From the NCBI RefSeq assembly GCF_015277815.1, contig NZ_CP063813.1, positions 2,914,001 to 2,978,000 of the forward strand: DNA of 64,000 bases. Reading direction: 5' to 3'. The translations under genes and the position numbers were made by a program. This DNA comes from Microbacterium atlanticum (GTDB lineage Bacteria > Actinomycetota > Actinomycetes > Actinomycetales > Microbacteriaceae). This document shows, piece after piece, positions 1-64,000 of this stretch. Below the pieces are notes generated by a model, which made no database searches, was not told the origin of the DNA, and worked only from the letters and a program-made list of their open reading frames with translations. Within the stretch, counting starts at the first letter, position 1; every line of letters starts with the position of its first letter.

Positions 1-344
1 AACCACGGCACCGAATCGGGCTCGCCGCCGGCGGCGGCGATGCGCGCGCCGACAAGTGCCGAGCTCTCCTCGAACCGGACGACGGTGGCGACCTTCCTGC
101 GGATCCAGTCCTCGTGATTCGCGGTGGAACCGCGCAGGGCGGCTCGGAAGAGCACGACTCCCCAGGGCCGCCGGACGTCGATCATGATCGGGTACTCGTG
201 CTCGGCCGCTCGAGCCTGGATCTCGCACCCGATGCGCCACGCGATCGACTCGTCGAAGCGAGCGAAGACCGCCTCGGCTTCGTCGGCCTCCAGCTCGGCA
301 ACGCGCCGGGCCGCAGCATCCGTCTCCGTCGTCATCGTGGTCAC
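1..344 (-). CDS. UPF0303 / HbpS-GlcG-like heme-degrading-domain protein (partial, C-terminus beyond left edge)
   Basis: About 114 codons of a minus-strand gene whose 3' end lies outside the window. The translation has an N-terminal segment rich in Glu/Ala, then an F-x-R-F-D-E-S-I-A-W-x-I-G core, PIMIDVRRPWG, LFRAAL-GST, an N-H-E-D-W-I-R-R-K segment and VVRFEESSALVG. That order is the UPF0303 / heme-degrading-domain family, a small alpha/beta fold related to HbpS and GlcG. The GTG start at 344 overlaps the stop of the upstream sugar porter in a GTGA, which implies translational coupling; an ATG at 335 is the alternative. Its place at the end of the inositol operon is seen, but its role there is unknown. 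Family members have been tied to heme or cofactor binding; I would not assign a substrate. Confidence 0.8.
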   Translation of the reverse strand, partial: MTTMTTETDAAARRVAELEADEAEAVFARFDESIAWRIGCEIQARAAEHEYPIMIDVRRPWGVVLFRAALRGSTANHEDWIRRKVATVVRFEESSALVGARIAAAGGEPDSVPW

Positions 345-1768
345 ACCCCGTAGCGACTGTGGAAGCGCTCTTCGAGCTGCTCCAGCGTGCGTCCGCGGGT
401 CTCGGGCACCGAGGTCGCGACGAACCAGATCGCGAAGACGCCGACGCCGGCGAACAGCAGGAATGTCCCGAAGCCGAGGCCCTGGACCAGCGCCGGGAAG
501 ACGAGCGAGATAAGGGCGTTGACCACCCACAGCACCAGCATCGCCGTCCCGAGCATGACCCCGCGGAACTTCAGCGGGAACAGCTCCGACAGCACCACGA
601 ACAGCGTCGGGCCGAGAGCTCCCTGCATGACGCCGATGAAGGCGAGGATCAGCACCATGAGCAGCCACGGGCGGACCGGATTGCCCTCGGGAAGGACCAG
701 GCCGACGGTTCCCACCGCCACGTGCGCGGTCGTGGTGCCGATATAGCCGGTGAGGAGGAAAGCCCGCCGGTTGAACCGGTTGATGATGGTCAGCGTGAAG
801 GCGATCGCGACGACCGAGATGACGCCGTTGAGCACGTTGAAGATCAACGCCGAGTCGCGGTCGAAGCCCGCCTGCTCAAGCACCTGGGTGCCGTAATACA
901 TCATCGAGTTGATGCCGGTGAGCTGCTGGAAACCCGCCACGCCGATTCCGATGAGCATCAGCACGCGCAACCAGCGCTGGCTGAGAATGTCGCGCAGCTT
1001 TCCGAGATGTTCGCGCTGCTCGGTCCGGGCGAGTTCCTCGACCTCGGCGATCTCGGCAGCAGCACGCTCAGGCGAACGGACGGTCTGCAACACGCTCAGC
1101 GCCTCGTCGTTGCACCCCCGCGAAGCCAGCCACCGCGGGCTCTCCGGCATCCGGAGCATGCCGACCAGGAGGAGAACCGCGGGTATCAGCGCCACCGCGA
1201 GCATCCAGCGCCAGACGTGCTCGTTGCCACCCCACACGTTGCCGATGATCGCGTTGATGAGGAAGGCGAGGAACTGCCCGATGACCAGCATGAACTCGTT
1301 CCGCGACACCAGGCTCCCGCGTCGCTCGTGCGGCGCCACCTCGGCAAGGTACGCCGGGACTACAACTGACGACGCGCCCACCGCGAGGCCCAGCACGAAT
1401 CGCGCGGCGAGGAGGAACTCGTAGCTCGGCGTCACAACGCAGCCCAGCGTTCCGGCGATGAACAGGATCGCCATCACGATGATCATGCGGCGGCGCCCGA
1501 CGCGGTCGGCGAGCCGGCCTCCCACGAGAGCGCCGAACGCGGCACCGATCAGCAGCGAGAAGGTGATCGCCCCCTCGCCGAGCGCGTCCAGGTGGAAGTA
1601 GTCCACCATGAAGGCCAGCGCGCCGTTGGTCACGCCGGTGTCGTAGCCGAACAGCAGCCCGCCGAGTGTGGCGATGGCCGCGATCCAGCCGAGACGGCGG
1701 ACGAAACCGCCGGTCCCCAGCGGGGGCAGTGTGATCAGGCTCGTCGTGGATGGCGAAGCATTCTGCAT
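341..1768 (-). CDS. iolT: MFS sugar porter, probable myo-inositol transporter (IolT-like)
   Basis: A 475-residue major facilitator of the sugar-porter family, with twelve hydrophobic segments in two halves. It carries GRLADRVGRRRMI after TM2, PESPRWLASRG before the central loop, and PETRGRTLEQLEERF at the C-terminus, all sugar-porter signatures. Length matches the family (450-500). It is the seventh gene of the iolC-initiated operon, 62 bp after iolH, and is coupled by overlap to the UPF0303 gene. In Bacillus and Corynebacterium iol clusters the equivalent porters (IolT) move myo-inositol by proton symport; substrate is inferred from context. Having both this porter and the ABC importer at 9213-12250 suggests two substrates or two affinities. 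Confidence 0.85.
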   Translation of the reverse strand: MQNASPSTTSLITLPPLGTGGFVRRLGWIAAIATLGGLLFGYDTGVTNGALAFMVDYFHLDALGEGAITFSLLIGAAFGALVGGRLADRVGRRRMIIVMAILFIAGTLGCVVTPSYEFLLAARFVLGLAVGASSVVVPAYLAEVAPHERRGSLVSRNEFMLVIGQFLAFLINAIIGNVWGGNEHVWRWMLAVALIPAVLLLVGMLRMPESPRWLASRGCNDEALSVLQTVRSPERAAAEIAEVEELARTEQREHLGKLRDILSQRWLRVLMLIGIGVAGFQQLTGINSMMYYGTQVLEQAGFDRDSALIFNVLNGVISVVAIAFTLTIINRFNRRAFLLTGYIGTTTAHVAVGTVGLVLPEGNPVRPWLLMVLILAFIGVMQGALGPTLFVVLSELFPLKFRGVMLGTAMLVLWVVNALISLVFPALVQGLGFGTFLLFAGVGVFAIWFVATSVPETRGRTLEQLEERFHSRYGV

Positions 1769-1830
1769 GGGTCGATGAACTTCCTTGTCTTCTCGTCAAT
1801 AGGTGCGGGCGCGTCCGCGGGGTCGTCGGC

Positions 1831-2697
1831 TCAGCCGATCAGCTCTCGAAGCCTCTGCAACTGGAAGCGGGACACCTCGTCGGCGGCCTCGTCCTCGGCG
1901 AACACGTTCGACACGACGAGGGCGTCGTCGCGGTCGAGGTAGCCGATCGCGCGAAGGGTGGCGAACAGCTCGTCCCAGTTCACGTCGCCGTCGCCGATTC
2001 GCAGGTGCTGGTGCACTCGCGCCGCGTTGCCGGGCGGGTTGGAGATGTATCGCAGCCCGTGCGAACGGTGGTGGTCGAAGGTGTCCGCGCTGTACACCGC
2101 ACCCAGACGTTCGCCGATCTCGGGCAGCAGCGTCGTCGCACGGTCGCCGTAGTGGAAGGTGTGCGAGGCGACGTACACGAAGCCGACGGCCTTCGAGTTG
2201 AGGCCGCGCAGCACGCGCCAGGCCTCGAGCCCGTCTTCGACGAAGTCGTCGGGGTGCGGGTCGATATTGATGCGCAGGCCTTCGGATTCGATGACCGGGA
2301 GCAACTCCTCCATCGAGCGGTAGAAGGCGGCCTCACTGTCTTCGGCCCGCTCCGGGCGTCCCGAGAACTCGGTGTTGATCATCGGTATCTCGAGCTGCAC
2401 GGCGAGCTCGATGATCCTGCGGAAATTGCGCACGGCCGCTTCCCGCTGGGGTTCGTCGGGCCACGAGATCCGTTGCACGGGCAAGATGGCCGGGATGCCG
2501 ACTCCCGCATCCTTCGCCGCCTTCTTGAACCGCCCGACGAGGTCGTCATCGGCTTTCGGGTAACGGAAGAAGGGCGAGAGGTCGACGTGCGGCGTCAGCT
2601 GCAGGTGCTCGTAGCCGAGACGAGCAGCGACCTCGGGGAACTCGAGCAGTGAGAAATCGTGGTGGTACGGCGTGGGGTCGAGCGCGATGCGGACCAT
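1831..2697 (-). CDS. iolH: IolH-like TIM-barrel sugar-phosphate isomerase/epimerase family protein
   Basis: 288 residues, the length expected for IolH. The start is the ATG at 2697; the longer open frame upstream is a shadow of iolD. Recognisable landmarks: IALDPTPYHHD at the N-terminus, YPKADDDLVG, INTEFSGRPERAEDSEAAF, MEELLPVIE, INIDPHPDDFVEDG near the middle, and a C-terminal N-PPGN-RVHQHL-IGDGDVNWDE run. These contain the His, Asp and Glu ligands typical of xylose-isomerase-like TIM barrels. The exact reaction of IolH is unsettled in the literature I know; it is probably an inositol-derived keto sugar isomerase or dehydratase-related step. It follows iolD by 38 bp. It sits where iolE is found in corynebacterial clusters, but its motifs read as IolH rather than IolE. 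Confidence 0.8.
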   Translation of the reverse strand: MVRIALDPTPYHHDFSLLEFPEVAARLGYEHLQLTPHVDLSPFFRYPKADDDLVGRFKKAAKDAGVGIPAILPVQRISWPDEPQREAAVRNFRRIIELAVQLEIPMINTEFSGRPERAEDSEAAFYRSMEELLPVIESEGLRINIDPHPDDFVEDGLEAWRVLRGLNSKAVGFVYVASHTFHYGDRATTLLPEIGERLGAVYSADTFDHHRSHGLRYISNPPGNAARVHQHLRIGDGDVNWDELFATLRAIGYLDRDDALVVSNVFAEDEAADEVSRFQLQRLRELIG

Positions 2698-2735
2698 GGT
2701 GTCTCCGGTCGTGTCGTGGTGGACGGTCGTGCGGC

Positions 2736-4648
<1,913 letters not shown>

Positions 4649-4649
<1 letters not shown>

Positions 4650-5557
4650 CAGCGGTCGCCTTCCTTGTCGTTCGTGTACGGCAGTCGCTCGTCGAATGCC
4701 TGCCCGGTCCAGGTGTCGCGCACCCACGCATGCGCGGGATCGTCACTGATCAGCCACTTCCGCTCGGGGTCGGGGCCGGCCATGACGTTGAGGTAGTAGA
4801 GGTCGTATCCCGGGGCCGCGACGGCGGGGCCGTGGTACCCGTAGGGCACGAGCGCGATGTCGCCGGTGCGCACCATCGCGTTGATGTCGATCTCGCCCGC
4901 CGGGGACGAGTAGGTGCTGAACATGCCGAACGAGGTCTCGGCTGCGGCATCCGATCCCGCCACCGGAGCCGTCTCGAAGTAGTAGATCTCCTCGAGACGC
5001 GACTCGTGGCCGGGCACGTGCTCATCGTGCTTGTGCGGCGGGTACGACGACCAGTTCTCGGCCGGCGTGATCACCTCGCACACGATCAGCCGCACCGCGT
5101 CCAGCGCCTGCGGGGTGCCGAAGTTGTGCACCTGACGACTGGAGCGACCCGCTCCTCGCAGCTCGATCGGAGTGTCGGCTGCCGGGATGTGCACGCTCGG
5201 CTTCACGACGTCGGTCGGCGAGGTCGCGATCGCGACACGGCCCACGCCGGTCAGCACGGCGGTCGCAGTCGACGAGAGGTAGAGCACGTCGGTCGGCCCG
5301 TCGAACACCGACGCGCGGCCCTTCAGCCGCGTCGTCACGGTCTCGGCACCCTCGAACCGCGCAACGGTGAACGACCCCGACAGCGGCACAACGATCCGCT
5401 CGACCCCTGTGGGTGCGAGAGCCAGCGAGTCGGTCGCGGTCAGCTCCGCGACCCGGATACCGGTGTGCGCCCAGCCGGGAGTGTTCTCGTCGACGACGCT
5501 CTCCCACCCGTCGCGGGCGAGATCGCCCCGGCGATGGAACCAACGGTTGCCAGTCAT
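4649..5557 (-). CDS. iolB: 5-deoxy-glucuronate isomerase
   Basis: 302 residues from the ATG at 5557, a normal IolB length. It isomerises 5-deoxy-D-glucuronate to 2-deoxy-5-keto-gluconate, the substrate of the IolC kinase. Sequence landmarks are WFHRRGDLARDGWE at the N-terminus, the SSYPPHKHDEH metal site near residue 175 (two His plus Glu of the cupin), LEEIYYFE a little later, and HGPAVAAPGYDLYYLNVMAGP towards the C-terminus with the last metal-binding His. The gene is separated from iolA by 79 bp containing a 14-bp stem hairpin (5579-5615), and is coupled to iolD. Confidence 0.95.
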
Positions 5558-5578
5558 CAATCCTTCTCGTCATCGAGG

Positions 5579-5615
5579 GATGCCGCGGCCCCGATCGGCG
5601 TGGGGCCGCGGCATC
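5579..5615 (-). terminator. Intercistronic hairpin between iolA and iolB
   Basis: Arms GATGCCGCGGCCCC (5579-5592) and its exact complement (5602-5615) form a 14-bp stem with a 9-nt loop, starting 22 bp after the iolA stop. There is no U-tract, which is normal for high-GC actinobacterial terminators. As the iol genes continue on the same strand it may be a partial terminator or an mRNA 3'-end stabiliser separating iolC-aldolase-iolA from iolB-D-H-T. Confidence 0.6.
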
Positions 5616-5636
5616 CAGTCTTGTGTAGTTGCGGGG

Positions 5637-7190
5637 TCAGTTGTTCTGGGGGAAGCCGAGGTTGATGCCGCCGTGGGTGGCGGGGTCGAGCCAGCGGCTG
5701 GTGATGGCCTTCTCGCGGGTGAAGAAGTCGAAGCCGTGCACGCCGTAGGCTTTCGCGTCGCCGAACAGGGACTGCTTCCAGCCGCCGAAGGAGTGGTACG
5801 CGACGGGGACGGGGATGGGCACGTTGATGCCGATCATGCCGACCTGGACCTCGTTCTGGAACCGGCGGGCCGCTCCCCCGTCGTTGGTGAAGATCGCGGT
5901 GCCGTTGCCGAACTGGCCGGAGTTGATCAGGTCGAGACCCTCGTCGTAGCTGTTCACGCGGACGACGGAGAGGACGGGTCCGAAGATCTCCTCCGTGTAC
6001 GCCTTGCTGGTGGTGGGGATGTCGTCGATCAGGGTGGGGCCGAAGAAGAACCCGTCCTCGTGACCGTCGACGGTGTAGCCGCGGCCGTCGACGACGATCT
6101 TCGCGCCATCGGCCTCGGCGATGTCGACGTAGGAGGCGACCTTGTCGCGGTGGATGTCGGTGATCAGCGGGCCCATGTCGGGCTCGACACCGTCGATGCC
6201 GGCGCCGTTGCCGATGCGGAGCTTGCCGATGCGGTCCTGGATCTTGACGATGAGGTCGTCGGCGACCGGCTCCACGGCCAGGACGACCGAGATGGCCATG
6301 CACCGTTCCCCGGCAGCACCGTACCCGGCGTTCACGGCCTGGTCGGCGACCAGGTCCAGGTCCGCGTCGGGGAGGACGAGCATGTGGTTCTTCGCGCCAC
6401 CGAGCGCCTGCACCCGCTTGCCATGCTTGCTGGCGGTCTCGTAGATGTACTGCGCGATCGGCGTCGACCCCACGAACGAGATCGACTGCACGACCGGGGA
6501 GGTGAGCAGGCCGTCGACGGCGAGCTTGTCGCCCTGCAGCACCGTGAACACGCCGTCCGGGAGGCCGGCTTCTTTCCATGCCTCGGCGAGCCAGAGCGCG
6601 GCGGACGGGTCCTTCTCCGAGGGCTTGAGAACCACGGCGTTGCCGGCGGCGATTGCGATCGGCACGAACCACAACGGCACCATCACCGGGAAGTTGAACG
6701 GGCTGATCACCCCCACCACGCCGAGCGGCTGCTTCAGCGAGTACACGTCGATCCCGGTCGACGCGTTCTCACTGAACGCGCCCTTGATCAGGTGCGGGAA
6801 CCCGGTCGCCAACTCGACCACTTCCTGACCGCGGAGGATCTCGCCCATCGCGTCCGAGACGACCTTGCCGTGCTCCGCCGTCACGATCTCCGCCAGCTCC
6901 CGCTTACGGGCGTTCAGGATCTCGCGGAAGCTGAAGAGGACGGTCTGGCGCTTCGCGATGGAGAACTTGCTCCACACCTGGTAGCCGCGCTCGGCGGACG
7001 CGATCGCCTCGTCGATCTCGGCCTGGTCGGCGAGGGCGACGCGAGCGCTCACGGCACCCGTGGCCGGGTTGTAGATCGGGGCGGTGCGGCCGCTGTTCGA
7101 GGCACGCTCCGCGCCGTCGATCCAGTGCGACACGATCGCGGTCTCGTCTGCGACGGGTGCCTCGATCTGGGCTTCGGTGATGTTGGTCAT
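5637..7190 (-). CDS. iolA: Methylmalonate-semialdehyde / malonate-semialdehyde dehydrogenase (CoA-acylating)
   Basis: 517 residues from ATG 7190 (preceded by an AAGGA-type RBS); the longer open frame upstream lacks support. Aldehyde dehydrogenase superfamily, MMSDH/IolA branch: SPFNFPVMVPLWF and KPSEKDPSAA for NAD binding, SFVGSTPIAQYIYE, LGGAKNH, then the catalytic cysteine in GAAGERCMAIS at about residue 296 and GPTLIDDIPT, EIFGPVLSV later. It turns malonate semialdehyde from the aldolase step into acetyl-CoA and CO2. Followed by the hairpin at 5579-5615; preceded by the Cgl0158-type aldolase gene at 34 bp. Confidence 0.95.
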   Translation of the reverse strand: MTNITEAQIEAPVADETAIVSHWIDGAERASNSGRTAPIYNPATGAVSARVALADQAEIDEAIASAERGYQVWSKFSIAKRQTVLFSFREILNARKRELAEIVTAEHGKVVSDAMGEILRGQEVVELATGFPHLIKGAFSENASTGIDVYSLKQPLGVVGVISPFNFPVMVPLWFVPIAIAAGNAVVLKPSEKDPSAALWLAEAWKEAGLPDGVFTVLQGDKLAVDGLLTSPVVQSISFVGSTPIAQYIYETASKHGKRVQALGGAKNHMLVLPDADLDLVADQAVNAGYGAAGERCMAISVVLAVEPVADDLIVKIQDRIGKLRIGNGAGIDGVEPDMGPLITDIHRDKVASYVDIAEADGAKIVVDGRGYTVDGHEDGFFFGPTLIDDIPTTSKAYTEEIFGPVLSVVRVNSYDEGLDLINSGQFGNGTAIFTNDGGAARRFQNEVQVGMIGINVPIPVPVAYHSFGGWKQSLFGDAKAYGVHGFDFFTREKAITSRWLDPATHGGINLGFPQNN

Positions 7191-7224
7191 GGGTGTTCCT
7201 TCTTGTATGTCGGGCCGGGTGGGG

Positions 7225-8142
7225 TCAACGGCCGTGGACGAGGGAAGCGGCGGTGTCGACCGCACGCACGACGTTGCCGTCGTTGGGGTAGAGGAGTGTA
7301 CGGCCGACGACGAGGCCGTGTACTCCGGGGAGCTCGAGGGCGGCTTCCCACGAAGCGAACGTCTCGTCCGGGTCGCCGTCGGCGTCGCCGCCGAGCAGCA
7401 GAGTCGGGAGCGTGGCGGCCTCCATGACGCGCGCCATGTCCTTCACGACCGGCAGCTTGAGCCAGCTGTAAGCCGAGCTGTTGCCCAGGCCTGCCGCAAT
7501 AGCCACCGACGTGATGACGGCATCCGTAGAAAGGTCGTTGACGACGCGATCGTCCCGCCACTCGCTCATGAACGGCTCGAGCATGATCGGGATCTCGGAG
7601 CGAGCTGCCTCGCTGACGACGCGTGCGGTCTCCTCCAGCGTTCGAACCGTTGCGGTGTCGCTCAGGTTCACGCGAACCAGCAGTTTGCCGGCATCCAGGC
7701 GCGCGCCGACCAGCGAGGGGATGTCGTAGCCGGTGTACCGGTCATCCATCTCGAAGGCGGCGCCGCGCAGACCGCCGCGGTTCATGGAGCCCACCGCGAC
7801 CTTGCCGTCGAGCACACCGAGGATCGCGAGATCCTCGAGGATGTCCGGCGTGCCCAGCACACCGTCGACGCCCGGACGGGACAACGCCAGCGCGAGGCGC
7901 CGCAGCAGGTCGTAGCGGCTGGCCATCGCCAGCGGATCGGTGCCGACGCCGAGCGCACCGCGTGCCGGGTGGTCGGCGGCCACGATGAACAGCCGGCCGT
8001 CCCCCTCGACGAGGGGTCGACGACGGCGGTCGGCGAAGATTTCGGGGATCGCACCGGGGGTGCGGAAGCGGATGTCGCGCACCCGCGCGAAGTCGGACTC
8101 GGCCACGACGGCGGGAGTCTCGGTGAGCTCAGGCGTGGACAC
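7225..8142 (-). CDS. Cgl0158-family (beta/alpha)8-barrel protein, probable DKGP aldolase
   Basis: 305 residues from a GTG at 8142, overlapping the iolC stop by 14 bp; the much longer upstream reading is antisense-like noise over iolC. The protein is the Cgl0158 type of DeoC/LacD-like TIM-barrel aldolase found in actinobacterial iol clusters: FIVAADHPARGALGVG, GVDGVLGTPDILEDL, MNRGGLRGAAFEMDDR, RVNLSD, a PIMLEPFMSEWRDD strand, WLKLPVV with the likely Schiff-base lysine, and LLGGDADGDPDET. It lies between iolC and iolA and no other candidate cleaves 2-deoxy-5-keto-gluconate-6-phosphate in this window, so I infer it does the IolJ step, giving malonate semialdehyde and dihydroxyacetone phosphate. 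Family call strong, reaction inferred. Confidence 0.85.
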   Translation of the reverse strand: MSTPELTETPAVVAESDFARVRDIRFRTPGAIPEIFADRRRRPLVEGDGRLFIVAADHPARGALGVGTDPLAMASRYDLLRRLALALSRPGVDGVLGTPDILEDLAILGVLDGKVAVGSMNRGGLRGAAFEMDDRYTGYDIPSLVGARLDAGKLLVRVNLSDTATVRTLEETARVVSEAARSEIPIMLEPFMSEWRDDRVVNDLSTDAVITSVAIAAGLGNSSAYSWLKLPVVKDMARVMEAATLPTLLLGGDADGDPDETFASWEAALELPGVHGLVVGRTLLYPNDGNVVRAVDTAASLVHGR

Positions 8143-9100
8143 CGGACACCTCCTCCAGGATCGCTTCGACCTCTTCGGTGGTCGGCATCGCCGTAGAGCA
8201 CTCGCGCCGGGTGGCGACGAGCGCACCGGCGATGTTGGCGAAACGCAGCACGCGCTCGATCGACCAGCCCTGCAGCAGTCCATATGTAAGTGCGCCGCCG
8301 AAGCCGTCGCCGGCGCCGAGGCCGTTGACGACGTCGACCGGGTATGGGGCCACCTCGACGGTCTCGTCGCGAGTCTTGGCCAACACGCCCTTGGGGCCCT
8401 GCTTGACGATGGCGAGCTCGACGCCACGCTCGATCAGCGCGTCGGCGGCGCGGTGCGGGTCGGTCTCGCCGACGGCGACCTCGCACTCCTCGCGGTTGCC
8501 GACGGCGACCGTGACCTTCTCCAGCGCCTTCTCGACCTCACGGGTCGCAGCGGCAGGGGAAGACCAGAACATCGGTCGGTAGTCCAGGTCCAAGATCGTG
8601 AGCGGTGCACGACCGCGCGCTTCCCACGCGGTGTGGTGCGCGGTACGGCTCGGGTCGGCCGAGAGGCCTGTCACCGTCGCCCAGAACACCCGCGCGCGGG
8701 CGATCGAGTCAAGGTCGAGATTGGCGTTGGTGAGCACCAGGTCGGGCGCGATGGGCGCCCGGTAGAAGTAGAGCGGGAAATCATCCGGCGGAAAGATCTC
8801 GCAGAACGTGACCGGAGTGTTCAGACCCGCCGCCGTGCCGACGAAGCGGTCGTCGACGCCGAGCCGGCGCAGTTCCTTATGCGCGTATCGACCGAACGGG
8901 TCGTCGCCCGTGGCCGTGATGACGGCGGTGCGAAGACCGTGCTTCGCGGCCGCGACCGCGACGTTTGTGGCACTGCCGCCGAGGAACTTCCCGAACGTCT
9001 CGACATCCTCGAGCCCGACACCGTCCTGAAGCGGGTAGATGTCGATGCCGATGCGACCGATCGTCAGGACGTCGTAGCGGCTGTCATCGACTTCCGTCAT
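8129..9100 (-). CDS. iolC: 5-dehydro-2-deoxygluconokinase (PfkB family)
   Basis: 323 residues from ATG 9100, chosen because AAGGAAG lies about 8 nt upstream; ATG 9106 is in frame but too close to that RBS. PfkB/ribokinase fold: LTIGRIGIDIYPLQ at the N-terminus, the FLGGSATNVAVAAAKHG signature near residue 45, TATGDDPFGRYAHKELRRLGV, LDLDYRPMFW typical of IolC, VGNREECEVAVGE, and the C-terminal NGLGAGDGFGGAL with the catalytic Asp at about 268. It phosphorylates 2-deoxy-5-keto-gluconate. First gene of the iol catabolic operon, with its own promoter at 9136-9163. Confidence 0.95.
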   Translation of the reverse strand: MTEVDDSRYDVLTIGRIGIDIYPLQDGVGLEDVETFGKFLGGSATNVAVAAAKHGLRTAVITATGDDPFGRYAHKELRRLGVDDRFVGTAAGLNTPVTFCEIFPPDDFPLYFYRAPIAPDLVLTNANLDLDSIARARVFWATVTGLSADPSRTAHHTAWEARGRAPLTILDLDYRPMFWSSPAAATREVEKALEKVTVAVGNREECEVAVGETDPHRAADALIERGVELAIVKQGPKGVLAKTRDETVEVAPYPVDVVNGLGAGDGFGGALTYGLLQGWSIERVLRFANIAGALVATRRECSTAMPTTEEVEAILEEVSGVHA

Positions 9101-9131
9101 CTCCATTACTTCCTTCGCTTCAAGTTTGTAC

Positions 9132-9163
9132 TGACATACTAACATCTACCGTCGTAGATGCAA
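9132..9163 (-). promoter_or_regulatory. iolC promoter with two candidate operators
   Basis: On the minus strand TTGCAT (9158-9163) - 16 bp - TAGTAT (9136-9141) makes a plausible sigma-70 promoter about 36-63 bp before iolC. The spacer is filled by a perfect 7-bp inverted repeat, CATCTAC-CGTC-GTAGATG (9143-9160). Overlapping -10 is ACATACTAACAT (9135-9146), a copy of the motif shared with sites at 12329, 13508, 18198 and 23153. Both are well placed for repression. Confidence 0.65.
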
Positions 9164-9170
9164 AGCCCGA

Positions 9171-9206
9171 GAGCGGGCCGCCCAGTGGCAGACCGGCGGC
9201 CCGCTC
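9171..9206 (-). terminator. Terminator of the sugar ABC operon
   Basis: GAGCGGGCCGCC (9171-9182) pairs perfectly with 9195-9206 (12-bp stem, 12-nt loop) directly after the ATPase stop at 9213. It separates the importer operon from the iolC promoter. Confidence 0.75.
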
Positions 9207-9212
9207 CGGGGT

Positions 9213-10013
9213 TCATGGCAGCTTGACGGGACCCGTCAGCTCGGCGAGTTCGGCCTCGAGCTCGGCCATCGCCTCCCCGCCGGCCATGAGGTCGGTGATC
9301 TGCTCACGGGTGCGCTCGCCCTTGCGGAAATCATCCGCCTTCTTGCCGTGGATGAGCACGGCGAAGCGGTCGCCGACCGCCATCGCGTGCATCACGTTGT
9401 GCGTCACGAAGACGACGGCGATGCCCTGCGCCCGCGCGTGCATGATCAGCCGGAGCACGTGAGTCGACTGCTTCACGCCGAGCGCAGACGTCGGCTCGTC
9501 GAGGATCAGCACCTTCGCGCCGAAGTACACGGCACGCGCGATCGCCAGCGACTGACGCTCGCCGCCCGACAGGCTGCCGGCGAGGCGGTTGCCATCGGTC
9601 ACGCGCGTGATGCCGAGCTTCTGCATCTCGGTGACAGTGATCTCGCCGGCCGTCTTCTGGTCGAAGTAGCGGAACGGCCATATCCCTTTGACGGGTTCGC
9701 GCCCGACGAAGAAGTTGCGGGCAACCGACATGAGCGGAAAGGTGCCACCGTACTGGTGCACGGTCGCGATGCCCACTTCCGAGGCATCCTTCGGGCTTTC
9801 AAAGGCCATCGGCGCGCCGTTGACTTCGACGGTGCCGGTGGACGGCTTGTGCACGCCCGAGAGCACTTTGATGAGGGTCGACTTGCCAGCGCCGTTGTCC
9901 CCGAGGAGGCACAGCACTTCGCCCGGCTCGACCTCCAGCGAGATTCCTGCCAGTGCGGTATTGGTGCCGAAGGTCTTCGTGACTTGGTTGAGCTTGAGAA
10001 TCGGAGTAGCCAT
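9213..10013 (-). CDS. Sugar ABC transporter ATP-binding protein (single-domain, ribose/fructose/inositol type)
   Basis: 266 residues. All ABC motifs are present: Walker A GDNGAGKST near residue 39, Q-loop HQYGGTFPLM near 86, signature LSGGERQ near 148, Walker B KVLILDEPTSALG near 168 and switch histidine in VVFVTHNV near 200. It is the short one-domain form (as in FrcA-type systems) rather than the duplicated RbsA/MglA form, so it would act as a homodimer with the permease at 10028-11116. The order binding protein - permease - ATPase, next to iol genes, points to inositol or a related polyol. Confidence 0.9.
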   Translation of the reverse strand: MATPILKLNQVTKTFGTNTALAGISLEVEPGEVLCLLGDNGAGKSTLIKVLSGVHKPSTGTVEVNGAPMAFESPKDASEVGIATVHQYGGTFPLMSVARNFFVGREPVKGIWPFRYFDQKTAGEITVTEMQKLGITRVTDGNRLAGSLSGGERQSLAIARAVYFGAKVLILDEPTSALGVKQSTHVLRLIMHARAQGIAVVFVTHNVMHAMAVGDRFAVLIHGKKADDFRKGERTREQITDLMAGGEAMAELEAELAELTGPVKLP

Positions 10014-10027
10014 TGCCGGAGTCCTTC

Positions 10028-11116
10028 CTACTTCTTCGCGGTCTTGGGCTTGCCCGGCCCCGCAGTGAGCGCGAGGCGACGGAAGGTGTTGTTCATGAGG
10101 ACCGCGACCAGGAGCAGGACGCCGAGGATCAGCGACGCCCAGTCGGAGTTCCAGCCGGTGTAGTAGATGCCTTGGTTCACGATCGCGAAGGTCAGGCAGC
10201 CGAAGACGATGCCGACGACCGACCCATACCCGCCGGTGAGCAGCACACCACCGACGACGACGGCGATCACCGAGTTGAACACGAAGGCCTGGCCGACACC
10301 GGTCTGCGCGCCGCTGTAGAGCATGGTCTGAATGATGCCCACCAGCGAGGCCCCCAGGGCCGTCGAGATGAAGAGTGCGATCTTCACCCTCGGTACCGGG
10401 ATGCCCGCAGCCCGGGCGCTCTGCGAATCACCGCCGATGGCGAACACCCAGTTCCCGTACTTGGTCGCCTGCAGGATCCACGCGACGACGAGCGCGATCA
10501 CGATCGCCCAGATGATGGCAACCTCGAACTGGCCGGCGATCAAGGTGCCGAACAGCGCCTTGGAGATGGCATCCGGCGTCATCGGGATGTTCGTGCTGCC
10601 GGTGACCAGGCGTGCCACGCCGAGCGTGAGTCCCGCCAGCGCGAACTGCATGGCGAGCGTCACGATGAAGGACGGGACATTGGATCGAGAGACGATCCAT
10701 CCGTTGACGAAGCCGACGAGCGCACCCACGACGAGGGCGGCGACGATGCCGACGATCACCGGCATTCCGAACGTACCCGCAACGAGTGCCAAAGTGATCG
10801 AGCTCGCAGCGACGACCGACCCCACCGAGAGATCAAACTCCCCGGAGATCATCAACAGGCCGACAGGAAGCGCGATGATCGCCAGCTCGGCGGCGATGTT
10901 CAACCATGAGGCCGTTCCGCCGGCGGACAGGAACTGCTGGCCGCCGAAGATCGAGAAGAAGATGAAGACGACCAGCGTGCCGGCGAAGGCGCCCGCCTCG
11001 GGGCGGTGGGTCAGGCGGCGCCAGGTCCACGGCTCCTTCTGGACACCGGTGATCTTGATGGGAGTGGTGGGCGGGCGGAGCAGATCCGCGCCCTGCGGTG
11101 AGACGTTCGTGCTCAT
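10028..11116 (-). CDS. Sugar ABC transporter permease (RbsC/FrcC type)
   Basis: 362 residues from ATG 11116 with AGGAAAG 6 nt upstream. The N-terminal 45 residues are cytoplasmic, followed by about nine to ten hydrophobic segments. Family signatures: LPVGLLMISGEFDLSVGSVVA, GALVGFVNGWIVSRSNVPSFIVTLA, FAIGGDSQSARAAGIPV (the ATPase-coupling loop) and AVVVGGVLLTGGYGSVVG. This is the BPD_transp_2 family of pentose/hexose/inositol importers. 14 bp separate it from the ATPase gene. Confidence 0.9.
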   Translation of the reverse strand: MSTNVSPQGADLLRPPTTPIKITGVQKEPWTWRRLTHRPEAGAFAGTLVVFIFFSIFGGQQFLSAGGTASWLNIAAELAIIALPVGLLMISGEFDLSVGSVVAASSITLALVAGTFGMPVIVGIVAALVVGALVGFVNGWIVSRSNVPSFIVTLAMQFALAGLTLGVARLVTGSTNIPMTPDAISKALFGTLIAGQFEVAIIWAIVIALVVAWILQATKYGNWVFAIGGDSQSARAAGIPVPRVKIALFISTALGASLVGIIQTMLYSGAQTGVGQAFVFNSVIAVVVGGVLLTGGYGSVVGIVFGCLTFAIVNQGIYYTGWNSDWASLILGVLLLVAVLMNNTFRRLALTAGPGKPKTAKK

Positions 11117-11157
11117 GACTCTTTCCTGGTTCTGTGCTCGGGTCGCCTGCGGGGGCG

Positions 11158-11189
11158 CGGCGGGGCGCAGCGCGAGCCGCACCCCGCCG
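11158..11189 (-). terminator. Attenuator-like hairpin between binding-protein and permease genes
   Basis: CGGCGGGG (11158-11165) and CCCCGCCG (11182-11189) form an 8-bp GC stem with a 16-nt loop just after the binding-protein stop (11195). Such elements commonly hold binding-protein mRNA above permease mRNA levels; that role is inferred. Confidence 0.45.
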
Positions 11190-11194
11190 TCGCC

Positions 11195-12250
11195 TCAGCG
11201 AACGCCGTTCTTGGTTCCCTGGATGGCGAGGTCCACGTTGTCGGACGTGATCAGCGCGGGCCCGGTGAGGATGCGCTCCTCGGGCAGCTTGATGCCGTAA
11301 GCAGCCAGCTGGAAGGCGTTGGCGACCGCGTAATAGCCCTGCGCGAAGGGCTGCTGGTCGATCGTGAACAGTTGCGTGCCGTCCGCGATGCGATTGAGGA
11401 CCGTCTCGGCCACATCGAAGCTGGCCAGCCCCACCTTCTCGGTCAGGCTGCCCTGCTCGAGCGCCGCCGCGGCACTGTCGGCGTCAGCGGTGCCGATAGT
11501 GATGACGACATCGACCGACGGGTCCTGCAGCAGCGCGCCCTTGATGGCCTCCTTGATGGCCGTCGGGTCGCCGAACTGGGTCGACGGAAGGTTGAGGTCA
11601 GTCACCTTCGTGCCGGACGCACCCTCGTGGATCCCCTCGCAGCGGGCGTCGACGTTGGCGACGCCCGGGAGCGTGTTGACACAGAGGATGTGCGCGTAGC
11701 CGTCGTCCTCGAGCTTCTTGCCGCCGGCGACACCCGCCTCATAGTCGTCGGTGCCGATGTAGATCTCTCCGCCGACGTCGCCGACAGTCTCCTGTCCGGC
11801 GTTGTAGATGATGACGGGGATGCCCGCGTCCGAGATCGCCTGGATGTTCGCGTTCTGGGCATCGGGAACCCAGTTCGGCAGCACGACGGCGTCCGGGTTC
11901 ATAGCCTGCAGATTGCCGACGAGCTTCGCCGCGTCCGAGCTGAAGTTGTCGTAGTTCGGCATCGACACGAAGGTGACCTTGCCACCGGCCGCCTCCACGG
12001 ACTTCGCGGCGGACTCCGCGCCGTTCTTCACTGTCGACCAGAAGAGGTCCGACGAGGCGCCGCCCATGACGGCGATCGTCACGCCATCGGCGCTTCCGTT
12101 GCTGGAACCGCCGGTGGCCGAAGAGTCGGGGCTTCCCGACGTGCATCCGGCGAGCGTCATTCCGACCGCGACGATGCCCGCGATCAGCGTGGCCGCAGCT
12201 GCACGGCGACGCAGACGAGAAGGCCGGGTGATGAGCTGCGTGGAATTCAT
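11195..12250 (-). CDS. Sugar ABC transporter substrate-binding lipoprotein (periplasmic-binding-protein family 1/4)
   Basis: 351 residues from ATG 12250 (GGGAG 8 nt upstream; ATG 12268 is an alternative). The N-terminus has a basic RPSRLRRRAAAA stretch, a hydrophobic core, and the lipobox LAGC giving a lipid-anchored Cys near residue 36, then a Ser/Gly linker. The mature part is a RbsB-like domain: TIAVMGGASSDLFWSTVKNGAESAAK, NYDNFSSDAAKLVGNL, PDAVVLPNW, DAGIPVIIYNAGQ, YIGTDDYEAGVAGGKKL, VDVVITIGTADADSAAAALEQ, FTIDQQPFAQGYYAV. It delivers substrate to the adjacent permease. An inositol-type ligand is inferred from context. Expressed divergently from the Gfo/Idh gene at 12457. Confidence 0.9.
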   Translation of the reverse strand: MNSTQLITRPSRLRRRAAAATLIAGIVAVGMTLAGCTSGSPDSSATGGSSNGSADGVTIAVMGGASSDLFWSTVKNGAESAAKSVEAAGGKVTFVSMPNYDNFSSDAAKLVGNLQAMNPDAVVLPNWVPDAQNANIQAISDAGIPVIIYNAGQETVGDVGGEIYIGTDDYEAGVAGGKKLEDDGYAHILCVNTLPGVANVDARCEGIHEGASGTKVTDLNLPSTQFGDPTAIKEAIKGALLQDPSVDVVITIGTADADSAAAALEQGSLTEKVGLASFDVAETVLNRIADGTQLFTIDQQPFAQGYYAVANAFQLAAYGIKLPEERILTGPALITSDNVDLAIQGTKNGVR

Positions 12251-12307
12251 CCTCGCGACTCCCTTCATTGTTGAGCCGCACGTTGCGGCGATCGACTTTG
12301 ACCTGGG

Positions 12308-12385
12308 TTGATAGTGGACTATGTGCATACATACCGACAATGCGTTGAGTGCACCCGTTACCGAATCGTTACCATCAATCGTCGA
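12308..12385. promoter_or_regulatory. Divergent control region of the ABC importer and Gfo/Idh genes
   Basis: The 206-bp gap between divergent starts contains ACATACCGACAA (12329-12340), identical over 12 bp to the site at 13508. Nearby is a direct repeat of CGTTACC (within 12357-12375, 11-bp period) and CGTCGACG (about 12381). No clear -35/-10 pair could be chosen on either strand. Confidence 0.55.
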
Positions 12386-12456
12386 CGATGGCGCGGACGG
12401 ACGGTTTGATGGACACCCGTATCCGGGCGCATCGCGTCCGGGCGGAAGGAGCGGAC

Positions 12457-13503
12457 ATGCGGGCGAGAATCGGGCTGGTCGGGTTCGGCGTGGGAGGGAG
12501 GCTGTTCCATGCCCCGTACATCGAAGCCTCCGCGGAATGCGAGCTGGCGGGCATCGTGGCCCGCTCCCCCGAGCGCGTGAGGCTCGCCGCGACGCACTGC
12601 CCCGGAGTGCCGGTCTACGGCTCGCTGGGTGAGCTGATCGACGCCGGAGTCGACGCGGTCACCATCACCACGCCGCCGCAGACCCGTCGCGAGCTCGTAC
12701 TGGAGGCGGTCGAGCGCGGCGTCGCCGTCGTCGCGGACAAGCCGTTCGCCCTCTCCGCCGACGACGCGCTCACACTGATCTCCGCCGCACACGCCGCCGG
12801 CGTCCTGCTCAACGTCTTTCACAACCGCCGCTTCGACGCGGACATCGTCACCGCGCGCGGAGTGCTCGACTCGGGTGCACTCGGCGCGATCCAGCGGCTG
12901 GACCTGCGCTGCGACCAAGACGACCCCGACGCGCTCGATGACTCCCCCGACGGCGGACTTCTGCGCGATCTCGGCAGTCACGTCGTCGACCAGGCATTGA
13001 GCCTGCTCGGCCCCGCCCGCGCGGTCAGCGCCTCGCTCGACTGGGCGGACACTCCAGCCGGCCCGGTCGACACCGGGTACGTCCTGCACATCCATCACCG
13101 ATCCGGAGCGCACTCTCATCTGTCGTCCACCAAACGCAGCCGCCTCTCGTCGCGCGAGTTGCGACTGATCGGAAGGAACGGCTCGTACATCTCGGATTAC
13201 TCCGATGTGCAGTACGACGCAATCGTCCGCGGCGAACGCCCCGGCGCACAGCGTTCGTGGGGCGTCGAGGACGAATCGCGCTGGGGACGGATCCGCCTGC
13301 TCGACGGCACCGATCTGGCCGTGCCGTCCGCGCGCGGCGACTACACGACCTTCTACGATCGCTTCGCGCGAGCGTGGGCCACCGGCGATGCCGGTCCGGT
13401 TCCCGCCGAGCAGGGCCTCGCGGTACTGGAGGTCATCGACGCCGCGTTCCAGTCCTCCCGGGAGGGGGCAACCGTCGATGTCATCCCCAGTGAAACCAAT
13501 TGA
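12457..13503 (+). CDS. Gfo/Idh/MocA oxidoreductase, scyllo-inositol-dehydrogenase (IolW)-like
   Basis: 348 residues from ATG 12457 with GGAAGGA 6 nt upstream; the longer reading from 12349 has no RBS. N-terminal Rossmann domain begins RIGLVGFGVGGRLFHAPYI, a form typical of NADP-dependent IolW/YdgJ enzymes. Then VDAVTITTPPQTRRELVLEA, VVADKPFAL with the catalytic lysine near residue 95, FHNRRFDADI, and GGLLRDLGSHVVDQAL with the catalytic Asp/His pair. The C-terminal beta-sheet domain is complete. It likely interconverts an inositol isomer and its keto form. Its stop codon lies inside the promoter of the next gene. Confidence 0.85.
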   Translation: MRARIGLVGFGVGGRLFHAPYIEASAECELAGIVARSPERVRLAATHCPGVPVYGSLGELIDAGVDAVTITTPPQTRRELVLEAVERGVAVVADKPFALSADDALTLISAAHAAGVLLNVFHNRRFDADIVTARGVLDSGALGAIQRLDLRCDQDDPDALDDSPDGGLLRDLGSHVVDQALSLLGPARAVSASLDWADTPAGPVDTGYVLHIHHRSGAHSHLSSTKRSRLSSRELRLIGRNGSYISDYSDVQYDAIVRGERPGAQRSWGVEDESRWGRIRLLDGTDLAVPSARGDYTTFYDRFARAWATGDAGPVPAEQGLAVLEVIDAAFQSSREGATVDVIPSETN

Positions 13504-13528
13504 CAGGACATACCGACAACCGTAGAGT
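13500..13528 (+). promoter_or_regulatory. Promoter with operator in the -35/-10 spacer
   Basis: TTGACA (13500-13505) - 17 bp - TAGAGT (13523-13528). The -35 box overlaps the TGA stop of the upstream Gfo/Idh gene. ACATACCGACAA (13508-13519) fills the spacer, so a bound repressor would block polymerase. The downstream gene starts at 13604. Confidence 0.75.
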
Positions 13529-13603
13529 TGCCGCTGGCGCCGCTTGGCGTCATCACCGCACCGGCGCTGTGAGGCGACGGCAGATCCTGTTCCAGGAGGA
13601 CTG

Positions 13604-14815
13604 TTGACCACCAACGACATCGGAGTCGCCGTCATCGGCGCGGGCATGGCCGGCAAGGCACATGCCGCCGCCTATCGCTCGGCTCCCACTGTTTACGACA
13701 CCACGCTGCCTCCGGTTCGCCTGGTCTCCATCGCCGACGTCTACGAGCCCCTCGCGGAATCGACGGCACGGCGCTTCGGCTTCACGCGCCACGACACGTC
13801 GTGGCAGGCGATCGTCGACGCCGACGACATCAACGTCGTCAGCGTGGTGGTCGCCAACGCGCTGCACCGCGAGATCGTCGAGGCGCTCCTCGCGGCAGGT
13901 AAGCACGTGCTGTGTGAGAAGCCGCTGTCCGATACCCTCGACGACGCGCGCGCCATGGTCGCCGCCGCTGACGCGGCCGACACCGTGGCCCGCATCGGGC
14001 TCACCTATCGCCGCTCGCCCGGGTTGGCGTTCATCCACGAACTCACGCAGTCCGGCGCGCTGGGCAACATCCTCAACGTGAGCGGCTCGTACTGGACCGA
14101 GTACGCCTGCAACCCAGAGTCTCCCATCTCGTGGCGTTACAAGGGACCCAACGGCTCCGGAGCCCTCGCCGACGTCGGCAGCCACCTCACCTACCTCGCC
14201 GAGTTCGTCGGCGGCGCCCAGTTCACCTCCGTGCGCGGTGGCACGCTCAGCACCGTCATTCCGACCCGGCCGAAGCCTCTCGGCGCGGTCGTCGGCCACG
14301 AAGGAGGCGCTGTCTCGGACGAGCGCGAGCCCGTCGAGAACGACGACGTCGCCGCTTTCTCGGGCCTGCTCGCCAACGGCGCGACCGCGACCCTGCAGGT
14401 CTCCCGGGTGGCGGCAGGTCACCCCAATTCGCTCAGCATCGAGGTCTTCGGCGACAAGGGGGCGGCTTCCTTCGACTTCCGGCACCCGGGCGAGATCCAG
14501 CTGTACCTCGCGGGGGAGTCGCCGGCGACAGCCGGATACCGCACCGTCATCCTCGGACCGCAGCAGCCGTACTGGAAGGGCGGGCTCGCGATGGACGCCC
14601 AGGGCGTCGGTGTCGGCCAGAACGATGGTTTCGTCTTCCAGGCACGCGCCTTCCTCGAAGAGGTGGCGGGCATCCCCGAGGCCGACTCGCTCCCCCGCAA
14701 CGCCGACTTCGCGGACGGCCTGCGCAACATGCTGCTGCTCGACGCGGTCGCGCAGTCGGCCGCGGCCGGCGGCGCCACCGTCGAGGTGTCGCGCGAGACG
14801 GCGGGTGCCCGATGA
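13604..14815 (+). CDS. Gfo/Idh/MocA family oxidoreductase
   Basis: 403 residues from a TTG at 13604, chosen because AGGAGG (13594-13599) is the only strong RBS and no ATG or GTG serves. GVAVIGAGMAGKAHAAAYRS is the NAD-binding fingerprint; VLCEKPLSDTLDDAR has the catalytic lysine, GLTYRRSPGLAFI follows, then SWRYKGPNGSGALADVGSHLTYL with the Asp/His pair. The C-terminal domain ends SLPRNADFADGLRNMLLLDAV. This branch (about 400 residues) acts on inositols or sugars, so IolG-like activity is possible but not proven. ATGA overlap with the next gene. Confidence 0.85.
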   Translation: MTTNDIGVAVIGAGMAGKAHAAAYRSAPTVYDTTLPPVRLVSIADVYEPLAESTARRFGFTRHDTSWQAIVDADDINVVSVVVANALHREIVEALLAAGKHVLCEKPLSDTLDDARAMVAAADAADTVARIGLTYRRSPGLAFIHELTQSGALGNILNVSGSYWTEYACNPESPISWRYKGPNGSGALADVGSHLTYLAEFVGGAQFTSVRGGTLSTVIPTRPKPLGAVVGHEGGAVSDEREPVENDDVAAFSGLLANGATATLQVSRVAAGHPNSLSIEVFGDKGAASFDFRHPGEIQLYLAGESPATAGYRTVILGPQQPYWKGGLAMDAQGVGVGQNDGFVFQARAFLEEVAGIPEADSLPRNADFADGLRNMLLLDAVAQSAAAGGATVEVSRETAGAR

Positions 14816-15822
14816 AGCTCGGCCTGTACAACGCGGTCCTCCACGACCGCACGCTGCCCGAGGCGATCGAGGTCGTCGGCGGCCTGGGCCTGACCGGACT
14901 CGAAATCAACACCGGCGGCTTCCTGCCGGCGGTGCACGTGCCCACCTTCGATGACATCCTGGTCAGCGACACCGCTCGCGACGACTTCCTCGGGATCTTC
15001 GAGGGCACCGGCGTCGGCATCGCGGGGCTGAACTGCAACGGAAACCCGCTGCACCCCAACCCCGAGATCGGGCGCAAACACGCTGAGGACATCCGCCGCT
15101 CGATCCGTCTCGCCGAGCGGCTCGGCCAGCACCGGGTCGTGACGATGTCCGGATTGCCCGGCGGTGAGCCCACCGCGCAGTACCCGAACTGGATCGTCAA
15201 CGCCTGGAACTCCGCCGCGCTCGACGTGCTGGACTACCAGTGGGCGCTCGTGGCCGACTTCTGGCGGGAGACGGATCGTCTCGCACGCGATCACGACGTC
15301 AAGGTGGCGCTCGAGCTGCACCCGCAGAACGTGGTGTTCAACAGCGCCGACGTGCACAAGCTCATCGATCTCACCGGGGCGACGAACGTCGGGGTCGAGC
15401 TCGATGCCTCGCACCTGTTCTGGCAGCAGATGGATCCGGTGGCGGTCGCCCAGCACCTCGGCGAACTGGTGTTTCACGCCGCGGCCAAGGACGTGCGTGT
15501 CAACCCGCAGTGGGCCGCACTCAACGGCGTGCTGGACAACAGCTTCCGCCGCCTGCGGTCCGACGAGCCGCGCACCAATCTGGGTGGCGACGAGTGGGCG
15601 AACGAGTGGCCGAAGAACTCGGCGTGGGACTTCGTCGCCCTCGGCAAGGGGCACGACGTCGCGTACTGGACGGAGTTCCTCCGCGCCCTGCACGACATCG
15701 ACCCCGACATGATGGTCAACATCGAGCACGAGGACGTCGAACTCGGTCGCGTGGAAGGCGTCGCGGTCGCCGCGGAGGTCCTGAAGGCGGCGGATGCTGC
15801 GCTCCAGGGGTCTCTCGTATGA
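14812..15822 (+). CDS. Sugar-phosphate isomerase/epimerase (xylose-isomerase-like TIM barrel)
   Basis: 336 residues, ATG 14812 within the ATGA overlap of the preceding gene. TIM-barrel landmarks: KLGLYNAVLHDRTLPEAIEVVGGLGLTGLEINTGGF, GIAGLNCNGNPLHPN, HRVVTMSGLPGGEP, VKVALELHPQNVVFN with the first metal Glu near residue 164, GVELDASHLFWQQMDP with metal Asp/His, VFHAAAKDVRVN, and a final MMVNIEHEDVELG with the last Glu. Longer than IolE and without its sequence features, so not called as iolE. Co-transcribed with two dehydrogenases, consistent with oxidation - isomerisation - reduction of a polyol or sugar. Confidence 0.85.
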   Translation: MKLGLYNAVLHDRTLPEAIEVVGGLGLTGLEINTGGFLPAVHVPTFDDILVSDTARDDFLGIFEGTGVGIAGLNCNGNPLHPNPEIGRKHAEDIRRSIRLAERLGQHRVVTMSGLPGGEPTAQYPNWIVNAWNSAALDVLDYQWALVADFWRETDRLARDHDVKVALELHPQNVVFNSADVHKLIDLTGATNVGVELDASHLFWQQMDPVAVAQHLGELVFHAAAKDVRVNPQWAALNGVLDNSFRRLRSDEPRTNLGGDEWANEWPKNSAWDFVALGKGHDVAYWTEFLRALHDIDPDMMVNIEHEDVELGRVEGVAVAAEVLKAADAALQGSLV

Positions 15823-16595
15823 CAGCGTGGGCGAGCTATCCGTATCAGGACCGAGTTGTGCTCGTCACCGGCGGCGGCACCGGGATCGGCCGCGCGATCG
15901 TGCGGTCGTTCCTGGAGCAGGGTGCCTCGGTCGCCGCGGTCGGCCGCACGCGCGCGGCGCTGGACGAGGCGGTGGCCGACTTCCCGGCCGAGCGCGTCCA
16001 TGTGATCGTCGCCGACCTGGCCGAGTCCGCGGCACCCGCCGACGCGGTGGCCGAGACGGTCGCCCGGTTCGGCCGCCTCGACGTCGTCGTGGCGAGCGCA
16101 GGGACGAGCGAGGGCAGCGACATCCACGATCTCGACATCGCGGTGTGGGAGCGGCAGCGCGCCATCAACCTCGACTCGGTGATCGCGCTGGCCGCGGCGA
16201 GCGTTCCGCACCTGACGCAGACGGCGGGCAATCTGCTCGCCATCTCGTCGATCGCGGGTCTGCGCGGCGACTGGGGCATGTTCGCCTACAACGCCACGAA
16301 GGCCGCGGTGAATGTCATGATGCAGGCCCTCGCGCTGGACCTCGGCGCCGTCGGTGTGCGCGTGAACGCACTCGCGCCGGGGTTCACGGCCTCGCGGCTC
16401 ACGCAGGAGCGCCTGGACGACCCGGAGTTCAGGGAGCGCCTGCTCGATCGCGTGGCGATCGGGAGGGTTGCCGACCCGGAGGACATCGCGAAGGTGGCGC
16501 TGTTCCTGTGCAGCCCGGACGCCGGGTACATGACGGGCGCCATCGTGCCGGTCGACGGCGGTGTGAGCGCGTCCTCGGGGACGCCGCGCAGCTGA
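15819..16595 (+). CDS. Short-chain dehydrogenase/reductase
   Basis: 258 residues, ATG 15819 in an ATGA overlap with the isomerase. Classical SDR: VLVTGGGTGIGRAIV (cofactor TGxxxGIG), VVVASAGTSEG (NAG-like), catalytic Ser in LLAISSIAGLRGDWG near 146, and YNATKAAVN with Tyr-x3-Lys near 161-165. The C-terminus reads DPEDIAKVALFLCSPDAGYMTGAIVPVDGGV. After the first beta-strand it has GRTR, which favours NADP. Last gene of the plus-strand iol-linked operon and closed by a strong terminator. Substrate unknown, probably an inositol or sugar derivative. Confidence 0.9.
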   Translation: MTAWASYPYQDRVVLVTGGGTGIGRAIVRSFLEQGASVAAVGRTRAALDEAVADFPAERVHVIVADLAESAAPADAVAETVARFGRLDVVVASAGTSEGSDIHDLDIAVWERQRAINLDSVIALAAASVPHLTQTAGNLLAISSIAGLRGDWGMFAYNATKAAVNVMMQALALDLGAVGVRVNALAPGFTASRLTQERLDDPEFRERLLDRVAIGRVADPEDIAKVALFLCSPDAGYMTGAIVPVDGGVSASSGTPRS

Positions 16596-16601
16596 GAGAG
16601 C

Positions 16602-16645
16602 GCACGACAGAGGGGGCCGGCACCCGCCGGCCCCCTCTGTCGTGC
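16602..16645. terminator. Bidirectional terminator between SDR and thioesterase
   Basis: A perfect 19-bp stem (16602-16620 with 16627-16645), starting GCACGACAGAGGG, and a 6-nt loop between convergent genes, 7 bp after the SDR stop and 17 bp from the thioesterase stop. Confidence 0.9.
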
Positions 16646-16661
16646 GTCGGATGGGTGAGAC

Positions 16662-17078
16662 CTAACCGTACGGAAGCCGGTCGCGGTCGTACGTGATGGT
16701 CCGATAGCCGTGAGGAACCGGCGTACCGGCCTCGTCGATCCCCACGAAGACGATCTTGTCGATCGCGAGGATCGGCGCGCGCGTGACCATGTTGCGCACC
16801 TCGGCGCGCATCGTCAGTGAGGTACGCCCGAAGGAGACCGCGCGGATTCCGAGCTCGATCAGATCCCCCTGGCGGGCGGAGCTCACGAAGTCGATCTCCG
16901 ACATGTACTTCGTCACCGCGCGCGGGTTGCCGAGCTGCAGGATCGCGTAGATCGCCGCCTCCTCGTCGATCCAGCGCAGCAGGCTGCCGCCGAAGAGCGT
17001 GCCGTGCGCATTGAGGTCTTCCGGCCGCACCCAGCGGCGCGACCGGAAGGTCACCTCGTCGACAGATTCCGCGCTCAC
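16662..17078 (-). CDS. Acyl-CoA thioesterase (hotdog fold, YciA/BACH type)
   Basis: 138 residues from a GTG at 17078 that overlaps the transaldolase stop as GTGA. The hotdog core is clear: LNAHGTLFGGSLLRWIDEEAAIYA, holding the Asn/His loop and the Asp catalytic residue near residue 35, then VTKYMSEIDFVSSARQGDLIELG and RTSLTMRAEVRNM. Length and motifs fit the one-domain acyl-CoA thioesterase family. Its coupling to a transaldolase-like gene is unexpected; a CoA-recycling role in the pathway is possible but unproven. Confidence 0.85.
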   Translation of the reverse strand: MSAESVDEVTFRSRRWVRPEDLNAHGTLFGGSLLRWIDEEAAIYAILQLGNPRAVTKYMSEIDFVSSARQGDLIELGIRAVSFGRTSLTMRAEVRNMVTRAPILAIDKIVFVGIDEAGTPVPHGYRTITYDRDRLPYG

Positions 17079-18166
17079 GCCGGCGGGAGAAGGATGTCGC
17101 GCACGACGTGGTCGAGCTGTTCGTCGGCTTCGAGGAACTGACGCAGTGTGCGCACTGTGGCGCCGAACGTGTCGAACTCCGCCGGGGTCAGACCGTCCAC
17201 CTCGTAGGCACGACGGAACTCGGGCACCCGCTCGAGAAGGGTGTCGAGGATGTGCGCGGGAACCGGCACATCGATGCGCGACTCGACGGGCAGCAGGTTG
17301 TCGTTGATGCGCACCTGCCAGTCGAAAGGGGGCGAGACCACCAGGTTGCCGCCCTGCAGCTCCGACCAGTGCATGTGGTTGCGGAAGGCGGCCGACAGCA
17401 GGCGCGAGCGGAACCCCCGAGCGACGAACTCGTGGTACGCCTTCTTGAGCGCGGCGACACCCGCCCATTCCAGATAGCCCGGGTCGATGAGGACTCGCTG
17501 GCGCACGACGGATGCCTTGACCCAGTCGTCGAGCCGGCCCCCCATGAGCGTGACGACCGAGCCCATCTCGCCCGTGACGAGTCCGTCGGCGGCGCGGCGA
17601 TCGAGACCGCGCTCGATGGCTTCGGCCGCGGCGACTGCCTGAGCGACCGTGAACGAGACGGTGACGTTGATGCTGACGCCCCGGTAGGTGGCCTCTTCGA
17701 TGGCGACGAGCCCCACCGAGGTCGCGGGGATCTTCACGATGATGTTCGGCGCGAGGCTACTGAAGCGCACCGCCTGCTCGACGAGCGCCTCGGCGTCGCG
17801 GTGCAGGCGCGGGTCGGTCTGGATCGACAGTCGACCGTCCCTTCCACCCGAGGCCTCGAAGGCGGGCTCGAGCAGCCGCGCCGCAGCGATGGAGAGCTCC
17901 TCGACGACCTTCCAGCCCAGGAACGACTCGCCTGCCGTCGGGTACTCCTGCGCGAGTTCAGCGATCCGCGGATGCCATTCGTCGAGGTGCGCGCGGACGG
18001 CGGCGAGGGCGATCACCGGATTGCAGGTCGCGCCCACCGCGCCGAACGCGATCGACTGTTCGAGCTCGACGGGATCCGCCGAGTCGTTCCACAGCACGGT
18101 CGGGAAGCGATTGGCCGCGTCGGCGAGCGGGGCGGTGGGCGTGCTGGTGTCGAGCGTTCTGCTCAC
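17075..18166 (-). CDS. Transaldolase family protein
   Basis: 363 residues from GTG 18166 with GGAGGAATC just upstream. Transaldolase signatures: PTVLWNDSADPVELEQSIAFGAVGATCNPVIAL (the TSNP-like element), ISIQ/LSIQTDPRLHRDAEALVEQA, and the Schiff-base lysine in NIIVKIPAT near residue 155, followed by GVSINVTVSFTVAQAV. It is clearly diverged from the standard actinobacterial pentose-phosphate Tal, and an iol-type operator lies at its promoter, so I infer a dedicated aldol step in the inositol or linked sugar pathway. Transcribed from 18201-18230 and coupled to the thioesterase. Confidence 0.85.
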   Translation of the reverse strand: MSRTLDTSTPTAPLADAANRFPTVLWNDSADPVELEQSIAFGAVGATCNPVIALAAVRAHLDEWHPRIAELAQEYPTAGESFLGWKVVEELSIAAARLLEPAFEASGGRDGRLSIQTDPRLHRDAEALVEQAVRFSSLAPNIIVKIPATSVGLVAIEEATYRGVSINVTVSFTVAQAVAAAEAIERGLDRRAADGLVTGEMGSVVTLMGGRLDDWVKASVVRQRVLIDPGYLEWAGVAALKKAYHEFVARGFRSRLLSAAFRNHMHWSELQGGNLVVSPPFDWQVRINDNLLPVESRIDVPVPAHILDTLLERVPEFRRAYEVDGLTPAEFDTFGATVRTLRQFLEADEQLDHVVRDILLPPA

Positions 18167-18197
18167 GATTCCTCCACAACTTTGTCAGGACATTACA

Positions 18198-18230
18198 TCG
18201 TTAGTATCTCATGATTTTGTCGTGGTTCAA
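18198..18230 (-). promoter_or_regulatory. Promoter/operator of the transaldolase-like gene
   Basis: Minus strand TTGAAC (18225-18230) - 18 bp - TACTAA (18201-18206). The -10 is embedded in AGATACTAACGA (18198-18209 reversed), a copy of the regulon motif. The start codon is about 30 bp downstream. Confidence 0.55.
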
Positions 18231-18250
18231 AGGTTTCGCCCGCAAAGAAA

Positions 18251-18284
18251 GCGGCGACCGCGGGGCTCCCCCCGCGGTCGCCGC
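18251..18284 (-). terminator. Terminator after the P450 reductase gene
   Basis: GCGGCGACCGCGGGG (18251-18265) pairs perfectly with 18270-18284 (15-bp stem, 4-nt loop), 18 bp past the reductase stop. It isolates the transaldolase promoter from the P450 operon. Confidence 0.85.
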
Positions 18285-18302
18285 GTGTGCTCGGCTGGTC
18301 GC

Positions 18303-19301
18303 TCAGAGATCGAGCACGAGCAGTGGGCATGCCGCCCGCGAGACGCACACCATCATGCAGTCGTTGCGCCCCTGCTCCTCCTTGGTCAGGACCGAGTCCC
18401 GGTGGTCGACCTCGCCCTCCAGCACCGGCGTCTCGCACGTGCCGCAGGTTCCCTCGCCGCACGACGACAGGATGTGGATGCCGGCCTCGCCGAGAGTTTC
18501 GAGCACACTCTTGTCGGCGGGGACCGTGATCCGCTCGCCCGTGCTCGAGATCTCGACATCGAACGCCACGTCGGCGGCCCGCTCCACCACCTTCGGCGCG
18601 AACCGCTCGAGATGCAGGGCGCCCGTCGGCCAGGTGGCATCGCAGATCGTCTCCACCGCCGCCAGGAGCGGCTCCGGTCCGCAGGTGTACACCACGGTGT
18701 CGGCATCGGGGCCACCCAGCACCTCGGGCAGGTTGATGATGCCGTGGGTGTCTTGAGGCCACAGCGATACACGCTCGCCGAACGCCGCGAACTCCTCGCG
18801 CAATGCCATCGAGTCGAGCGTGCGGCCTCCGTACACGAGCTTCCATGGCTTGCCTCTGCGCTCGACCTCGCGCGCCATCGCCGCGATCGGCGTGATCCCG
18901 ATACCGCCGGCGATGAACAGATACGAGTCGGCGTCGACCAGCGCGAAGTGGTTGCGCGGCCCTCGGATCGTCAACCGGTCGCCGACATGCACGGAATCGT
19001 GCACGTACCGCGAACCGCCGCGACTCGCCGGGGCGTTGAGCACGCCGATCGTCAATGAGGAGCGGTCTGCGGGATCGCCGCACAGCGAGTACTGACGGAC
19101 GATGCCGTTGCCGAGCTCGACGTCGATATGAGCGCCGGGCTGCCATGCGGGCATCTCGCCTCCGTCCACCGCGGCGAAGGTGATGAAGACGACGTCGGCG
19201 GCAGCATCCGTCCGCGCCAGGACGACCGCGTCGATCACCGCCTCCTCCTCGATCGCCTCGGCGGGGGCGTGCTCGGTCAGCACTCCAGTGTGATTCGACA
19301 T
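18303..19301 (-). CDS. PDR/VanB-type ferredoxin oxidoreductase (flavin + C-terminal [2Fe-2S]), P450 electron donor
   Basis: 332 residues from ATG 19301. The order is flavin-binding barrel (RQYSLCGDP, the RxYSL flavin motif, near residue 68), NAD domain (FIAGGIGITPIAAMAREVE near 132 and VYTCGPEPLLAAV near 212), then a plant-type ferredoxin domain with Cys in SSCGEGTCGTCETPVLEG and a fourth Cys in DCMMVCVSRA. That is the phthalate dioxygenase reductase / VanB layout. It is 25 bp downstream of the P450, so it most likely delivers NAD(P)H electrons to it in a two-component system. Length is typical (about 320). Confidence 0.9.
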   Translation of the reverse strand: MSNHTGVLTEHAPAEAIEEEAVIDAVVLARTDAAADVVFITFAAVDGGEMPAWQPGAHIDVELGNGIVRQYSLCGDPADRSSLTIGVLNAPASRGGSRYVHDSVHVGDRLTIRGPRNHFALVDADSYLFIAGGIGITPIAAMAREVERRGKPWKLVYGGRTLDSMALREEFAAFGERVSLWPQDTHGIINLPEVLGGPDADTVVYTCGPEPLLAAVETICDATWPTGALHLERFAPKVVERAADVAFDVEISSTGERITVPADKSVLETLGEAGIHILSSCGEGTCGTCETPVLEGEVDHRDSVLTKEEQGRNDCMMVCVSRAACPLLVLDL

Positions 19302-19326
19302 GATGTGGTTCTCCTTCTCTGCGCGG

Positions 19327-20562
19327 TCAGGCGAAGCGCACCGGCACGCTGTCGAACACGTAGGCGTTCGGCGTGGTGATATAGCGATGCGGCTCACCGG
19401 CCAATTCGAAGATGGACTTGCGGGCGACGAGCTGTTCGAGGGCGACGGTGGTCTCGAGGCGGGCAAGCGGGTTGCCGAGGCATCCGTGCAGGCCCTCGCC
19501 GAATCCGAGGTGCGGCTTGGGCGTGCGGAGGATGTCGAACTTCTCGGCGTCCTCGAACACCGTCTCGTCACGGTTGGCCGAGCCAAGGATGAGGAAGACG
19601 CGCTTGCCCTCGGGGATCTCGACGCCGTCGAACTCGACGGGCCGCACGGTGGTGCGCGCGGTGACCTGGAAGATCGTGCGGTAGCGCAGGGATTCCTCCA
19701 CAGCGCGAGGGATGAGCTTCGGGTCGTCGTGAAGCGCCCGCTGTTGCTCGGGGTGGCGGCCGAGCTGCTCGAACAGCGTCGACATCGTGCCGGCGGTCGT
19801 CTCAACGCCACCGAGGTACATGGCGAAGGCCAGGCCCGTTGCTTCGGCGGCGAAGTCGATCTCGTCGCCGGCGATCGGCACGCCGTCGATCTCGGCCTGC
19901 ACGATCGCGGTCAGCACGTCCTCGCGGGGATTCGCTCGACGCTCGCGAAGCAGGTGCGCCAGGTACTCGCGCAGCTCCTGCGACGACTCCCTGGCCCAGG
20001 GCGTGAGCTCTTGCGATCCGATCTCGCGGTGCTTGATGCCGTGCGTCCACTGCACGAACTTCTCGCGTATCTCACCCTCGGGCATGCCCAGGAAGTTGTA
20101 GAACACCTCGAACGGGATCGGCCACGCGAAGTCCGCGGAGATGTCGATCTCGCGCCTGTCGCCGAAGGAGTCGATCAGGGTGTCGCACACCTGACGCACC
20201 TCGTCCGTCAAAGCCCGGATGCTGCGCGGCATGAACGACCGCTGCACAGCGGCGCGCAGCTGATCATGCCGCGGATTGTCGATGTTGGGCAGCATGCCGG
20301 GGAAGCTGCTCTGCTCCTGCTCGAAGTCGTCGATGTCGACGCCCTGGAAGTTGAGCAGGTCTTCATGGTTCTTGAGGGCTGCCCGCACATCGGCGAACCG
20401 GCTCAGCGCGTAGAAGTCCCACTTCTCGTTGTAGTAGACCGGGGCCTCGCGACGGAGTCGCTCGTACGAGGCGAAGGGGTCCGCCTGGAACTCCGCGGTG
20501 AACGGGTCGTAGATCGGGTCGTACTCGGCCTCGACGTACGGCTTCTCGATGCTCATCGCCAT
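19327..20562 (-). CDS. Cytochrome P450
   Basis: 411 residues from ATG 20562 (AAGGAAG 8 nt upstream). All P450 landmarks are seen: I-helix YLGGVETTAGT near residue 250, ExxR in EESLRYR near 288, and heme loop FGEGLHGCLGNPLA with the thiolate Cys near 360. Soluble class, no membrane anchor. It has no ferredoxin gene of its own but is followed by a PDR-type reductase. Under a LacI-type double operator. Not assignable to a CYP family by eye. Context (inositol island, SMP-30-like gene, sugar-type LacI) suggests an oxygenated or O-methylated sugar, cyclitol or plant aromatic as substrate; that is inference. Confidence 0.93.
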   Translation of the reverse strand: MAMSIEKPYVEAEYDPIYDPFTAEFQADPFASYERLRREAPVYYNEKWDFYALSRFADVRAALKNHEDLLNFQGVDIDDFEQEQSSFPGMLPNIDNPRHDQLRAAVQRSFMPRSIRALTDEVRQVCDTLIDSFGDRREIDISADFAWPIPFEVFYNFLGMPEGEIREKFVQWTHGIKHREIGSQELTPWARESSQELREYLAHLLRERRANPREDVLTAIVQAEIDGVPIAGDEIDFAAEATGLAFAMYLGGVETTAGTMSTLFEQLGRHPEQQRALHDDPKLIPRAVEESLRYRTIFQVTARTTVRPVEFDGVEIPEGKRVFLILGSANRDETVFEDAEKFDILRTPKPHLGFGEGLHGCLGNPLARLETTVALEQLVARKSIFELAGEPHRYITTPNAYVFDSVPVRFA

Positions 20563-20584
20563 CGACGTCACTTCCTTCTTCGGA

Positions 20585-20640
20585 ACAGTATTGGCGCGCG
20601 CCAACATCAGAACAGTAGCGCGCGCCAACATCCGCGTCAA
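20585..20640 (-). promoter_or_regulatory. P450 promoter with duplicated LacI-type operators
   Basis: Minus strand TTGACG (20635-20640) - 17 bp - TACTGT (20612-20617). Operator A, TTGGCGCGCGCTAC (20615-20628), lies in the spacer against -10. Operator B, TTGGCGCGCGCCAA (20591-20604), is a perfect 14-bp palindrome 24 bp downstream and is followed by a second TACTGT (20585-20590). The whole GATGTTGGCGCGCGC...TACTGTTC block is tandemly duplicated. Confidence 0.8.
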
Positions 20641-20668
20641 GCACGTCGCGATCTCCCCCGCGACAGCA

Positions 20669-20700
20669 GTGCGCCCGACCGCCGGAGCGGTCGGGCGCAC
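20669..20700 (-). terminator. Terminator after the SMP-30-like gene
   Basis: GTGCGCCCGACCG (20669-20681) pairs with 20688-20700 (13-bp stem, 6-nt loop), 20 bp after the stop at 20721 and upstream of the P450 promoter. Confidence 0.8.
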
Positions 20701-20720
20701 GGGGTCCGAGTCGGTCGATG

Positions 20721-21695
20721 CTATGGAGTCACACGCACGAGACGCCCGCCGATGAGCCACTCGGTGAGCACGAGATCCCCTTCGTGAGCGGCGATGCCGT
20801 GCGGGCTGTTGAAGGTGGCAGGCACGAGATCCGGTGCGAAAAGCGCCTCGCCGTCCTCGCCCAGTCGGTTCGGCCAACCGGCCCCCTCGTGCGAGCGGAC
20901 ACGCCGCGGTTCGAGGCGCCGCACGAAGCTGTCCTCGCGGTCGAACTGGGCGACCCCGCCGAACAGCTCGGTGACGAACAGGTCCTCGCCGAGCAGCGCG
21001 AAAGAGGACGGACTGTCGAGCTGGTCTTCGCCGAAGACCGAGACCGCGCGGCCGTCCTGGTCCAGGACGACGATGCGATGGTTCGACCGATCCGCGACGA
21101 GGGCGCGCAGTTCGTCTCCGCGTCGGCGCAGGACGATGCCGTGCGGACATGAGAACCTCGCGCCGGTCTCGGAGCCGTCGTACGTGCCGAGCAGCGTGCC
21201 ATCAGACGCGTAGCGGTGCACGAGGTCAGCGCCGTACCCGTCGGCCACCCACACCTCGTCAGTGCCGCCCTGTCCGCGGTCCACATCGATCGACGTCGGC
21301 CGCCAGCACGCCTCGCTGTAGACCGGCAGGTCCGGCTGGGCGAGTTCGACCACGATCCGGCCGTCGGCCACGGCGAGCAGCACCGCACGCCCCTGCTTCC
21401 ATTCCGCCTCGTAGTGCGCGTCCTCTCCGGGCAGCATCCGGTACCCCGGGTCGGCGACGGCGAGCACGCCGTCATCTGAGGTTCGGGCAATCCCGTGAAG
21501 CTCGGTGAGAGCCGTGGGCACCTCACGGGTGGCCCCCTCGGGGTCGATCACGAGAAGGGCACGACCTTGCGGGTGCGCACAGTAGATCGTTCCGTCGGGG
21601 GTGATGGCGATGCCGGAGTGCATCCAGCCGTCCGAACGCGGTAGACGGTCGCTGAGGTCCTGCCAGCGGGAAATGGGGGCGACGTCACGCGTCAT
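20721..21695 (-). CDS. SMP-30/NHL-repeat beta-propeller protein (gluconolactonase-like)
   Basis: 324 residues from ATG 21695 (GAGGAGAG RBS). Repeated blades of the pattern GIAITPDGTIYCAHPQGRALLVIDPEG, LHGIARTSDDGVLAVADPG, PTSIDVDRGQGGTDEVWVADGYGADLVHRYASDGT, CPHGIVLRRRGDELRALVADRSNHRIVVLDQDG and a final FNSPHGIAAHEGDLVLTEW indicate a six-bladed propeller. No signal peptide. This fold includes lactonases, so hydrolysis of a lactone produced downstream of the P450 or a dehydrogenase is possible, but binding without catalysis cannot be excluded. Follows the DUF2470 gene by 29 bp in one operon. Confidence 0.75.
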   Translation of the reverse strand: MTRDVAPISRWQDLSDRLPRSDGWMHSGIAITPDGTIYCAHPQGRALLVIDPEGATREVPTALTELHGIARTSDDGVLAVADPGYRMLPGEDAHYEAEWKQGRAVLLAVADGRIVVELAQPDLPVYSEACWRPTSIDVDRGQGGTDEVWVADGYGADLVHRYASDGTLLGTYDGSETGARFSCPHGIVLRRRGDELRALVADRSNHRIVVLDQDGRAVSVFGEDQLDSPSSFALLGEDLFVTELFGGVAQFDREDSFVRRLEPRRVRSHEGAGWPNRLGEDGEALFAPDLVPATFNSPHGIAAHEGDLVLTEWLIGGRLVRVTP

Positions 21696-21724
21696 ATCTC
21701 TCCTCGAATGAGTCTGCGGCCCGA

Positions 21725-22003
21725 TCAGGACCGACCGAACCGCGCCTCCTCCTGCATCTCCTGCAGGTGGCGTCGGATGTCTTCGCGAGCGCTGAGTGGC
21801 GCGGGCCACGGGATGTCGACGTCCTGGCGCGCGCCGCCGGCGTCGATGACGGCCAGCGTCAGGACAGCGCCGGACATGCCCACGATCCTGGCCGACCGAG
21901 CGGAAGCGCCGTGCGCCACGGCAATCTCGGCGAGGGCGTCCTGGTGGGTCTCATTCATGTAGTCGGCGATGAACGCCACGACGTCGTCGGGAGGTTCGAA
22001 CAC
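21725..22003 (-). CDS. DUF2470 domain protein
   Basis: 92 residues from GTG 22003, chosen for the GGAG 6 nt upstream; the longer open frame to 22114 would run through the operator and lacks a start. The sequence DDVVAFIADYMNETHQDALAEIAVAHG, an ARIVGM segment and a C-terminal REDIRRHLQEMQEEAR helix match DUF2470, normally the C-terminal domain of HugZ-like heme-utilisation flavoproteins. Here it is a stand-alone domain. Placed first in an operon with the SMP-30-like gene and under the same type of operator as the P450, so a link to the heme protein is tempting but unproven. Confidence 0.75.
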   Translation of the reverse strand: MFEPPDDVVAFIADYMNETHQDALAEIAVAHGASARSARIVGMSGAVLTLAVIDAGGARQDVDIPWPAPLSAREDIRRHLQEMQEEARFGRS

Positions 22004-22037
22004 GATCTGCTCCAGGTCTTCGGTCGCGGACCCGACG

Positions 22038-22054
22038 ATAGTAGCGCGCGCTAA
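22038..22054 (-). promoter_or_regulatory. Operator/-10 region of the DUF2470-SMP-30 operon
   Basis: TTAGCGCGCGCTAC (22041-22054) contains the perfect palindrome TAGCGCGCGCTA and abuts TACTAT (22038-22043, minus strand). This is the same operator-then-minus-10 arrangement as at the P450 promoter. No good -35 is visible 17 bp upstream. Confidence 0.7.
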
Positions 22055-22067
22055 GGGTTGGCGCCAC

Positions 22068-23090
22068 TCAAGAAGCGGGCACCAGGAACCGGCTCGAGGA
22101 GGTCCGCACCACAAGCCGGGGCGTCACGGTCTCCACGACGGCCGGACGGTCCGGGTCGTCGATCCGCTCGAGGAGCAGCGTCGCCGCCTGCGAAGCGATC
22201 GTCCTCGCGTGCTGGTCGACCGAGGTCAGCCCGACGCCGGGATAGCCCGCGGCGCGGGTGTTGTCATAGCCGACCACTGCGAGATCTTCCGGCACACGGA
22301 TCCGCTCGCGATGAGCGCATGCGAGCACGCCGAAAGCGGCGGCATCGTTGTAGCACACCACGGCCGTCGGAAGTCGGTCGGCGCGGCGCATCGCCAGCAG
22401 CGCCTTCGTACCGCCGGACTCGGTGGCATCCGCCTGCTCGAACCTCGCCGGATGTCCCGCCGCCTCCATTGCCGCGCGATAGCCGGCCGCGCGCGCTGCG
22501 CCCTGGCGCGTCTCGGGACCGGTCAGGAAGGCGATGTCGCGATGTCCCTGGCTCAGAAGGTGATCTGTCGCGGCGCGCGCCCCCGCGAAGTCGTCACCGT
22601 GCACCGCGTCCACGTGCGGAAGGCCGGTCGCCTCGCCCAGCGTCACGGCCGGGGTACCCGCGAGCACACGTCCGAGATCGTCACTGCCTGCGACGTGGGT
22701 GGCGATCAGAATGCCGTCCACCCGCAGGCCGACCAGCGATTCCAGGCCGGTGACGCCACGCTCGTCTCGCCGGGGCCCGGTCGCGAGCAGCAGCTGATAG
22801 CCTGCCGGCTCCACCACATCGGCGACGCCGTCCGTGAAGTCCGCATACACCTGGTTGTGAATGTCGAGCACAGCGAGGCCTATCGAGTAGGTGCGCCGCC
22901 CTGCCAGACTGGCGGCGAGGTTGTTGCGCCGGTATCCGAGCCGCTCGGCCGCATCCAGCACGAGAGCGCGCTTCTCCGGGGCGACATACCCGACATCGCG
23001 AATGACGAGCGAGACGAGCTGTCGCGACACACCCGCCTCCCGCGCGACGTCCGTCATGGTCACCGTTCGCCGCACGTTAGCGCCTTCCAT
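22068..23090 (-). CDS. LacI-family transcriptional regulator
   Basis: 340 residues. N-terminal helix-turn-helix VTMTDVAREAGVSRQLVSLVIRDVGYVAPEKRALVLDAAERLGYRRNNLAASLAGRRT with hinge, then a periplasmic-binding-type effector domain: SIGLAVLDIHNQVYADFTDGVADVVEPAGYQLLLATG, GLRVDGILIATHVAG, VHGDDFAGARAATDHLLSQGHRDIAFLTGP, VVCYNDAAAFGVLACAHRERIRVPEDLAVVGYDN, LTSVDQHARTIASQAATLLLERID. The recognition helix has Arg-Gln-Leu-Val-Ser instead of the usual SxxTVS. The two promoters with GCGCGCGC palindromes lie immediately downstream, so they are the likely targets; the effector is probably a sugar or cyclitol. Confidence 0.9.
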   Translation of the reverse strand: MEGANVRRTVTMTDVAREAGVSRQLVSLVIRDVGYVAPEKRALVLDAAERLGYRRNNLAASLAGRRTYSIGLAVLDIHNQVYADFTDGVADVVEPAGYQLLLATGPRRDERGVTGLESLVGLRVDGILIATHVAGSDDLGRVLAGTPAVTLGEATGLPHVDAVHGDDFAGARAATDHLLSQGHRDIAFLTGPETRQGAARAAGYRAAMEAAGHPARFEQADATESGGTKALLAMRRADRLPTAVVCYNDAAAFGVLACAHRERIRVPEDLAVVGYDNTRAAGYPGVGLTSVDQHARTIASQAATLLLERIDDPDRPAVVETVTPRLVVRTSSSRFLVPAS

Positions 23091-23146
23091 ACCCGAAACC
23101 TAACCCAGGCCACTCTCGCGATCGATCGACGCGCCCGCACAGCGAC

Positions 23147-23184
23147 CTGACATAGTAGTATCTCTATACTATTGTCAAGACAAT
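23147..23184 (+). promoter_or_regulatory. gntR promoter and autoregulatory operators
   Basis: CTGACA (23147-23152) - 17 bp - TATTGT (23170-23175). The spacer carries ATAGTA-N9-TACTAT (23152-23172), containing GTAGTATCT (23155-23163), a weaker copy of the regulon motif. Overlapping -10 is the perfect palindrome ATTGTC-AA-GACAAT (23171-23184), the sort of site GntR proteins bind. Autoregulation is inferred. Confidence 0.7.
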
Positions 23185-23211
23185 AGGAAATATGACGAAC
23201 GGGGCGACGGC

Positions 23212-23973
23212 ATGGCTCAAGAGGAGCATCTGCTCCCCACTGATTTCTTCCTCAAGGTGGACCGCTCCAGCCCGGTGCCGCTCTACTACCAGATTGCGAC
23301 CGTCTTGGAGGAGGCGATACACGACGGACGACTACCCGCGGGCGCAAGGCTCGAGAACGAGATCTCCGTCGGCCAGCGTTTCGGGTTCTCGCGGCCGACC
23401 GTGCGACGTGCGATACAGGAACTCGTCGACAAGGGGCTCTTCGTGCGTCGACGGGGCATCGGCACTCAGGTCGTGCATGGCCAGATCAGCCGCAAGGTCG
23501 AGTTGACCAGCCTGTATGAGGACCTCAGCCAAAGCAACCAAAAGCCGACGACTCGCGTCATCCGATACGAGGTCGCGCAAGCGGACGAAGCCACCGCCGA
23601 TGCGCTCGGCGTTCCCGTCGGCGACAAGGTTCTGCATGTCACTCGCCTTCGTTCGGCCGACGGCGTTCCCATCGCCGTCCTGGACAACACTCTGCCGCGC
23701 GACTTCACCGATTTCACTGCCGAACAGCTCGAGCAATTCGGGCTCTACCAGCTGATGCGTAACCGCGGCGTCACGATGCGGGTCGCGAAGCAGCGCATCA
23801 GCGCTCGTTCCGCTACTTCTCTCGAAAGCGAACTGCTGGGTATACCTCACGGTGGCGCAGTGCTGACGATGTCGCGGACGGCCTTCGATAACTCGGGACG
23901 GGCAGTGGAGTTCGGGCAGCATTGCTACTCACCCGAGAGCTACTCGTTCGAGATGACGCTCGTCGACAAGTAG
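23212..23973 (+). CDS. GntR-family regulator, HutC/UTRA subfamily (candidate inositol regulator)
   Basis: 253 residues, ATG 23212 with a weak GGGGCGA RBS. N-terminal winged helix: SPVPLYYQIATVLEEAIHDGRLPAGARLENEISVGQRFGFSRPTVRRAIQELVDKGLFVRRRGIGTQVV. A UTRA effector domain follows from about residue 90 (TSLYEDLSQSNQKPTTRV to the C-terminal YSFEMTLVDK). Corynebacterium IolR is also a GntR protein of this kind, and this gene lies in the inositol region with a copy of the shared motif at its own promoter. I infer it as the iol regulator. Codon use is a little less GC-biased than neighbours. Confidence 0.85.
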   Translation: MAQEEHLLPTDFFLKVDRSSPVPLYYQIATVLEEAIHDGRLPAGARLENEISVGQRFGFSRPTVRRAIQELVDKGLFVRRRGIGTQVVHGQISRKVELTSLYEDLSQSNQKPTTRVIRYEVAQADEATADALGVPVGDKVLHVTRLRSADGVPIAVLDNTLPRDFTDFTAEQLEQFGLYQLMRNRGVTMRVAKQRISARSATSLESELLGIPHGGAVLTMSRTAFDNSGRAVEFGQHCYSPESYSFEMTLVDK

Positions 23974-24057
23974 TCGGACGGGGTCTATCCCACGCGAGGA
24001 TTCACATCCGGGTCGCTCACCTTGCAGCCTCGCCTAACAGCATCGGATGCTGGTCGA

Positions 24058-25620
24058 TCAGTGGTGGTGCTGCTCGGTGATGCTGAACTGGCCGGGCACG
24101 AGGAGGCGCACCGCGCCGGCGGCGACGAGCAGAACGATCGCGCCGATGAGCGAGGCCTGGCCCAGCGCGTCAGCGAACGCCACGGCCGCCTGATCACCCA
24201 ATGCGGTGATGCCGGTCTCGGCGGCAACGATCTGCGCCCCTGCAATCGATTCCTCGACCTGCGAGATCTGGTCGGGAGTGAGGCCCTGGGGCAGGAACGC
24301 GTCGACGTCGACGGGAGTGCGGTACGCCGCGAGGGAGATGCTTCCCAGCAGCGCGACACCGAGCACATTCCCGAGGTCGTACATCGACTCCTCGATGGCC
24401 GCGGCGTTACCCGCCTTGGCTGCGGGCGTGCTCCCCATGATCACGGCGGATGCGATTGCGAGTGCCCCGGTGCCTGCGCCGACCAGCGCGAGTGGGCCGA
24501 CGAGTTGCCAGTACGACGTCACGCCTCCGGTGAGGAAGATCCAGAGCAGTCCGGCGCCGGCGACGGCCAGACCAGCGGCCAGGGCGTTGCGCGTGCCAAG
24601 GACGCGGGCGAGAGCCGGGGCGAACGGACCGACGATCAGCGACCCGATCGCCATCGGCAGGAGGGCGACCCCCGCGAGCATCGGGCTGAACCCCGCGACG
24701 CTCTGCAGCCACTGGGCCACGAGCAACAGCATTCCCGCCATCGCAACGCTGGCGGTGAAAGCGGCGATCGCGCCGGCCGTGAGGGGCCTACTGCGGAACA
24801 ACCGGACGTCGAGCAGCGGATCGGGCCGCCGGAGGCACCGCAGCACGAACAGACCCATCAGCGCGAGGCCCGCGGCGATCAAAGCCCACGACCCCAGATC
24901 CGCCCACGCGCTCTTCGCGGCTTCCTTGATGCCCCAAACGATGGCGACCATGCCCGCCATCGCCAGGAGCGTGGCGAGGAAGTCCCACCGGGGAGGGTTC
25001 GGATCGCGGGACTCGGGCAGCAGGAGGGCACCGGCGATCAGTGCGATCGCGACGAAGGGCACGTTGATGAGGAACGCGGAGTGCCACGAGAAGAACTGCA
25101 GCAGAGCGCCGCCGAGCACGGGGCCGATGATCCCGCCGAGGCTGGCGACCACAGCCCAGATCGCGAGCGCCCGAGCCCGCTCCGCAGCATCCGGGAAGAT
25201 GCTGCGGATCATCGACAGCGTGGTCGGCATGATCATCGCGCCACCGGCGCCCAGAAGGACCCGCAGCGCGATCACGGACGACGGGCTGTCGGCGAAGAGC
25301 ACCAGCACCGAGACGACGCCGAAGATCACGAATCCCGCCAGCAGGATCTTCTTGCGACCCCAGCGATCAGCCAGCGCGCTCATCGGGATCAGCAGTCCGG
25401 CGAGGACGAGCGAGTAGGCGTCGACGATCCACAGCTGCTCGGTCGCCGTCGGTTTGAGCTCGGCAGTGAGCGCCGGCAGCGCGAGGATCAGGATCGTCAT
25501 GTCCATCATGACGACCAGCAGGCTGCCAGTGAGGACCACGAGCGCCAGCCAACGCTGGCGGGAGGTGAGCGTGCGCGACGTCCCGGGCAGGGACGTTGCG
25601 GCGGTGTGCATCTCGGCCAT
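24058..25620 (-). CDS. MFS drug/H+ antiporter, DHA2 (14-TM) family
   Basis: 520 residues from ATG 25620, with GGAG 7 nt upstream. About fourteen hydrophobic segments; motif A-like ADRWGRKKILLAGF after TM2, a TM1 region LVVMMDMTILILALPAL (DHA2 motif D), LLGAGGAMIMPTTLSMIRSIFPDAAERARALAIWA and motif C-like GGIIGPVLGGALLQFFSWHSAFLINVP. Similar to QacA/SmvA/LfrA-type exporters of cationic dyes and antiseptics. The C-terminus ends in three His. Divergent from the TetR gene with an operator in the shared region, so it is probably repressed by it. Unrelated to inositol as far as can be seen. Confidence 0.9.
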   Translation of the reverse strand: MAEMHTAATSLPGTSRTLTSRQRWLALVVLTGSLLVVMMDMTILILALPALTAELKPTATEQLWIVDAYSLVLAGLLIPMSALADRWGRKKILLAGFVIFGVVSVLVLFADSPSSVIALRVLLGAGGAMIMPTTLSMIRSIFPDAAERARALAIWAVVASLGGIIGPVLGGALLQFFSWHSAFLINVPFVAIALIAGALLLPESRDPNPPRWDFLATLLAMAGMVAIVWGIKEAAKSAWADLGSWALIAAGLALMGLFVLRCLRRPDPLLDVRLFRSRPLTAGAIAAFTASVAMAGMLLLVAQWLQSVAGFSPMLAGVALLPMAIGSLIVGPFAPALARVLGTRNALAAGLAVAGAGLLWIFLTGGVTSYWQLVGPLALVGAGTGALAIASAVIMGSTPAAKAGNAAAIEESMYDLGNVLGVALLGSISLAAYRTPVDVDAFLPQGLTPDQISQVEESIAGAQIVAAETGITALGDQAAVAFADALGQASLIGAIVLLVAAGAVRLLVPGQFSITEQHHH

Positions 25621-25662
25621 AGAAGAACTCCGGGTTCGGCAGGTGGCGTCGCGCGAGGGCGA

Positions 25663-25691
25663 AAGATAAATGAGACATAAGTGTCTCACAA
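25663..25691 (-). promoter_or_regulatory. MFS exporter promoter with TetR operator
   Basis: Minus strand TTGTGA (25686-25691) - 17 bp - TATCTT (25663-25668). The spacer holds the perfect inverted repeat TGAGACA-TAAG-TGTCTCA (25671-25688). A half site ATGTCTC recurs about 25702-25708, on the side of the tetR gene. Confidence 0.7.
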
Positions 25692-25739
25692 AAGAGCAGC
25701 TATGTCTCGTAAACGCGCCTTCCTGTACGATCGGCATCC

Positions 25740-26309
25740 ATGACCGAGGCGAACCCCGAGAGCGCGACCCGTGAGCGGACGCGGCGGGCGATTCTCGACG
25801 CGGCCATCGCCACCCTGACGAAGCGTCCGGCCGCGAGCCTCGGCGACATCGCGGACGCGGCCGGCGTCGCGCGGAGCACCCTGCATCGCTACTACGGCGA
25901 CCGCACGACGCTCGAGGCCGCGATCCACGAGTACGTCAAGGCCGAGCACCTCGCGGCCGTCGAGCGCGCGCGCCCCGCTGACGGCACCGGGATCGAAGCC
26001 TTCGCCCGCCTGGCGAGCGAGCTGCTCGATCAGTTGCACGTGTTCGCCTGGTGGATGTACGCCGACAACTACCAGGGCGGCTTGGAGGTGGACCCCGAGT
26101 CGCGGCCCGAGCAGATCGTCGCGCGTGGGCACGCCGACGGCTCCATCGATGCCGCGATGCCAGCGGACTGGGTGGTGTCGATGCTGTGGTCAGCCCTCTA
26201 CTCGATCGAGATGCCGACACCACCCGCCGAGGGCACACCGCCGCGCAGTCCGCGGGAGTCTCGCGAACTGGCGCTGCGGACCCTCCTCAAGCTCGTCGAG
26301 CCGGGCTGA
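25740..26309 (+). CDS. TetR-family repressor of the adjacent MFS exporter
   Basis: 189 residues from ATG 25740. The N-terminal helix-turn-helix reads RERTRRAILDAAIATLTKRPAASLGDIADAAGVARSTLHRYYGDRTTLEAAIHEYVKAE, a TetR-family domain with Tyr-Tyr in the recognition segment. The C-terminal ligand domain is all-helical with HVFAWWMYADNYQGG, aromatic residues fit for a drug-like ligand. Divergently transcribed from the exporter at 24058-25620 with a palindromic operator between, the classic arrangement for efflux control. Confidence 0.88.
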   Translation: MTEANPESATRERTRRAILDAAIATLTKRPAASLGDIADAAGVARSTLHRYYGDRTTLEAAIHEYVKAEHLAAVERARPADGTGIEAFARLASELLDQLHVFAWWMYADNYQGGLEVDPESRPEQIVARGHADGSIDAAMPADWVVSMLWSALYSIEMPTPPAEGTPPRSPRESRELALRTLLKLVEPG

Positions 26310-26433
26310 GGCTCCCGATCAGGCCGCCTCGCGCGTCCCGACCAGAGCGGCGGCCCACTGATCGTTCGTGTCGTGCCGTCCCCGCGGGCCGGTCGCGCGA
26401 AGACTTCGCTGCGCGTGCGATGTCCTCAGCGTG

Positions 26434-26762
26434 CTAATTCTGCACAAGGACATTTGCCGAACGGGGCACGGACCCGACAATGAACGCCGAGTCATCGGCA
26501 TTCGTGGCACCGATGACAGCGAAACGCGCGGACTCACCGGCCAGCAGCGTGACCAGGGCGCGGTCCACGACAGCATCGGGATCGATCGCGAACTCAGATT
26601 GCACGCGGAGATGTTCAGCTTGTAGGTGAGCTCACTGACGGCGGCCTCGATGCGCGGACGCGTATCCGGCCGGATGTACGGATACCCGTTGACGTAGTTG
26701 GAGACGGTCTTCTTCGACACGCCGGCCAGGCGGGCAACGTCAGCCATCGTCGGTGCACCCAT
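26434..26762 (-). pseudogene. LacI-family regulator remnant (truncated, out of frame)
   Basis: From ATG 26762 the frame encodes a good LacI head: MADVARLAGVSKKTVSNYVNGYPYIRPDTRPRIEAAVSEL then TYKLNISA. After about residue 50 the match stops. A shifted frame runs as normal-looking coding sequence (DPDAVVDRALVTLLAG, FAVIGATNADDSAF) to a TAG at 26434, so the effector domain has been deleted or replaced. Without it the head may at most bind DNA. The rest of 26310-26878 shows nothing recognisable. Confidence 0.7.
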
Positions 26763-26878
26763 CGAAGCCTCCCTCCCGTCGCGCACTCATTCATGGCACC
26801 ACGCGGAGCGTTCGGCCCTGTCCTCTGAGACCCACCGCATGCGAAGCCCGCCGACCCAGCAGCCTGGCCACAGCGTGG

Positions 26879-27304
26879 TCAGGCTGCCGTGAGCCAGCGC
26901 GGCCGGAATGTCACGATGAGGCTGTCGCCCCCGTCACCGACCGCGGCGATCACGTCATCGCCGTACTTGTGTCGGTAGTTTCCCCGAATGCGATCCATCC
27001 AGGTCGCTGTGCGCTCGGCGGAGATCTCGGCGGATCCGCGCAGGAGGATGAACTCCTGCTCGTTCTGGCCGGTCTCGAGGTGCAATGATGCGCGCGGGTC
27101 TGAACGCAGGTTCCGCTCCTTGGCTGTGCCCGGGTGGACAAGAATCACCGCCTGCCCCCGCCACCAGGCGAACCATACGGGAACGCTGTGGGGATATCCC
27201 TGGCGACCGTTCGTCCCCAGCCAGGCGATGCGGTCGTTCTCCAGGCGAGCGAGCACACGTGCGTGCAGAAGGTTGTTGGGGTCGAGCTCGAGGTTGGCGG
27301 TCAA
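26879..27304 (-). CDS. PPOX-class (pyridoxamine 5'-phosphate oxidase-fold) flavin/F420-dependent protein
   Basis: 141 residues from a TTG at 27304 preceded by GGAGG at 4 nt. The split-barrel PPOX fold is seen in RLENDRIAWLGTNGRQGYPHSVPVWFAWWRGQAVILVHPGTAKERNLRSDPRASLHLE, then EFILLRGSAEIS, which is the usual N-terminal four-strand core plus the GxAxI segment. Such small proteins use FMN or F420 and reduce small substrates; no substrate is indicated. It stands alone between two gene fragments, so is probably a recent arrival or a survivor in a decaying region. Confidence 0.82.
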   Translation of the reverse strand: MTANLELDPNNLLHARVLARLENDRIAWLGTNGRQGYPHSVPVWFAWWRGQAVILVHPGTAKERNLRSDPRASLHLETGQNEQEFILLRGSAEISAERTATWMDRIRGNYRHKYGDDVIAAVGDGGDSLIVTFRPRWLTAA

Positions 27305-27531
27305 GGGGCCTCCGATCGGTGAGATGGCTGATTGCGGTGGGAACGCACGGGGGCTCCCGCGCGCGTAGAGCGGGGCGTGCGACGTGGCGGAAGCGTGGGT
27401 CGAGCCCTCAGGCCGCCGTCCTCGCCACGGGGCGCGTACAGCCTCTCATGTGAGCGACAGCTCGGTGCGAAGAAGTGCTCGGTCCACGATGCGGCGGGCG
27501 CCAGGAGCGTGTCGGCGCTTGGCCAGCGCGT

Positions 27532-27957
27532 TCATCCTTCCGAGTCGAATGCGAGGGACCGCTCTTCCCGACCTCGACTGTCCGACCGACTGGGGCCGGT
27601 GTTCAAGCGCTGAGCCGCGACCCCCGATGCTCGGCGAATCCCCGTCCCGGCCCGAAGGTATGGATCGGTCGTGTCGAACGGGACATCCTCCCGCGAGTTC
27701 TCAACGGCCCGCATCGACGACGGCAGGTCGAAGGGAAGCACACCCGTCAGCGGTGCCCTGCCACTGAACGCATCGAGAATGACGCGATCACTCGCCCCGA
27801 AGTCGCCGATCAGTGCGGCGGTGTGCTCAGCAAGCGGCCTGACGATCGCGGGTCGCTCCAGGAAGACCGATACATATGTCGGTGCCATGCTCGCGTAGTG
27901 CGCGATGCGCGGATAGACACGTGCCGGCGGGCAATGCCCGGCAGTCACGACCGCCAT
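27532..27957 (-). pseudogene. C-terminal fragment of a GH3 beta-glucosidase
   Basis: About residues 20-105 of this open frame match the C-terminal end of GH3 enzymes: SVFLERPAIVRPLAEHTAALIGDFGASDRVILDAF, GVLPFDLPSSMRAVENSREDVPFDTTDPYLRAGTGI. The upstream part of the enzyme, including both catalytic domains, is missing, and the tail after the match is not coding. It ends 12 bp from the integrase stop, so the element probably truncated it. The remainder of 27305-27531 shows nothing identifiable. Confidence 0.7.
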
Positions 27958-27969
27958 CCCTGGAGAATC

Positions 27970-29157
27970 TCAGTCGCCCGGCGCAAGCTTCTCCAAGACG
28001 GCTGCGGGCATCGGGTCGACCGATCGATCCGGCTCTGCGTAGTGGTCCTTCGTCGTCTTGATCGAGGTGTGGCCCAAGACATCGGCTGCCGTCTCGATCC
28101 CGAGCTCGTTCGCGAGCAGCGTGGCACCGGTTCGACGAAAGGAATGTGGCGTGATGTCCGCTCCCTCCAGCCCGGCGATCTTGAGGATCTCGCGGAAAGT
28201 CCTCCGTACATTGTGCGGCGCGAGCGGTGTGCCCTTGCGAGAGTAAAAGAGCAGATGGTCCGGGTCGTCCCCGGCGATACGCGCCAGTCGACGCCGCACC
28301 ACAGCCGCGGCAAATGCCGGGATGGCGACAACTCGATTTGACTCATCGGTCTTCGGCTTCGCCTGTCGAACGACGCCGACTCCCTTTCGAACGACAATCG
28401 TTCCGCAGATGTGGAGCGTGGGTGGGTCGGCGGTCATGTCGACATCGCACTTGCGCAGTGCGAGCGCTTCCCCGATACGAGTCAGTGACCCCAGCATGAG
28501 TTCAATCACGTCGCGCACCTGGCCGTCTGGGCGCGGCCCCAATCGACCTGGCTCCGCCCGCCAATCCCGTGCTGCCGCTCGGATTGCGCGGATCTGGTCG
28601 ACGGTGAGCGCCTTGGGGACGTGCTTCGGTTTCTTCAGTCGGGAGGTCTCCTTGACGGGATTCCGAGGGATGATCTCCCGGCGTACCGCAAATGCGAGCA
28701 CCATGCTCAGGATCGTCCGCGAGTGCTTCGCGCGCGCGTACGACTTGGCATGCTGGGTCTTGAGGAAGTGCTCCACGCGCCCAACAGTGACCTCACGAAT
28801 CGTGAAGTGCTGGAACGTGGGAAGAACGAGCGACGTCAACTCGCGCTCGTAGACCTCTTTCGTCCCGTCTGATCTGCTGGGGTCGACCCTGAGGTCGTCG
28901 AGCCAAGCGTTAGCGAGCTCGGCGAACGATGAGTCGGCAGTGAGCCCATCGCCGGTACCGCCGATCCGCATCCGCCCTGCGAGAGCGTCCTTCAACGCAT
29001 TCTTCGCAGCGTTGGCCGACGACCCGGATGCGGTGACTTGACGAGTCTGCCCGTCCCAGTCTCGGAAGCGGGTGGAAGCACGAAACCGCCCCGGCGCGAC
29101 CTTGGTCGCAGTGATCTCTCCGAAGGTGCCGATCGGCAGCCGCGGACGCCCAGCCAT
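27970..29157 (-). CDS. Tyrosine-recombinase integrase
   Basis: 395 residues from ATG 29157, which overlaps the stop of the excisionase-like gene (TGATG). N-terminal AP2-like and SAM-like DNA-binding region (GQTRQVTASGSSANAAKNAL, FAELANAWLDDLRVD), then a catalytic domain with Arg in LGSLTRIGEALALRKCDVD near 225, His-x2-Arg in THSFRRTGATLLAN-type context near 337, and LGHTSIKTTKDHYAE with the His near 362 and nucleophile Tyr near 371. All active-site residues are present, so it may be functional. It lies next to tRNA-Met on the same strand, the usual target position for such integrases. Confidence 0.92.
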   Translation of the reverse strand: MAGRPRLPIGTFGEITATKVAPGRFRASTRFRDWDGQTRQVTASGSSANAAKNALKDALAGRMRIGGTGDGLTADSSFAELANAWLDDLRVDPSRSDGTKEVYERELTSLVLPTFQHFTIREVTVGRVEHFLKTQHAKSYARAKHSRTILSMVLAFAVRREIIPRNPVKETSRLKKPKHVPKALTVDQIRAIRAAARDWRAEPGRLGPRPDGQVRDVIELMLGSLTRIGEALALRKCDVDMTADPPTLHICGTIVVRKGVGVVRQAKPKTDESNRVVAIPAFAAAVVRRRLARIAGDDPDHLLFYSRKGTPLAPHNVRRTFREILKIAGLEGADITPHSFRRTGATLLANELGIETAADVLGHTSIKTTKDHYAEPDRSVDPMPAAVLEKLAPGD

Positions 29158-29393
29158 CAGTGCCCACCTCCGCTCACTGCAAGACTTGGCTCGGGCTCGT
29201 GGAGTCGGTCCAACCAACTCCGCACATCGGAGATGCGGTACCGCAGTTCGCGGCCGACACGGATGCCGGTGGGGCCGCGGCCGTCGGCGCGCAGGTCGTA
29301 GATCGCCTGCACGTGGACGCCGAGGTACTCGGCGAGTTCACTGGTTGTGAGCATCGGCTCGAGGCCGAGCCCAGCGAGGCGTTCGGTGTTCAT
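29157..29393 (-). CDS. Excisionase / MerR-like helix-turn-helix protein
   Basis: 78 residues from ATG 29393 (an upstream ATG at 29510 would add 39 residues; the choice is open because neither has a strong RBS). The sequence MLTTSELAEYLGVHVQAIYDLRADGRGPTGIRVGRELRYRISDVRSWLDRL is a HTH_17-type excisionase domain: winged helix with the RYRxSDVxxWL end. Its stop overlaps the integrase start, so xis and int are coupled. Expected to steer excision versus integration. Confidence 0.8.
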   Translation of the reverse strand: MNTERLAGLGLEPMLTTSELAEYLGVHVQAIYDLRADGRGPTGIRVGRELRYRISDVRSWLDRLHEPEPSLAVSGGGH

Positions 29394-29566
29394 ATCGAAC
29401 AGGTGCGCCAGGTGACCCCAGGTGAACCGAGGCCCGGCGAGCACCTTGCTGCTGAGCGCGCGCAGATTACGCGAGCCCGCGCAAAAGCGGTGGATAAACG
29501 TTGACGACATCGAATCTCTGCCCCTTCAGGTGGGACAAGAAACCCTGGTCAAGTGAGATTCTTCTG

Positions 29567-29640
29567 TAGCAGGAGCGGGGCTTGAACCCGCGACCTCACG
29601 ATTATGAGTCGTGCGCTCTCACCAACTGAGCTACCCTGCC
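29567..29640 (-). tRNA. tRNA-Met (CAT), elongator type
   Basis: 74 nt cloverleaf. Acceptor GGCAGGG pairs with TCCTGCT (G-U at 1-72 and 7-66). D-arm GTAGCTCAGTTGGTGAGAGC, anticodon stem ACGAC-loop CTCATAA, T-arm GCGGG-TTCAAGC-CCCGC; no encoded CCA. A G-U first pair with this arm set fits the elongator tRNA-Met of actinobacteria rather than the initiator. Its 3' end faces the excisionase and integrase. Confidence 0.95.
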
Positions 29641-29672
29641 GCGTGGCATCCGTCACGGGAACGGATGCTGCG

Positions 29673-29744
29673 AGCCCCGAGTCAGGATTGAACTGACGAC
29701 CCCTTCCTTACCATGGAAGTGCTCTGCCACTGAGCTATCGGGGC
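29673..29744 (-). tRNA. tRNA-Thr (GGT)
   Basis: 72 nt. Acceptor GCCCCGA pairs with TCGGGGC, D-arm TAGCTCAGTGGCAGAGC, anticodon stem CTTCC-ATGGTAA-GGAAG with anticodon GGT, T-arm GTCAG-TTCAATC-CTGAC. Discriminator base is T. 32 bp separate it from tRNA-Met, so they form one minus-strand transcript. Confidence 0.95.
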
Positions 29745-29805
29745 GTGCCGCCTGCGAGCAGGCAACTAGAAGAGGATACCAGAGGCCCGGCACCCTTCCG
29801 AACCG

Positions 29806-31542
29806 TCAGCCCACGGTGTGGGTGCCGTCGGTGTGCTCCCGCAGCCACGGCATCGGGTCGATGGCGGTGGTGCCGTTCTGGAGCAGTTCGAAGTGCGTGT
29901 GCGCCCCGTAGGAGCGCCCGGTGTTGCCGGTGCGACCCAGGACCGTGCCGACCGTGACGTGCTGGCCGGGCGACACCTGGAGCGAGCCGTACTCCATGTG
30001 CGCGTAGTGGCTCGAGATCAGCTGACCGTCCACGACGTGGTCGATGATCACGTGCACGCCGTAGGCGCCGCCCGCCTCGGAGGCCACGCGCACCGTGCCG
30101 TCGGCGATGGCCTGGATCGGGGCTCCGGCACCCGGCGTGAAGTCCACGCCCTCGTGCATGCGGCCGGAGCGCATGCCGAACCCGTACGACATCGTCACGC
30201 CGACCGTGAACGGCCACTGGATGTTGGAGTTCGGGTCGTTGCGGAACAGGTTCGAGAAGTTCTTGATCCCGGCCTCCGACGCCAGCTGAGCCGTCGTCGT
30301 GGTCGTGTAGTTCTCGGGACGGTCCAACGTGTCGTGCTCGATGCCCGCCGGTGCGACGTAGGCCTGGATCTCGGCCTCGTCGATCACCGGGACGCTCTGA
30401 TCGCCCGGTGCGACGACCGACAGCGAGGCGTCGACGCCGCGCACTGCGGCGACCGCCTCGGCGGGCGTCGTCATGCCCACGGCCATGAGCCCCACGATGC
30501 CGAGCACGCTGCCCGAGAACGAGGCGGTGGCGACCCGGCGGAACGACGCGCCGCGGCCGGCCTTCGAGCGGCGGGGAGCCGCGTGCGCGGTGGGCCTGTC
30601 GTCGGCGGCGGGTCGGGCCTCGGCCGTCTCGGCATCGCCGGCCTGAGCCGTCTCGGCGGAGGGCTGCTGCACGGGCGTCTCGCCCGTGAACTCGAACAGG
30701 CGGGCAGCGGCCTCGAACTCGTCGACGTCGGATGCCGCAGCCTGCGGGATCGGCCCGGTGAGGGGGTGGATCTGCTCGGTCGCCGGGCGGGCGTCCGGAG
30801 CGGTCGGACGCGGCTCGGCGGACCCGCCGGCTTCGGCAACCGGAATCGACGCGGCCGCCTGCGCCGGCTCGGACACGACGGGCTCGGGAGCGGCGGCGGC
30901 CGTCGCCTCCACCAGCGGCGCCGTCGTTGCAGCGGCGGCGACGGCCTCTGCCGCGAGGATCTTCGCGAAGGATCCCGCCATCCACGTCGAGGCGCTGCCG
31001 GACGCAGCGCCCGCGCGCACGGTGGAGCTGGTGGGCGTCGGGATGGGCGCGGTCTCGCCGTCGACGAGCGGCTCGAGGAGCTCGAACGGAGGCTTCGAGG
31101 CCGCGGCGGGCTCTCCGGCCGGCGCGCCGACGGCGCCGAACTGGCCGGTCTGCGCACGGCGGGCGCGGCGGCTCGTCAGCGGCGCGGCCGGAGCAGGGCC
31201 GTCTGCCGTCGGCGCCGAGGGCGGGGCGGCCGGCGCGTCCTGCACGGCCACGATCGGGCGGGCGGCGGGGCGCTGACGGCGGGATGCCGGCGCGAGGCTC
31301 GCCGTCGTCGTCTGGCCTGCGGGGCTCCCGAGCTGTGCCTGGGTCGCGGCGGCGGGCGCGGCATCCGTCTTCGTCAGCTCGGCGGAGCGACTCCACACGA
31401 CGGCCGGGCGCTCCGCAGCAGTGCTCAGGGCCTCACGGCGGCCTGCACCCGCGGTCTCCGGCGTCACCTGCACAGGCGTGGCGGAGGTCCGGCTGGACCG
31501 GCGCGTGGGCGCAGATTCGGCCAGGGGTGCGTCGAAAGGCAA
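29806..31542 (-). CDS. M23 (LytM-type) peptidase with long Ala/Pro-rich N-terminal region
   Basis: 578 residues from a TTG at 31542; no ATG or GTG and no RBS are visible upstream in this frame, so the start is uncertain. Residues 1-320 are low-complexity, Ala/Pro/Thr-rich, with RR-containing clusters. A single hydrophobic segment (SVLGIVGLMAVGMTTPAEA) near residue 340 probably anchors the protein. The C-terminal LytM domain has SYGFGMRSGRMHEGVDF (first zinc ligands near 462), ISSHYAHMEYGSL and THFELL (last ligands near 550). It should cleave peptidoglycan stem peptides or act as an amidase activator at the wall. Followed by tRNA genes downstream. Confidence 0.82.
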   Translation of the reverse strand: MPFDAPLAESAPTRRSSRTSATPVQVTPETAGAGRREALSTAAERPAVVWSRSAELTKTDAAPAAATQAQLGSPAGQTTTASLAPASRRQRPAARPIVAVQDAPAAPPSAPTADGPAPAAPLTSRRARRAQTGQFGAVGAPAGEPAAASKPPFELLEPLVDGETAPIPTPTSSTVRAGAASGSASTWMAGSFAKILAAEAVAAAATTAPLVEATAAAAPEPVVSEPAQAAASIPVAEAGGSAEPRPTAPDARPATEQIHPLTGPIPQAAASDVDEFEAAARLFEFTGETPVQQPSAETAQAGDAETAEARPAADDRPTAHAAPRRSKAGRGASFRRVATASFSGSVLGIVGLMAVGMTTPAEAVAAVRGVDASLSVVAPGDQSVPVIDEAEIQAYVAPAGIEHDTLDRPENYTTTTTAQLASEAGIKNFSNLFRNDPNSNIQWPFTVGVTMSYGFGMRSGRMHEGVDFTPGAGAPIQAIADGTVRVASEAGGAYGVHVIIDHVVDGQLISSHYAHMEYGSLQVSPGQHVTVGTVLGRTGNTGRSYGAHTHFELLQNGTTAIDPMPWLREHTDGTHTVG

Positions 31543-31731
31543 AGCGGCGGCGGGCTCTCGGGTCGTGCCGCGCGGGGCTGAGGCGGCAAGGCGGTCGTGG
31601 GCTATGACGACCTTCGCAGTTCGGGCAGCGAAGGTAACGAACGGGTAAACACTACCCCGGGCGTCCTGGGAATGCCATGTACGGCTCGGATTTCACCGCG
31701 CGGCACACATGAGAGTTCGATGAGACGCCGG

Positions 31732-32535
31732 TCACGACATGCCGGCGGCCACGGCGAGCCGCTCGAAGACCGCCGGGGTCGCCGCGACCACGAGGGGCGC
31801 ACGCGACGAGCCGTCGGGCTCGGCGCGGCGGAACCGCCCGCCGGCCTCGGTGACCAGCAGCGACCCGGCGGCGAGGTCCCACGGCGCGAGCCCCCGCTCG
31901 AAGTAGCCGTCCAGCCGGCCGGCGGCGACGTACGACAGATCGAGGGATGCCGCACCGCCGCGTCGCAGGTCACGTGCCAGGCCCGGCATCACACCGGAGA
32001 TCAGCTCGATGTCGCCCGGGCGGGTGGCCGGGTCGTAGCCGAAACCGGTCGCCAGGAGCGCGCCGGCCGGCCCCACCTCGCTGTTCACGTGGATACGGTC
32101 GGTGCCGAGCCACGCGCCGTGGTCGCGCGCGGCATGGAACAGCTCTCTGATGACCGGCGCGTACACGACGCCGGCCAGCGCCTCCCACTGCGCCGGGGTG
32201 GGCTCGCCGCGGACGGCGGCGATGCTGACGGCGTAGGCGGGAATGCCGTAGGCGTAGTTCACGGTGCCGTCGATGGGATCGACGACCCACGTGATGCCGC
32301 TCGCGCCGCCTTCGGCGCCGCTCTCCTCTCCGAGGAAGGCGTCGTCCGGTCGCTCCTGCGCGAGTCGTGCGCGGATCAGCGCTTCGACCTCTCGATCGGC
32401 CTCCGTGACGATGTCGGCCAGAGCGGACTTCGTCGCGGCGATCGACACGCCCGCGTCGCGGCGCCTCCGGGCGAGGTCGCCCGCTTCCCGGGCGATATCG
32501 ATCGCAAGGGCTTCGAGGTCTTGCACGAGAGTCAT
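31732..32535 (-). CDS. Inositol-monophosphatase / histidinol-phosphatase-family phosphatase
   Basis: 267 residues from ATG 32535. Metal-site motifs of the IMPase family are complete: DIVTEADREVEALI and FLGEESG near residues 44-75, DPIDGTVNYAYG near 90, and WDLAAGSLLVTEAGG near 218. In actinobacteria such genes are annotated as inositol monophosphatase or histidinol phosphatase (HisN-like); which of the two cannot be decided by eye. It is outside the inositol island and next to an unrelated flavoprotein, so histidine biosynthesis is as likely as inositol. Divergent from the FAD protein gene. Confidence 0.85.
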   Translation of the reverse strand: MTLVQDLEALAIDIAREAGDLARRRRDAGVSIAATKSALADIVTEADREVEALIRARLAQERPDDAFLGEESGAEGGASGITWVVDPIDGTVNYAYGIPAYAVSIAAVRGEPTPAQWEALAGVVYAPVIRELFHAARDHGAWLGTDRIHVNSEVGPAGALLATGFGYDPATRPGDIELISGVMPGLARDLRRGGAASLDLSYVAAGRLDGYFERGLAPWDLAAGSLLVTEAGGRFRRAEPDGSSRAPLVVAATPAVFERLAVAAGMS

Positions 32536-32629
32536 ACCGACCACGCTAACGGGCCACGGGCCGCCGCCCGGCCGCAGGAGTCCGGGCTCCTGAACCGCGT
32601 CGGTCGCGCGGCTCGCTAACGTGTTGGGG

Positions 32630-34225
32630 ATGGTGGCATCGTCCTCGGACCGCACGTACGACGTCGCGATCGTGGGCGGCGGCCACAACGCGCTGGTCGC
32701 CGCGGCCTACCTCGCCCGCGCCGGCCGGTCGGTGGTCGTCCTCGAGCGCCTCGAGCACCTGGGCGGCGCGGCGGTGTCGGAGCGGCCGTGGGAAGGCGTC
32801 GATGCGCGCCTGTCGCGCTACTCCTACCTCGTCAGCCTGCTGCCCGAGCGCATCGTGCGCGACCTCGGTCTCGGCATCCGTCTGCTCCGGCGGCGATACT
32901 CCTCGTACACGCCGGACCCCGCCGATCCGGCGCGCGGCGTCCTCATCGACAACGCGGATGCCGCAGCCACCGCCGACTCGTTCGCACGCGTCACCGGCAG
33001 CGCGCGCGAGGCCGAGCGGTATGCCGGCTTCACCGAGCGGCTCGCGCCCGTGGCGCGGCTGGTGTTCCCCTCGATGACCGAACCGCTGCTGCGCAGATCG
33101 GACCTGCGCGCGCGGCTCGGCGATGACCGCCTGTGGTCGGAGCTCGTCGAGCAGCCCCTCGGTGGCCTGCTGCGAGCCTCGCTGAGCACCGACCTCGTTC
33201 GAGGCATCGCCCTCACCGATGGGCTCATCGGCACGTTCGCCGCGGCCGACGAGCCGGATCTGCGTCAGAACCGCTGCTTCCTCTACCACGTGATCGGCGG
33301 CGGCACCGGGGACTGGGACGTGCCGGTCGGCGGCATGGGAGAGGTGTCGGCCGCGCTCACGCGGGCCGCGCGCAGCGCGGGAGCCGAGCTCCGCAGCGGC
33401 AGCGAAGTGGTGGCGATCTCCCCTGACGGCGAGGTGCGGCTCGGCGACGACTCCGCGGTGCACGCCCGGCTGGTGCTGAGCGGCGTCGGACCGGCGCTGC
33501 TGGCCGATCTCCTGTCGGCGGGCGGTGCGGACGCGGTAAGCGGTGCCGAGGCCCCGCGGCCCGAGGGTGCACAGCTGAAGGTCAACATGCTGCTGCGCCG
33601 GCTCCCCCGGCTGCGCGACACCGGTGTCGCGCCGGAGGCCGCCTTCGCCGGCACGTTCCACGTCAACGAGACCCTCTCGCAGCTGGACACCGCCCACCGC
33701 GTCGCGGCCGGCGGCGGCATCCCCGATCCCCTCCCCGCCGAGATCTACTGCCATTCGCTCACCGACCCGTCGATCCTCGGCCCCGAGCTGCGGCGATCCG
33801 GAGCGCAGACCCTCACCCTGTTCGGCCTGCAGGTCCCTCACCGGCTGGTGGCGGGGCGGGATCGGGATGCCGCGCGCTCCGAGCTCCTCGCCGCCGCGCA
33901 GCGCTCGCTCGACGCCGTGCTGGCCGAACCCATCGCGGACTGCGTGCTGGAGACGCCCGACGGCACACCGTGTGTCGAAGCGCGCACCACCGCAGACCTC
34001 GAACGGGACCTCGGCATGGTCGGCGGTGACATCTTCCACGGCGCGCTGTCGTGGCCGTGGGCCGGCGACGACGAGCCGCTGGATTCCCCCGCGGAGCGCT
34101 GGGGCGTCGCCACCGCGCACCCGACGGTGCTGCTCTGCGGCTCGGGCGCGCGCCGCGGGGGCGCGGTGAGTGGCCTGGGCGGCCACAACGCCGCCATGGC
34201 CGCGCTGGAGCTGCTCGCGCGCTGA
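32630..34225 (+). CDS. FAD/NAD-dependent oxidoreductase, phytoene-desaturase / PYROXD2-like
   Basis: 531 residues from ATG 32630 (GTG 32621 in frame is the alternative). The N-terminal ADP-binding fingerprint is VAIVGGGHNALVAAAYLARAGRSVVVLERLEHLGGAAVSE, followed by substrate-binding insertions, HVIGGGTGDWDVPVGGMGEVSAALTRAA, AELRSGSEVVAISPDG, and a C-terminal LLCGSGARRGGAVSGLGGHNAAMAA that closes the FAD site. This HN-type of GxGxxN (GHN) motif belongs to the amine-oxidase/CrtI superfamily branch related to PYROXD2. Not in a carotenoid cluster, so function is unknown. Confidence 0.82.
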   Translation: MVASSSDRTYDVAIVGGGHNALVAAAYLARAGRSVVVLERLEHLGGAAVSERPWEGVDARLSRYSYLVSLLPERIVRDLGLGIRLLRRRYSSYTPDPADPARGVLIDNADAAATADSFARVTGSAREAERYAGFTERLAPVARLVFPSMTEPLLRRSDLRARLGDDRLWSELVEQPLGGLLRASLSTDLVRGIALTDGLIGTFAAADEPDLRQNRCFLYHVIGGGTGDWDVPVGGMGEVSAALTRAARSAGAELRSGSEVVAISPDGEVRLGDDSAVHARLVLSGVGPALLADLLSAGGADAVSGAEAPRPEGAQLKVNMLLRRLPRLRDTGVAPEAAFAGTFHVNETLSQLDTAHRVAAGGGIPDPLPAEIYCHSLTDPSILGPELRRSGAQTLTLFGLQVPHRLVAGRDRDAARSELLAAAQRSLDAVLAEPIADCVLETPDGTPCVEARTTADLERDLGMVGGDIFHGALSWPWAGDDEPLDSPAERWGVATAHPTVLLCGSGARRGGAVSGLGGHNAAMAALELLAR

Positions 34226-34339
34226 CGCGGCCCGCGCGGGTCCGAGGAGGCGACCGGTCCGCGGGGCCCAGGGCTTGAGCTGCGGTCGGCGGCTGCGAAG
34301 AGCGGACCCGCCTGCGGCAGGCGGCGCGGCGGCTCCGGC

Positions 34340-35326
34340 CTACGGGTGCGGCGGCAGCGGCGGCGGTGGCGGGTAGCCCTCGTAACCGGGGCGTGTCGGT
34401 GGCGGGAAGCCGGGCTGCGGCGCCGGGGTGCCCTCGGCGCGCGGCGCCGGCCCGGCCGGGGCGGGCGGCGGAGGCGGGTCAGTGGCCGCCGCGAGGGGCA
34501 CGAACACCCGCGCGCCCGGCGACGGGTGCCCGGTGTGGTAGGCGTTCCAGTCCGGGGAGCCGTCGGGGAGCATGGGCAGCGGCGTGACCCCGTCGATGAA
34601 CGTCGGCCACGGGAGGAGTTCCTGCGTCGCGGATGCGGGTGCCGCCGGCGGTGCGGCGAGCGGCGCGGCGACCGGGCGCGACCGCTGGCGCTTCGGCGCG
34701 AAGAGCAGGTTCACCAGCGGCACGAGCGCGGTCCCGACGGCCGCGAGGATCGCGACAGCCACGACGACCCGCCAGTAGAGCTCGGCCAGGAACATCCACT
34801 CGCCGAAGGCCAGCGGGATGATCAGAAGCGCGGCGAGCGCGACCACGAGCGCGACCGTGACGATGACGACGGCACGGGTGAAGGTCGTGTCATGGCGCTG
34901 GAAGGCCTTCAGGTAGAGGCGCAGGTGCAGCAGCACCAGCTGCAGGATGAGCACGATCAGCAGGAACTGGATGAACCGCGAGACACCGAGCCATGGGAAG
35001 CGCTCGGGCATCCAGATCATGATCGCGCCCAGGAGCAGCGCGACGATCCACGACGCCATGCTCGCCAGGGCGAACCACGCCGGGCGGCGGGGCGCGAGGT
35101 GGGCGTCCAGGATCGCGACGCCCGCGAACGCGGCGAGCAGGAGGATCGTGAGGAAGGCCCGCCCGATGAGCCCGTTCTGCGAGCCGACGAGCACCCAGAC
35201 CACGCAGACGATCGCGGCGGCGATGAGGGCGCCGATCGCGACCCATATCGCGGCTCGCAGCAGCGGCGAAAGGGAGGCGTCGGCGCGCTCCGGCTGTGGC
35301 GTCGCATACGGGTCCGGCGCGGTCAT
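34340..35326 (-). CDS. Conserved membrane protein with Pro-rich C-terminal tail
   Basis: 328 residues from ATG 35326 (GAGAGGA RBS). About seven hydrophobic segments between residues 25 and 215 (for example LLRAAIWVAIGALIAAAIVCVVWVLV and FLTILLLAAFAGVAILDAHL), then an Ala-rich linker and a C-terminal tail ending in repeated Pro-Pro-Pro and PGYEGYPPPPPLPP. Family not recognised. The tail resembles cytoplasmic scaffolding extensions common in actinobacterial membrane proteins. Divergent from the membrane protein at 35463. Confidence 0.75.
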   Translation of the reverse strand: MTAPDPYATPQPERADASLSPLLRAAIWVAIGALIAAAIVCVVWVLVGSQNGLIGRAFLTILLLAAFAGVAILDAHLAPRRPAWFALASMASWIVALLLGAIMIWMPERFPWLGVSRFIQFLLIVLILQLVLLHLRLYLKAFQRHDTTFTRAVVIVTVALVVALAALLIIPLAFGEWMFLAELYWRVVVAVAILAAVGTALVPLVNLLFAPKRQRSRPVAAPLAAPPAAPASATQELLPWPTFIDGVTPLPMLPDGSPDWNAYHTGHPSPGARVFVPLAAATDPPPPPAPAGPAPRAEGTPAPQPGFPPPTRPGYEGYPPPPPLPPHP

Positions 35327-35462
35327 GACGTTCCTCTCGGGAGGCGGGCGGCGAGCCCGGCACGCCCATCCTGACACGCGGCGCGGGCGGTTTCGGGATC
35401 GCCCCGGTGGCACGCCGCACAGGGGGGGTGTGCCCGCACGCCTCGCCTCGTACCGTGAGCCT

Positions 35463-36170
35463 GTGCAGAGCGTCTCGCGTCCGCGCCCGCCGGTGACGGC
35501 CGCGCCACCGCCGCTGCGGCTGCGGCGCTGGGTGGGTTTCACGGTGCTCGGGGAGAGTCTCGGCTTCCTCATCCCGGTCACGGCCTTCGCCGTGGCAGCC
35601 GCCCTCGGGCTGAGCGCATGGTCGGCCTGGGGCGTGCTCGTCGTCTTCGGCGCTGGAGAGGGCGCCCTGCTCGGCCTCGGCCAGGCTCTCGGCGCCCGCT
35701 ACTCGCGGGCGGAGGTGCCGATCGGGTCGTGGGTGGCCGCGACGGCGGTGGCGGCATCCGTCGCCTGGGCCATCGGGATGCTGCCCTCGACGCTCGCCGA
35801 CCTCGGGGCTGAGATCGACTGGGCCTCGCCCGCCACGTGGGCGATCGCCGCGCCGGCCGCGCTCGCGCTGCTGGCGACCATTCCCCTGGCTCAGCGTCCG
35901 CTGCTCGCCCGCGCCGGCGTGCCCGGTTCGTGGTGGTGGCTGCCCATCAACATGGGCGCGTGGCTGGTCGGCATCGCGTTCACCTTCCTGCCCTCGCCCT
36001 GGGTGGATGAGACGACGCCGGCGGCGCTCACCTTCGCACTCTTCGCCGTGGCCGGCGTGCTCATGGCGACCACCGTTGCGGTGCTGACGGGCCTGGGCCT
36101 GCGGGCGATGCTCCGAAACGCCGGAACGCGCCCCGCAGTCGGGGCGCGTTCCGGGAATGGTGGCGAGTGA
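35463..36170 (+). CDS. Integral membrane protein of unknown function
   Basis: 235 residues from GTG 35463; the long open frame upstream is antisense to the previous gene. Six or so hydrophobic segments (GFTVLGESLGFLIPVTAFAVAAALG, WATAVAASVAWAIGML-type, GSWWWLPINMGAWLVGIAFTFLP, TFALFAVAGVLMATTVAVLTGLG). The pattern GLGQALGAR-...-SWWWLPINMGAWL resembles a family of small actinobacterial membrane proteins without assigned role. The 3' end is unusual: a 15-bp-stem hairpin (36121-36154) lies in the last codons and the stop codon overlaps tRNA-Tyr. Confidence 0.65.
   Translation: MQSVSRPRPPVTAAPPPLRLRRWVGFTVLGESLGFLIPVTAFAVAAALGLSAWSAWGVLVVFGAGEGALLGLGQALGARYSRAEVPIGSWVAATAVAASVAWAIGMLPSTLADLGAEIDWASPATWAIAAPAALALLATIPLAQRPLLARAGVPGSWWWLPINMGAWLVGIAFTFLPSPWVDETTPAALTFALFAVAGVLMATTVAVLTGLGLRAMLRNAGTRPAVGARSGNGGE
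36121..36154. terminator. Hairpin shared by tRNA-Tyr and the membrane protein gene
   Basis: CCGGAACGCGCCCCG (36121-36135) pairs perfectly with 36140-36154 (15-bp stem, CAGT loop). It starts 7 nt after the tRNA-Tyr discriminator on the minus strand, as a tRNA terminator should, while lying within the coding end of the plus-strand gene. Confidence 0.8.
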
Positions 36171-36242
36171 GGGATTCGAACCCCCGAAGGCTACGCCGGC
36201 TGATTTACAGTCAGATCCCTTTGGCCGCTTGGGTAACTCGCC
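36161..36242 (-). tRNA. tRNA-Tyr (GTA)
   Basis: 82 nt, class II with a long variable arm. Acceptor GGCGAGT with ACTCGCC, D-arm ACCCAAGCGGCCAAAGGG, anticodon stem TCTGA-CTGTAAA-TCAG with anticodon GTA, variable arm CCGGCGTAGCCTTCGG, T-arm ending ATCCCTC. The three bases after the discriminator (36158-36160 reversed) read CCA, so CCA is encoded. Confidence 0.93.
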
Positions 36243-36364
36243 GAGTGCGCACCCGCCCGGCTTTTCCAGTCGACCGGAGGCGCGATCCACAATCTTACGC
36301 GTTGTTGCGCGAGGTCAGAAATCGGCAGCCCGACAGCGGCAGCACCGCGGTGCCACCCGCGCTC

Positions 36365-37276
36365 TCACGTGCCGATGCGGTCGATGTCCATGCCGTCCAA
36401 CGCGCTCGGCGTGCGCAGCAGGGCACCCTCGAAGCGGCAGGTCGCCCCGGCCACGTCCATCGCGGTCTGGAGCACGGCCTCCCATCCGGCGGCGTCTGTG
36501 GGCACGCCGTCCACCAGTGCGCGCACCGTCGCGGCGAACGCGGCGTCGCCGGCGCCCATCGTGTCGACGATCCGGCCGGGAAGGCTCGAGATCGGCCGGG
36601 TCACCACGACCTCACCGGCTTCGATGGTGGCGCCGGCCGCCCCCTCCGTGGCAAGGACAGCCTTGGCGCCGCGGTCGATCAGCCGGGCGCGCAGCACGTC
36701 GAGCCGGGCGTCGTAGAGCAGCGCCGCGTCCTCCTCTCCCACCTTCACCAGCACGGCGCCTGCGGCGAGCTGCTCGAATCCGCGCACGAACTCCGCCGTG
36801 TCGCGCATCATGCCGGCGCGGGGGTTCGGGTCGACGGCGACCGAGGCGCCGGTCGTCGCGACGGCCTCGGCCAGCTCCGCCGCCTGCTCGGGGTCGTCGA
36901 ACGCGAAGCAGCTGACGACCACGAGGTCGGCATCCGCCATCGCCTGCCGCTCCTCCTCCCCGAACCGGATGCGGCGGCGCTGCGACGCCTCGTTGAACTC
37001 GTAGACCGGTTCGCCGCCGCCCGAGCGGGTGCTCACGGCGCGGGCGGTGCCGATCAGCGACGGCGTCGCGAGGAGGTCGACTCCGAAGTCGGCCAGATAG
37101 CGGCGCACGCGCGAGGCCGGCTCGTCATCGCCCAGCATGGCGATCAGGGTGGCCGGCACCCCCAGCCGCGAGAGGCCGACGGCCACGTTGAGCGCCGCTC
37201 CGCCGACGAACTCACGCACGCCGGTGTCGTCGCGCAGCTCGTCGATGAGTGCGTCGCCCACGACCACGACGGTCAT
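36365..37276 (-). CDS. PfkB-family carbohydrate kinase
   Basis: 303 residues. N-terminal VVVVGDALIDELRDD and FVGGAALNVAVGLSRLGVPATLIAMLGDD give the substrate lid and first PfkB signature (near 24-47), VDPNPRAG near 150 is a phosphoryl-acceptor region, and DTMGAGDAAFAATV near 243 is the second signature with the catalytic Asp. Ribokinase/fructokinase-like; the sugar is not predictable. Overlaps the FBP-domain gene by 4 bp (ATGA), so they are coupled. Confidence 0.88.
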   Translation of the reverse strand: MTVVVVGDALIDELRDDTGVREFVGGAALNVAVGLSRLGVPATLIAMLGDDEPASRVRRYLADFGVDLLATPSLIGTARAVSTRSGGGEPVYEFNEASQRRRIRFGEEERQAMADADLVVVSCFAFDDPEQAAELAEAVATTGASVAVDPNPRAGMMRDTAEFVRGFEQLAAGAVLVKVGEEDAALLYDARLDVLRARLIDRGAKAVLATEGAAGATIEAGEVVVTRPISSLPGRIVDTMGAGDAAFAATVRALVDGVPTDAAGWEAVLQTAMDVAGATCRFEGALLRTPSALDGMDIDRIGT

Positions 37277-37773
37277 CGCGGGACCCCCGCCGCTTCGAGC
37301 ACCCGACCCACGAACGCCTCGGTGCGGCGCCGCGTGCCGTCGATCTTGCGATCGACGCTGGCGCGGACCTCGTTGGGCGCGAGCGGCGCGGCGAGCCGCA
37401 CCGTCTCATGGCACGACAGGTCGGCGCAGATGTAGGTGCCGACGCTGTCGCCGTGCGCCCCCGCCTCGCCCGCCTTGCGCGCGGTGTACATCACGACCTG
37501 GTCGGCCGGTTGCATGGTGTGGCACAGGTTGCACATCGCCGCCCGACCCCGAGAGGTCCCGTCGGCCGCACGCAGCACGACGCCGGACGGCTCGCCGTCG
37601 ATCTCGGCGATCACATACCCGCGGCTGCGCGTGCGCGGGTCGCGCCAGGCCAGGAAGTCGAGGTGATCCCAGTCGGTCAGCACGAAGTCGTGCGGCAATG
37701 AGACGAGCCTGAGCTCGTCGGGTGAGGCGTTCACGAACGACGAACGCACATCATCTTCGGTCAGCGGGCGCAT
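37273..37773 (-). CDS. FBP-domain (fibronectin-binding-like / EF-G-binding) zinc-finger protein
   Basis: 166 residues from ATG 37773 (GAGGAGGT RBS at 4 nt). An N-terminal helical segment RPLTEDDVRSSFVNASPDELRLVSLP is followed by LDFLAWRDPRTRSRGYVIAEIDGEPSGVVLRAAD and a four-Cys treble-clef-like finger, CNLCH...YICADLSCHE, near residues 95-130. This is the FBP_C family that in Bacillus and Mycobacterium binds EF-G and rescues ribosomes from fusidic acid. Here the role is inferred from the family only. Coupled to the kinase gene. Confidence 0.82.
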   Translation of the reverse strand: MRPLTEDDVRSSFVNASPDELRLVSLPHDFVLTDWDHLDFLAWRDPRTRSRGYVIAEIDGEPSGVVLRAADGTSRGRAAMCNLCHTMQPADQVVMYTARKAGEAGAHGDSVGTYICADLSCHETVRLAAPLAPNEVRASVDRKIDGTRRRTEAFVGRVLEAAGVPR

Positions 37774-37846
37774 GGCACCTCCTCGCCGGTCCAGTCTACG
37801 AACGACGGATGCCGGCGCCACCCGCCGTGCGGCATCCGCGCGGCCG

Positions 37847-38755
37847 TCAGCTGGGCTCCACGCGGGCGCGCTGCTCGGCCGTGTCGTCCTCCGCCTCGTC
37901 CGACGCGCGTGCGCGGCCGCGGATGAGGAAGCCGAAGCCGAACGCGATGAAGAACATCAGCACGCCGTACACGGCCGCCGGCAGCGACAGCTCGACCGAG
38001 CCGAGCACGGTCTGCGCGATGACGATGGCGAGGGTGGCGTTGTGGATGCCGATCTCGAACGACGACGCGATCGCCTGGCGCCGGCCGACCCGTGCGAGGC
38101 GGGGGGCGAGGTAGCCGATCGTCAGGCTGATGAGGCAGAACAGGATGGTGATGAGCGACAGGCGACCGAAGTTCTCGACCAGCAGCGTCCAGTTCTGCGC
38201 GACCGCCCCGGCGATCACGATGACGAGGATGATCACCGACGCGATGCGGACAGGCTTGTCCATCGCCTGGGCGAACCGCGGCCAGAACCGGCGCACGATC
38301 ATGCCGAGCGCGACGGGGAGCAGGACGATCGCGAACACCTCGAGCGTCTTCGCCCACTGCAGTCCGAGCTGGTCGTCGAACGGGTCGAAGTACAGGATGG
38401 CGAGGTTCGTGATGACCGGCAGCGTGAACACGGCGATGACCGAGTTCACCGCGGTGAGTGAGATGTTCAGGGCCACATCGCCGCGGAACAGGTGGCTGTA
38501 GAGGTTGGCGGTGGTCCCGCCGGGCGAGGCGGCGAGCATCATCATGCCGACCGCCAGCACCGGGGGAAGCTGGAACGCGACGACCAGTCCGAAGCAGATC
38601 AGCGGCAGCAGCACGAGCTGGCACGCCAGCGCGATGATCACCGCCTTGGGCTGCTTGAGGACGCGCGCGAAGTCGCCGAGGGTGAGGCTCAGGCCGAGCC
38701 CGAACATGATGATGCCGAGGGCTACGGGCAGCCCGATGGTGGTCAACGCTGACAT
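37847..38755 (-). CDS. Bile acid:sodium symporter family transporter
   Basis: 302 residues with nine to ten hydrophobic segments. BASS-family features: an N-terminal IGLPVALGIIMFGLGLSLTLGDFARVLKQPKAV, the Na-binding LAASPGGTTANLYSHLFRGDVALNISLTAVNSVIAV in the crossover helix near 80-115, and SSFEIGIHNATLAIVIA near 225. The tail is acidic and charged. Actinobacterial members move organic anions such as pantoate or bile-acid analogues; substrate unknown. Stands alone. Confidence 0.88.
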   Translation of the reverse strand: MSALTTIGLPVALGIIMFGLGLSLTLGDFARVLKQPKAVIIALACQLVLLPLICFGLVVAFQLPPVLAVGMMMLAASPGGTTANLYSHLFRGDVALNISLTAVNSVIAVFTLPVITNLAILYFDPFDDQLGLQWAKTLEVFAIVLLPVALGMIVRRFWPRFAQAMDKPVRIASVIILVIVIAGAVAQNWTLLVENFGRLSLITILFCLISLTIGYLAPRLARVGRRQAIASSFEIGIHNATLAIVIAQTVLGSVELSLPAAVYGVLMFFIAFGFGFLIRGRARASDEAEDDTAEQRARVEPS

Positions 38756-38794
38756 GGGACTCAGTGTGCAGGATGCCGCGACCCCGTGTCATCC

Positions 38795-38827
38795 GTCCAC
38801 AGGCCGCTCGCGCGGCGGCCTGTGGAC
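38795..38827 (-). terminator. Terminator of the nucleotidyltransferase gene
   Basis: GTCCACAGGCCGC (38795-38807) pairs with 38815-38827 (13-bp stem, 7-nt loop), 8 bp downstream of the stop at 38836. Confidence 0.8.
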
Positions 38828-38835
38828 GGCGGAGG

Positions 38836-39624
38836 TCAGCTCCAGCCGAGCCGCATCGCCACGACGTCCGCCGCCGTCGAGGGGAACGCGTCCCACCCGG
38901 GCTCGAGGATGCGGCGCGTCAGGCGGTACAGCTCGAACGCGGTCTCCTCGATGGGCAGATCCAGTGAAGCGGCGATGTCGGCGCCCCACGTCGGGAAATC
39001 CCGCTCGAAGCGGCGCATCGGATCGATCGTGTCGCGAAGGGGGGTGGATGCCGCCGCGAAGCGCCCGCGGATGGCCCGGACGAGCAGCTGCACCGCCCAC
39101 TGCCGGATGAACGAGTTGCCGTTGAGCACTTCGCCGCGCCGCACCCGCCCCACGCCGATCAGGAGCTTCACGAGCACCAGACGTGTGTCGTTGACGGGGT
39201 CGAACCGGTCGTCCCCGGCGGCCCGCGCCCGCGACTCGCCCAGGAGTCGCGCGGTGGTCCCCGCCTCGTCGTCGACGAGGACTGTCGCATCGCCGGCGCG
39301 GGCCCCCTCCAGCTCCGCGGCATCCGAGAATGCGAACTCGAACACGTGCCCGTCGTCGTACACGGCGACGAAGCCGATCTCGCCCTCGCGAGCGGTGAGC
39401 ACGAGACGGTCCTGGTCGGGAAGCCACGAGAGGTCGGGTCGCACCTCGGGGCCGCGGCCCGCGGCGGTCAGCGCGAAGAAGTCGTGATCCGACCACTCGT
39501 CGCGCCGGTCGCGCGCGTCGTCCGACGCCGACCCGAGGAGCACGAGGCCCACGAGGTCCGGGTGCGCCCGCACGCCGTCCGCGAGCCCCGCGCTCAGCTC
39601 GTCGAACCGCTCGGGCGAGGTCAC
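38836..39624 (-). CDS. Aminoglycoside 6-adenylyltransferase-like nucleotidyltransferase
   Basis: 262 residues from GTG 39624, which overlaps the amylase stop as GTGA. Nucleotidyltransferase site GLVLLGSASDDARDRRDEWSDHDFF near residues 26-50 (GS plus the Asp-x-Asp pair, with an insertion between), followed by an alpha-helical C-terminal half: VNDTRLVLVKLLIGVGRVRRGEVLNGNSFIRQWAVQLLVRAIRG. Matches the AadK / streptomycin-adenylyltransferase-like superfamily, but GS...WSDHDF is also used by non-resistance relatives. Its coupling to a GH13 gene argues for a housekeeping or maltodextrin-linked role. Confidence 0.7.
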   Translation of the reverse strand: MTSPERFDELSAGLADGVRAHPDLVGLVLLGSASDDARDRRDEWSDHDFFALTAAGRGPEVRPDLSWLPDQDRLVLTAREGEIGFVAVYDDGHVFEFAFSDAAELEGARAGDATVLVDDEAGTTARLLGESRARAAGDDRFDPVNDTRLVLVKLLIGVGRVRRGEVLNGNSFIRQWAVQLLVRAIRGRFAAASTPLRDTIDPMRRFERDFPTWGADIAASLDLPIEETAFELYRLTRRILEPGWDAFPSTAADVVAMRLGWS

Positions 39625-41597
39625 TCCGCCTCCACCAGCTCGGCCGGCGTGGCGTCGTGCGCCGATACGACACCGCGCAGCACGTCGGCGTGCTCCACGC
39701 CCTCATGCGACGAGACCGGAACCTCCACGCCGGCCAGCCGCCAGACCGCGAACGCGGGCCCGTCGGCCGAAAGCAGCACCGAGCCGTCGCCGGCCACCGC
39801 GAGCGTGGCGTCGCCGAACACCGCCTCGGCGTCCGCAGCGGCAGGCAGCGCACCCGCGGGGATCGCGGCATCCGCGTCGCCCTTCGCCGCCAGCACGAGC
39901 AGGGTCTCGTCCGCCGACTCGCGCACGAACGCGACGACCGTCGTCGACGTGGATCCAGCGCAGACCGCCGGTGGCCAGCGCCGGGTGGGCACGCCGGAGG
40001 GCGACGAGGTCGCGATACAGCGCGAGCCGCTCCGCGACGTCCGGTTCGCCCTCGGTGCCCCAAGGAATGGGGGTGCGGCTGTCCTCGCCCTCCGCGCCGG
40101 TGAGCCCGAACTCGTCGCCGGCGTACACGACCGGAAGGCCGGGCAGCGTCACCATGAGGCCCACCGCGACCGGAATGGCACCCGGGGCGGCGTTGGTCGC
40201 GAAGCGGCCCGTGTCGTGTGAGTGTCGAGCGGCTGCATGTTGCCCAGGCGCACGCGCCACGGGATGCTCCCGGTGAAGCGGACGACGGCGTCGACGAACT
40301 GGCGGGCGGTGTAGCGGGGTATGCCGCCGATCGGCTGGCCGAAGAACCACGGCTCGGTGCGCTCGACGCCCTCGGCGGTCATGAACGGCGTGCCGGTGGG
40401 CTCGGACAGCCAGCCCCACAGCGGCCGCGTGAATGACGGGTACGTCATCGCGCCGTGCCAGCCGTCGCCCTGCAGGTCGCTCGCGGCGTCGTTGGTGGAC
40501 TCGCCGAGGAGGATCGCCTCGGGATTGATCTCGAGCATCGTGCGGCGCAGCAGCTGCCGCACCTCGGCGTTGAGGTCGACGTCGCCGAGCCGCCCGGTCA
40601 TGTTCGCGACGTCGATGCGCCAGCCGTCGGTGGAGTACGGCGGCTTCAGCCACTTCGCCACGACCGAGTCCGTATCCTCGATGAACCGCCTGCGCAGCTC
40701 GTCGGAGGCCCAGTTGAACTTGGGCAGCGTGGGCGTGCCCAGCCACGAGACGTACTCGGTGTTGGCGTCGTCGGTGAAGTAGTAGTACTTCTCCTCGGGG
40801 GCGCCGGGGTTGCCCAGCGCCGCCTGGAACCACTCGTGACGGTCCCCCGAGTGGTTGCTCGTGAGATCGCCGATGACGCGGATGCCCCGGGCGTGGGCCG
40901 CCTCGATGAGGCGGATGTAGGCCTCATCACCGCCCAGCAGCGGGTCGACGCGGTCGAAGCTCGCCGCGTCGTAACGGTGGTTGGAGGCCGCGGGGAACAC
41001 CGGCGTGAGGTAGAGCAGGTTCACGCCGAGCGAAACGAGGTGGTCGAGCTTCTCGATCACTCCGTCGAGGTCGCCCCCGTAGAACTGCTGCGAGCGCCCG
41101 GGCATGACGGGGTCGACCGGCGTGTCCCAGCTCGCGGCGATCGCCCACTCGGGCGTGGGGTGCGTGTCGGCCTGCGCCGATCGCGCGAACCGGTCGGGGA
41201 AGACCTGGTACATGACGGCGTCGGACAGCCACGACGGCGGTGCGGGGTGCGCGACGAGGGCGAAGTCCTCCGCGTCCAGCGTCTCGATCGAGTGCAGACC
41301 GGTCTGGTTGAGCCACTCGACCCGGCCGTCCTCGTGCAGGAGCAGCCAGCGGTAGCCGTGACGGCGGTTGCGCACGGCGACCGGCGCCTCCCACCAGTCC
41401 CAGCCGTCCGCGGAGCCGACGGGCGAGGCATCCGTCCACTCCGGCTCGTGATCGGGGTTGGAGCGCGTGCGCACGGCCGAGAGCGGTCCGTAGCCGACGG
41501 GCACGCGCAGGCGCACGGTGACGATGTCGCCGAGGTCCGGCGCGAGATCGGAGACGTACAGCGGCGAGCCGTCGTGGTGGGGGGTGAGGGTTGTCAT
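39621..41597 (-). pseudogene. GH13 neopullulanase / cyclomaltodextrinase-like enzyme, interrupted by two compensating frameshifts
   Basis: 659 codons in length units from ATG 41597 to the stop at 39621, but read in three frames. Frame 1 (41597 to about 40218) covers the N-terminal domain and most of the barrel: AVMYQVFPDRFARS, VIGDLTSNHSGDRHEWF, STDGWRIDVANMTGR with the nucleophile Asp near 323, and ILLGEST with the acid Glu near 360. Near 40216-40222 two extra bases shift the frame; frame 2 (about 40215-39955) continues SHDTGRFATN (conserved region IV), LPGLPVVYAGDEFGL and PIPW. Near 39945-39955 one extra base returns to frame 1 for the C-terminal beta-domain. Net length is unchanged mod 3. 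Function, if intact, is maltodextrin hydrolysis in the cytosol. Confidence 0.85.
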
Positions 41598-41745
41598 GCT
41601 CTTCGCCTTTCGGAAGACAGGCGGCGCGGACGCGCCGGGTGCGAGATCGGTGCGACGTGGTTGCACGGCGACGGCCATGACAGAGCCCTTGAGTTGTTGT
41701 TCAGTTGTCGGTCATCGATCCTGTCACGGGATCGGATGCCTCGCC

Positions 41746-43230
41746 TCAGCGCCGCGACCCGAGGTGGATCGCGGCTGCGCCGAGCGGAGCGAGCTCGAAT
41801 CGGGCGACGCCGTCCGCGACGGTGTACCCCGCGCCGCGGCATCCGTCGCCGTCCGCCGCTTCCCGGCCACCGGTCACGACGTCGCAGTACTCCCCCGCCG
41901 GAAGCGAGGTGGGGATCTCGACGGACTGCTCTTCCGTGCCGACGTTGACGGCGACGACACCGCGGCCCTCGCGTTCGAACCCGTACGCGTCGCCCTCGTC
42001 CACGCCCTTCAGGCGGGCGGCGTCACCGGCGACCGCGCGGAACTCGAGCATGCCCCCGATCGCCGGCCAGGCCTGCACGCACGTGCGCTCGCCGTCGGTG
42101 TAGGACCCGGCCGGGCCCGTGGCGTCGGCGCAGCTCGCCGGAGACACGGTCCCGTCCGGCGCGGCCGGCGCACCGGCGTCGCGATCCGAGAACGCGTAGC
42201 CCGAGTAGACGATCGGCGTCCCGTAGTCGTCGGCGAGCATGAGGACGTTGGCGATGACGTACAGCGGTCCGTCGCGATAGGTGACATCGGCCTCCCCGCG
42301 CTCGGTGTCGTGGTTGTCGATGAACACGACCGCCGCGTCGGACGGGACATGCAGCGGCCGGTCACCCTCCCGCTCGGGTTCGGCGAACACGCCGCTCTCG
42401 AGCTGGGGGAACAGGTCGCGCGCATAGGTGAACTCGAACACCTCGCCGAAGCCGGCGTACTCTTCGGGCTGCACCGGCTCGCCGGCGCCGCGGATCACCT
42501 CGCTGATGACGCGCGTGCCCTCGGGAAGCTCTGCGACGACGGCAGCCACGTCGTCGGCCGCCATGTGCTTCGCGGCGTCGATGCGGAATCCCGCGACGCC
42601 CAGCGAGAGCAGATCGTCGAGGTAGCCGACGATCGTCTGCCGGACGCGCGGGCTGGCGGTGTCGAGGTCGGCGAGGTTCACCAGCTCGCAGGTCTGCACC
42701 TGCTCACGCGAGTCGTAGTCGAGGATGTCGTCGTCGGTGGTGAGCCCGCAGTGGTGGAAGTCCTCGGGGCCGTACAGCCCCGGGTACGCGTAGTGCTCGT
42801 ACGGCGTTCCCGCGAACCCGGCGCCCGGGGCATCCTGACCCGTCATGTGGTTGACGACCGCGTCGGCGATCACCTCGACGCCGGCGGCACCGCAGCGATC
42901 CACCATGTCGGCGAACTCGTCGCGTGTGCCCAGGCGGGACTCCAGCTGGTAGCTCACCGGCTGATACGACGCCCACCACTGCGGCAGGTCGACGTGCTCG
43001 TTCGGCGGCGACGTCAGCACCCACGCGAAGCCGTTCGGCCCCAGCGTCGACTCGCACTCCTCGGCGATCGAGGTCCACGGCAGCTGGAAGAGCTGGATGC
43101 CGACGTCCGGCGCCGCGCGGTCGGCGTCAGCGGCCTGCGGCGCGGCGCACGCCGCGAGCGCGAGGACGGCGGACACGACGCCTGCGGCGAGCAGACCCCG
43201 GCCGATGCCGGGGCGTGGGAGCCCCGGCAT
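41746..43230 (-). CDS. Secreted alpha-amylase lipoprotein (GH13)
   Basis: 494 residues. The N-terminus has a short basic region, a hydrophobic core and the lipobox ALAAC, lipid-anchored Cys near residue 28. GH13 regions: VIADAVVNHMTGQ (region I), GFRIDAAKHMA with the nucleophile Asp near 214, VISEVIRG with the proton-donor Glu near 243, and VVFIDNHDTERG near 303. The C-terminal beta-domain ends IPTSLPAGEYCDVVTGG. It should degrade starch outside the membrane to give maltodextrins for the neighbouring MalEFG importer. The malG stop is 3 bp away, so it is in the mal operon. Confidence 0.93.
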   Translation of the reverse strand: MPGLPRPGIGRGLLAAGVVSAVLALAACAAPQAADADRAAPDVGIQLFQLPWTSIAEECESTLGPNGFAWVLTSPPNEHVDLPQWWASYQPVSYQLESRLGTRDEFADMVDRCGAAGVEVIADAVVNHMTGQDAPGAGFAGTPYEHYAYPGLYGPEDFHHCGLTTDDDILDYDSREQVQTCELVNLADLDTASPRVRQTIVGYLDDLLSLGVAGFRIDAAKHMAADDVAAVVAELPEGTRVISEVIRGAGEPVQPEEYAGFGEVFEFTYARDLFPQLESGVFAEPEREGDRPLHVPSDAAVVFIDNHDTERGEADVTYRDGPLYVIANVLMLADDYGTPIVYSGYAFSDRDAGAPAAPDGTVSPASCADATGPAGSYTDGERTCVQAWPAIGGMLEFRAVAGDAARLKGVDEGDAYGFEREGRGVVAVNVGTEEQSVEIPTSLPAGEYCDVVTGGREAADGDGCRGAGYTVADGVARFELAPLGAAAIHLGSRR

Positions 43231-43233
43231 CCG

Positions 43234-44244
43234 CTACTTCACGCTGCCCGCGGTGAGGCCCCCGACGATGTAGCGCTGGAGCGCCAGGAACAGCGCCACC
43301 GGGAGCACGGCCGCGAGCACCGCGCCGGCGGCGAACAGGCTCCAGTTCTTGGAGAACTCGTCCGAGATGAACTTGTACAGGCCGACGGCGAGCGTCTGCT
43401 TGTCGGGATCGATCAGGATGATGCTCGCCAGCACGAACTCGCTGGATGTGCCGATGAACGACAGCAGCCCGACGACCGCGAGGATCGGCGCGACCAGGCG
43501 CAGGATGATCGTGAAGAAGATGCGCGCGTGGCCGGCGCCGTCGATCTTGGCCGCCTCGTCGATCGACGACGGGATGGTGTTGAAGAAGCCGTACATCAGG
43601 TACGTGTTCACGCCGAGCGCGCCGCCCAGGTAGACCATGATGAGGCCGATCTGGGTGTTCAGGCCGATGGCGGGGAAGATCTCGCTGATCTGCACCATGA
43701 GGAGGAAGATCGCGACCATCGCCAGCATCTGCGGGAACATCTGCACGACGAGCAGCGTCGTCAGCCCGAACCGGCGGCCCGTGAAGCGCATGCGCGAGAA
43801 CGAGTACGCGGCCAGCGCACCGAGGATCACCGTGCCGGCGGCGGTGGCGAGGCCGATCACCAGCGTGTTGAGGAACCAGGCGCCGTACGGTTGCCGCTCG
43901 CTGCCGAACAGGTCGATGTAGCTCTGCAGGCTCACGTTGGAGAACAACGCGTTCGCCGTCAGCAGGGTGCCACCCGGGTTCAGCGAAGCGGAGAAGACGT
44001 ACAGCAGCGGGAAGATCGCGAACACTGCCACGGCGATGCCGATGAGGTGGCGCCATCCGGTCTCGCGGAAGTATCGCTTGAAGGGGCGACGGGGCATGGG
44101 GCCTTCGCCGCGCACGCCGGCGCCCTCCTTCGCGTCGAAGCCGTCGATGGCGGCCGGGGCGGCCATCAGGGCTTCCGCACGTCCGACGCTCTCGCCGAAC
44201 TCCTGGAGCGTGGACTTCTTCTCGGAGTCTTGGGTGCCGCTCAT
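43234..44244 (-). CDS. malG: Maltose/maltodextrin ABC permease
   Basis: 336 residues. A cytoplasmic N-terminal region of about 80 residues, then six hydrophobic segments. The coupling EAA loop reads EAAKIDGAGHARIFFTIILRLVAPILAVVGL (near 235-265) and the periplasmic-facing segments match MalG: VFSASLNPGGTLL, LAAYSFSRMRFTGRRFGLTTLLVVQMFPQMLAMVAIF. The N-terminus is longer than E. coli MalG (296), chiefly by the initial extension. Directly downstream of malF (1 bp gap) and upstream of alpha-amylase. Confidence 0.92.
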   Translation of the reverse strand: MSGTQDSEKKSTLQEFGESVGRAEALMAAPAAIDGFDAKEGAGVRGEGPMPRRPFKRYFRETGWRHLIGIAVAVFAIFPLLYVFSASLNPGGTLLTANALFSNVSLQSYIDLFGSERQPYGAWFLNTLVIGLATAAGTVILGALAAYSFSRMRFTGRRFGLTTLLVVQMFPQMLAMVAIFLLMVQISEIFPAIGLNTQIGLIMVYLGGALGVNTYLMYGFFNTIPSSIDEAAKIDGAGHARIFFTIILRLVAPILAVVGLLSFIGTSSEFVLASIILIDPDKQTLAVGLYKFISDEFSKNWSLFAAGAVLAAVLPVALFLALQRYIVGGLTAGSVK

Positions 44245-44245
44245 G

Positions 44246-45865
44246 TCAGTTCAGCTCCTCGAGGGCCTTGGTGCGTCGGAAGGCGATGACCGAGATCGTG
44301 CCGACCAGCAGGAAGATGATGATCGAGAACGCGCTGGCCAGGCCGTAGTCGGCGGTCGATCCCACGAAGGCGACCTTGTACACCATCGTGATGAGGATGT
44401 CGGTGGCGCCGACGTTGACGTCGGCCGTCACGTCGCGCGGCCCGCCGCCGGTCAGCATGTAGATCAGGCTGAAGTTGTTGAAGTTGTAGGCGAACGAGGC
44501 GATGAGCAGCGGCGCGACCGCGACGAACAGGAGCGGCAGCTTGATGCTCTTGAAGATCTGCCAGGCGCTCGCGCCGTCGACCTTCGCGGCCTCCTGGACG
44601 TCGTCCGGGATGGACTGCAGGGCGCCCGTGCAGATGAGGAACATGTAGGGGAACCCGAGCCACAGGTTCACCAGCAGGATGCTGAACTTGGCCAGCCACT
44701 CGTTCGTCAGCCAGGGGATGTCCGCCCCATTGAAGAGGACGACGTTGATGTAGCCGAACTCCTGGTTCATCATGCCCGCCCATACCAGCGCCGACAGGAA
44801 CCCCGGGAAGGCGTACGGGAGGATCATGATGAGGCGGTAGTACTTCTTGGACTTCATCCGCGGATCGTTGAAGACGATCGCGAGGAAGAGGCCCATGGCG
44901 AAGCACGTGAACACCGATAGGAACGCGAACACGAAGGTCCACGTGAGCACCGAGAAGAACGGCGCGCGGATCGACTCCTCCGTGAAGGCTCGCACGAAGT
45001 TGTCGAACCCCACGGTGATCTGCCAGCCCGGCATCAGCTCCTCGCCGTCGGGGGACGTGAACGCGCCGGTGCCGACGTCGCTGTAGACCGTGCCCGTGCG
45101 GGTGTCGGTCATCGTGTCGGCCGCCTCGTCGTACTCGAGGCTCGAGAGGTAGACGTAGGCGACAGAGCCGTCCGGAGTCCGCAGCGACCCGTCGTTGGGG
45201 TCTTCGCTGATCGGCACCGCGATCGCGGCGATGGCCTCCTGGTTGGCGACGATCTGCGAGAAGTTGAGGGTGTTGTAGCCGGGGAGCGCGACGGCCTTGC
45301 CGCCGTCCATCTCGGCGTTGTCGACCGGCTCGAGCGGGCGGTCGACGCCTCCCAGCTCGACGTCGCCGTCGGGGTTCGTGACCAGGAAGGAGTACTCGCC
45401 GAGCTGCTCGACGATCGTCAGCTCGTAGGCCGGCGAGTCCGGCACGCGCTCCTGGGCGGAGAGCATGAGCGAGTTGATCGCGCTCTCCTTGGAGCCGTTG
45501 TGACCGGTGCCGTAGTTGGTGAAGGCGATGTAGGCCGTGTAGCCGGCGACGAAGATCTGGAAGATGAGGAGGAAGATCAGGCCCGGGATCAGATACTTCG
45601 CGGGCAGATTCCCTCGGCTGAAGTAGACCCAGTTCGCCACGCCCGTCACGACCAGGACGGCGATCGCGGCGACCCACTGCTCGCTCTGGAAGAGGACCAG
45701 CGCCGCGTACAGCGCGAGCGCGTCGATGAGGCCGAGGGCGACGACCTTGAAGATCAGGAGCTTCCACCCCGCTCCGGCCGCCTCGGCGATCCGGGCGGCG
45801 CGCCTCGACTTCTTGCTGGGGGGTGTCTCGACCGCAGCGTCGCGGTCAATCGTCGGGGTCGCCAT
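44246..45865 (-). CDS. malF: Maltose/maltodextrin ABC permease
   Basis: 539 residues from ATG 45865. Three N-terminal hydrophobic segments, then a large periplasmic P2-type domain (about residues 125-290), as in MalF, then five more TM segments with the coupling loop EAAKVDGASAWQIFKSIKLPLL near 440. P2 contains DVELGGVDRPLEPVDNAEMDGGKAVAL. Overall size close to E. coli MalF (514). Forms the permease heterodimer with MalG and receives maltodextrin from MalE. Confidence 0.92.
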   Translation of the reverse strand: MATPTIDRDAAVETPPSKKSRRAARIAEAAGAGWKLLIFKVVALGLIDALALYAALVLFQSEQWVAAIAVLVVTGVANWVYFSRGNLPAKYLIPGLIFLLIFQIFVAGYTAYIAFTNYGTGHNGSKESAINSLMLSAQERVPDSPAYELTIVEQLGEYSFLVTNPDGDVELGGVDRPLEPVDNAEMDGGKAVALPGYNTLNFSQIVANQEAIAAIAVPISEDPNDGSLRTPDGSVAYVYLSSLEYDEAADTMTDTRTGTVYSDVGTGAFTSPDGEELMPGWQITVGFDNFVRAFTEESIRAPFFSVLTWTFVFAFLSVFTCFAMGLFLAIVFNDPRMKSKKYYRLIMILPYAFPGFLSALVWAGMMNQEFGYINVVLFNGADIPWLTNEWLAKFSILLVNLWLGFPYMFLICTGALQSIPDDVQEAAKVDGASAWQIFKSIKLPLLFVAVAPLLIASFAYNFNNFSLIYMLTGGGPRDVTADVNVGATDILITMVYKVAFVGSTADYGLASAFSIIIFLLVGTISVIAFRRTKALEELN

Positions 45866-45898
45866 CGCTCCTCTTTCGAAACTGCGGGGAAAGTGATC

Positions 45899-45931
45899 GC
45901 CGGGGCGGCGTCGCGCGGACGCCGCCCCGGC
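45899..45931 (-). terminator. Attenuator hairpin between malE and malF
   Basis: GCCGGGGCGGCGTC (45899-45912) pairs with 45918-45931 (14-bp stem, 5-nt loop), 7 bp after the malE stop at 45939. It probably lowers malFG expression relative to malE. Confidence 0.75.
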
Positions 45932-45938
45932 ATGCCGG

Positions 45939-47186
45939 TTACTGGATGGCGCCCTGGATGTCGGACGACATCTTGTTCCACAGCTCGACCGGGTCACCGC
46001 CGGAGCCGTTGATGATGGCGCCCTCGGTCACGCCCCAGTACTGCCACACCGAGCCCATCTCGGGGATGCTCGGCATCGGGACGGCGTCGGTGCCCACGGT
46101 GCCGAAGCCCGCGGTGATCGGGTCGGCCGCGACGGCCGCCTCGTAGGCCGAGGTGAGCGCCGGGGTGCGGCCGCCGACCTCGTAGAGCGCGGTCTGCACC
46201 TCTTCGCTGCCGATGTAGTTCACGAGGAACTCCGTGGCGGCGAGCTTGTTCTCGCTCTCCGAGCTGAGGAAGAAGCCCTGCACACCCGCGAACGGCTGAG
46301 CTGCCTGGCCGCCGGCCGACGGGATCGGGTCGACGGCGAGGTTCAGGCCCGCCTCTTCGGCAGCCGGGACGTTCCACGGGCCGGTGAGGAAGAACGGCGA
46401 CTTGCCCGCGACGAAGTTCTCACGGGCGAGGTCGCCCGAGATGTTGGTGTTCAGCACGCCGGTGCCCGCGGCGCCCTGGCTGGCGAGCCACTGCGCGAAG
46501 GCCTGGCCGCCCGCGTTGCCGATCTGCAGGTCGCCGGCGTTGTAGCTGCCGTCGGGGTTGCTGCCGAAGACGGGAGCGCCGAACGAGGTCTGGAAGGGGT
46601 ACAGGTGGTACGGGTCGGCGGCCTCGGGGTCGAGACCGACGAGGAAGGCGTACTCGGTGCCCGCGGCCTGGCCCTTGGCGATCATGTCGTCGTAGGAGGT
46701 GGGAGCCTCGGGAACAAGGTCGGTGTTGCGCAGGAGGCCGATGTTCTCGATCGCGTACGGGACGCCGTAGACCTGGCCGTCGTAGCTCCACGCGTCGATG
46801 GCGACCTGCTCGAAGTCGCCCGAAGCATCGCCGAGCTCGACGGGAGCGACGACACCGTTGGTCACGAGCGTGCCCAGCCAGTCGTGCGCGCCCACCGCGA
46901 CGTCGGGACCCTCGCCGGTGGGAACCTGCTGGACGAACTGGTCGCGGATCTCGCCGAACTCCTTCTGGACGAGGTTGACGGCCACACCGGTGTCCTCGGT
47001 GAAGTCCTTCGCCGCGTCCTCGAGGACGCCCGCGCGGTCTGCGTCGACCCAGACCGTGATCTCGCCTGCCGACTCGTTCTCCTCACCGGAGTCCGCGTCG
47101 CCGCCGCTCGCGCAGCCGACGAGGGTCAGCGCGGAAACGGCAGCAATCGCGCCGAAAGCAGCGATGCTCCTCTTGTTCACCTTCAT
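45939..47186 (-). CDS. malE: Maltose/maltodextrin-binding lipoprotein
   Basis: 415 residues from ATG 47186. Signal with Lys-Arg start, hydrophobic core and lipobox LVGC (Cys near residue 24), then an Asp/Glu/Ser-rich linker. Mature SBP family 1 domain: EITVWVDADRAGVLEDAAKDFTEDTGVAVNLVQKEFG, IRDQFVQQVPTGEGPDVAVGAHDWLG, YGVPYAIENIGLLRNTDLVPEAPTSYDD, FFLTGPWNVPA, GFFLSSESENKLAATEFLVNYIGSEEVQ. Regulated by the promoter with two mal-type operators (47268 and 47355). Confidence 0.93.
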   Translation of the reverse strand: MKVNKRSIAAFGAIAAVSALTLVGCASGGDADSGEENESAGEITVWVDADRAGVLEDAAKDFTEDTGVAVNLVQKEFGEIRDQFVQQVPTGEGPDVAVGAHDWLGTLVTNGVVAPVELGDASGDFEQVAIDAWSYDGQVYGVPYAIENIGLLRNTDLVPEAPTSYDDMIAKGQAAGTEYAFLVGLDPEAADPYHLYPFQTSFGAPVFGSNPDGSYNAGDLQIGNAGGQAFAQWLASQGAAGTGVLNTNISGDLARENFVAGKSPFFLTGPWNVPAAEEAGLNLAVDPIPSAGGQAAQPFAGVQGFFLSSESENKLAATEFLVNYIGSEEVQTALYEVGGRTPALTSAYEAAVAADPITAGFGTVGTDAVPMPSIPEMGSVWQYWGVTEGAIINGSGGDPVELWNKMSSDIQGAIQ

Positions 47187-47267
47187 TGGTGGGTGCCTCT
47201 CTTGAGTGCTGGTGTAGTGCCGGCCTCCGCACGGAGGACGAAGACCGTTGTTCCGGGCCCGCAATAC

Positions 47268-47281
47268 TGCAAGCGCTTACA
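47268..47281. promoter_or_regulatory. malE promoter operator O1 (LacI/MalR type)
   Basis: TGCAAGCGCTTACA lies at 47268-47281 on the plus strand, just downstream of the minus-strand promoter TTGCCC (47304-47309) - 17 bp - CACAAT (47281-47286), so it would block the start of malE transcription. Matches the GCAAGCG core of LacI-family maltose operators. The whole 47187-47513 gap is the shared malE/yajQ control region and has no gene. Confidence 0.7.
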
Positions 47282-47354
47282 TTGTGCCTCACGAGTCGGC
47301 AAGGGGCAACACGACCCGCTCGAATCGATATCTGGCTGTGACCTTCGCGTGTTG

Positions 47355-47368
47355 TGGAACCGCTTGCA
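47355..47368. promoter_or_regulatory. malE auxiliary operator O2
   Basis: Reading minus strand TGCAAGCGGTTCCA, nine or more of fourteen positions match O1, 87 bp further upstream. A second site at this spacing can support repression by looping or control yajQ. No malR gene is in the window. Confidence 0.6.
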
Positions 47369-47513
47369 CAGCCGCTATGGCCGATGCGACGCCGTTGCCC
47401 GTCACCGCTGCGCGGCACCGTTCACGATGTGCGGGACGACCAGACGCGCGGCCCGGCGACCCGGCCTGGACGACCGGCAGACGGCAGGGGGCCCCGGCCG
47501 GTAGGTTTGGGTC

Positions 47514-48002
47514 ATGGCAGATTCCTCGTTCGACATCGTGAGCAAGGTCGACCACCAGGAGGCCGACAACGCACTCAACCAGGCCCGCAAGGAGGTCGAG
47601 CAGCGGTACGACTTCAAGGGCACCGGGGCTTCGATCGAGTGGAGCGGCGAGGCCGTGCTCATCAAGGCCAACTCCGAGGAGCGCGCGAAGGCGGTGCTCG
47701 ACGTCTTCCAGTCGAAGCTCATCAAGCGCGGCATCTCGCTGAAGAGCCTCGAATCCGGCGACCCGGTCGCCAGCGGCAAGGAGTACCGCATCACCTCGAC
47801 GATCAAAGACGGCATCTCCTCCGAGAACGCGAAGAAGATCTCGAAGATCATCCGCGATGAGGGGCCGAAGTCGGTGAAGTCGCAGATCCAGGGCGACGAG
47901 CTGCGTGTGCAGTCGAAGTCTCGCGACGACCTCCAGGAGGTGCAGCGCCTGCTCAAGGCCGCCGACCTCGACGTAGACCTCCAGTTCGTCAACTACCGCT
48001 GA
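47514..48002 (+). CDS. yajQ: YajQ-family nucleotide-binding protein
   Basis: 162 residues from ATG 47514. The N-terminal [36 protein letters not shown] is the YajQ signature, and two ferredoxin-like repeats follow ([31 protein letters not shown] and [49 protein letters not shown]). Family members bind c-di-GMP or tRNA/GTP in other bacteria; which applies here is unknown. Length is typical (about 160). Confidence 0.93.
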
Positions 48003-48057
48003 CGCGGCATCCGAACCGCGCTCCTACCGCGAAGCAGGCGGAGCACCGCGCAGCACC

Positions 48058-48601
48058 CGAGTCGCCAAGACACGCCGGACGGGATGCCCCCACCCGGCGT
48101 GTTTCGGCGACTCGCTGACGCGGCATCCGCACCGCACTCCCCACCGCGCGCGGCGCGCGGCGCACGCAGCACGCAGAAACCCGCCGCAGCACCCGCCCAC
48201 AGCACCCGACTCGCCAGGACACGCGGGACGGATGCCTCGCGCCCGGCGTGTCTTGGCGACTCGCGGGCACCGCGGCCCACAACGCAGCCCACACAGCGGT
48301 CGGCGCGCCCCGCCGCACCCGACTCGCCAAGACACGCGGGACGGATGCCTCGGGCCCGGCGTGTCCTGGCGACTCACGGGCACCGCAGCCCCAAAGGCAG
48401 CCCACACAGCGGTCGGCGCGCCCGCCGCACCCGACTCGCCAAGACACGCGGGACGGATGCCTCGCGCCCGGCGTGTCTTGGCGACTCGCGGGCACCGCAG
48501 CCCACAACGCAGCCCACACAGCGGTCGGCGCGCCCCGCCACACCCGACTCGCCAAGACACGCGGGACGGATGCCTCGGGCCCGGCGTGTCTTGGCGACTC
48601 G
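48058..48601. repeat. Array of five palindromic units in about 113-bp tandem repeats
   Basis: Units at 48058-48114, 48207-48264, 48320-48376, 48432-48488 and 48545-48601, each about 57 bp: an arm CGACTCGCCAAGACACGC (CGAGTCGCC in unit 1), a GGACGGATGCC-type loop, and the near-complement GGCGTGTCTTGGCGACTCG. The spacing of units 2-5 is 112-113 bp, and the spacers are themselves repeated (ACAACGCAGCCCACACAGCGG, GTCGGCGCGCCC). Each arm can form a long cruciform or RNA stem. Open frames across it are artefacts. Confidence 0.9.
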
Positions 48602-48725
48602 CGGGGACGAACGCCCGGCTGTCAAGGGGTAGCCGTGGCCGGACCCGGAGAGGACGATGACGAGTGACGCCACCGTTTCCCACGTGCCTTTCGACGTGTC
48701 CCGGCGGCGCGGGCGGAGGTGAGCG

Positions 48726-49067
48726 TTGGGCAAGTTGATCTACGAGGGAGCCGTCAAGGTCGATTTCGACGATCGGACGCTGGCGCATCTGCAGGTCGTG
48801 ATCGGGTCGAAGCTGCGCCGGGGTGAGCCGTTCCACTTCACCTGGCGCGACGACGTGAGCGTCGGCGACGGGCGCACCACCATCTGGGTGCACCCGCGCT
48901 CGGTCCTGGTCTACAAGTACTACGGAAGCAAGAAGCCCCAGCTGAACCCCGCGTGGATCGACGCGCTCGCGCACACGGCGAACTCGCCATCCGGCCTGTA
49001 CCTGGTGCCGGAGCCGGCGCTGCCGCCGAGCCAGAACGGGGCCACGCAGGAAGAGCTGGTGGGCTGA
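48726..49067 (+). CDS. Small conserved actinobacterial protein (DUF7882-like)
   Basis: 113 residues from a TTG at 48726, with GGAGGTGA 3-5 nt upstream. Sequence: KLIYEGAVKVDFDDRTLAHLQVVIGSKLRRGEPFHFTWRDD, IWVHPRSVLVYKYYGSKKPQLNPAWIDALAHTANSPSGLYLVPEP. Widespread in Microbacteriaceae and called ATP-dependent DNA ligase-like in old annotations, without evidence I know of. A 21-codon ORF (48657-48722, RBS GGAGAGG) ends 3 bp before and could be a leader. Function unknown. Confidence 0.72.
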   Translation: MGKLIYEGAVKVDFDDRTLAHLQVVIGSKLRRGEPFHFTWRDDVSVGDGRTTIWVHPRSVLVYKYYGSKKPQLNPAWIDALAHTANSPSGLYLVPEPALPPSQNGATQEELVG

Positions 49068-49219
49068 GCACTCACGCGGACGCCGGTCCCGCGGCCACGT
49101 CGGCAGCGGATGCCGCAGGGCGCACAGGATGCATCTCCGGGTCCCGCCGCGCAACCCCCGCGACGGCGGGCGTCACGCTCCGTAGCGTGTCCCGGACGTG
49201 AGAAGGGTCTGGAGGGTCC

Positions 49220-49495
49220 GTGTACGCGACGGAGCTGACCATCGGTGAACACGTGTTCCGGCTGCCTGACGGCGTGGACGAGGACGCGGTGCTCGCTCAG
49301 CTGACCGACGCCATCCGAGCCGGCGGCGGGATCGTCGACCTGCCCGGCACCTCGACGCACTCGGCCAAGGCGGTGCTCGTGAGTCCGGGAGTCGCGGTCT
49401 TCATCGAGCGCATCACCATCCCCGACGCGGAGCTCCTCGGCCCGGAGGGCGACGGCGACGGGGATCCGATCTCCCAGACCGACTGGCCGATCTGA
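49220..49495 (+). CDS. Hypothetical small protein
   Basis: 91 residues from GTG 49220, GGAGGG 4 nt upstream. The sequence YATELTIGEHVFRLPDGVDEDAVLAQLTDAIRAGGGIVDLPG, then LVSPGVAVFIERITIPD, has the pattern of a compact beta-alpha-beta domain with no cysteines and an acidic tail. I do not recognise a family. It precedes an alpha/beta hydrolase by 40 bp in the same direction and could share its transcript. 49068-49219 upstream shows nothing. Confidence 0.6.
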   Translation: MYATELTIGEHVFRLPDGVDEDAVLAQLTDAIRAGGGIVDLPGTSTHSAKAVLVSPGVAVFIERITIPDAELLGPEGDGDGDPISQTDWPI

Positions 49496-49535
49496 CCACC
49501 GCGTCCATCCCATCGCGGGTTCGTAGCATGGGACC

Positions 49536-50342
49536 ATGGTGCTGACGGAGCAAGACCCGCTGACCGAACCCGAGACGCGGCCGACACGGAGCCCGAGGCA
49601 GCGGCCGGTCGCCCGGCGGGTGGACGTCGACGGGCTGGCCTTCCGGGTGCTGTCCTCCGCCCGGCCGGACGCCGACGCCCCGCCCGTCGTGCTCGTGCAC
49701 GGCATCGGGGTCTCCCACCGGTACCTGTCCCGCCTGCACGACGAGCTCTCGGCCCATCGGACGGTCGTCTCCATCGACCTCCCCGGTTTCGGCGGCCTGC
49801 CCAAGCCGGGCGTGGACCTCGACGTGCCGGCGATGGCGCGCGCGCTGGGTCAGGTGCTCGCCGGACTGGAGCTCGGGCCCGTCGTCCTGCTCGGACACTC
49901 GATGGGATCGCAGTGGGTGGTCGAGACCGCCGTCCAGCGTCCGCAGATCGTCACCACCGTCGTCGCGATGGGTCCGGTCGCCGACGAACGGCACCGCACG
50001 ATCCTGCGGCAGTCGAGCGCCCTCGCCCTCGACACGCTGCTGGAGCCGCCGACGGTGAACGCCATCGTGCTGCGCGACTACCTCCGCTGCGGCCCCCGCT
50101 GGTATCTGACGCAGCTGCGTCACATGCTCGCGTACCGCCTGGAGGATCGTGTCGCCGAGCTCACGGTGCCGCTGCTCATCATCCGCGGGGGCGCGGACCC
50201 GATCGCGGGACTCGAATGGTGCCGCCGGCTTCGTGAGAACGCGCGCGCCGCCGACCTCGTGGTCATCCCGGGACACCATCACGTCGCACAGCAGTCCGCG
50301 CCTCGCGCGGTGGCGTCCGCGCTCCTCGCGCTGACCGCCTGA
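49536..50342 (+). CDS. Alpha/beta hydrolase
   Basis: 268 residues from ATG 49536. Hydrolase core from about residue 50: VVLVHGIGVSHRYLSRLHDEL (oxyanion loop), VVSIDLPGFGGLPKP, nucleophile elbow LLGHSMGSQWV with Ser near 118, LIIRGGADPIAGLEW with the acid Asp near 225, and PGHHHVAQ with the catalytic His near 250. A 40-residue Arg/Pro-rich N-terminal extension precedes the domain. Esterase, lipase or C-C hydrolase; substrate unknown. Confidence 0.85.
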   Translation: MVLTEQDPLTEPETRPTRSPRQRPVARRVDVDGLAFRVLSSARPDADAPPVVLVHGIGVSHRYLSRLHDELSAHRTVVSIDLPGFGGLPKPGVDLDVPAMARALGQVLAGLELGPVVLLGHSMGSQWVVETAVQRPQIVTTVVAMGPVADERHRTILRQSSALALDTLLEPPTVNAIVLRDYLRCGPRWYLTQLRHMLAYRLEDRVAELTVPLLIIRGGADPIAGLEWCRRLRENARAADLVVIPGHHHVAQQSAPRAVASALLALTA

Positions 50343-50368
50343 GGCGCCGCGGACCCTCGAGAGCGGCG

Positions 50369-51166
50369 TCAGACCGGCGAGCTCTGCTGTGGCATTCGCG
50401 GCGGCCGGCCCGCACCCGCGTCGCCCGGCGAGCGCAGCCCGCGCTGACCGACGACCAGCAGTACGACACCCGCGATGACCCCCGCAGTCCCGACCGCCAG
50501 CAGGATGCCCCCGAGCACCAGCAGCGCCGTCGCCGCCGGGGCGATCAGGTCGCTGCGCGCTCCCGCGCTCATCTCCACATCGACGCCGGGCGCGCCGTCC
50601 GCGTTCATGACGACGATCCCCCAGGTGCCGGGGGTCAGTGTCCACGTGACCTCCTGCGGCCCGGATCCGCTCGCCGACGCGATCCAGATGTCGAGATCGC
50701 CCGGGGCGGCCGACGGCGCCGAGCCGGCGTGCTCGCGGTAGCGGACGTCGGAGCGGAAGTCGAGGCGGCGCACCTCGCTGTGCTGGACGTCCGAGAGGTA
50801 GCGATCGATGTCGGCCTGCGCGGCGATGCCGACGAACACGGGCTCGTCGGCCGATTCCACGGTCAACCTCAGCGCCGCGACGTCGAACGGCAGATTCGAC
50901 ACGTCGCCGTGCATCGTCAGCGCGTCCCGCGCGGGCGACGTGAGCGCGTACGAGTCCGTCGACATCTCGATCCCGCCCGCGGAGATGTATCCGTCGCCTG
51001 CCTGCATCCCCTGGATGCCCGCCGCGGCGACCCCGACGAAGAGAACCGCCCCGCCACCGGCGGCGACGAGCAGTCCGACGATGAGCAGCACGATCCCGAC
51101 GATCGTGGCGGTCCCCCCGCTCCGCTGCGGCGCAGGGGCGACGCCTGGTGTGAGTGTTCCGGTCAT
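50369..51166 (-). CDS. Membrane protein, unknown function
   Basis: 265 residues from ATG 51166 (GTG 51172 in frame). Topology: an N-terminal TM segment (TATIVGIVLLIVGLLVAAGGGAVLFVG), an extracytoplasmic central domain of about 140 residues (SADEPVFVGIAAQADIDRYLSDVQHSEVRRLDF, TWTLTPGTWGIVVMNADG), and C-terminal TM segments (LLVLGGILLAVGTAGVIAGVVLLVVG). It resembles a group of actinobacterial proteins without name. Convergent with the hydrolase and divergent from the membrane gene at 51262. Confidence 0.65.
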   Translation of the reverse strand: MTGTLTPGVAPAPQRSGGTATIVGIVLLIVGLLVAAGGGAVLFVGVAAAGIQGMQAGDGYISAGGIEMSTDSYALTSPARDALTMHGDVSNLPFDVAALRLTVESADEPVFVGIAAQADIDRYLSDVQHSEVRRLDFRSDVRYREHAGSAPSAAPGDLDIWIASASGSGPQEVTWTLTPGTWGIVVMNADGAPGVDVEMSAGARSDLIAPAATALLVLGGILLAVGTAGVIAGVVLLVVGQRGLRSPGDAGAGRPPRMPQQSSPV

Positions 51167-51261
51167 GCTCACAGCGTGCGCCGCGGCGGTCGGATGCTGC
51201 GGGGCCAAGGTCCCGTGGGTCCTCACCGCAGCCGCCGCGCGGCCGCCCCTACACTCGGGCC

Positions 51262-51738
51262 ATGCGCTTTCTCCGGGCCGTCCTCTCGGCCGTCGTCGCG
51301 ACGCTGCCGGTGCTGGTCATCCTGCTGATCCCCAGCCTGGTCCGCGGCGACACCGGCGGGGTCTCGCTGGTCGGCATCGGCAGCACGCTGCTCAACGCCG
51401 CCTTCATCGCGGCGATCATCCTCATCCCGAAGGTGAACGGATGGCTCGATCCCGAAACGCCCGGCTGGACCTCCACCACGGCGATGGCGGCAGTGGGAGC
51501 GGTGTGGCGGACCCGGATCTGGCTCGCCCTGCTGGCTGTCCTCGCATTGCTCGCCGTCTACGCCGCCGGGCAGACGCTCGCGTACTTCGTCGGGCAGGGC
51601 GCACCCGCTGTCGCGGAGGGGACCCTGGACTACAGCAGGTTCCTCGTCCAGGAGATGACCGTGTACCTGCTCGGCTTCGTGCTGTCGCTGACGACGTATC
51701 TGCTCATCATGCGCACGCTCGCGCGGTCGCCGAGATGA
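51262..51738 (+). CDS. Small integral membrane protein
   Basis: 158 residues from ATG 51262. Four hydrophobic segments: FLRAVLSAVVATLPVLVILLIPSLV, LVGIGSTLLNAAFIAAIILIP, IWLALLAVLALLAVYAAGQTLAYFVG and VYLLGFVLSLTTYLLIM. No recognised domain. Ends before a strong terminator hairpin. Confidence 0.65.
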   Translation: MRFLRAVLSAVVATLPVLVILLIPSLVRGDTGGVSLVGIGSTLLNAAFIAAIILIPKVNGWLDPETPGWTSTTAMAAVGAVWRTRIWLALLAVLALLAVYAAGQTLAYFVGQGAPAVAEGTLDYSRFLVQEMTVYLLGFVLSLTTYLLIMRTLARSPR

Positions 51739-51753
51739 TCGGCCGACGTAAAA

Positions 51754-51782
51754 GGCCCCGGGTGCTGGGGACACCCGGGGCC
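51754..51782 (+). terminator. Terminator after the small membrane gene
   Basis: GGCCCCGGGTG (51754-51764) pairs with CACCCGGGGCC (51772-51782), 11-bp stem with a 7-nt loop, starting 15 bp after the stop. Confidence 0.8.
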
Positions 51783-51920
51783 TGTCGCCGTCTGCTCTCG
51801 CTCACCAACCCCCCGGTTAGCGGCGCCTGACGACGGTTTGGGAAGGATTCTTGGGGAGGGCCTTCCCTGAGATGCTGGGGACATCTCCCCTAAATGTTAA
51901 CCTGGCGGGCAAGAGGTCCG

Positions 51921-51942
51921 CTGTCCCCTCTTCGGGGGACAG
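51921..51942 (-). terminator. Hairpin downstream of fprA
   Basis: CTGTCCCC (51921-51928) and GGGGACAG (51935-51942) with a 6-nt loop, about 75 bp beyond the reductase stop. 51783-51920 shows no other gene. Confidence 0.55.
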
Positions 51943-52015
51943 ATCCGCGCGTCTTCACGTCGCCCGGCACCCACGGCAACGGCGCACGTCCACCCGCGGA
52001 AGCCCGCGGAAGCGG

Positions 52016-53389
52016 TCATTCCCCGCGCGAGATCGTCACCATCTCGTCGCGCGGGACCACCTTGATGCGCACGCGCTCGCGGGGCGCGCCCAGCGCCATC
52101 TCGTGCTCGTCGAGACGGTGCCAGCCCTCGAGGTCGGTCCACCTCACGCCGCGGGAGGCGAGCAGCTCGGGGATCGCCTCCTCCGACGGGTCGCTGGGCT
52201 GCCACCACGTGCCCTGATCGTTGATCAGATGCCGGACGGTCTCCATCGCGTCGGACTTCGTGTGCCCGATGAGACCGACGGGTCCGCGCTTGATCCACCC
52301 GGTCGCGTAGACGCCGTTGACGCGCTGGTTGGAGTCCTTGCTCAGCACCTGACCCTCGCGATTGGGGATCACGCCGTGCTTCTTGTCGAACGGCACACCC
52401 GGCAGCGGCGAGCCGAAGTACCCGACCGCCCGGTAGATCGCCTGGATGGGGACCTCGCGCAGCTCGCCGGTTCCGACCACCCCGCCCTCGCCGTCGGGCC
52501 GCGTCCGCTCGTAGACCAGGGCCGACACCCGGCCGGCGGCATCCGTCTTCACTTCGATCGGCTTGGCGTAGAAGTGCAGGTGAAGCCGGCGCGAGGCCGT
52601 GCCGCCGGCGTTGTTGACCGAGTCGCGCTTGCGCCACGACTGCAGCACACGGTCGATGACCATGACCTGCTTGTTGCTCGCGATCGCCGCGCGAGAGGCT
52701 TCGTCGTAGTCGAAGTCCTCGTCGTAGACGACCATGTCGACATCTCGCAGTTCGCCGAGCTCGCGCAACTCGAGGGGCGTGAACTTGACGTTCGCGGGAC
52801 CGCGTCGACCGAAGACGTGGACATCGGTGACCGGCGAGGCCTTGAGGCCTTCGTACACGTTGTCGGGGATCTCGGTCGGCAGCAGGTCCTCGGCGTGCTT
52901 GGCGAGCATGCGCGAGATGTCGAGTGCGACGTTGCCGTTGCCGATGACGGCGACGGATGCCGCATCCAGCGGCCACTCGCGGGGAACGTCGGGGTGCCCG
53001 TCGAACCAGCTCACGAAGTCCGCCGCGCCGTACGAGCCGACAGCGTCGATCCCCGGGATGTCCAGATCGGTGTCGCGGATCGCGCCGGTGGCGAAGATCA
53101 CCGCGTTGTAGTGCCGTTTGAGGTCCTCGAGGCTGATGTCCTCGCCGAAGCGCACGTTGCCGAAGATGCGGATGTCGCCGCGATCGAGCACCTCGCGCAG
53201 CGCCGTGATGATGCCCTTGATGCGCGGGTGGTCGGGCGCGACGCCGTAGCGGACCAGCCCGTAGGGCGCCGGCAGCTGCTCGAACAGGTCGATCGACACG
53301 TCGAACTTGCGCTCGGCCTTCAGCAGGATGTCTGCCGCGTAGATGCCCGCCGGGCCTGCGCCGACGATCGCCAGCCGGAGCTTGGTCAT
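52016..53389 (-). CDS. fprA: Ferredoxin/adrenodoxin-type NADP+ reductase
   Basis: 457 residues from ATG 53389. GAGPAGIYAADILLKAERKFDVSIDLFEQLPAPYGLVRYGVAPDHPRIKGI is the FAD fingerprint and adrenodoxin-reductase motif; VIFATGAIRDTDLDIPG, AAVIGNGNVALDISRMLA-type NADP site near 155, VFGRRGPANVKFT near 200 and YATGWIKRGPVGLIGHTKSDAMETV near 375 follow. FprA-type enzymes carry electrons from NADPH to ferredoxin, cytosolic. It could serve the P450 in the window only if a ferredoxin exists, which is not the case here. Preceded by a Micrococcales-type inverted repeat at 53440-53480. Confidence 0.95.
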   Translation of the reverse strand: MTKLRLAIVGAGPAGIYAADILLKAERKFDVSIDLFEQLPAPYGLVRYGVAPDHPRIKGIITALREVLDRGDIRIFGNVRFGEDISLEDLKRHYNAVIFATGAIRDTDLDIPGIDAVGSYGAADFVSWFDGHPDVPREWPLDAASVAVIGNGNVALDISRMLAKHAEDLLPTEIPDNVYEGLKASPVTDVHVFGRRGPANVKFTPLELRELGELRDVDMVVYDEDFDYDEASRAAIASNKQVMVIDRVLQSWRKRDSVNNAGGTASRRLHLHFYAKPIEVKTDAAGRVSALVYERTRPDGEGGVVGTGELREVPIQAIYRAVGYFGSPLPGVPFDKKHGVIPNREGQVLSKDSNQRVNGVYATGWIKRGPVGLIGHTKSDAMETVRHLINDQGTWWQPSDPSEEAIPELLASRGVRWTDLEGWHRLDEHEMALGAPRERVRIKVVPRDEMVTISRGE

Positions 53390-53439
53390 GGTGGTCCTTT
53401 CGGGAGGCGTGGCCCCGCGTGGGGCCGGCCCGTGGGCGT

Positions 53440-53480
53440 GTCGAAGGGCTCGGGGGGCGCGCCCTTCGACGGGCTCAGGG
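53440..53480. repeat. CTTCGAC-type interspersed repeat / hairpin
   Basis: GTCGAAGGGC (53440-53449) pairs with GCCCTTCGAC (53461-53470), followed by GGGCTCAGGG. This CCCTTCGACxxGCTCAGGG unit is widespread between genes in Micrococcales genomes. It lies between the idsA and fprA genes, and may act as a terminator. Confidence 0.65.
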
Positions 53481-53490
53481 GCTGGGATGG

Positions 53491-54546
53491 TCAACTGGAG
53501 CGATCCGCGACGGCCTGTGCGAACCGGGTCAGCGCCTCGCGCACCGCGCCGTCGGGCAGCGGTTCGAGTGCGTCGACCGCCTGCTGCGACCACGCGTGGG
53601 CGAGGTCCAGCGTCGCCTCGGTCGCAGGGTGCTCCCGCAGCTGCGCGAGCGGCTCGTCCAGAAGCGACGGGTCGGCCCCGTCGGCGATGCGTGCGACGCC
53701 CTCGTCGATGCGGTCGCGCAGCGCGAGGGACGAGGCATCCGTCCGCTGTCCGAGCACGAGGTAGGGCATGGTCGGCACGCCGGCACGGAGGTCGGTGCCG
53801 GGCACCTTGCCGGTCTCGTCGGGATCGGCGGACAGGTCGATGACGTCGTCGAGCAGCTGGAAGGCGACACCGGCCTTCTCGCCGAACGTCATCAACGCGC
53901 CTTCGAACTCTTCGGGGCCGTTCGAGAAGATGACGCCGGCCTGGGCCGCCGCCGCGATCAGGGAGCCGGTCTTGTCGGACAGGACCTGCAGATAGAACTC
54001 GACGCGATCGTCCGTCTCGGCCGGCCCGACCGTCTCGTGCATCTGCCCGAGCACCAGCCGCTCGAAGGTGTCTGCTTGCAGCCTGATCGCGCGGTCGCCG
54101 TGGCGGGCCATGATCTGGCTCGCGCGGGAGAAGAGGAGGTCGCCGGTGAGGATCGCGACGCTGTTGCCCCATACCGCGTGCGCGCTGGGCACGCCGCGGC
54201 GCCGATCTGCGGCATCCATCACATCGTCGTGGTAGAGCGAACCGAGGTGGGTCATCTCCAGCGCGGTGGCTGACTCGATCACCTCGTCGGTCGCGCCGTC
54301 GCCGAGCTGTGCGGTCAGCAGGGCCAGCATGGGCCGCACGCGCTTGCCGCCGGCGTCGTAGAGGTAGCGGCTCGTGGCGTCGGCGAGCGCGTCGGTGACA
54401 CGGAGCTCCTGCTCGAGGGCGTCGTCGACGCGTTTGAGCCCCGCCTCCACCGTCTTGAGCAGGCTGCGCGAGCGCGCGCCGGCGAAGACGCGGTCGGTCA
54501 GGCCCAGCTTGCCCGCGATGTGCGAGCCCGGCGCGGTCGGTGTCAC
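53491..54546 (-). CDS. Polyprenyl (heptaprenyl/nonaprenyl-type) diphosphate synthase
   Basis: 351 residues from GTG 54546. Trans-isoprenyl synthase motifs: YLYDAGGKRVRPMLALL near 60, first Asp-rich motif HLGSLYHDDVMDAADRRRG near 103-115, LLFSRASQIMARHG, and second motif FQLLDDVIDLSADPDETGKVPGTDLRAGVPTMP near 230. It builds the isoprenoid tail of menaquinone, attached before the MenG methylation. Located 51 bp from menG in the same direction, and near menF and menD. Confidence 0.9.
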   Translation of the reverse strand: MTPTAPGSHIAGKLGLTDRVFAGARSRSLLKTVEAGLKRVDDALEQELRVTDALADATSRYLYDAGGKRVRPMLALLTAQLGDGATDEVIESATALEMTHLGSLYHDDVMDAADRRRGVPSAHAVWGNSVAILTGDLLFSRASQIMARHGDRAIRLQADTFERLVLGQMHETVGPAETDDRVEFYLQVLSDKTGSLIAAAAQAGVIFSNGPEEFEGALMTFGEKAGVAFQLLDDVIDLSADPDETGKVPGTDLRAGVPTMPYLVLGQRTDASSLALRDRIDEGVARIADGADPSLLDEPLAQLREHPATEATLDLAHAWSQQAVDALEPLPDGAVREALTRFAQAVADRSS

Positions 54547-54597
54547 AAGGCCAGCCTACCGGGGGCGGGTTCGGGCGCGGCTCGCGGGATCGGGCGG

Positions 54598-55335
54598 CTA
54601 CCTGTCGCGCGGCTTGGTGGCGCGGTGCAGCGCCACGATCCCCATCGAGAGGTTGCGGTACGCGACGTCGGTCCACCCGGCTTCGCGGATCCACGCCGAC
54701 AGGGTGCGCTGATCGGGCCAGTCCCGGATCGACTCGTTGAGGTAGTCGTACGCCTCGGCGTTCGAGCTGACGGTCTTGGCCACCACGGGGAGCACGCGGT
54801 CGTTGTAGAAGCGGTAGAGGCCGTTGAAGGTCTTCGACGGCGGATGCGAGAACTCGCAGATCACCAGGCGCCCGCCGGGCCTGGTGACGCGCAGCAGCTC
54901 GCGCAGCGCCTGCTGGGGCTCGTTGACGTTGCGCAGGCCGAACGACATCGTGACGGCGTCGAACTCGGCATCGGCGAACGGCAGTGCGGTCGCGTCGGCC
55001 TGAACGAACGACAGGTTCCGGATGCCGCCGTGCCGCCGCCTGCCCTCCGCGATCATGCCCGGCGAGAAGTCTGCGGCGACCACGTCGGCGCCACGGCCGG
55101 CCAGCGCGACGCTCGAGGCGCCCGTGCCCGCCGCGAGATCGAGGATGCGCTCGCCTCGCCGGGGCGCCACCGCACGGGTGGTCGCCGCCCGCCAGAGGCG
55201 GTCGTTGCCCATGCTGAGCACGGTGTTCGTGCGGTCGTAGCCGGCGGCGACCTGGTCGAACATGCCGCTCACGCTCGACGGGTCCTTGTGCAGGTCGGCG
55301 CGGTTCGGCTCGTGATCGGAGGGGTCGGATGCCAC
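54598..55335 (-). CDS. menG: Demethylmenaquinone methyltransferase
   Basis: 245 residues from GTG 55335. UbiE/MenG signature: [37 protein letters not shown] at the start, [17 protein letters not shown] with the AdoMet motif near 70, [57 protein letters not shown] near 125-160. It methylates demethylmenaquinone in the last step of menaquinone synthesis. Same transcript as the polyprenyl synthase downstream. Confidence 0.93.
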
Positions 55336-55345
55336 GGCTTCGAGT

Positions 55346-55987
55346 CTAGGCTTCGGTCGCGGTGGCGCGGCGGCCCGGCCGATCGAGCGACGCGAGTCGT
55401 GCGAGCCATCCGGCCGCGGTCGCCTCGTCGAAGGGCGGCTCGCCGTCGCGGACCCGGCGCTCGAGGCTCCGTGCCACCGCCTCGAGCCGTTCGACGAGGT
55501 CCTGCGGGTAGTCGTACCGCGCGCGGTGCTCCTCCCACTCGTCGCGGTCCTCGATGTACACGTCGCCCGGCTGGCGCAGGATCCCCTCGCGATCGACGTA
55601 CGCGGCGTCGGGATCCCGCCGCACCACGTCGAGGTCCATGTCGATGCCGGTCGGCTCTCCGTCGTGCCAGCGCACGTCCCAGGCGATGTCGATGTAGATG
55701 CGCGTCCGGCTCGGCGGCGCGTTGAACGTGTACGCGTAGTCGCCGGTCGCCGGGACGAGGGTGACGTTGTCGTGTGCGACGACGACCTCGCGTCCGGGGC
55801 GCGCGCTGCGATCGCCCGCCTGCTGGCCGAACCACTCGCCCCAGCCGTCGACGCCGAGGTAGACGCACTCGTGCAGCCAGTGCGGGGAGCCGTCCCACTT
55901 GCGCCACCGGAACAGCACCTCGGACCCGGCTGCGGGACGCTCGACGGGACCGGAGGGGCGGGGCTGCGCGGCGTCGTCGGTCACCAC
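55346..55987 (-). CDS. DUF402-family protein
   Basis: 213 residues from GTG 55987 (GTG 55984 also possible). DUF402 core: [91 protein letters not shown]. The D-x-DLD-V and EDEDE-like acidic clusters are typical. DUF402 proteins hydrolyse nucleoside diphosphates or triphosphates in characterised cases. Ends 10 bp before menG; divergent from menF. Confidence 0.82.
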
Positions 55988-56006
55988 GCGAGTCTAGGCT
56001 GGAGCC

Positions 56007-57314
56007 GTGACATCTCCGCACCGCCCGGCTGCGCTGGTGGTCGAGACCCGCGAGATCGACCTGGTCGACGACCTTCTCGCGTACGCCTCCCCCGACGACC
56101 CGCTGGCCTGGCTGCGAAGGGGCGACGGCATCGTGGGGATCGGCGCGGTGAGCGGCTACGAGCGCGGCCCGCGCGGGAGCTCCGCCGACGACACGTCCCC
56201 CGCGGACGCCTGGCGGCGCATCGCTGAGGCGTCGGAGGTCGACGACCCGCTGCGCCTTCCCGGCACAGGGCTCGTCGCCTTCGGGACGTTCGTGTTCGAC
56301 GAGCGGTCCGCCGGCACGAGCCGGCTGATCGTCCCGCAGGTCGTCGTCGGGCGACACCACGGCCGATCGTGGATCACGCGGATCCGCACCGCCGGTGAGG
56401 CGCTTGCGGAGCCCACGGTGAAGCCGACGCCCTACGGACCGTACTGGTCGGCCACGCTCGGCCCGGGCACACTGGACCCCGCGGGGTATCAGGCGGCGGT
56501 GCGACAGGCGGTGGACGCGATCCGCGCGGGTGAGCTCGAGAAGGTCGTGCTCGCCCGCGACCTCGTCGGGACCATCCCGGTCGGCGCCGACCTGCGTCGT
56601 CTCGTGCGCGCGCTGTCGGACGACTACCCCGACACCTGGACGTTCGCGGTCGACGGACTCATCGGCGCCAGTCCCGAGACCCTCGTCACCGCGTCACGCG
56701 GTGTCGTGACGGCACGCGTGCTCGCCGGCACCATCCCGCGCGGCACCGACGCGCACCGCGACACCGAGGCATCCGCGTCGCTCTCGCACAGCGTCAAGGA
56801 CCTCGAGGAGCACCGCTACGCCGTGCAGAGCGTGCTCGACACGCTGCGCCCGCACGTGCGCCACCTGCAGGCCGATCCCGAGCCGTTCACGCTGAAGCTG
56901 CCGAACCTCTGGCACCTGGCGACCGATGTCGCCGGTGACCTCGCCGACCACGCGTCGGCGCTCGACCTCGTGGCGGCGCTGCACCCGACGGCCGCGGTCG
57001 CGGGGACGCCGCGGGATGCCGCGACCGACCTCATCCGCCGGCTCGAGCCGTTCGACCGGCGGCGCTACGCGGGCCCCGTGGGGTGGGTCGACGGCGATGG
57101 GAACGGCGAGTGGGCGATCGCCCTGCGGTGCGCGCAGGTCGGCACCCTCCGACCGGAGCGGGGACCGGCGGAGGAGGACCGGAACCCGGCTGCGGGCGAC
57201 ACCGTCGCGGTGGTCGCGCACGCGGGCGCCGGGATCGTGGCACAGAGCAACCCGGAGGCGGAGCTGCTGGAGACCCGCGTCAAGTTCCGGCCGATCGTGG
57301 ACGCCCTCGCATGA
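56007..57314 (+). CDS. menF: Isochorismate synthase
   Basis: 435 residues from GTG 56007. Chorismate-binding enzyme: LPGTGLVAFGTFVFDERSAGTSRLIVP near 85-110, AVRQAVDAIRAGELEKVVLARDL near 165, SPETLVTASRGVVTARVLAGTIPRGTDA (active-site region), HPTAAVAGTPRDAATDLIRRLEPFDRRRYAGPVGWVDGDGNGEWAIALRCAQV and GAGIVAQSNPEAELLETRVKFRPI. Converts chorismate to isochorismate, first step to menaquinone. The stop overlaps the amidohydrolase ATG (ATGA). Confidence 0.92.
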   Translation: MTSPHRPAALVVETREIDLVDDLLAYASPDDPLAWLRRGDGIVGIGAVSGYERGPRGSSADDTSPADAWRRIAEASEVDDPLRLPGTGLVAFGTFVFDERSAGTSRLIVPQVVVGRHHGRSWITRIRTAGEALAEPTVKPTPYGPYWSATLGPGTLDPAGYQAAVRQAVDAIRAGELEKVVLARDLVGTIPVGADLRRLVRALSDDYPDTWTFAVDGLIGASPETLVTASRGVVTARVLAGTIPRGTDAHRDTEASASLSHSVKDLEEHRYAVQSVLDTLRPHVRHLQADPEPFTLKLPNLWHLATDVAGDLADHASALDLVAALHPTAAVAGTPRDAATDLIRRLEPFDRRRYAGPVGWVDGDGNGEWAIALRCAQVGTLRPERGPAEEDRNPAAGDTVAVVAHAGAGIVAQSNPEAELLETRVKFRPIVDALA

Positions 57315-58561
57315 CCGCACCCGGCCACCTCCCGGTGCAGGGCAGCGCGGTCCTCACGGGCATTCGCCTGATCGACGGCGACGGGTCGGCGCCGCGGGAC
57401 GGCCTCGCCCTGGTGATCCAGGACGGCGTCATCGCCGCCGTCGCACCTGCGGACGCGATCGGCGCGCGCACCGGAACGATCGACCTCGGCGGCGCCTTCG
57501 TCATGCCGGGCCTGGTCAACATGCACAACCACTTCTCGCTCTCGCTCCCCGGGCCCGGTGGCGACGCGGTGAGCGCCCTCGGCGCGCACGACCTCGCCCT
57601 CCACATGGCCGACGCTGCGCGGCGCACGCTGCTCGCCGGCGTGACGACGGTCCGGTGCGTCGCCGAGAAGGCAGGGGCGGACTTCGCTCTGCGGCGCGCG
57701 ATCGAGACGGGGTACGTGCTCGGACCCCGGATCCGCACAGCCGGCCGGGCGCTGTGCTGCACCGGCGGGCACGGCCACGACACCGACGACACCCTCGAGT
57801 GCGACGGCGCCGACGCCTTCGCACGCGGGGTGCGCAGCCAGATCGCCCTCGGCGCCGATCTCATCAAGCTGATGGTCTCGGGCGGCATCGCCGGCGAGCA
57901 CGAGCAGATCACGACGGCGCAGCTCACCCGCGACGAGATGGCCGCCGCGATCTCGACCGCACACGCCTGGGGGCGCAGGGTGACGGCGCACGCCGGTCCC
58001 GCCGCGGTCATCGCCGACGCCGTCGAGCTCGGCCTGGACTGCGTGGAGCACGGCTACGAGCTGACGCCCGAGGTGGCGGCGCTCATGGCCGAGCGCGGCA
58101 CGGCTCTCGTGCCCACCCTCGTGGTGACCCGCGCACAGGCGTTCTTCGACGATCTCGGCGTGCCCGCGTGGATGGCGGAGCGCTCGCTGGGCGCCGGCAT
58201 CCGTCATCTCCGGTCGTACCGGCACGCGTTCGAGGCGGGCGTGGAAGTGCTGCTCGGCAGCGACATGCCGCCGTACTGGGCCTTCGAGGGCACCTCGGCC
58301 ATCGTGCGCGAGCTGGAGCACATGGCGGAGGGCGGACTGGGCGCGGCCGACGCGATCCGCGCGGCCACGTCGGGGCCCGCGCGGTGGCTCGGCGATGAAG
58401 GACGCTACGGGATGCTGCGCCCCGGCCACGCCGCGGATCTCATCGCGATGCCCGACGACCCGACCGCGGGCATCGGCGCCCTGCGCGGCCTCGACTTCGT
58501 GATGCGCGGCGGGGTCGTGGTGCGGGATGACCGCGGGAGAGCCGCCGTCGGAGGCCTTTAG
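57311..58561 (+). CDS. Metal-dependent amidohydrolase
   Basis: 416 residues from ATG 57311 in an ATGA overlap with menF. Amidohydrolase-superfamily ligands: MPGLVNMHNHFSLS (His-x-His near 66-68), DLIKLMVSGG with the carboxylated Lys near 184, VTAHAG (His) near 217, CVEHGYEL (His) near 240, and LLGSDMPPYWAF with the catalytic Asp near 317. Related to imidazolonepropionase / aryldialkylphosphatase-like enzymes; substrate unknown. It is not an obvious menaquinone enzyme and its coupling to menF may be coincidental. Its stop overlaps the DUF885 stop. Confidence 0.85.
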   Translation: MTAPGHLPVQGSAVLTGIRLIDGDGSAPRDGLALVIQDGVIAAVAPADAIGARTGTIDLGGAFVMPGLVNMHNHFSLSLPGPGGDAVSALGAHDLALHMADAARRTLLAGVTTVRCVAEKAGADFALRRAIETGYVLGPRIRTAGRALCCTGGHGHDTDDTLECDGADAFARGVRSQIALGADLIKLMVSGGIAGEHEQITTAQLTRDEMAAAISTAHAWGRRVTAHAGPAAVIADAVELGLDCVEHGYELTPEVAALMAERGTALVPTLVVTRAQAFFDDLGVPAWMAERSLGAGIRHLRSYRHAFEAGVEVLLGSDMPPYWAFEGTSAIVRELEHMAEGGLGAADAIRAATSGPARWLGDEGRYGMLRPGHAADLIAMPDDPTAGIGALRGLDFVMRGGVVVRDDRGRAAVGGL

Positions 58562-60213
58562 GCGAGCAGGTCGCGGAGCGGGTCGAGGCCCATCGGTCCG
58601 AGACCCAGTGCGTCGCGGTGGAAGTCGCGCAACGAGAATCCGTCGCCGAGCCGCTGCTGACGGACCCGGCGCGCCTCGGTCCACAGGCGTGCACCGACCT
58701 TGAACGCGAGCGCCTGCGCAGGCCAGCCCAGGTAGCGATCCACCTCGAACCCGGCCAGGGCGGGCTCGACGAGCGCGAACTCCACGAGCATCCGCTCGGC
58801 GAGCTCGGGCGTCCACTCCTGCTCGGCGACGAGCGCGTTGGGTGGGATCGGCCGGCCGGTGTGCAGGCCGATGTCGGCGACGATCCGCACCGACCGCCAG
58901 ATCTGCCCGAGCAGGAGGCCCAGCCGTTCCGCCGGGTCGCGGAGGAGCCCCAGCTCGTCGGCCAGCTGCTCGGCGTAGTGGGCCCAGCCCTCGGCATAGC
59001 CGTGGATGTGACACAGGTGACGTTGCCACGGGTGCAGGTCGGGGTACGAGGCGGTCAGCACGAACTGGAGGTGGTGACCGGGGACACCCTCGTGATGCAC
59101 GCTCGTCACCTCCTGCCAGCGCGCCGCGACCGGCACGCCGCTCGGGATCGTCCAGACGACGCGCCCCGGCGTCGAGCCGTCCGGCGCTCCGGGGGTGTAG
59201 AAGACGACCCCCGACGCGGCCTCGGACACGAGGCACTCCACGCTGCCGATGGCGACGGGCAGGTCGAACGCCGGCCGAACCGCATCGATCGTCTCGGAGA
59301 CACGCTGCGTCAGCCATGCCTGGATCGCCCCGACGCCGTCGAGGCGGTAGCGCGGGTCGGCGTCGAGCACGGACGCCGCGGACCGGACCGGATCCGCGCC
59401 CGTGCCGCCGAGCCGGCGAGCCAGCGTCCGGGCCTCGTCGACCAGCCGCGCCAGCTCGGACCAGCCGTAGGCGTAGGTCTCCGCAATGTCGACGCGGGCG
59501 CCGAGCATGCCGGCGGCCAGATCCGGGTACCGGTCGGCACCGACCCCGTCCTCGGTCGGGGCGACGGGGCGCAGCTCGTCGCGGAGCAGCGCGACGAGCT
59601 CGGCGAGCGCCGCCGCGGTCTCGTCGGCGGCGGCGCGGACGCGGCCCGCGGCGGCGGAATGCGTCCCGTCCGCCACGGGCACCGAGCCGAACCAGTCGCG
59701 ATCGATCCACGACTGCACCTGCTCGGTGAGGGTGTCGAGCTGGCGGACCGGCGCGACGGCCCACCCCGCGAAGCGGTCGGCGTTGTCGCGCGACCACCGC
59801 AGCGCCGCGACATACTGACGCACCGCTGTCGGCGCCGCCTCCAGCCGCAGCAGCAGTGCCTCGCCCGCGGCATCCGGCGTCACCGTCAGGCCTTCGACGG
59901 CAGAGCGGACCAGGTGCACGGGCGTGGCGAGTCCGGCGACCAGCCGCGCCGTGAACCCCGAGTCGAAGAGCAGCCGCTCGCGCTCCAGGCGCTCACGCAG
60001 CGCCGCGCGCAGCACCGCGTCACCACCGTCCGTCGCGTCCAGCGCCACCAGCGTCTCGCCCTGCAGCGCGTACTTGCGCTGCAGCCACTGCGGACCGAGA
60101 TCGGGCAGCGGCGGCCCCTCCAGGCCGATCGCCGCCGCGGCGTCGGGCTCGTGGGCGGCGAGTTCTCTGACGTACGCGTCGGCGATCGCGCGGACGGGGT
60201 CGTGGTCGCTCAC
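58558..60213 (-). CDS. DUF885 family protein (zinc metallopeptidase-like)
   Basis: 551 residues. DUF885 proteins are all-helical gluzincin-like hydrolases. The metal site reads TSVHHEGVPGHHLQFVLTA near 375 (a His-Glu-x4-His variant), and the glutamate-bearing HIHGYAEGWAHYAEQLADELG follows near 410. Also present: WTIPSGVPVAARWQE just before and the QIWRSVRIVADIGLHTGR segment later. Function in actinobacteria unknown. The two convergent stops share four bases (58558-58561). Confidence 0.85.
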   Translation of the reverse strand: MSDHDPVRAIADAYVRELAAHEPDAAAAIGLEGPPLPDLGPQWLQRKYALQGETLVALDATDGGDAVLRAALRERLERERLLFDSGFTARLVAGLATPVHLVRSAVEGLTVTPDAAGEALLLRLEAAPTAVRQYVAALRWSRDNADRFAGWAVAPVRQLDTLTEQVQSWIDRDWFGSVPVADGTHSAAAGRVRAAADETAAALAELVALLRDELRPVAPTEDGVGADRYPDLAAGMLGARVDIAETYAYGWSELARLVDEARTLARRLGGTGADPVRSAASVLDADPRYRLDGVGAIQAWLTQRVSETIDAVRPAFDLPVAIGSVECLVSEAASGVVFYTPGAPDGSTPGRVVWTIPSGVPVAARWQEVTSVHHEGVPGHHLQFVLTASYPDLHPWQRHLCHIHGYAEGWAHYAEQLADELGLLRDPAERLGLLLGQIWRSVRIVADIGLHTGRPIPPNALVAEQEWTPELAERMLVEFALVEPALAGFEVDRYLGWPAQALAFKVGARLWTEARRVRQQRLGDGFSLRDFHRDALGLGPMGLDPLRDLLA

Positions 60214-60257
60214 CGGTTCAGGCTACGCGGCGTGCGGCGCACGGCGCGCCTGGGGGT

Positions 60258-61121
60258 TCAGCTCGCGGCGAGACGCTTCTTCTCCGCCTCGACGTCGAAC
60301 GTCGCGAGCGGCCACTGCGGGTCGATGTCCTCGAGCGCCTCGAGCAGCAGGTGCTGCACGGCCAGCCGTGCGTACCACTTGCGGTCCGCGGGCACGACAT
60401 ACCAGGGGGCGTGATCGGTCGAGGTGCGCTCGAACACGGTCTGGTACGCCGCCATGTACTTGGGCCAGAGCTCGCGCTCGTCGACGTCTCCGGGGTTGTA
60501 CTTCCAGTGCTTGTCGGGCCGCTCGAGTCGCTCCATGAGCCGGTCGCGCTGCTCGCCGTGCGAGATGTGCAGCATCACCTTGACGATCCGGGTGCCGCTG
60601 TCGGCCACGCGCTGCTCGAACTCGTTGATCGCGCCGTAGCGGCGCTCGATCTCGTCGGGCGGCGCGAGGGATCGCACCCGGCCGATGAGGACGTCCTCGT
60701 AGTGGGACCGATCGAAGACCCCGATGTACCCCGGCTCGGGAAGCCTGCGCTCAACGCGCCACAGGAAGTCGTGCTCGAGCTCTTCGGGGGTGGGCTTCTT
60801 GAACGCCGTGAGCGCCACACCCTGCGGGTCGACGGAGCCGACCACGTGACGGATGATGCCGCCCTTGCCCGCGGAGTCCATCGCCTGCAGCACCAGCAGC
60901 ACGGCGGCGTTCGTCGCGTCGACGCGACTGCGGGCGAACAGCCGCTCCTGGTACTCGTCGAGCTCGGCGGCACCAGCGGCGAGGTCCTCCGCGGCCTGGT
61001 CCTTGTCTTCGCCGTATCCGGGCGTGGCGCGGGTGTCGACGTCGGCGAGGACGAAGTCGTCCCCTGCCCGGAGGAGCTCGGCGACGTCGCCGCTCCAGTG
61101 CTTCTGACTCGAGGCGATCAT
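60258..61121 (-). CDS. ppk2: Polyphosphate kinase 2 family protein
   Basis: 287 residues. PPK2 motifs: LLVLQAMDSAGKGGIIRHVVGSVDPQGV (Walker A region) near 75-100, FDRSHYEDVLIGRV (Walker B with the lid Arg) near 140, and the lid/second motif with IVKVMLHISHGEQRDRLMERLERPDKHWKYNPGDVDERELW near 175-210. Uses polyphosphate to phosphorylate nucleotides; whether NDP or NMP cannot be judged by eye. Cytosolic. Alone between the DUF885 gene and menD, both on the same strand. Confidence 0.9.
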   Translation of the reverse strand: MIASSQKHWSGDVAELLRAGDDFVLADVDTRATPGYGEDKDQAAEDLAAGAAELDEYQERLFARSRVDATNAAVLLVLQAMDSAGKGGIIRHVVGSVDPQGVALTAFKKPTPEELEHDFLWRVERRLPEPGYIGVFDRSHYEDVLIGRVRSLAPPDEIERRYGAINEFEQRVADSGTRIVKVMLHISHGEQRDRLMERLERPDKHWKYNPGDVDERELWPKYMAAYQTVFERTSTDHAPWYVVPADRKWYARLAVQHLLLEALEDIDPQWPLATFDVEAEKKRLAAS

Positions 61122-61180
61122 GGAGCCATCATGACCTGCCCGCTGCCCTCTCAGCCAGGACCGGCCGCGCCGGGGACGAC

Positions 61181-63007
61181 TCAGCGATCGAGCGGAACCT
61201 CGATCAGCTGCCGCCCTCCGACCGGAGCGGTCAGCGCCTGGTCCAGCGCCGACCGCGTCGTGACCCGCCGGTACTCCCAGCCGTAGGCCCTCGCGAGCTC
61301 CTCGAGGCGCACGGTGTGCGGGGTGAAGAGCACCCTGTCCATCACCTCGCGGCCGGCGACCGAGGCCACCTCGAGTCCGTCGAAGATGGTGCCCCCGCCG
61401 TCGTTGCCGACGATCAGCTGGATCCGCGGCTCCGGCTCCTGCGGCGGCAGCAGCAGCGCTCCGACGTCGTGCAGCAGCGCCAGATCACCGAGCAGCACGC
61501 GCGTGACGCCTGGCCCGCCGGCGGCCTGGCTGGCCACGGCGATCCCCGTCGCCGTCGCGACCGTTCCATCGATCCCGGCAAGGCCCCGGTTCGCGTGCAC
61601 CGGCACCTTCTTGCCCGGCAGCACCTGGTCGGCGACGCGCACGAGACGCGACGAGCCGAAGACGAGGCGATCGTGGGGCCAGGTCGCGCGCCACACCGCG
61701 TCGACGAGCCCGGCGCGGTCGATCGGCGCACGGATCACCGACAGCTCGGCGGCGATGGCGCCGAGGCGCTCCCCGGGGACGGCGGACGACAGCCCGTCGG
61801 CGTCGGGAGCCGGCGGGGTGAGGTCGACGGATGCCGCGCGCGAGGCGTGCAGCCACGACCCGAGCCACACGCGGTCGGGGTCGCCGGTGGCCACGGCGAT
61901 GCGGTCGGCGGCGAGGGTGCAGCCGTTCAGATTGAGGGGCTCCCCGGGCCCGCGGACCGCGATGACCTCGACGGCGGGGTCGGACAGCAGCGCGGTCACC
62001 TCCCGGCTCAGCGTGGGGTGTCCGAGCACCACGACCCGCTCCACGCGGCCGCCGAGCTCGGCGTCGCGCAGCAGGGTGCGATAGCCGTGCACGAGGTTCC
62101 GCCCGAAGCGGGCGCCGCTCACGATCTCGGCGATGAGGGGCCAGCCGCCGATGTGGGCGAGCTCCTCGGCATCCGCTCCCGCGTCCGCGCCCGCCAGCAC
62201 CACGGTGCGCGGTCCCCGCTCGAGCACGTGGGGTGCGTCCTCCGGCTCGGTCGGGACGTCGGACTCGCCGATCCCACCGCCCCCTTGGTACAGCGCGCCG
62301 GATGCCTCGTCCTCGGGCTCCCCGGACGACGGAGGTCCGTCGGGGTCGACGATCGCGGTCGTGACGAGCTCGGTCGCCGGCACGCCCAGCCAGGTCGGGA
62401 GGGCGCCGGAGAGCGGTTCGCGATACGGCAGGTTGAGGTGCACGGGGCCGGGCGACCGGGTTCCCACGCCGAGTGCCGCGGCCACGGCCTCTTCGGCGAC
62501 CGTCCGCAGCATCGCGCTCTGCTCGCCGTCACCGTCGGGATCGACCTGCTCGGGCACCGGGAGGTCGGCCTCGAGGCGGACCGTCGGGGCGAACATGCCC
62601 GGCTGGCGGGTGGTCTGGTTGGCGCCCACGCCGCGCAGCTCGGGCGGGCGATCGGCGGTGAGGAGCAGCAGCGGCACGCCGGCATGGTGCGCTTCGAGCG
62701 CCGCCGGCAGCAGGTTGGCCACGGCCGTGCCCGACGTGCAGACCACGGCCGCCGGCATCCGTGTCTCGCGGGCGATGCCCAGTGCGGTGAAGCCGGCGAC
62801 GCGCTCGTCGATGCGCACATGCAGCGCGAGCGATCCGCGTCGCTCCAGCTCGGCGGCGACGAGGGCGAGCGCCTGCGAGCGCGAGCCGGGGCTGAGCACC
62901 ACGTGGCGCACCCCGAGCTCGACGAGCCGGCACAGCAGCGCCGCGGCGGCGTCGGTCGCGGGCGCGCCGTCGGGGGCGGCGCCCGGGGCGCTGCGGGAGG
63001 CGCTCAC
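61181..63007 (-). CDS. menD: 2-succinyl-5-enolpyruvyl-6-hydroxy-3-cyclohexene-1-carboxylate synthase
   Basis: 608 residues from GTG 63007. ThDP enzyme: LVELGVRHVVLSPGSRSQALALVAAELERRGSLALHVRIDERVAGFTALGIARETRMPAAVVCTSGTAVANLLPAALEA (catalytic Glu in DER near residue 65), LTADRPPELRGVGANQTTRQPGMF near 115-140, and the PP-domain LLGDLALLHDVGALLLPPQ-x-EPRIQLIVGNDGGGTIFDGL near 510-550 with GD...N-D/G metal motif. Second committed step of menaquinone synthesis, using isochorismate and 2-oxoglutarate. Starts 1 bp after the PLDc_N gene stop. Confidence 0.95.
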   Translation of the reverse strand: MSASRSAPGAAPDGAPATDAAAALLCRLVELGVRHVVLSPGSRSQALALVAAELERRGSLALHVRIDERVAGFTALGIARETRMPAAVVCTSGTAVANLLPAALEAHHAGVPLLLLTADRPPELRGVGANQTTRQPGMFAPTVRLEADLPVPEQVDPDGDGEQSAMLRTVAEEAVAAALGVGTRSPGPVHLNLPYREPLSGALPTWLGVPATELVTTAIVDPDGPPSSGEPEDEASGALYQGGGGIGESDVPTEPEDAPHVLERGPRTVVLAGADAGADAEELAHIGGWPLIAEIVSGARFGRNLVHGYRTLLRDAELGGRVERVVVLGHPTLSREVTALLSDPAVEVIAVRGPGEPLNLNGCTLAADRIAVATGDPDRVWLGSWLHASRAASVDLTPPAPDADGLSSAVPGERLGAIAAELSVIRAPIDRAGLVDAVWRATWPHDRLVFGSSRLVRVADQVLPGKKVPVHANRGLAGIDGTVATATGIAVASQAAGGPGVTRVLLGDLALLHDVGALLLPPQEPEPRIQLIVGNDGGGTIFDGLEVASVAGREVMDRVLFTPHTVRLEELARAYGWEYRRVTTRSALDQALTAPVGGRQLIEVPLDR

Positions 63008-63008
63008 G

Positions 63009-63485
63009 TCAGCCGATGATGCCGCGCTGTCCGCGGGCGTCGTCGTCGCCGTCGGCCGGACGTGCCGGAGGCGTCGCAGGCGGGGTGCCGGGAGCGGCCG
63101 TGCCGCCTGCCGTGGCGGCCGCGTCGTCCGACGCTGCGGGGGCTGCCGGCGGCTTCCAGCGGGGGTCGTCGTCCTCCGCGTCCAGCTGGGCGAGCTCCTC
63201 CTCGAGGCGGCGAATGCGCTCGTCCTGATCGCTTATGCTGCCGATGCGACCGAGGAACTCCGGGTCGTCGTCAGGAGCCCGGCGGGCTGCGACCGTGGAG
63301 GCGCGGGCGCGACCCACGATGAGCCAGAGGAGACCGCCGAGCACCGGGAGCAGCACGACGATGAGGATCCAGACGGGCTTGCTCACTCCGCGGTGCCGCG
63401 TCGCGGGCTGAACTGCGCAATCGACGATGGTGAAGACCCAGAACGCGGTCGCCACCAGGGCCAGAATCAGCAGCACCCGAGGCAT
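63009..63485 (-). CDS. PLDc_N-domain membrane protein
   Basis: 158 residues from ATG 63485. Two hydrophobic segments (VLLILALVATAFWVFTIVDCAVQ and SKPVWILIVVLLPVLGGLLWLIVGRARAS) match the PLDc_N domain, usually the N-terminal membrane part of cardiolipin synthases. The rest is a charged coiled-coil-like segment (ERIRRLEEELAQLDAEDDD) and an Ala/Pro/Gly-rich tail. No phospholipase HKD motif, so not an active enzyme. Coupled to menD. Confidence 0.8.
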   Translation of the reverse strand: MPRVLLILALVATAFWVFTIVDCAVQPATRHRGVSKPVWILIVVLLPVLGGLLWLIVGRARASTVAARRAPDDDPEFLGRIGSISDQDERIRRLEEELAQLDAEDDDPRWKPPAAPAASDDAAATAGGTAAPGTPPATPPARPADGDDDARGQRGIIG

Positions 63486-63622
63486 AGCCCCATCCTAGGC
63501 GGGCACGGACCGCCGCGGGCGGTTCGCATCGGGTCCGTGATGCAACCGTCGCCGGAGCCGTCGCCGCGGCGGTCGAGGGGCCTCGCCGGAGCCCTCACTG
63601 CGGCGAAACGTAGGATGGACGG

Positions 63623-63961
63623 GTGAAAGCGCGCTCGGCCATCGTCTACTCGGTGCTGCGGCTGCTGGCGTTCCTCGTGCCCTTCGGCATCCTCATGCTG
63701 TTCCCGGTCATGCAGACGTACTACTGGCTCGCCGCGATCTTCGCCGCCCTCATCGGCCTGAGTCTGTCGCTGCTGTTCCTGCGCAAGCCACTCGAAGACG
63801 CGACCTCCGGCTTCGCCGCCCGCCGCGCGCCGGAGCGGCCCGAGGTCAGCGACGAGGATGCCGAGGACGCCGCCGCCGACGCCGTCGCCGCCGACGCATC
63901 TGCTGCGGCCGACACCGCCTCCGCGGCATCCGAACCGAACGATCCCGACGCCGGGCGCTGA
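63623..63961 (+). CDS. DUF4229 membrane protein
   Basis: 112 residues from GTG 63623. Two TM segments (YSVLRLLAFLVPFGILMLF and YYWLAAIFAALIGLSLSLLFL) followed by RKPLEDATSGFAARR and an Ala/Asp/Glu-rich tail. This is DUF4229, common beside menaquinone genes in actinobacteria. Function unknown. Divergent from PLDc_N; 63962-64000 contains nothing more. Confidence 0.82.
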   Translation: MKARSAIVYSVLRLLAFLVPFGILMLFPVMQTYYWLAAIFAALIGLSLSLLFLRKPLEDATSGFAARRAPERPEVSDEDAEDAAADAVAADASAAADTASAASEPNDPDAGR

Positions 63962-64000
63962 GTCGTCCGCGCCGGGCCGCGGTGCCGGCCCGTGAGGGCC

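Follow-up and report, generated by a model that had tools for sequence, protein, structure and literature searches.

A cytochrome P450 and reductase linked to inositol catabolism in Microbacterium atlanticum, a candidate O-demethylation system for plant methyl-inositols

Analysis of a 64,000-nucleotide stretch of the Microbacterium atlanticum genome (hereafter, the window) reveals a strong link between inositol catabolism and a gene pair encoding a cytochrome P450 and its reductase. Judging from protein sequences and genomic context, we consider it fairly probable that these two proteins O-demethylate methyl-inositols, release formaldehyde and feed iol catabolism; both the reaction and the substrate are predictions. 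All genes named in the initial annotation exist as minus-strand open reading frames, placed as described there within 17075-23090, and this P450 module sits between the inositol genes and a gene for a GntR regulator.

The P450, its reductase and their relatives

The P450 (19327..20562, minus strand; 411 aa; PF00067, 95.6 bits in the Pfam/NCBIfam search) is a candidate O-methyl-cyclitol O-demethylase. The PF00067 match and the intact catalytic motifs, namely E290xxR293, the I-helix T256 and the heme-ligand Cys361, place it in the cytochrome P450 superfamily, and all three motifs are kept in 43 of 43 aligned rows. W172, H174, K177, R179 and Q299 are invariant in these 43 rows as well; the AlphaFold2 model (mean pLDDT 85.7) places the first four in or after helix 164-175 and Q299 after helix 281-294. 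The conservation of G74, D76 and D78 is biased because the same motif had served to retrieve the relatives' loci. A search of the PDB for close homologues known to act on unrelated substrates gave, as the nearest P450 of solved structure, a distant match (207 bits). The PDB matches listed also include the aromatic O-demethylase CYP199A4 (174 bits), so that demethylation by itself would not point to a cyclitol. At an E value of 1e-80, the P450 was detected in one of 299 family genomes, that of the window itself.

The partner protein (18303..19301, minus strand) is a one-protein reductase of the phthalate dioxygenase reductase (PDR) type, in which a flavin/NAD module is followed by a C-terminal plant-type [2Fe-2S] domain. 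Pfam places NAD_binding_1 at 129-216 and Fer2 at 251-323, the C-terminal end, and the RQYS, GGIG and CxxxxCxxC motifs are intact. The nearest solved reductase parts are those of 6kbh (265 bits) and 6laa (229 bits), which lie in the C-terminal part of fused P450-PDR chains that we take to be of the CYP116B type; 7ylr and then phthalate dioxygenase reductase itself (2pia, 175.8 bits) follow. The P450-then-PDR order of these chains is also that of the fused relatives of the window P450. In the window, the two proteins are encoded by separate genes, unlike the single chain of the self-sufficient, CYP116B-like P450-PDR enzymes, and 6kbh and 6laa are absent from the best 60 of the 421 PDB matches of the P450.

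When one genome per species was scanned, 44 loci (L002-L044 and L046) proved to encode relatives of the P450, which are 44-84% identical to it, apart from one fragment at 35%. The linkage and the fusions are observed directly in these loci: a reductase gene lies immediately downstream of the P450 gene in 37 of the 44, the two are fused into one reading frame in 26, and a LacI relative (at least 30% identical) is present in 38. With the thresholds set here, some match to iolA, B, C, D or X occurs within 10 kb in 23 loci, or 21 when two with only short iolC pieces are left out, and at least two of these genes occur in 13; the 23 loci with no diagnostic iol gene within 10 kb include several on short contigs. 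The iol-linked members are found across most of the main clades of the tree. Of the four closest loci, L002-L005, only L002 shows a diagnostic iol gene over the stretch covered, namely iolD (833.9 bits); L003, L004 and L005 have no iolABCD within 10 kb of the P450. As a control, in 13 chosen genomes the distance to an iolC or iolD gene scoring over the cut-off is 2.0-16.3 kb for 11 of the 14 members of the P450 family, compared with 29-588 kb for the ten other P450s listed on the contigs of these genomes. The suggestion that the P450 and the reductase belong with inositol catabolism is strongly supported, and the recurrence of the two genes with LacI and iol genes in relatives exceeds chance.

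The inositol island, its regulators and accessory genes

The reading of the flanking genes as an inositol catabolism island holds for four enzymes shared with the bacterial myo-inositol pathway, all encoded on the minus strand and above the curated cut-offs: IolD, trihydroxycyclohexane-1,2-dione acylhydrolase (2736..4631; TIGR04377, 812.5 bits, cut-off 715); IolB, 5-deoxy-glucuronate isomerase (4649..5560; TIGR04378, 238.3 bits, cut-off 205); an IolA-type CoA-acylating (methyl)malonate-semialdehyde dehydrogenase (5637..7190; TIGR01722, 658.8 bits, cut-off 448.5); and IolC, 5-dehydro-2-deoxygluconokinase (8129..9145; TIGR04382, 379.1 bits, cut-off 300). It does not extend to canonical IolG or IolE, of which the whole genome has none over the cut-off (best 104.4 of 355 and 39.6 of 290 bits); the P450 module is an addition to the known pathway. 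Adjoining iolC is a gene for an aldolase-like protein (7225..8142, minus strand; weak DhnA-type aldolase matches below the cut-off), at least 45% identical relatives of which occur in 7 of the 44 P450 loci. An IolH/IolO-like TIM-barrel isomerase-like protein of the iol cluster (1831..2697, minus strand; NF041099, 24.3 of 300 bits) has relatives at least 40% identical in 15.

Candidates for the missing steps are encoded on the plus strand. The first Gfo/Idh/MocA dehydrogenase (12457..13503) is a divergent IolG candidate (TIGR04380, 75.6 bits, below the cut-off of 355; best model NF008607, 154.8 of 330 bits), and the second, Gfo2 (13595..14815), resembles levoglucosan and inositol dehydrogenases and is at least 45% identical to proteins in 8 of the 44 loci. 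An AP_endonuc_2-type TIM barrel (14812..15822), a candidate inosose dehydratase or hydratase, gives the genome's best IolE match mentioned above, and its family profile matches 2zds and, weakly, the 2-hydroxy-3-keto-glucal hydratase 8ro4. A short-chain dehydrogenase (SDR; 15819..16595) follows (best NCBIfam SDR model 259.3 bits, cut-off 270). Also encoded on the island are a CUT2-type sugar ABC transporter (ATPase, permease and binding protein; 9213..12340, minus strand), whose binding protein best matches the CUT2 monosaccharide-binding protein 4ru1 (108.2 bits) and whose ATPase is at least 45% identical to relatives in 25 of the 44 loci, and an MFS sugar porter (341..1768, minus strand; TIGR00879, 327.4 bits, cut-off 237.8), with relatives at least 40% identical in 14.

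The iol/MFS run is followed downstream, just outside the left end of the window, by the gene for FdhA, a glutathione-independent formaldehyde dehydrogenase (TIGR02819, 749.7 bits, cut-off 636.95; PDB matches 4jlw and 1kol). FdhA exceeds the cut-off in 18 of 30 P450-bearing genomes, the window's own included, and in 59 of 299 family genomes; a search with FdhA against the remaining P450 loci gave a single match, at 29%. Neither hexulose-phosphate synthase nor mycothiol-dependent formaldehyde dehydrogenase scores over the cut-off in the window's genome.

The LacI-family regulator of the module (22068..23090, minus strand; PF00356 and PF13377) has relatives that are 57-63% identical in L002-L005, and it is upstream of the P450 in these loci and in the window that the shared palindrome TTRGCGCGYGCYAA is directly observed. 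The window has an exact copy at 20591..20604, a putative LacI-type operator, followed by a second, tandem putative operator at 20615..20628 and another upstream of the DUF2470-NHL genes at 22041..22054, each with one mismatch. Similar tandem spacing (23-26 bp) is seen upstream of the P450 in L003, L004 and L005, where some sites have two mismatches. Three palindromes with at most one mismatch occur in 82 kb here, versus 0.1 in ten Markov simulations, for a pattern derived partly from the window's own site. Neither the upstream regions of FdhA and the iol genes nor the loci L006, L007, L037 and L044 contain the palindrome. The GntR/UTRA protein (23212..23973, plus strand; PF00392 and PF07702) is, judging from its neighborhood, the probable iol regulator: relatives at least 40% identical occur in 7 of the 44 loci, beside or one gene away from iolC or iolX in L013 (an iolC piece), L014, L019, L022, L042 and L044, and adjoining the P450-reductase gene in L040.

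The remaining proteins of the module are more enigmatic. The product of 20721..21695 (minus strand) was initially labeled SMP-30; only the NHL repeat PF01436 matches (E 0.001) and Pfam calls no SMP-30/gluconolactonase (SGL) domain (PF08450) in it, so the label gives way to that of an NHL-repeat β-propeller, for which a lyase or lactonase activity is proposed. A few of its homologues bear both PF01436 and PF08450. The P450 loci L004, L005 and L007 encode relatives, as does L002, where the end of the contig truncates the relative, and His26, His67, His160, His185 and His299 are invariant over 43 chosen sequences. Peptidylglycine amidating lyase (PAL) has a three-His zinc site, for which His67, His185 and His299 of the invariant set were considered; the profile of the NHL protein matches 3fvz at E 4.6e-5, more weakly than it matches many other NHL proteins. 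The small stand-alone DUF2470 protein (21725..~22003, minus strand, start codon uncertain; PF10615, 49.2 bits) has relatives in L002 and L005, and one homologue of the NHL protein, P0139, carries both NHL and DUF2470 domains. The gene initially called a transaldolase (17075..18166, minus strand), in line with the P450 genes, does encode a member of the transaldolase/fructose-6-phosphate aldolase family (PF00923, 120.5 bits), albeit a divergent one that no curated transaldolase model recognizes over its cut-off (117.3 of the 367 bits for the subfamily, and 81.8 of 233.75 bits). Its relatives (62-64% identical) occur in 2 of 17 P450-bearing genomes, in both on a contig with iolC and iolD. The gene overlaps that of a 4HBT thioesterase (16662..17078, minus strand; PF03061, 55.7 bits), whose link to the module is uncertain. 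From sequence, we infer repression by LacI and roles in the module for the NHL, DUF2470, transaldolase and thioesterase proteins.

The proposed pathway and its alternatives

Under the proposed mechanism, the substrates would be plant methyl-inositols of the pinitol, ononitol, sequoyitol, bornesitol or quebrachitol type. Electrons would pass from NADH through flavin and the [2Fe-2S] cluster to heme, and the P450 would hydroxylate the methyl carbon, yielding a hemiacetal that splits into inositol and formaldehyde. The inositol would be oxidized and dehydrated by the island's Gfo/Idh dehydrogenases and TIM-barrel protein, with IolD, IolB, IolC, the aldolase and IolA completing catabolism, and the formaldehyde could be cleared by FdhA. 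LacI would repress the P450-reductase and DUF2470-NHL genes via the shared operators until its ligand is present, and the iol genes would probably be under GntR control. A precedent is the P450 that demethylates 6-O-methyl-D-galactose to galactose and formaldehyde (PMC10033563). That system of marine Flavobacteriia (Reisky et al. 2018, cited in PMC10033563) is similar in the oxidative demethylation of a methoxy sugar within a sugar-catabolic cluster and in the formaldehyde release proposed here, and differs in using a separate ferredoxin and ferredoxin reductase, in place of which the window pair has a single PDR-type reductase, often fused in relatives. Its substrate is a hexose, whereas context points to a cyclitol here.

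Other substrates have to be weighed. The P450 might act on another O-methylated sugar, a hexose or sugar acid, with the product routed via Gfo2, the TIM barrel and the SDR, and the iol genes mere neighbors on a mixed sugar island. We regard this as unlikely: the model that comes closest to Gfo2 is that of levoglucosan dehydrogenase (NF052479, 258.7 bits, cut-off 650), the TIM-barrel family weakly matches the keto-glucal hydratase, and L003-L005 lack nearby iolABCD, but the recurrence of iolA/B/C/D/X near the P450 relatives in most clades, closer than to the other listed P450s, speaks against it. Rather unlikely, too, is C-H hydroxylation of a deoxy-inositol of the quercitol or viburnitol type to inositol, with neither methyl group nor formaldehyde involved. 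It fits a P450 product entering the iol pathway, and the conserved polar residues of the P450, equally well; however, it offers no reason for a formaldehyde dehydrogenase gene to follow the iol run and demands hydroxylation at an unactivated ring carbon, a more difficult reaction than attacking an O-methyl group.

The chances of the other alternatives appear slimmer. Demethylation of rhizopines has been proposed as a task of the rhizobial mocDEF genes, which encode an oxygenase of a different kind from P450. An O-methylated aminocyclitol of this type is a very improbable substrate: the mocDEF genes of Sinorhizobium are described as taking part in rhizopine catabolism under a rhizopine-inducible promoter, and rhizopines, one of them O-methylated, as inositol-derived (PMC10107442), a likeness by description only, whereas the rhizopine MocR model gives the window's GntR protein a low score (35.3 of 650 bits). 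We give still less credence to an unrelated aromatic or xenobiotic methyl ether, with an incidental position in the island. A single reductase protein serves each of the O-demethylases GcoA and PbdA, the latter of the CYP199 family (PMC6021390, PMC11530827), the PDB matches include CYP199A4, and GcoA/GcoB is, like the window pair, a two-protein system of P450 and flavin/[2Fe-2S] reductase that acts through a hemiacetal, as proposed here (PMC6021390). Yet the 2Fe-2S domain comes first in GcoB and last in the window reductase, GcoA acts on an aromatic substrate in a hydrophobic pocket, the window P450 has charged invariant residues, and the linkage to iol and sugar transport genes is recurrent. 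Least probable of all is oxygen-free demethylation, in which a Gfo/Idh enzyme would form a ketone and the IolE-like TIM barrel would then expel methanol rather than water; the P450 would be left with those isomers alone that carry the methoxy group elsewhere than beta to the ketone. The TIM barrel weakly matches dehydratase and hydratase families and is present, at 45% identity or more, in 19 of the 44 P450 loci, but it was not found at that level in the other 25, and the argument is purely mechanistic. Demethylation of methyl-inositols by the P450 is the reading that we favor.

Implications

Methylated cyclitols are described as major plant carbohydrates (PMC5889025, PMC6566849), and no bacterial enzyme removing their methyl group was found among the titles and abstract openings covered by our literature search. 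A broader, speculative and rather doubtful extension of our proposal is that plant methyl-inositols are made accessible to catabolism in Actinobacteria, and perhaps in some Chloroflexota, by a P450 family dedicated to this task, with the reductase as a separate or a fused partner, and that in the window's clade the NHL and DUF2470 proteins assist it as a hemiacetal lyase, so that formaldehyde would be handed over in a controlled way, not leaked. Peptide amidation is divided in a similar manner, with hydroxylation by PHM and cleavage by PAL. If the reading favored above is true, the system would provide a genetic marker for bacteria that feed on methylated cyclitols, a set of naturally occurring P450s, both split and fused, that act on a very polar substrate, and a pathway open to direct testing.

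Organization and provenance of the inositol island

The gene list of the module in the initial annotation was correct, as judged from open reading frames and domain calls; the label SMP-30 given there to one of the proteins is not borne out by Pfam, which identifies an NHL protein. The minus-strand gene run starts with the LacI regulator (22068-23090) and continues with genes for the DUF2470 protein, the NHL propeller, the P450 (19327-20562), the PDR-type reductase (18303-19301), a divergent transaldolase-family protein and a 4HBT thioesterase. To the left, the plus strand encodes two Gfo/Idh/MocA dehydrogenases (Gfo1 and Gfo2), a TIM barrel and an SDR; further left, on the minus strand, a sugar ABC transporter is followed by IolC, an aldolase-like protein, IolA, IolB, IolD, a TIM isomerase-like protein and an MFS porter. 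IolA, IolB, IolC and IolD of the island exceed the curated cut-offs.

A tyrosine recombinase gene (27970-29217, minus strand) lies near a tRNA-Met gene (29566-29640), at the right end of a region of lower G+C, the G+C of the island side being mostly below that of the right-hand part of the window. Among the 299 family genomes searched, none of the 298 besides the window's own had a match to the P450 at E 1e-80. Together, these three observations point to an acquired island. Between 18 kb left of the window and its right end, the tRNA-Met region yielded no att repeats of at least 15 bp, and a search of a plasmid collection was without useful result (three records at 34%). A gene for a QacA/B-like efflux protein of the MFS (24058-25737, minus strand; 552 bits, under the cut-off of 900) is divergent from a gene for a TetR-like regulator, recognized by eye (25740-26309, plus strand).

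The P450-reductase family and its linkage to inositol genes

The P450 scan, with one genome per species, found genuine relatives at 44 loci (L002-L044 plus L046, a fragment), the window's own locus (L001) and the distant or partial P450 hits L045, L047, L048 and L049 having been excluded before this count. The relatives are 44-84% identical to the P450, and the fragment 35%. The reductase is encoded directly downstream of the P450 in 37 of the 44 loci, in 26 within one reading frame and in 11 as a separate gene. Among the seven loci where no downstream reductase was found, L035 has the reductase upstream, some are contig ends, and L017, L018 and L026 seem to lack a reductase. In the tree, which like the residue counts comprises 43 rows including the window and leaves out the truncated L035 and L046, the fused L002 adjoins the split window and L005; therefore, fusion or fission occurred more than once.

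The initial annotation had suggested a genome-neighbourhood search, and there both the P450-reductase pair and the inositol genes recur. Some iol match is present within 10 kb of the P450 in 23 of the 44 loci, and at least two iol genes in 13; once two loci with just short iolC pieces (L023 and L027) are removed, 21 of the 44 remain, including L011 and L046, which were counted although the locus end cuts their iolA. The iol-linked members span most of the main clades, such as those of the window (window and L002) and of L006-L040 (L040), and are also found in Pseudonocardia, Intrasporangiaceae, Geodermatophilaceae and Actinomycetospora; the L029/L030 pair has no iol gene within 10 kb. By identity thresholds, relatives of the LacI protein are present in 38 of the 44 loci, of the ABC ATPase in 25, of the TIM barrel in 19 and of the MFS porter in 14. 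Relatives of the divergent transaldolase (62-64%) were detected in two of 17 P450 genomes, those of L019 and L022, in both on a contig with iolC and iolD that, by coordinates, is also that of the P450.

Two further components of these loci were observed. A PhyH-family (Fe/2-oxoglutarate) oxygenase, a second oxygenase in these islands, is found in 19 of the 44 loci (cluster c11, L008-L046; for example, L012:2046-3293, minus strand), its assignment resting on one member tested by Pfam. L005 encodes a second PDR-type reductase (14177-15187, plus strand) with its own LacI, and no second P450 was recognized in this locus.

As a control, we placed P450s, iolC and iolD in 13 of these genomes, taking the P450 places among the matches listed (178 matches by per-genome counts) and identifying the family members by coordinates. 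On contigs with iolC or iolD, the matches listed include 19 P450 places, nine of the family and ten other; eight of these nine are 5.7-15.5 kb from iolC or iolD and that of L006 is 301 kb away, and the ten others are 29-588 kb away. Placed by locus coordinates, the P450s of L019, L022 and L029 are 2.0, 2.6 and 16.3 kb from iolC, respectively; those of L003 and L013 are on contigs other than the iolC/iolD ones, that of L013 adjoining iolA and an aldolase-like gene. In total, 11 of 14 family P450s are near iolC or iolD, which is not an unbiased rate because the genomes were hand-picked, partly for iol genes in their loci; the unbiased figure is 21 of 44. The linkage across loci and the control distances led us to reject the possibility that the P450 is a pure passenger gene, and the intact frames that it is a pseudogene. 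The linkage of the module to inositol catabolism is strong, and we consider it highly probable.

Regulators and a putative operator

Seven of the 44 P450 loci encode relatives (at least 40%) of the GntR/UTRA regulator found to the right of the module (23212-23973). Six of these relatives lie at most one gene away from iolC or iolX, and that of L040 adjoins the P450-reductase. The GntR/UTRA protein is probably a regulator of the iol genes and, given the placement of its relatives, the module therefore lies between the iol genes and their probable regulator.

The palindrome TTRGCGCGYGCYAA is found in tandem upstream of the P450 gene (20591 and 20615) and again upstream of the DUF2470-NHL genes (22041). 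It also precedes the P450 genes of the nearest relatives, L002-L005, the NHL/DUF2470 genes of L004 and L005, an MFS gene in L002 and, with two mismatches, an aldo-keto reductase gene in L003. Three sites with at most one mismatch are present in 82 kb here, compared with 0.1 expected from ten first-order Markov simulations, the pattern having been derived partly from the same sites. The scan of other loci covered L002-L008, L037 and L044; L008 has one site, and L006, L007, L037 and L044 have none with up to two mismatches, so that the operator seems to be a feature of the clade of the window. No palindrome was found upstream of the iol genes or the formaldehyde dehydrogenase gene in the window and left flank. 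The aldo-keto reductase gene is paired with a creatininase-family gene beside the P450 (L003:6774-8589, L005:15217-17021, and also L024); identification of the latter as IolN was not supported in L003 and L005 (46.0 and 40.1 bits versus 245).

Predicted pathway and substrate

Neither IolG nor IolE exceeds the curated cut-offs anywhere in the genome, though IolA, IolB, IolC and IolD are present. The best local candidates for the missing steps are Gfo1, Gfo2 and the TIM barrel. A profile of the TIM-barrel family hits 2zds (E 6e-19) and the keto-glucal hydratase 8ro4 (E 3.3e-4). In the NHL family, five histidines are invariant across a selection of 43 of its 566 homologues, the family profile weakly reaches the peptidylglycine amidating lyase, and one 430-aa homologue (P0139) is an NHL-DUF2470 fusion; that the NHL protein is a lyase is a guess.

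A glutathione-independent formaldehyde dehydrogenase (FdhA; 749.7 bits versus 636.95) is encoded at the end of the iol run, downstream of the MFS porter on the same, minus strand, about 1.46-0.12 kb left of base 1 of the window (16538-17878 of the 18-kb left flank, L070). It matches 4jlw and 1kol in the PDB and is the sole copy over the cut-off in its genome, where the RuMP and mycothiol formaldehyde routes yielded nothing over cut-off. Among the P450 genomes, FdhA exceeds the cut-off in 18 of the 30 examined, the window's own being one of these, versus 59 of 299 family genomes, a difference that is just a hint because the taxa differ between the two sets. Elsewhere, FdhA was not found beside the P450 (one 29% match across the P450 loci): judged by the lengths of the contigs compared, it is on contigs other than that of the P450 in seven genomes (G312, G314, G317 twice, G319, G321, G323 and G324), and the remaining places differ in contig or position or are about 240-290 kb apart (G302 and G307). 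In Gulosibacter sp. 10 (G312), FdhA is about 1.4 kb from a pair of Gfo2-like (70%) and TIM-like (36%) genes. Directly beside the FdhA gene, L070:15620-16525 (minus strand) encodes a LacI-like protein 60% identical to that of the module, in a frame without the DNA-binding part.

P450 chemistry is reported to O-demethylate a methoxy sugar (PMC10033563) and aromatics, the latter via a hemiacetal that decays to formaldehyde (PMC6021390). Judged by title or abstract opening, in a coverage outside which subscription journals mostly lie, no P450 or other bacterial enzyme that demethylates pinitol, ononitol or similar compounds was found. The best 60 of 421 PDB matches of the P450 include CYP199A4 (174 bits), which is known for aromatic O-demethylation, and none named as a sugar demethylase. 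Residues W172, H174, K177, R179 and Q299 are invariant in all 43 aligned rows; in the AlphaFold2 model (mean pLDDT 85.7, with much of 73-95 under 50) they are in or after the helix 164-175 and after the helix 281-294, regions that line P450 pockets, a placement predicted from the sequence alignment together with the secondary structure of the model. The invariance of G74, D76 and D78 is not independent evidence because this motif belonged to the search pattern.

Inositol catabolism requires no oxygenase, so a P450 ahead of the iol genes would most simply make inositol from a non-inositol. O-demethylation of a methyl-inositol would be consistent with the P450 chemistry described for the methoxy sugar and aromatics and would yield inositol and formaldehyde, which would explain the presence of the formaldehyde dehydrogenase. 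The best reading of the module, which we regard as moderately probable, is that the P450 O-demethylates methyl-inositols of plants.
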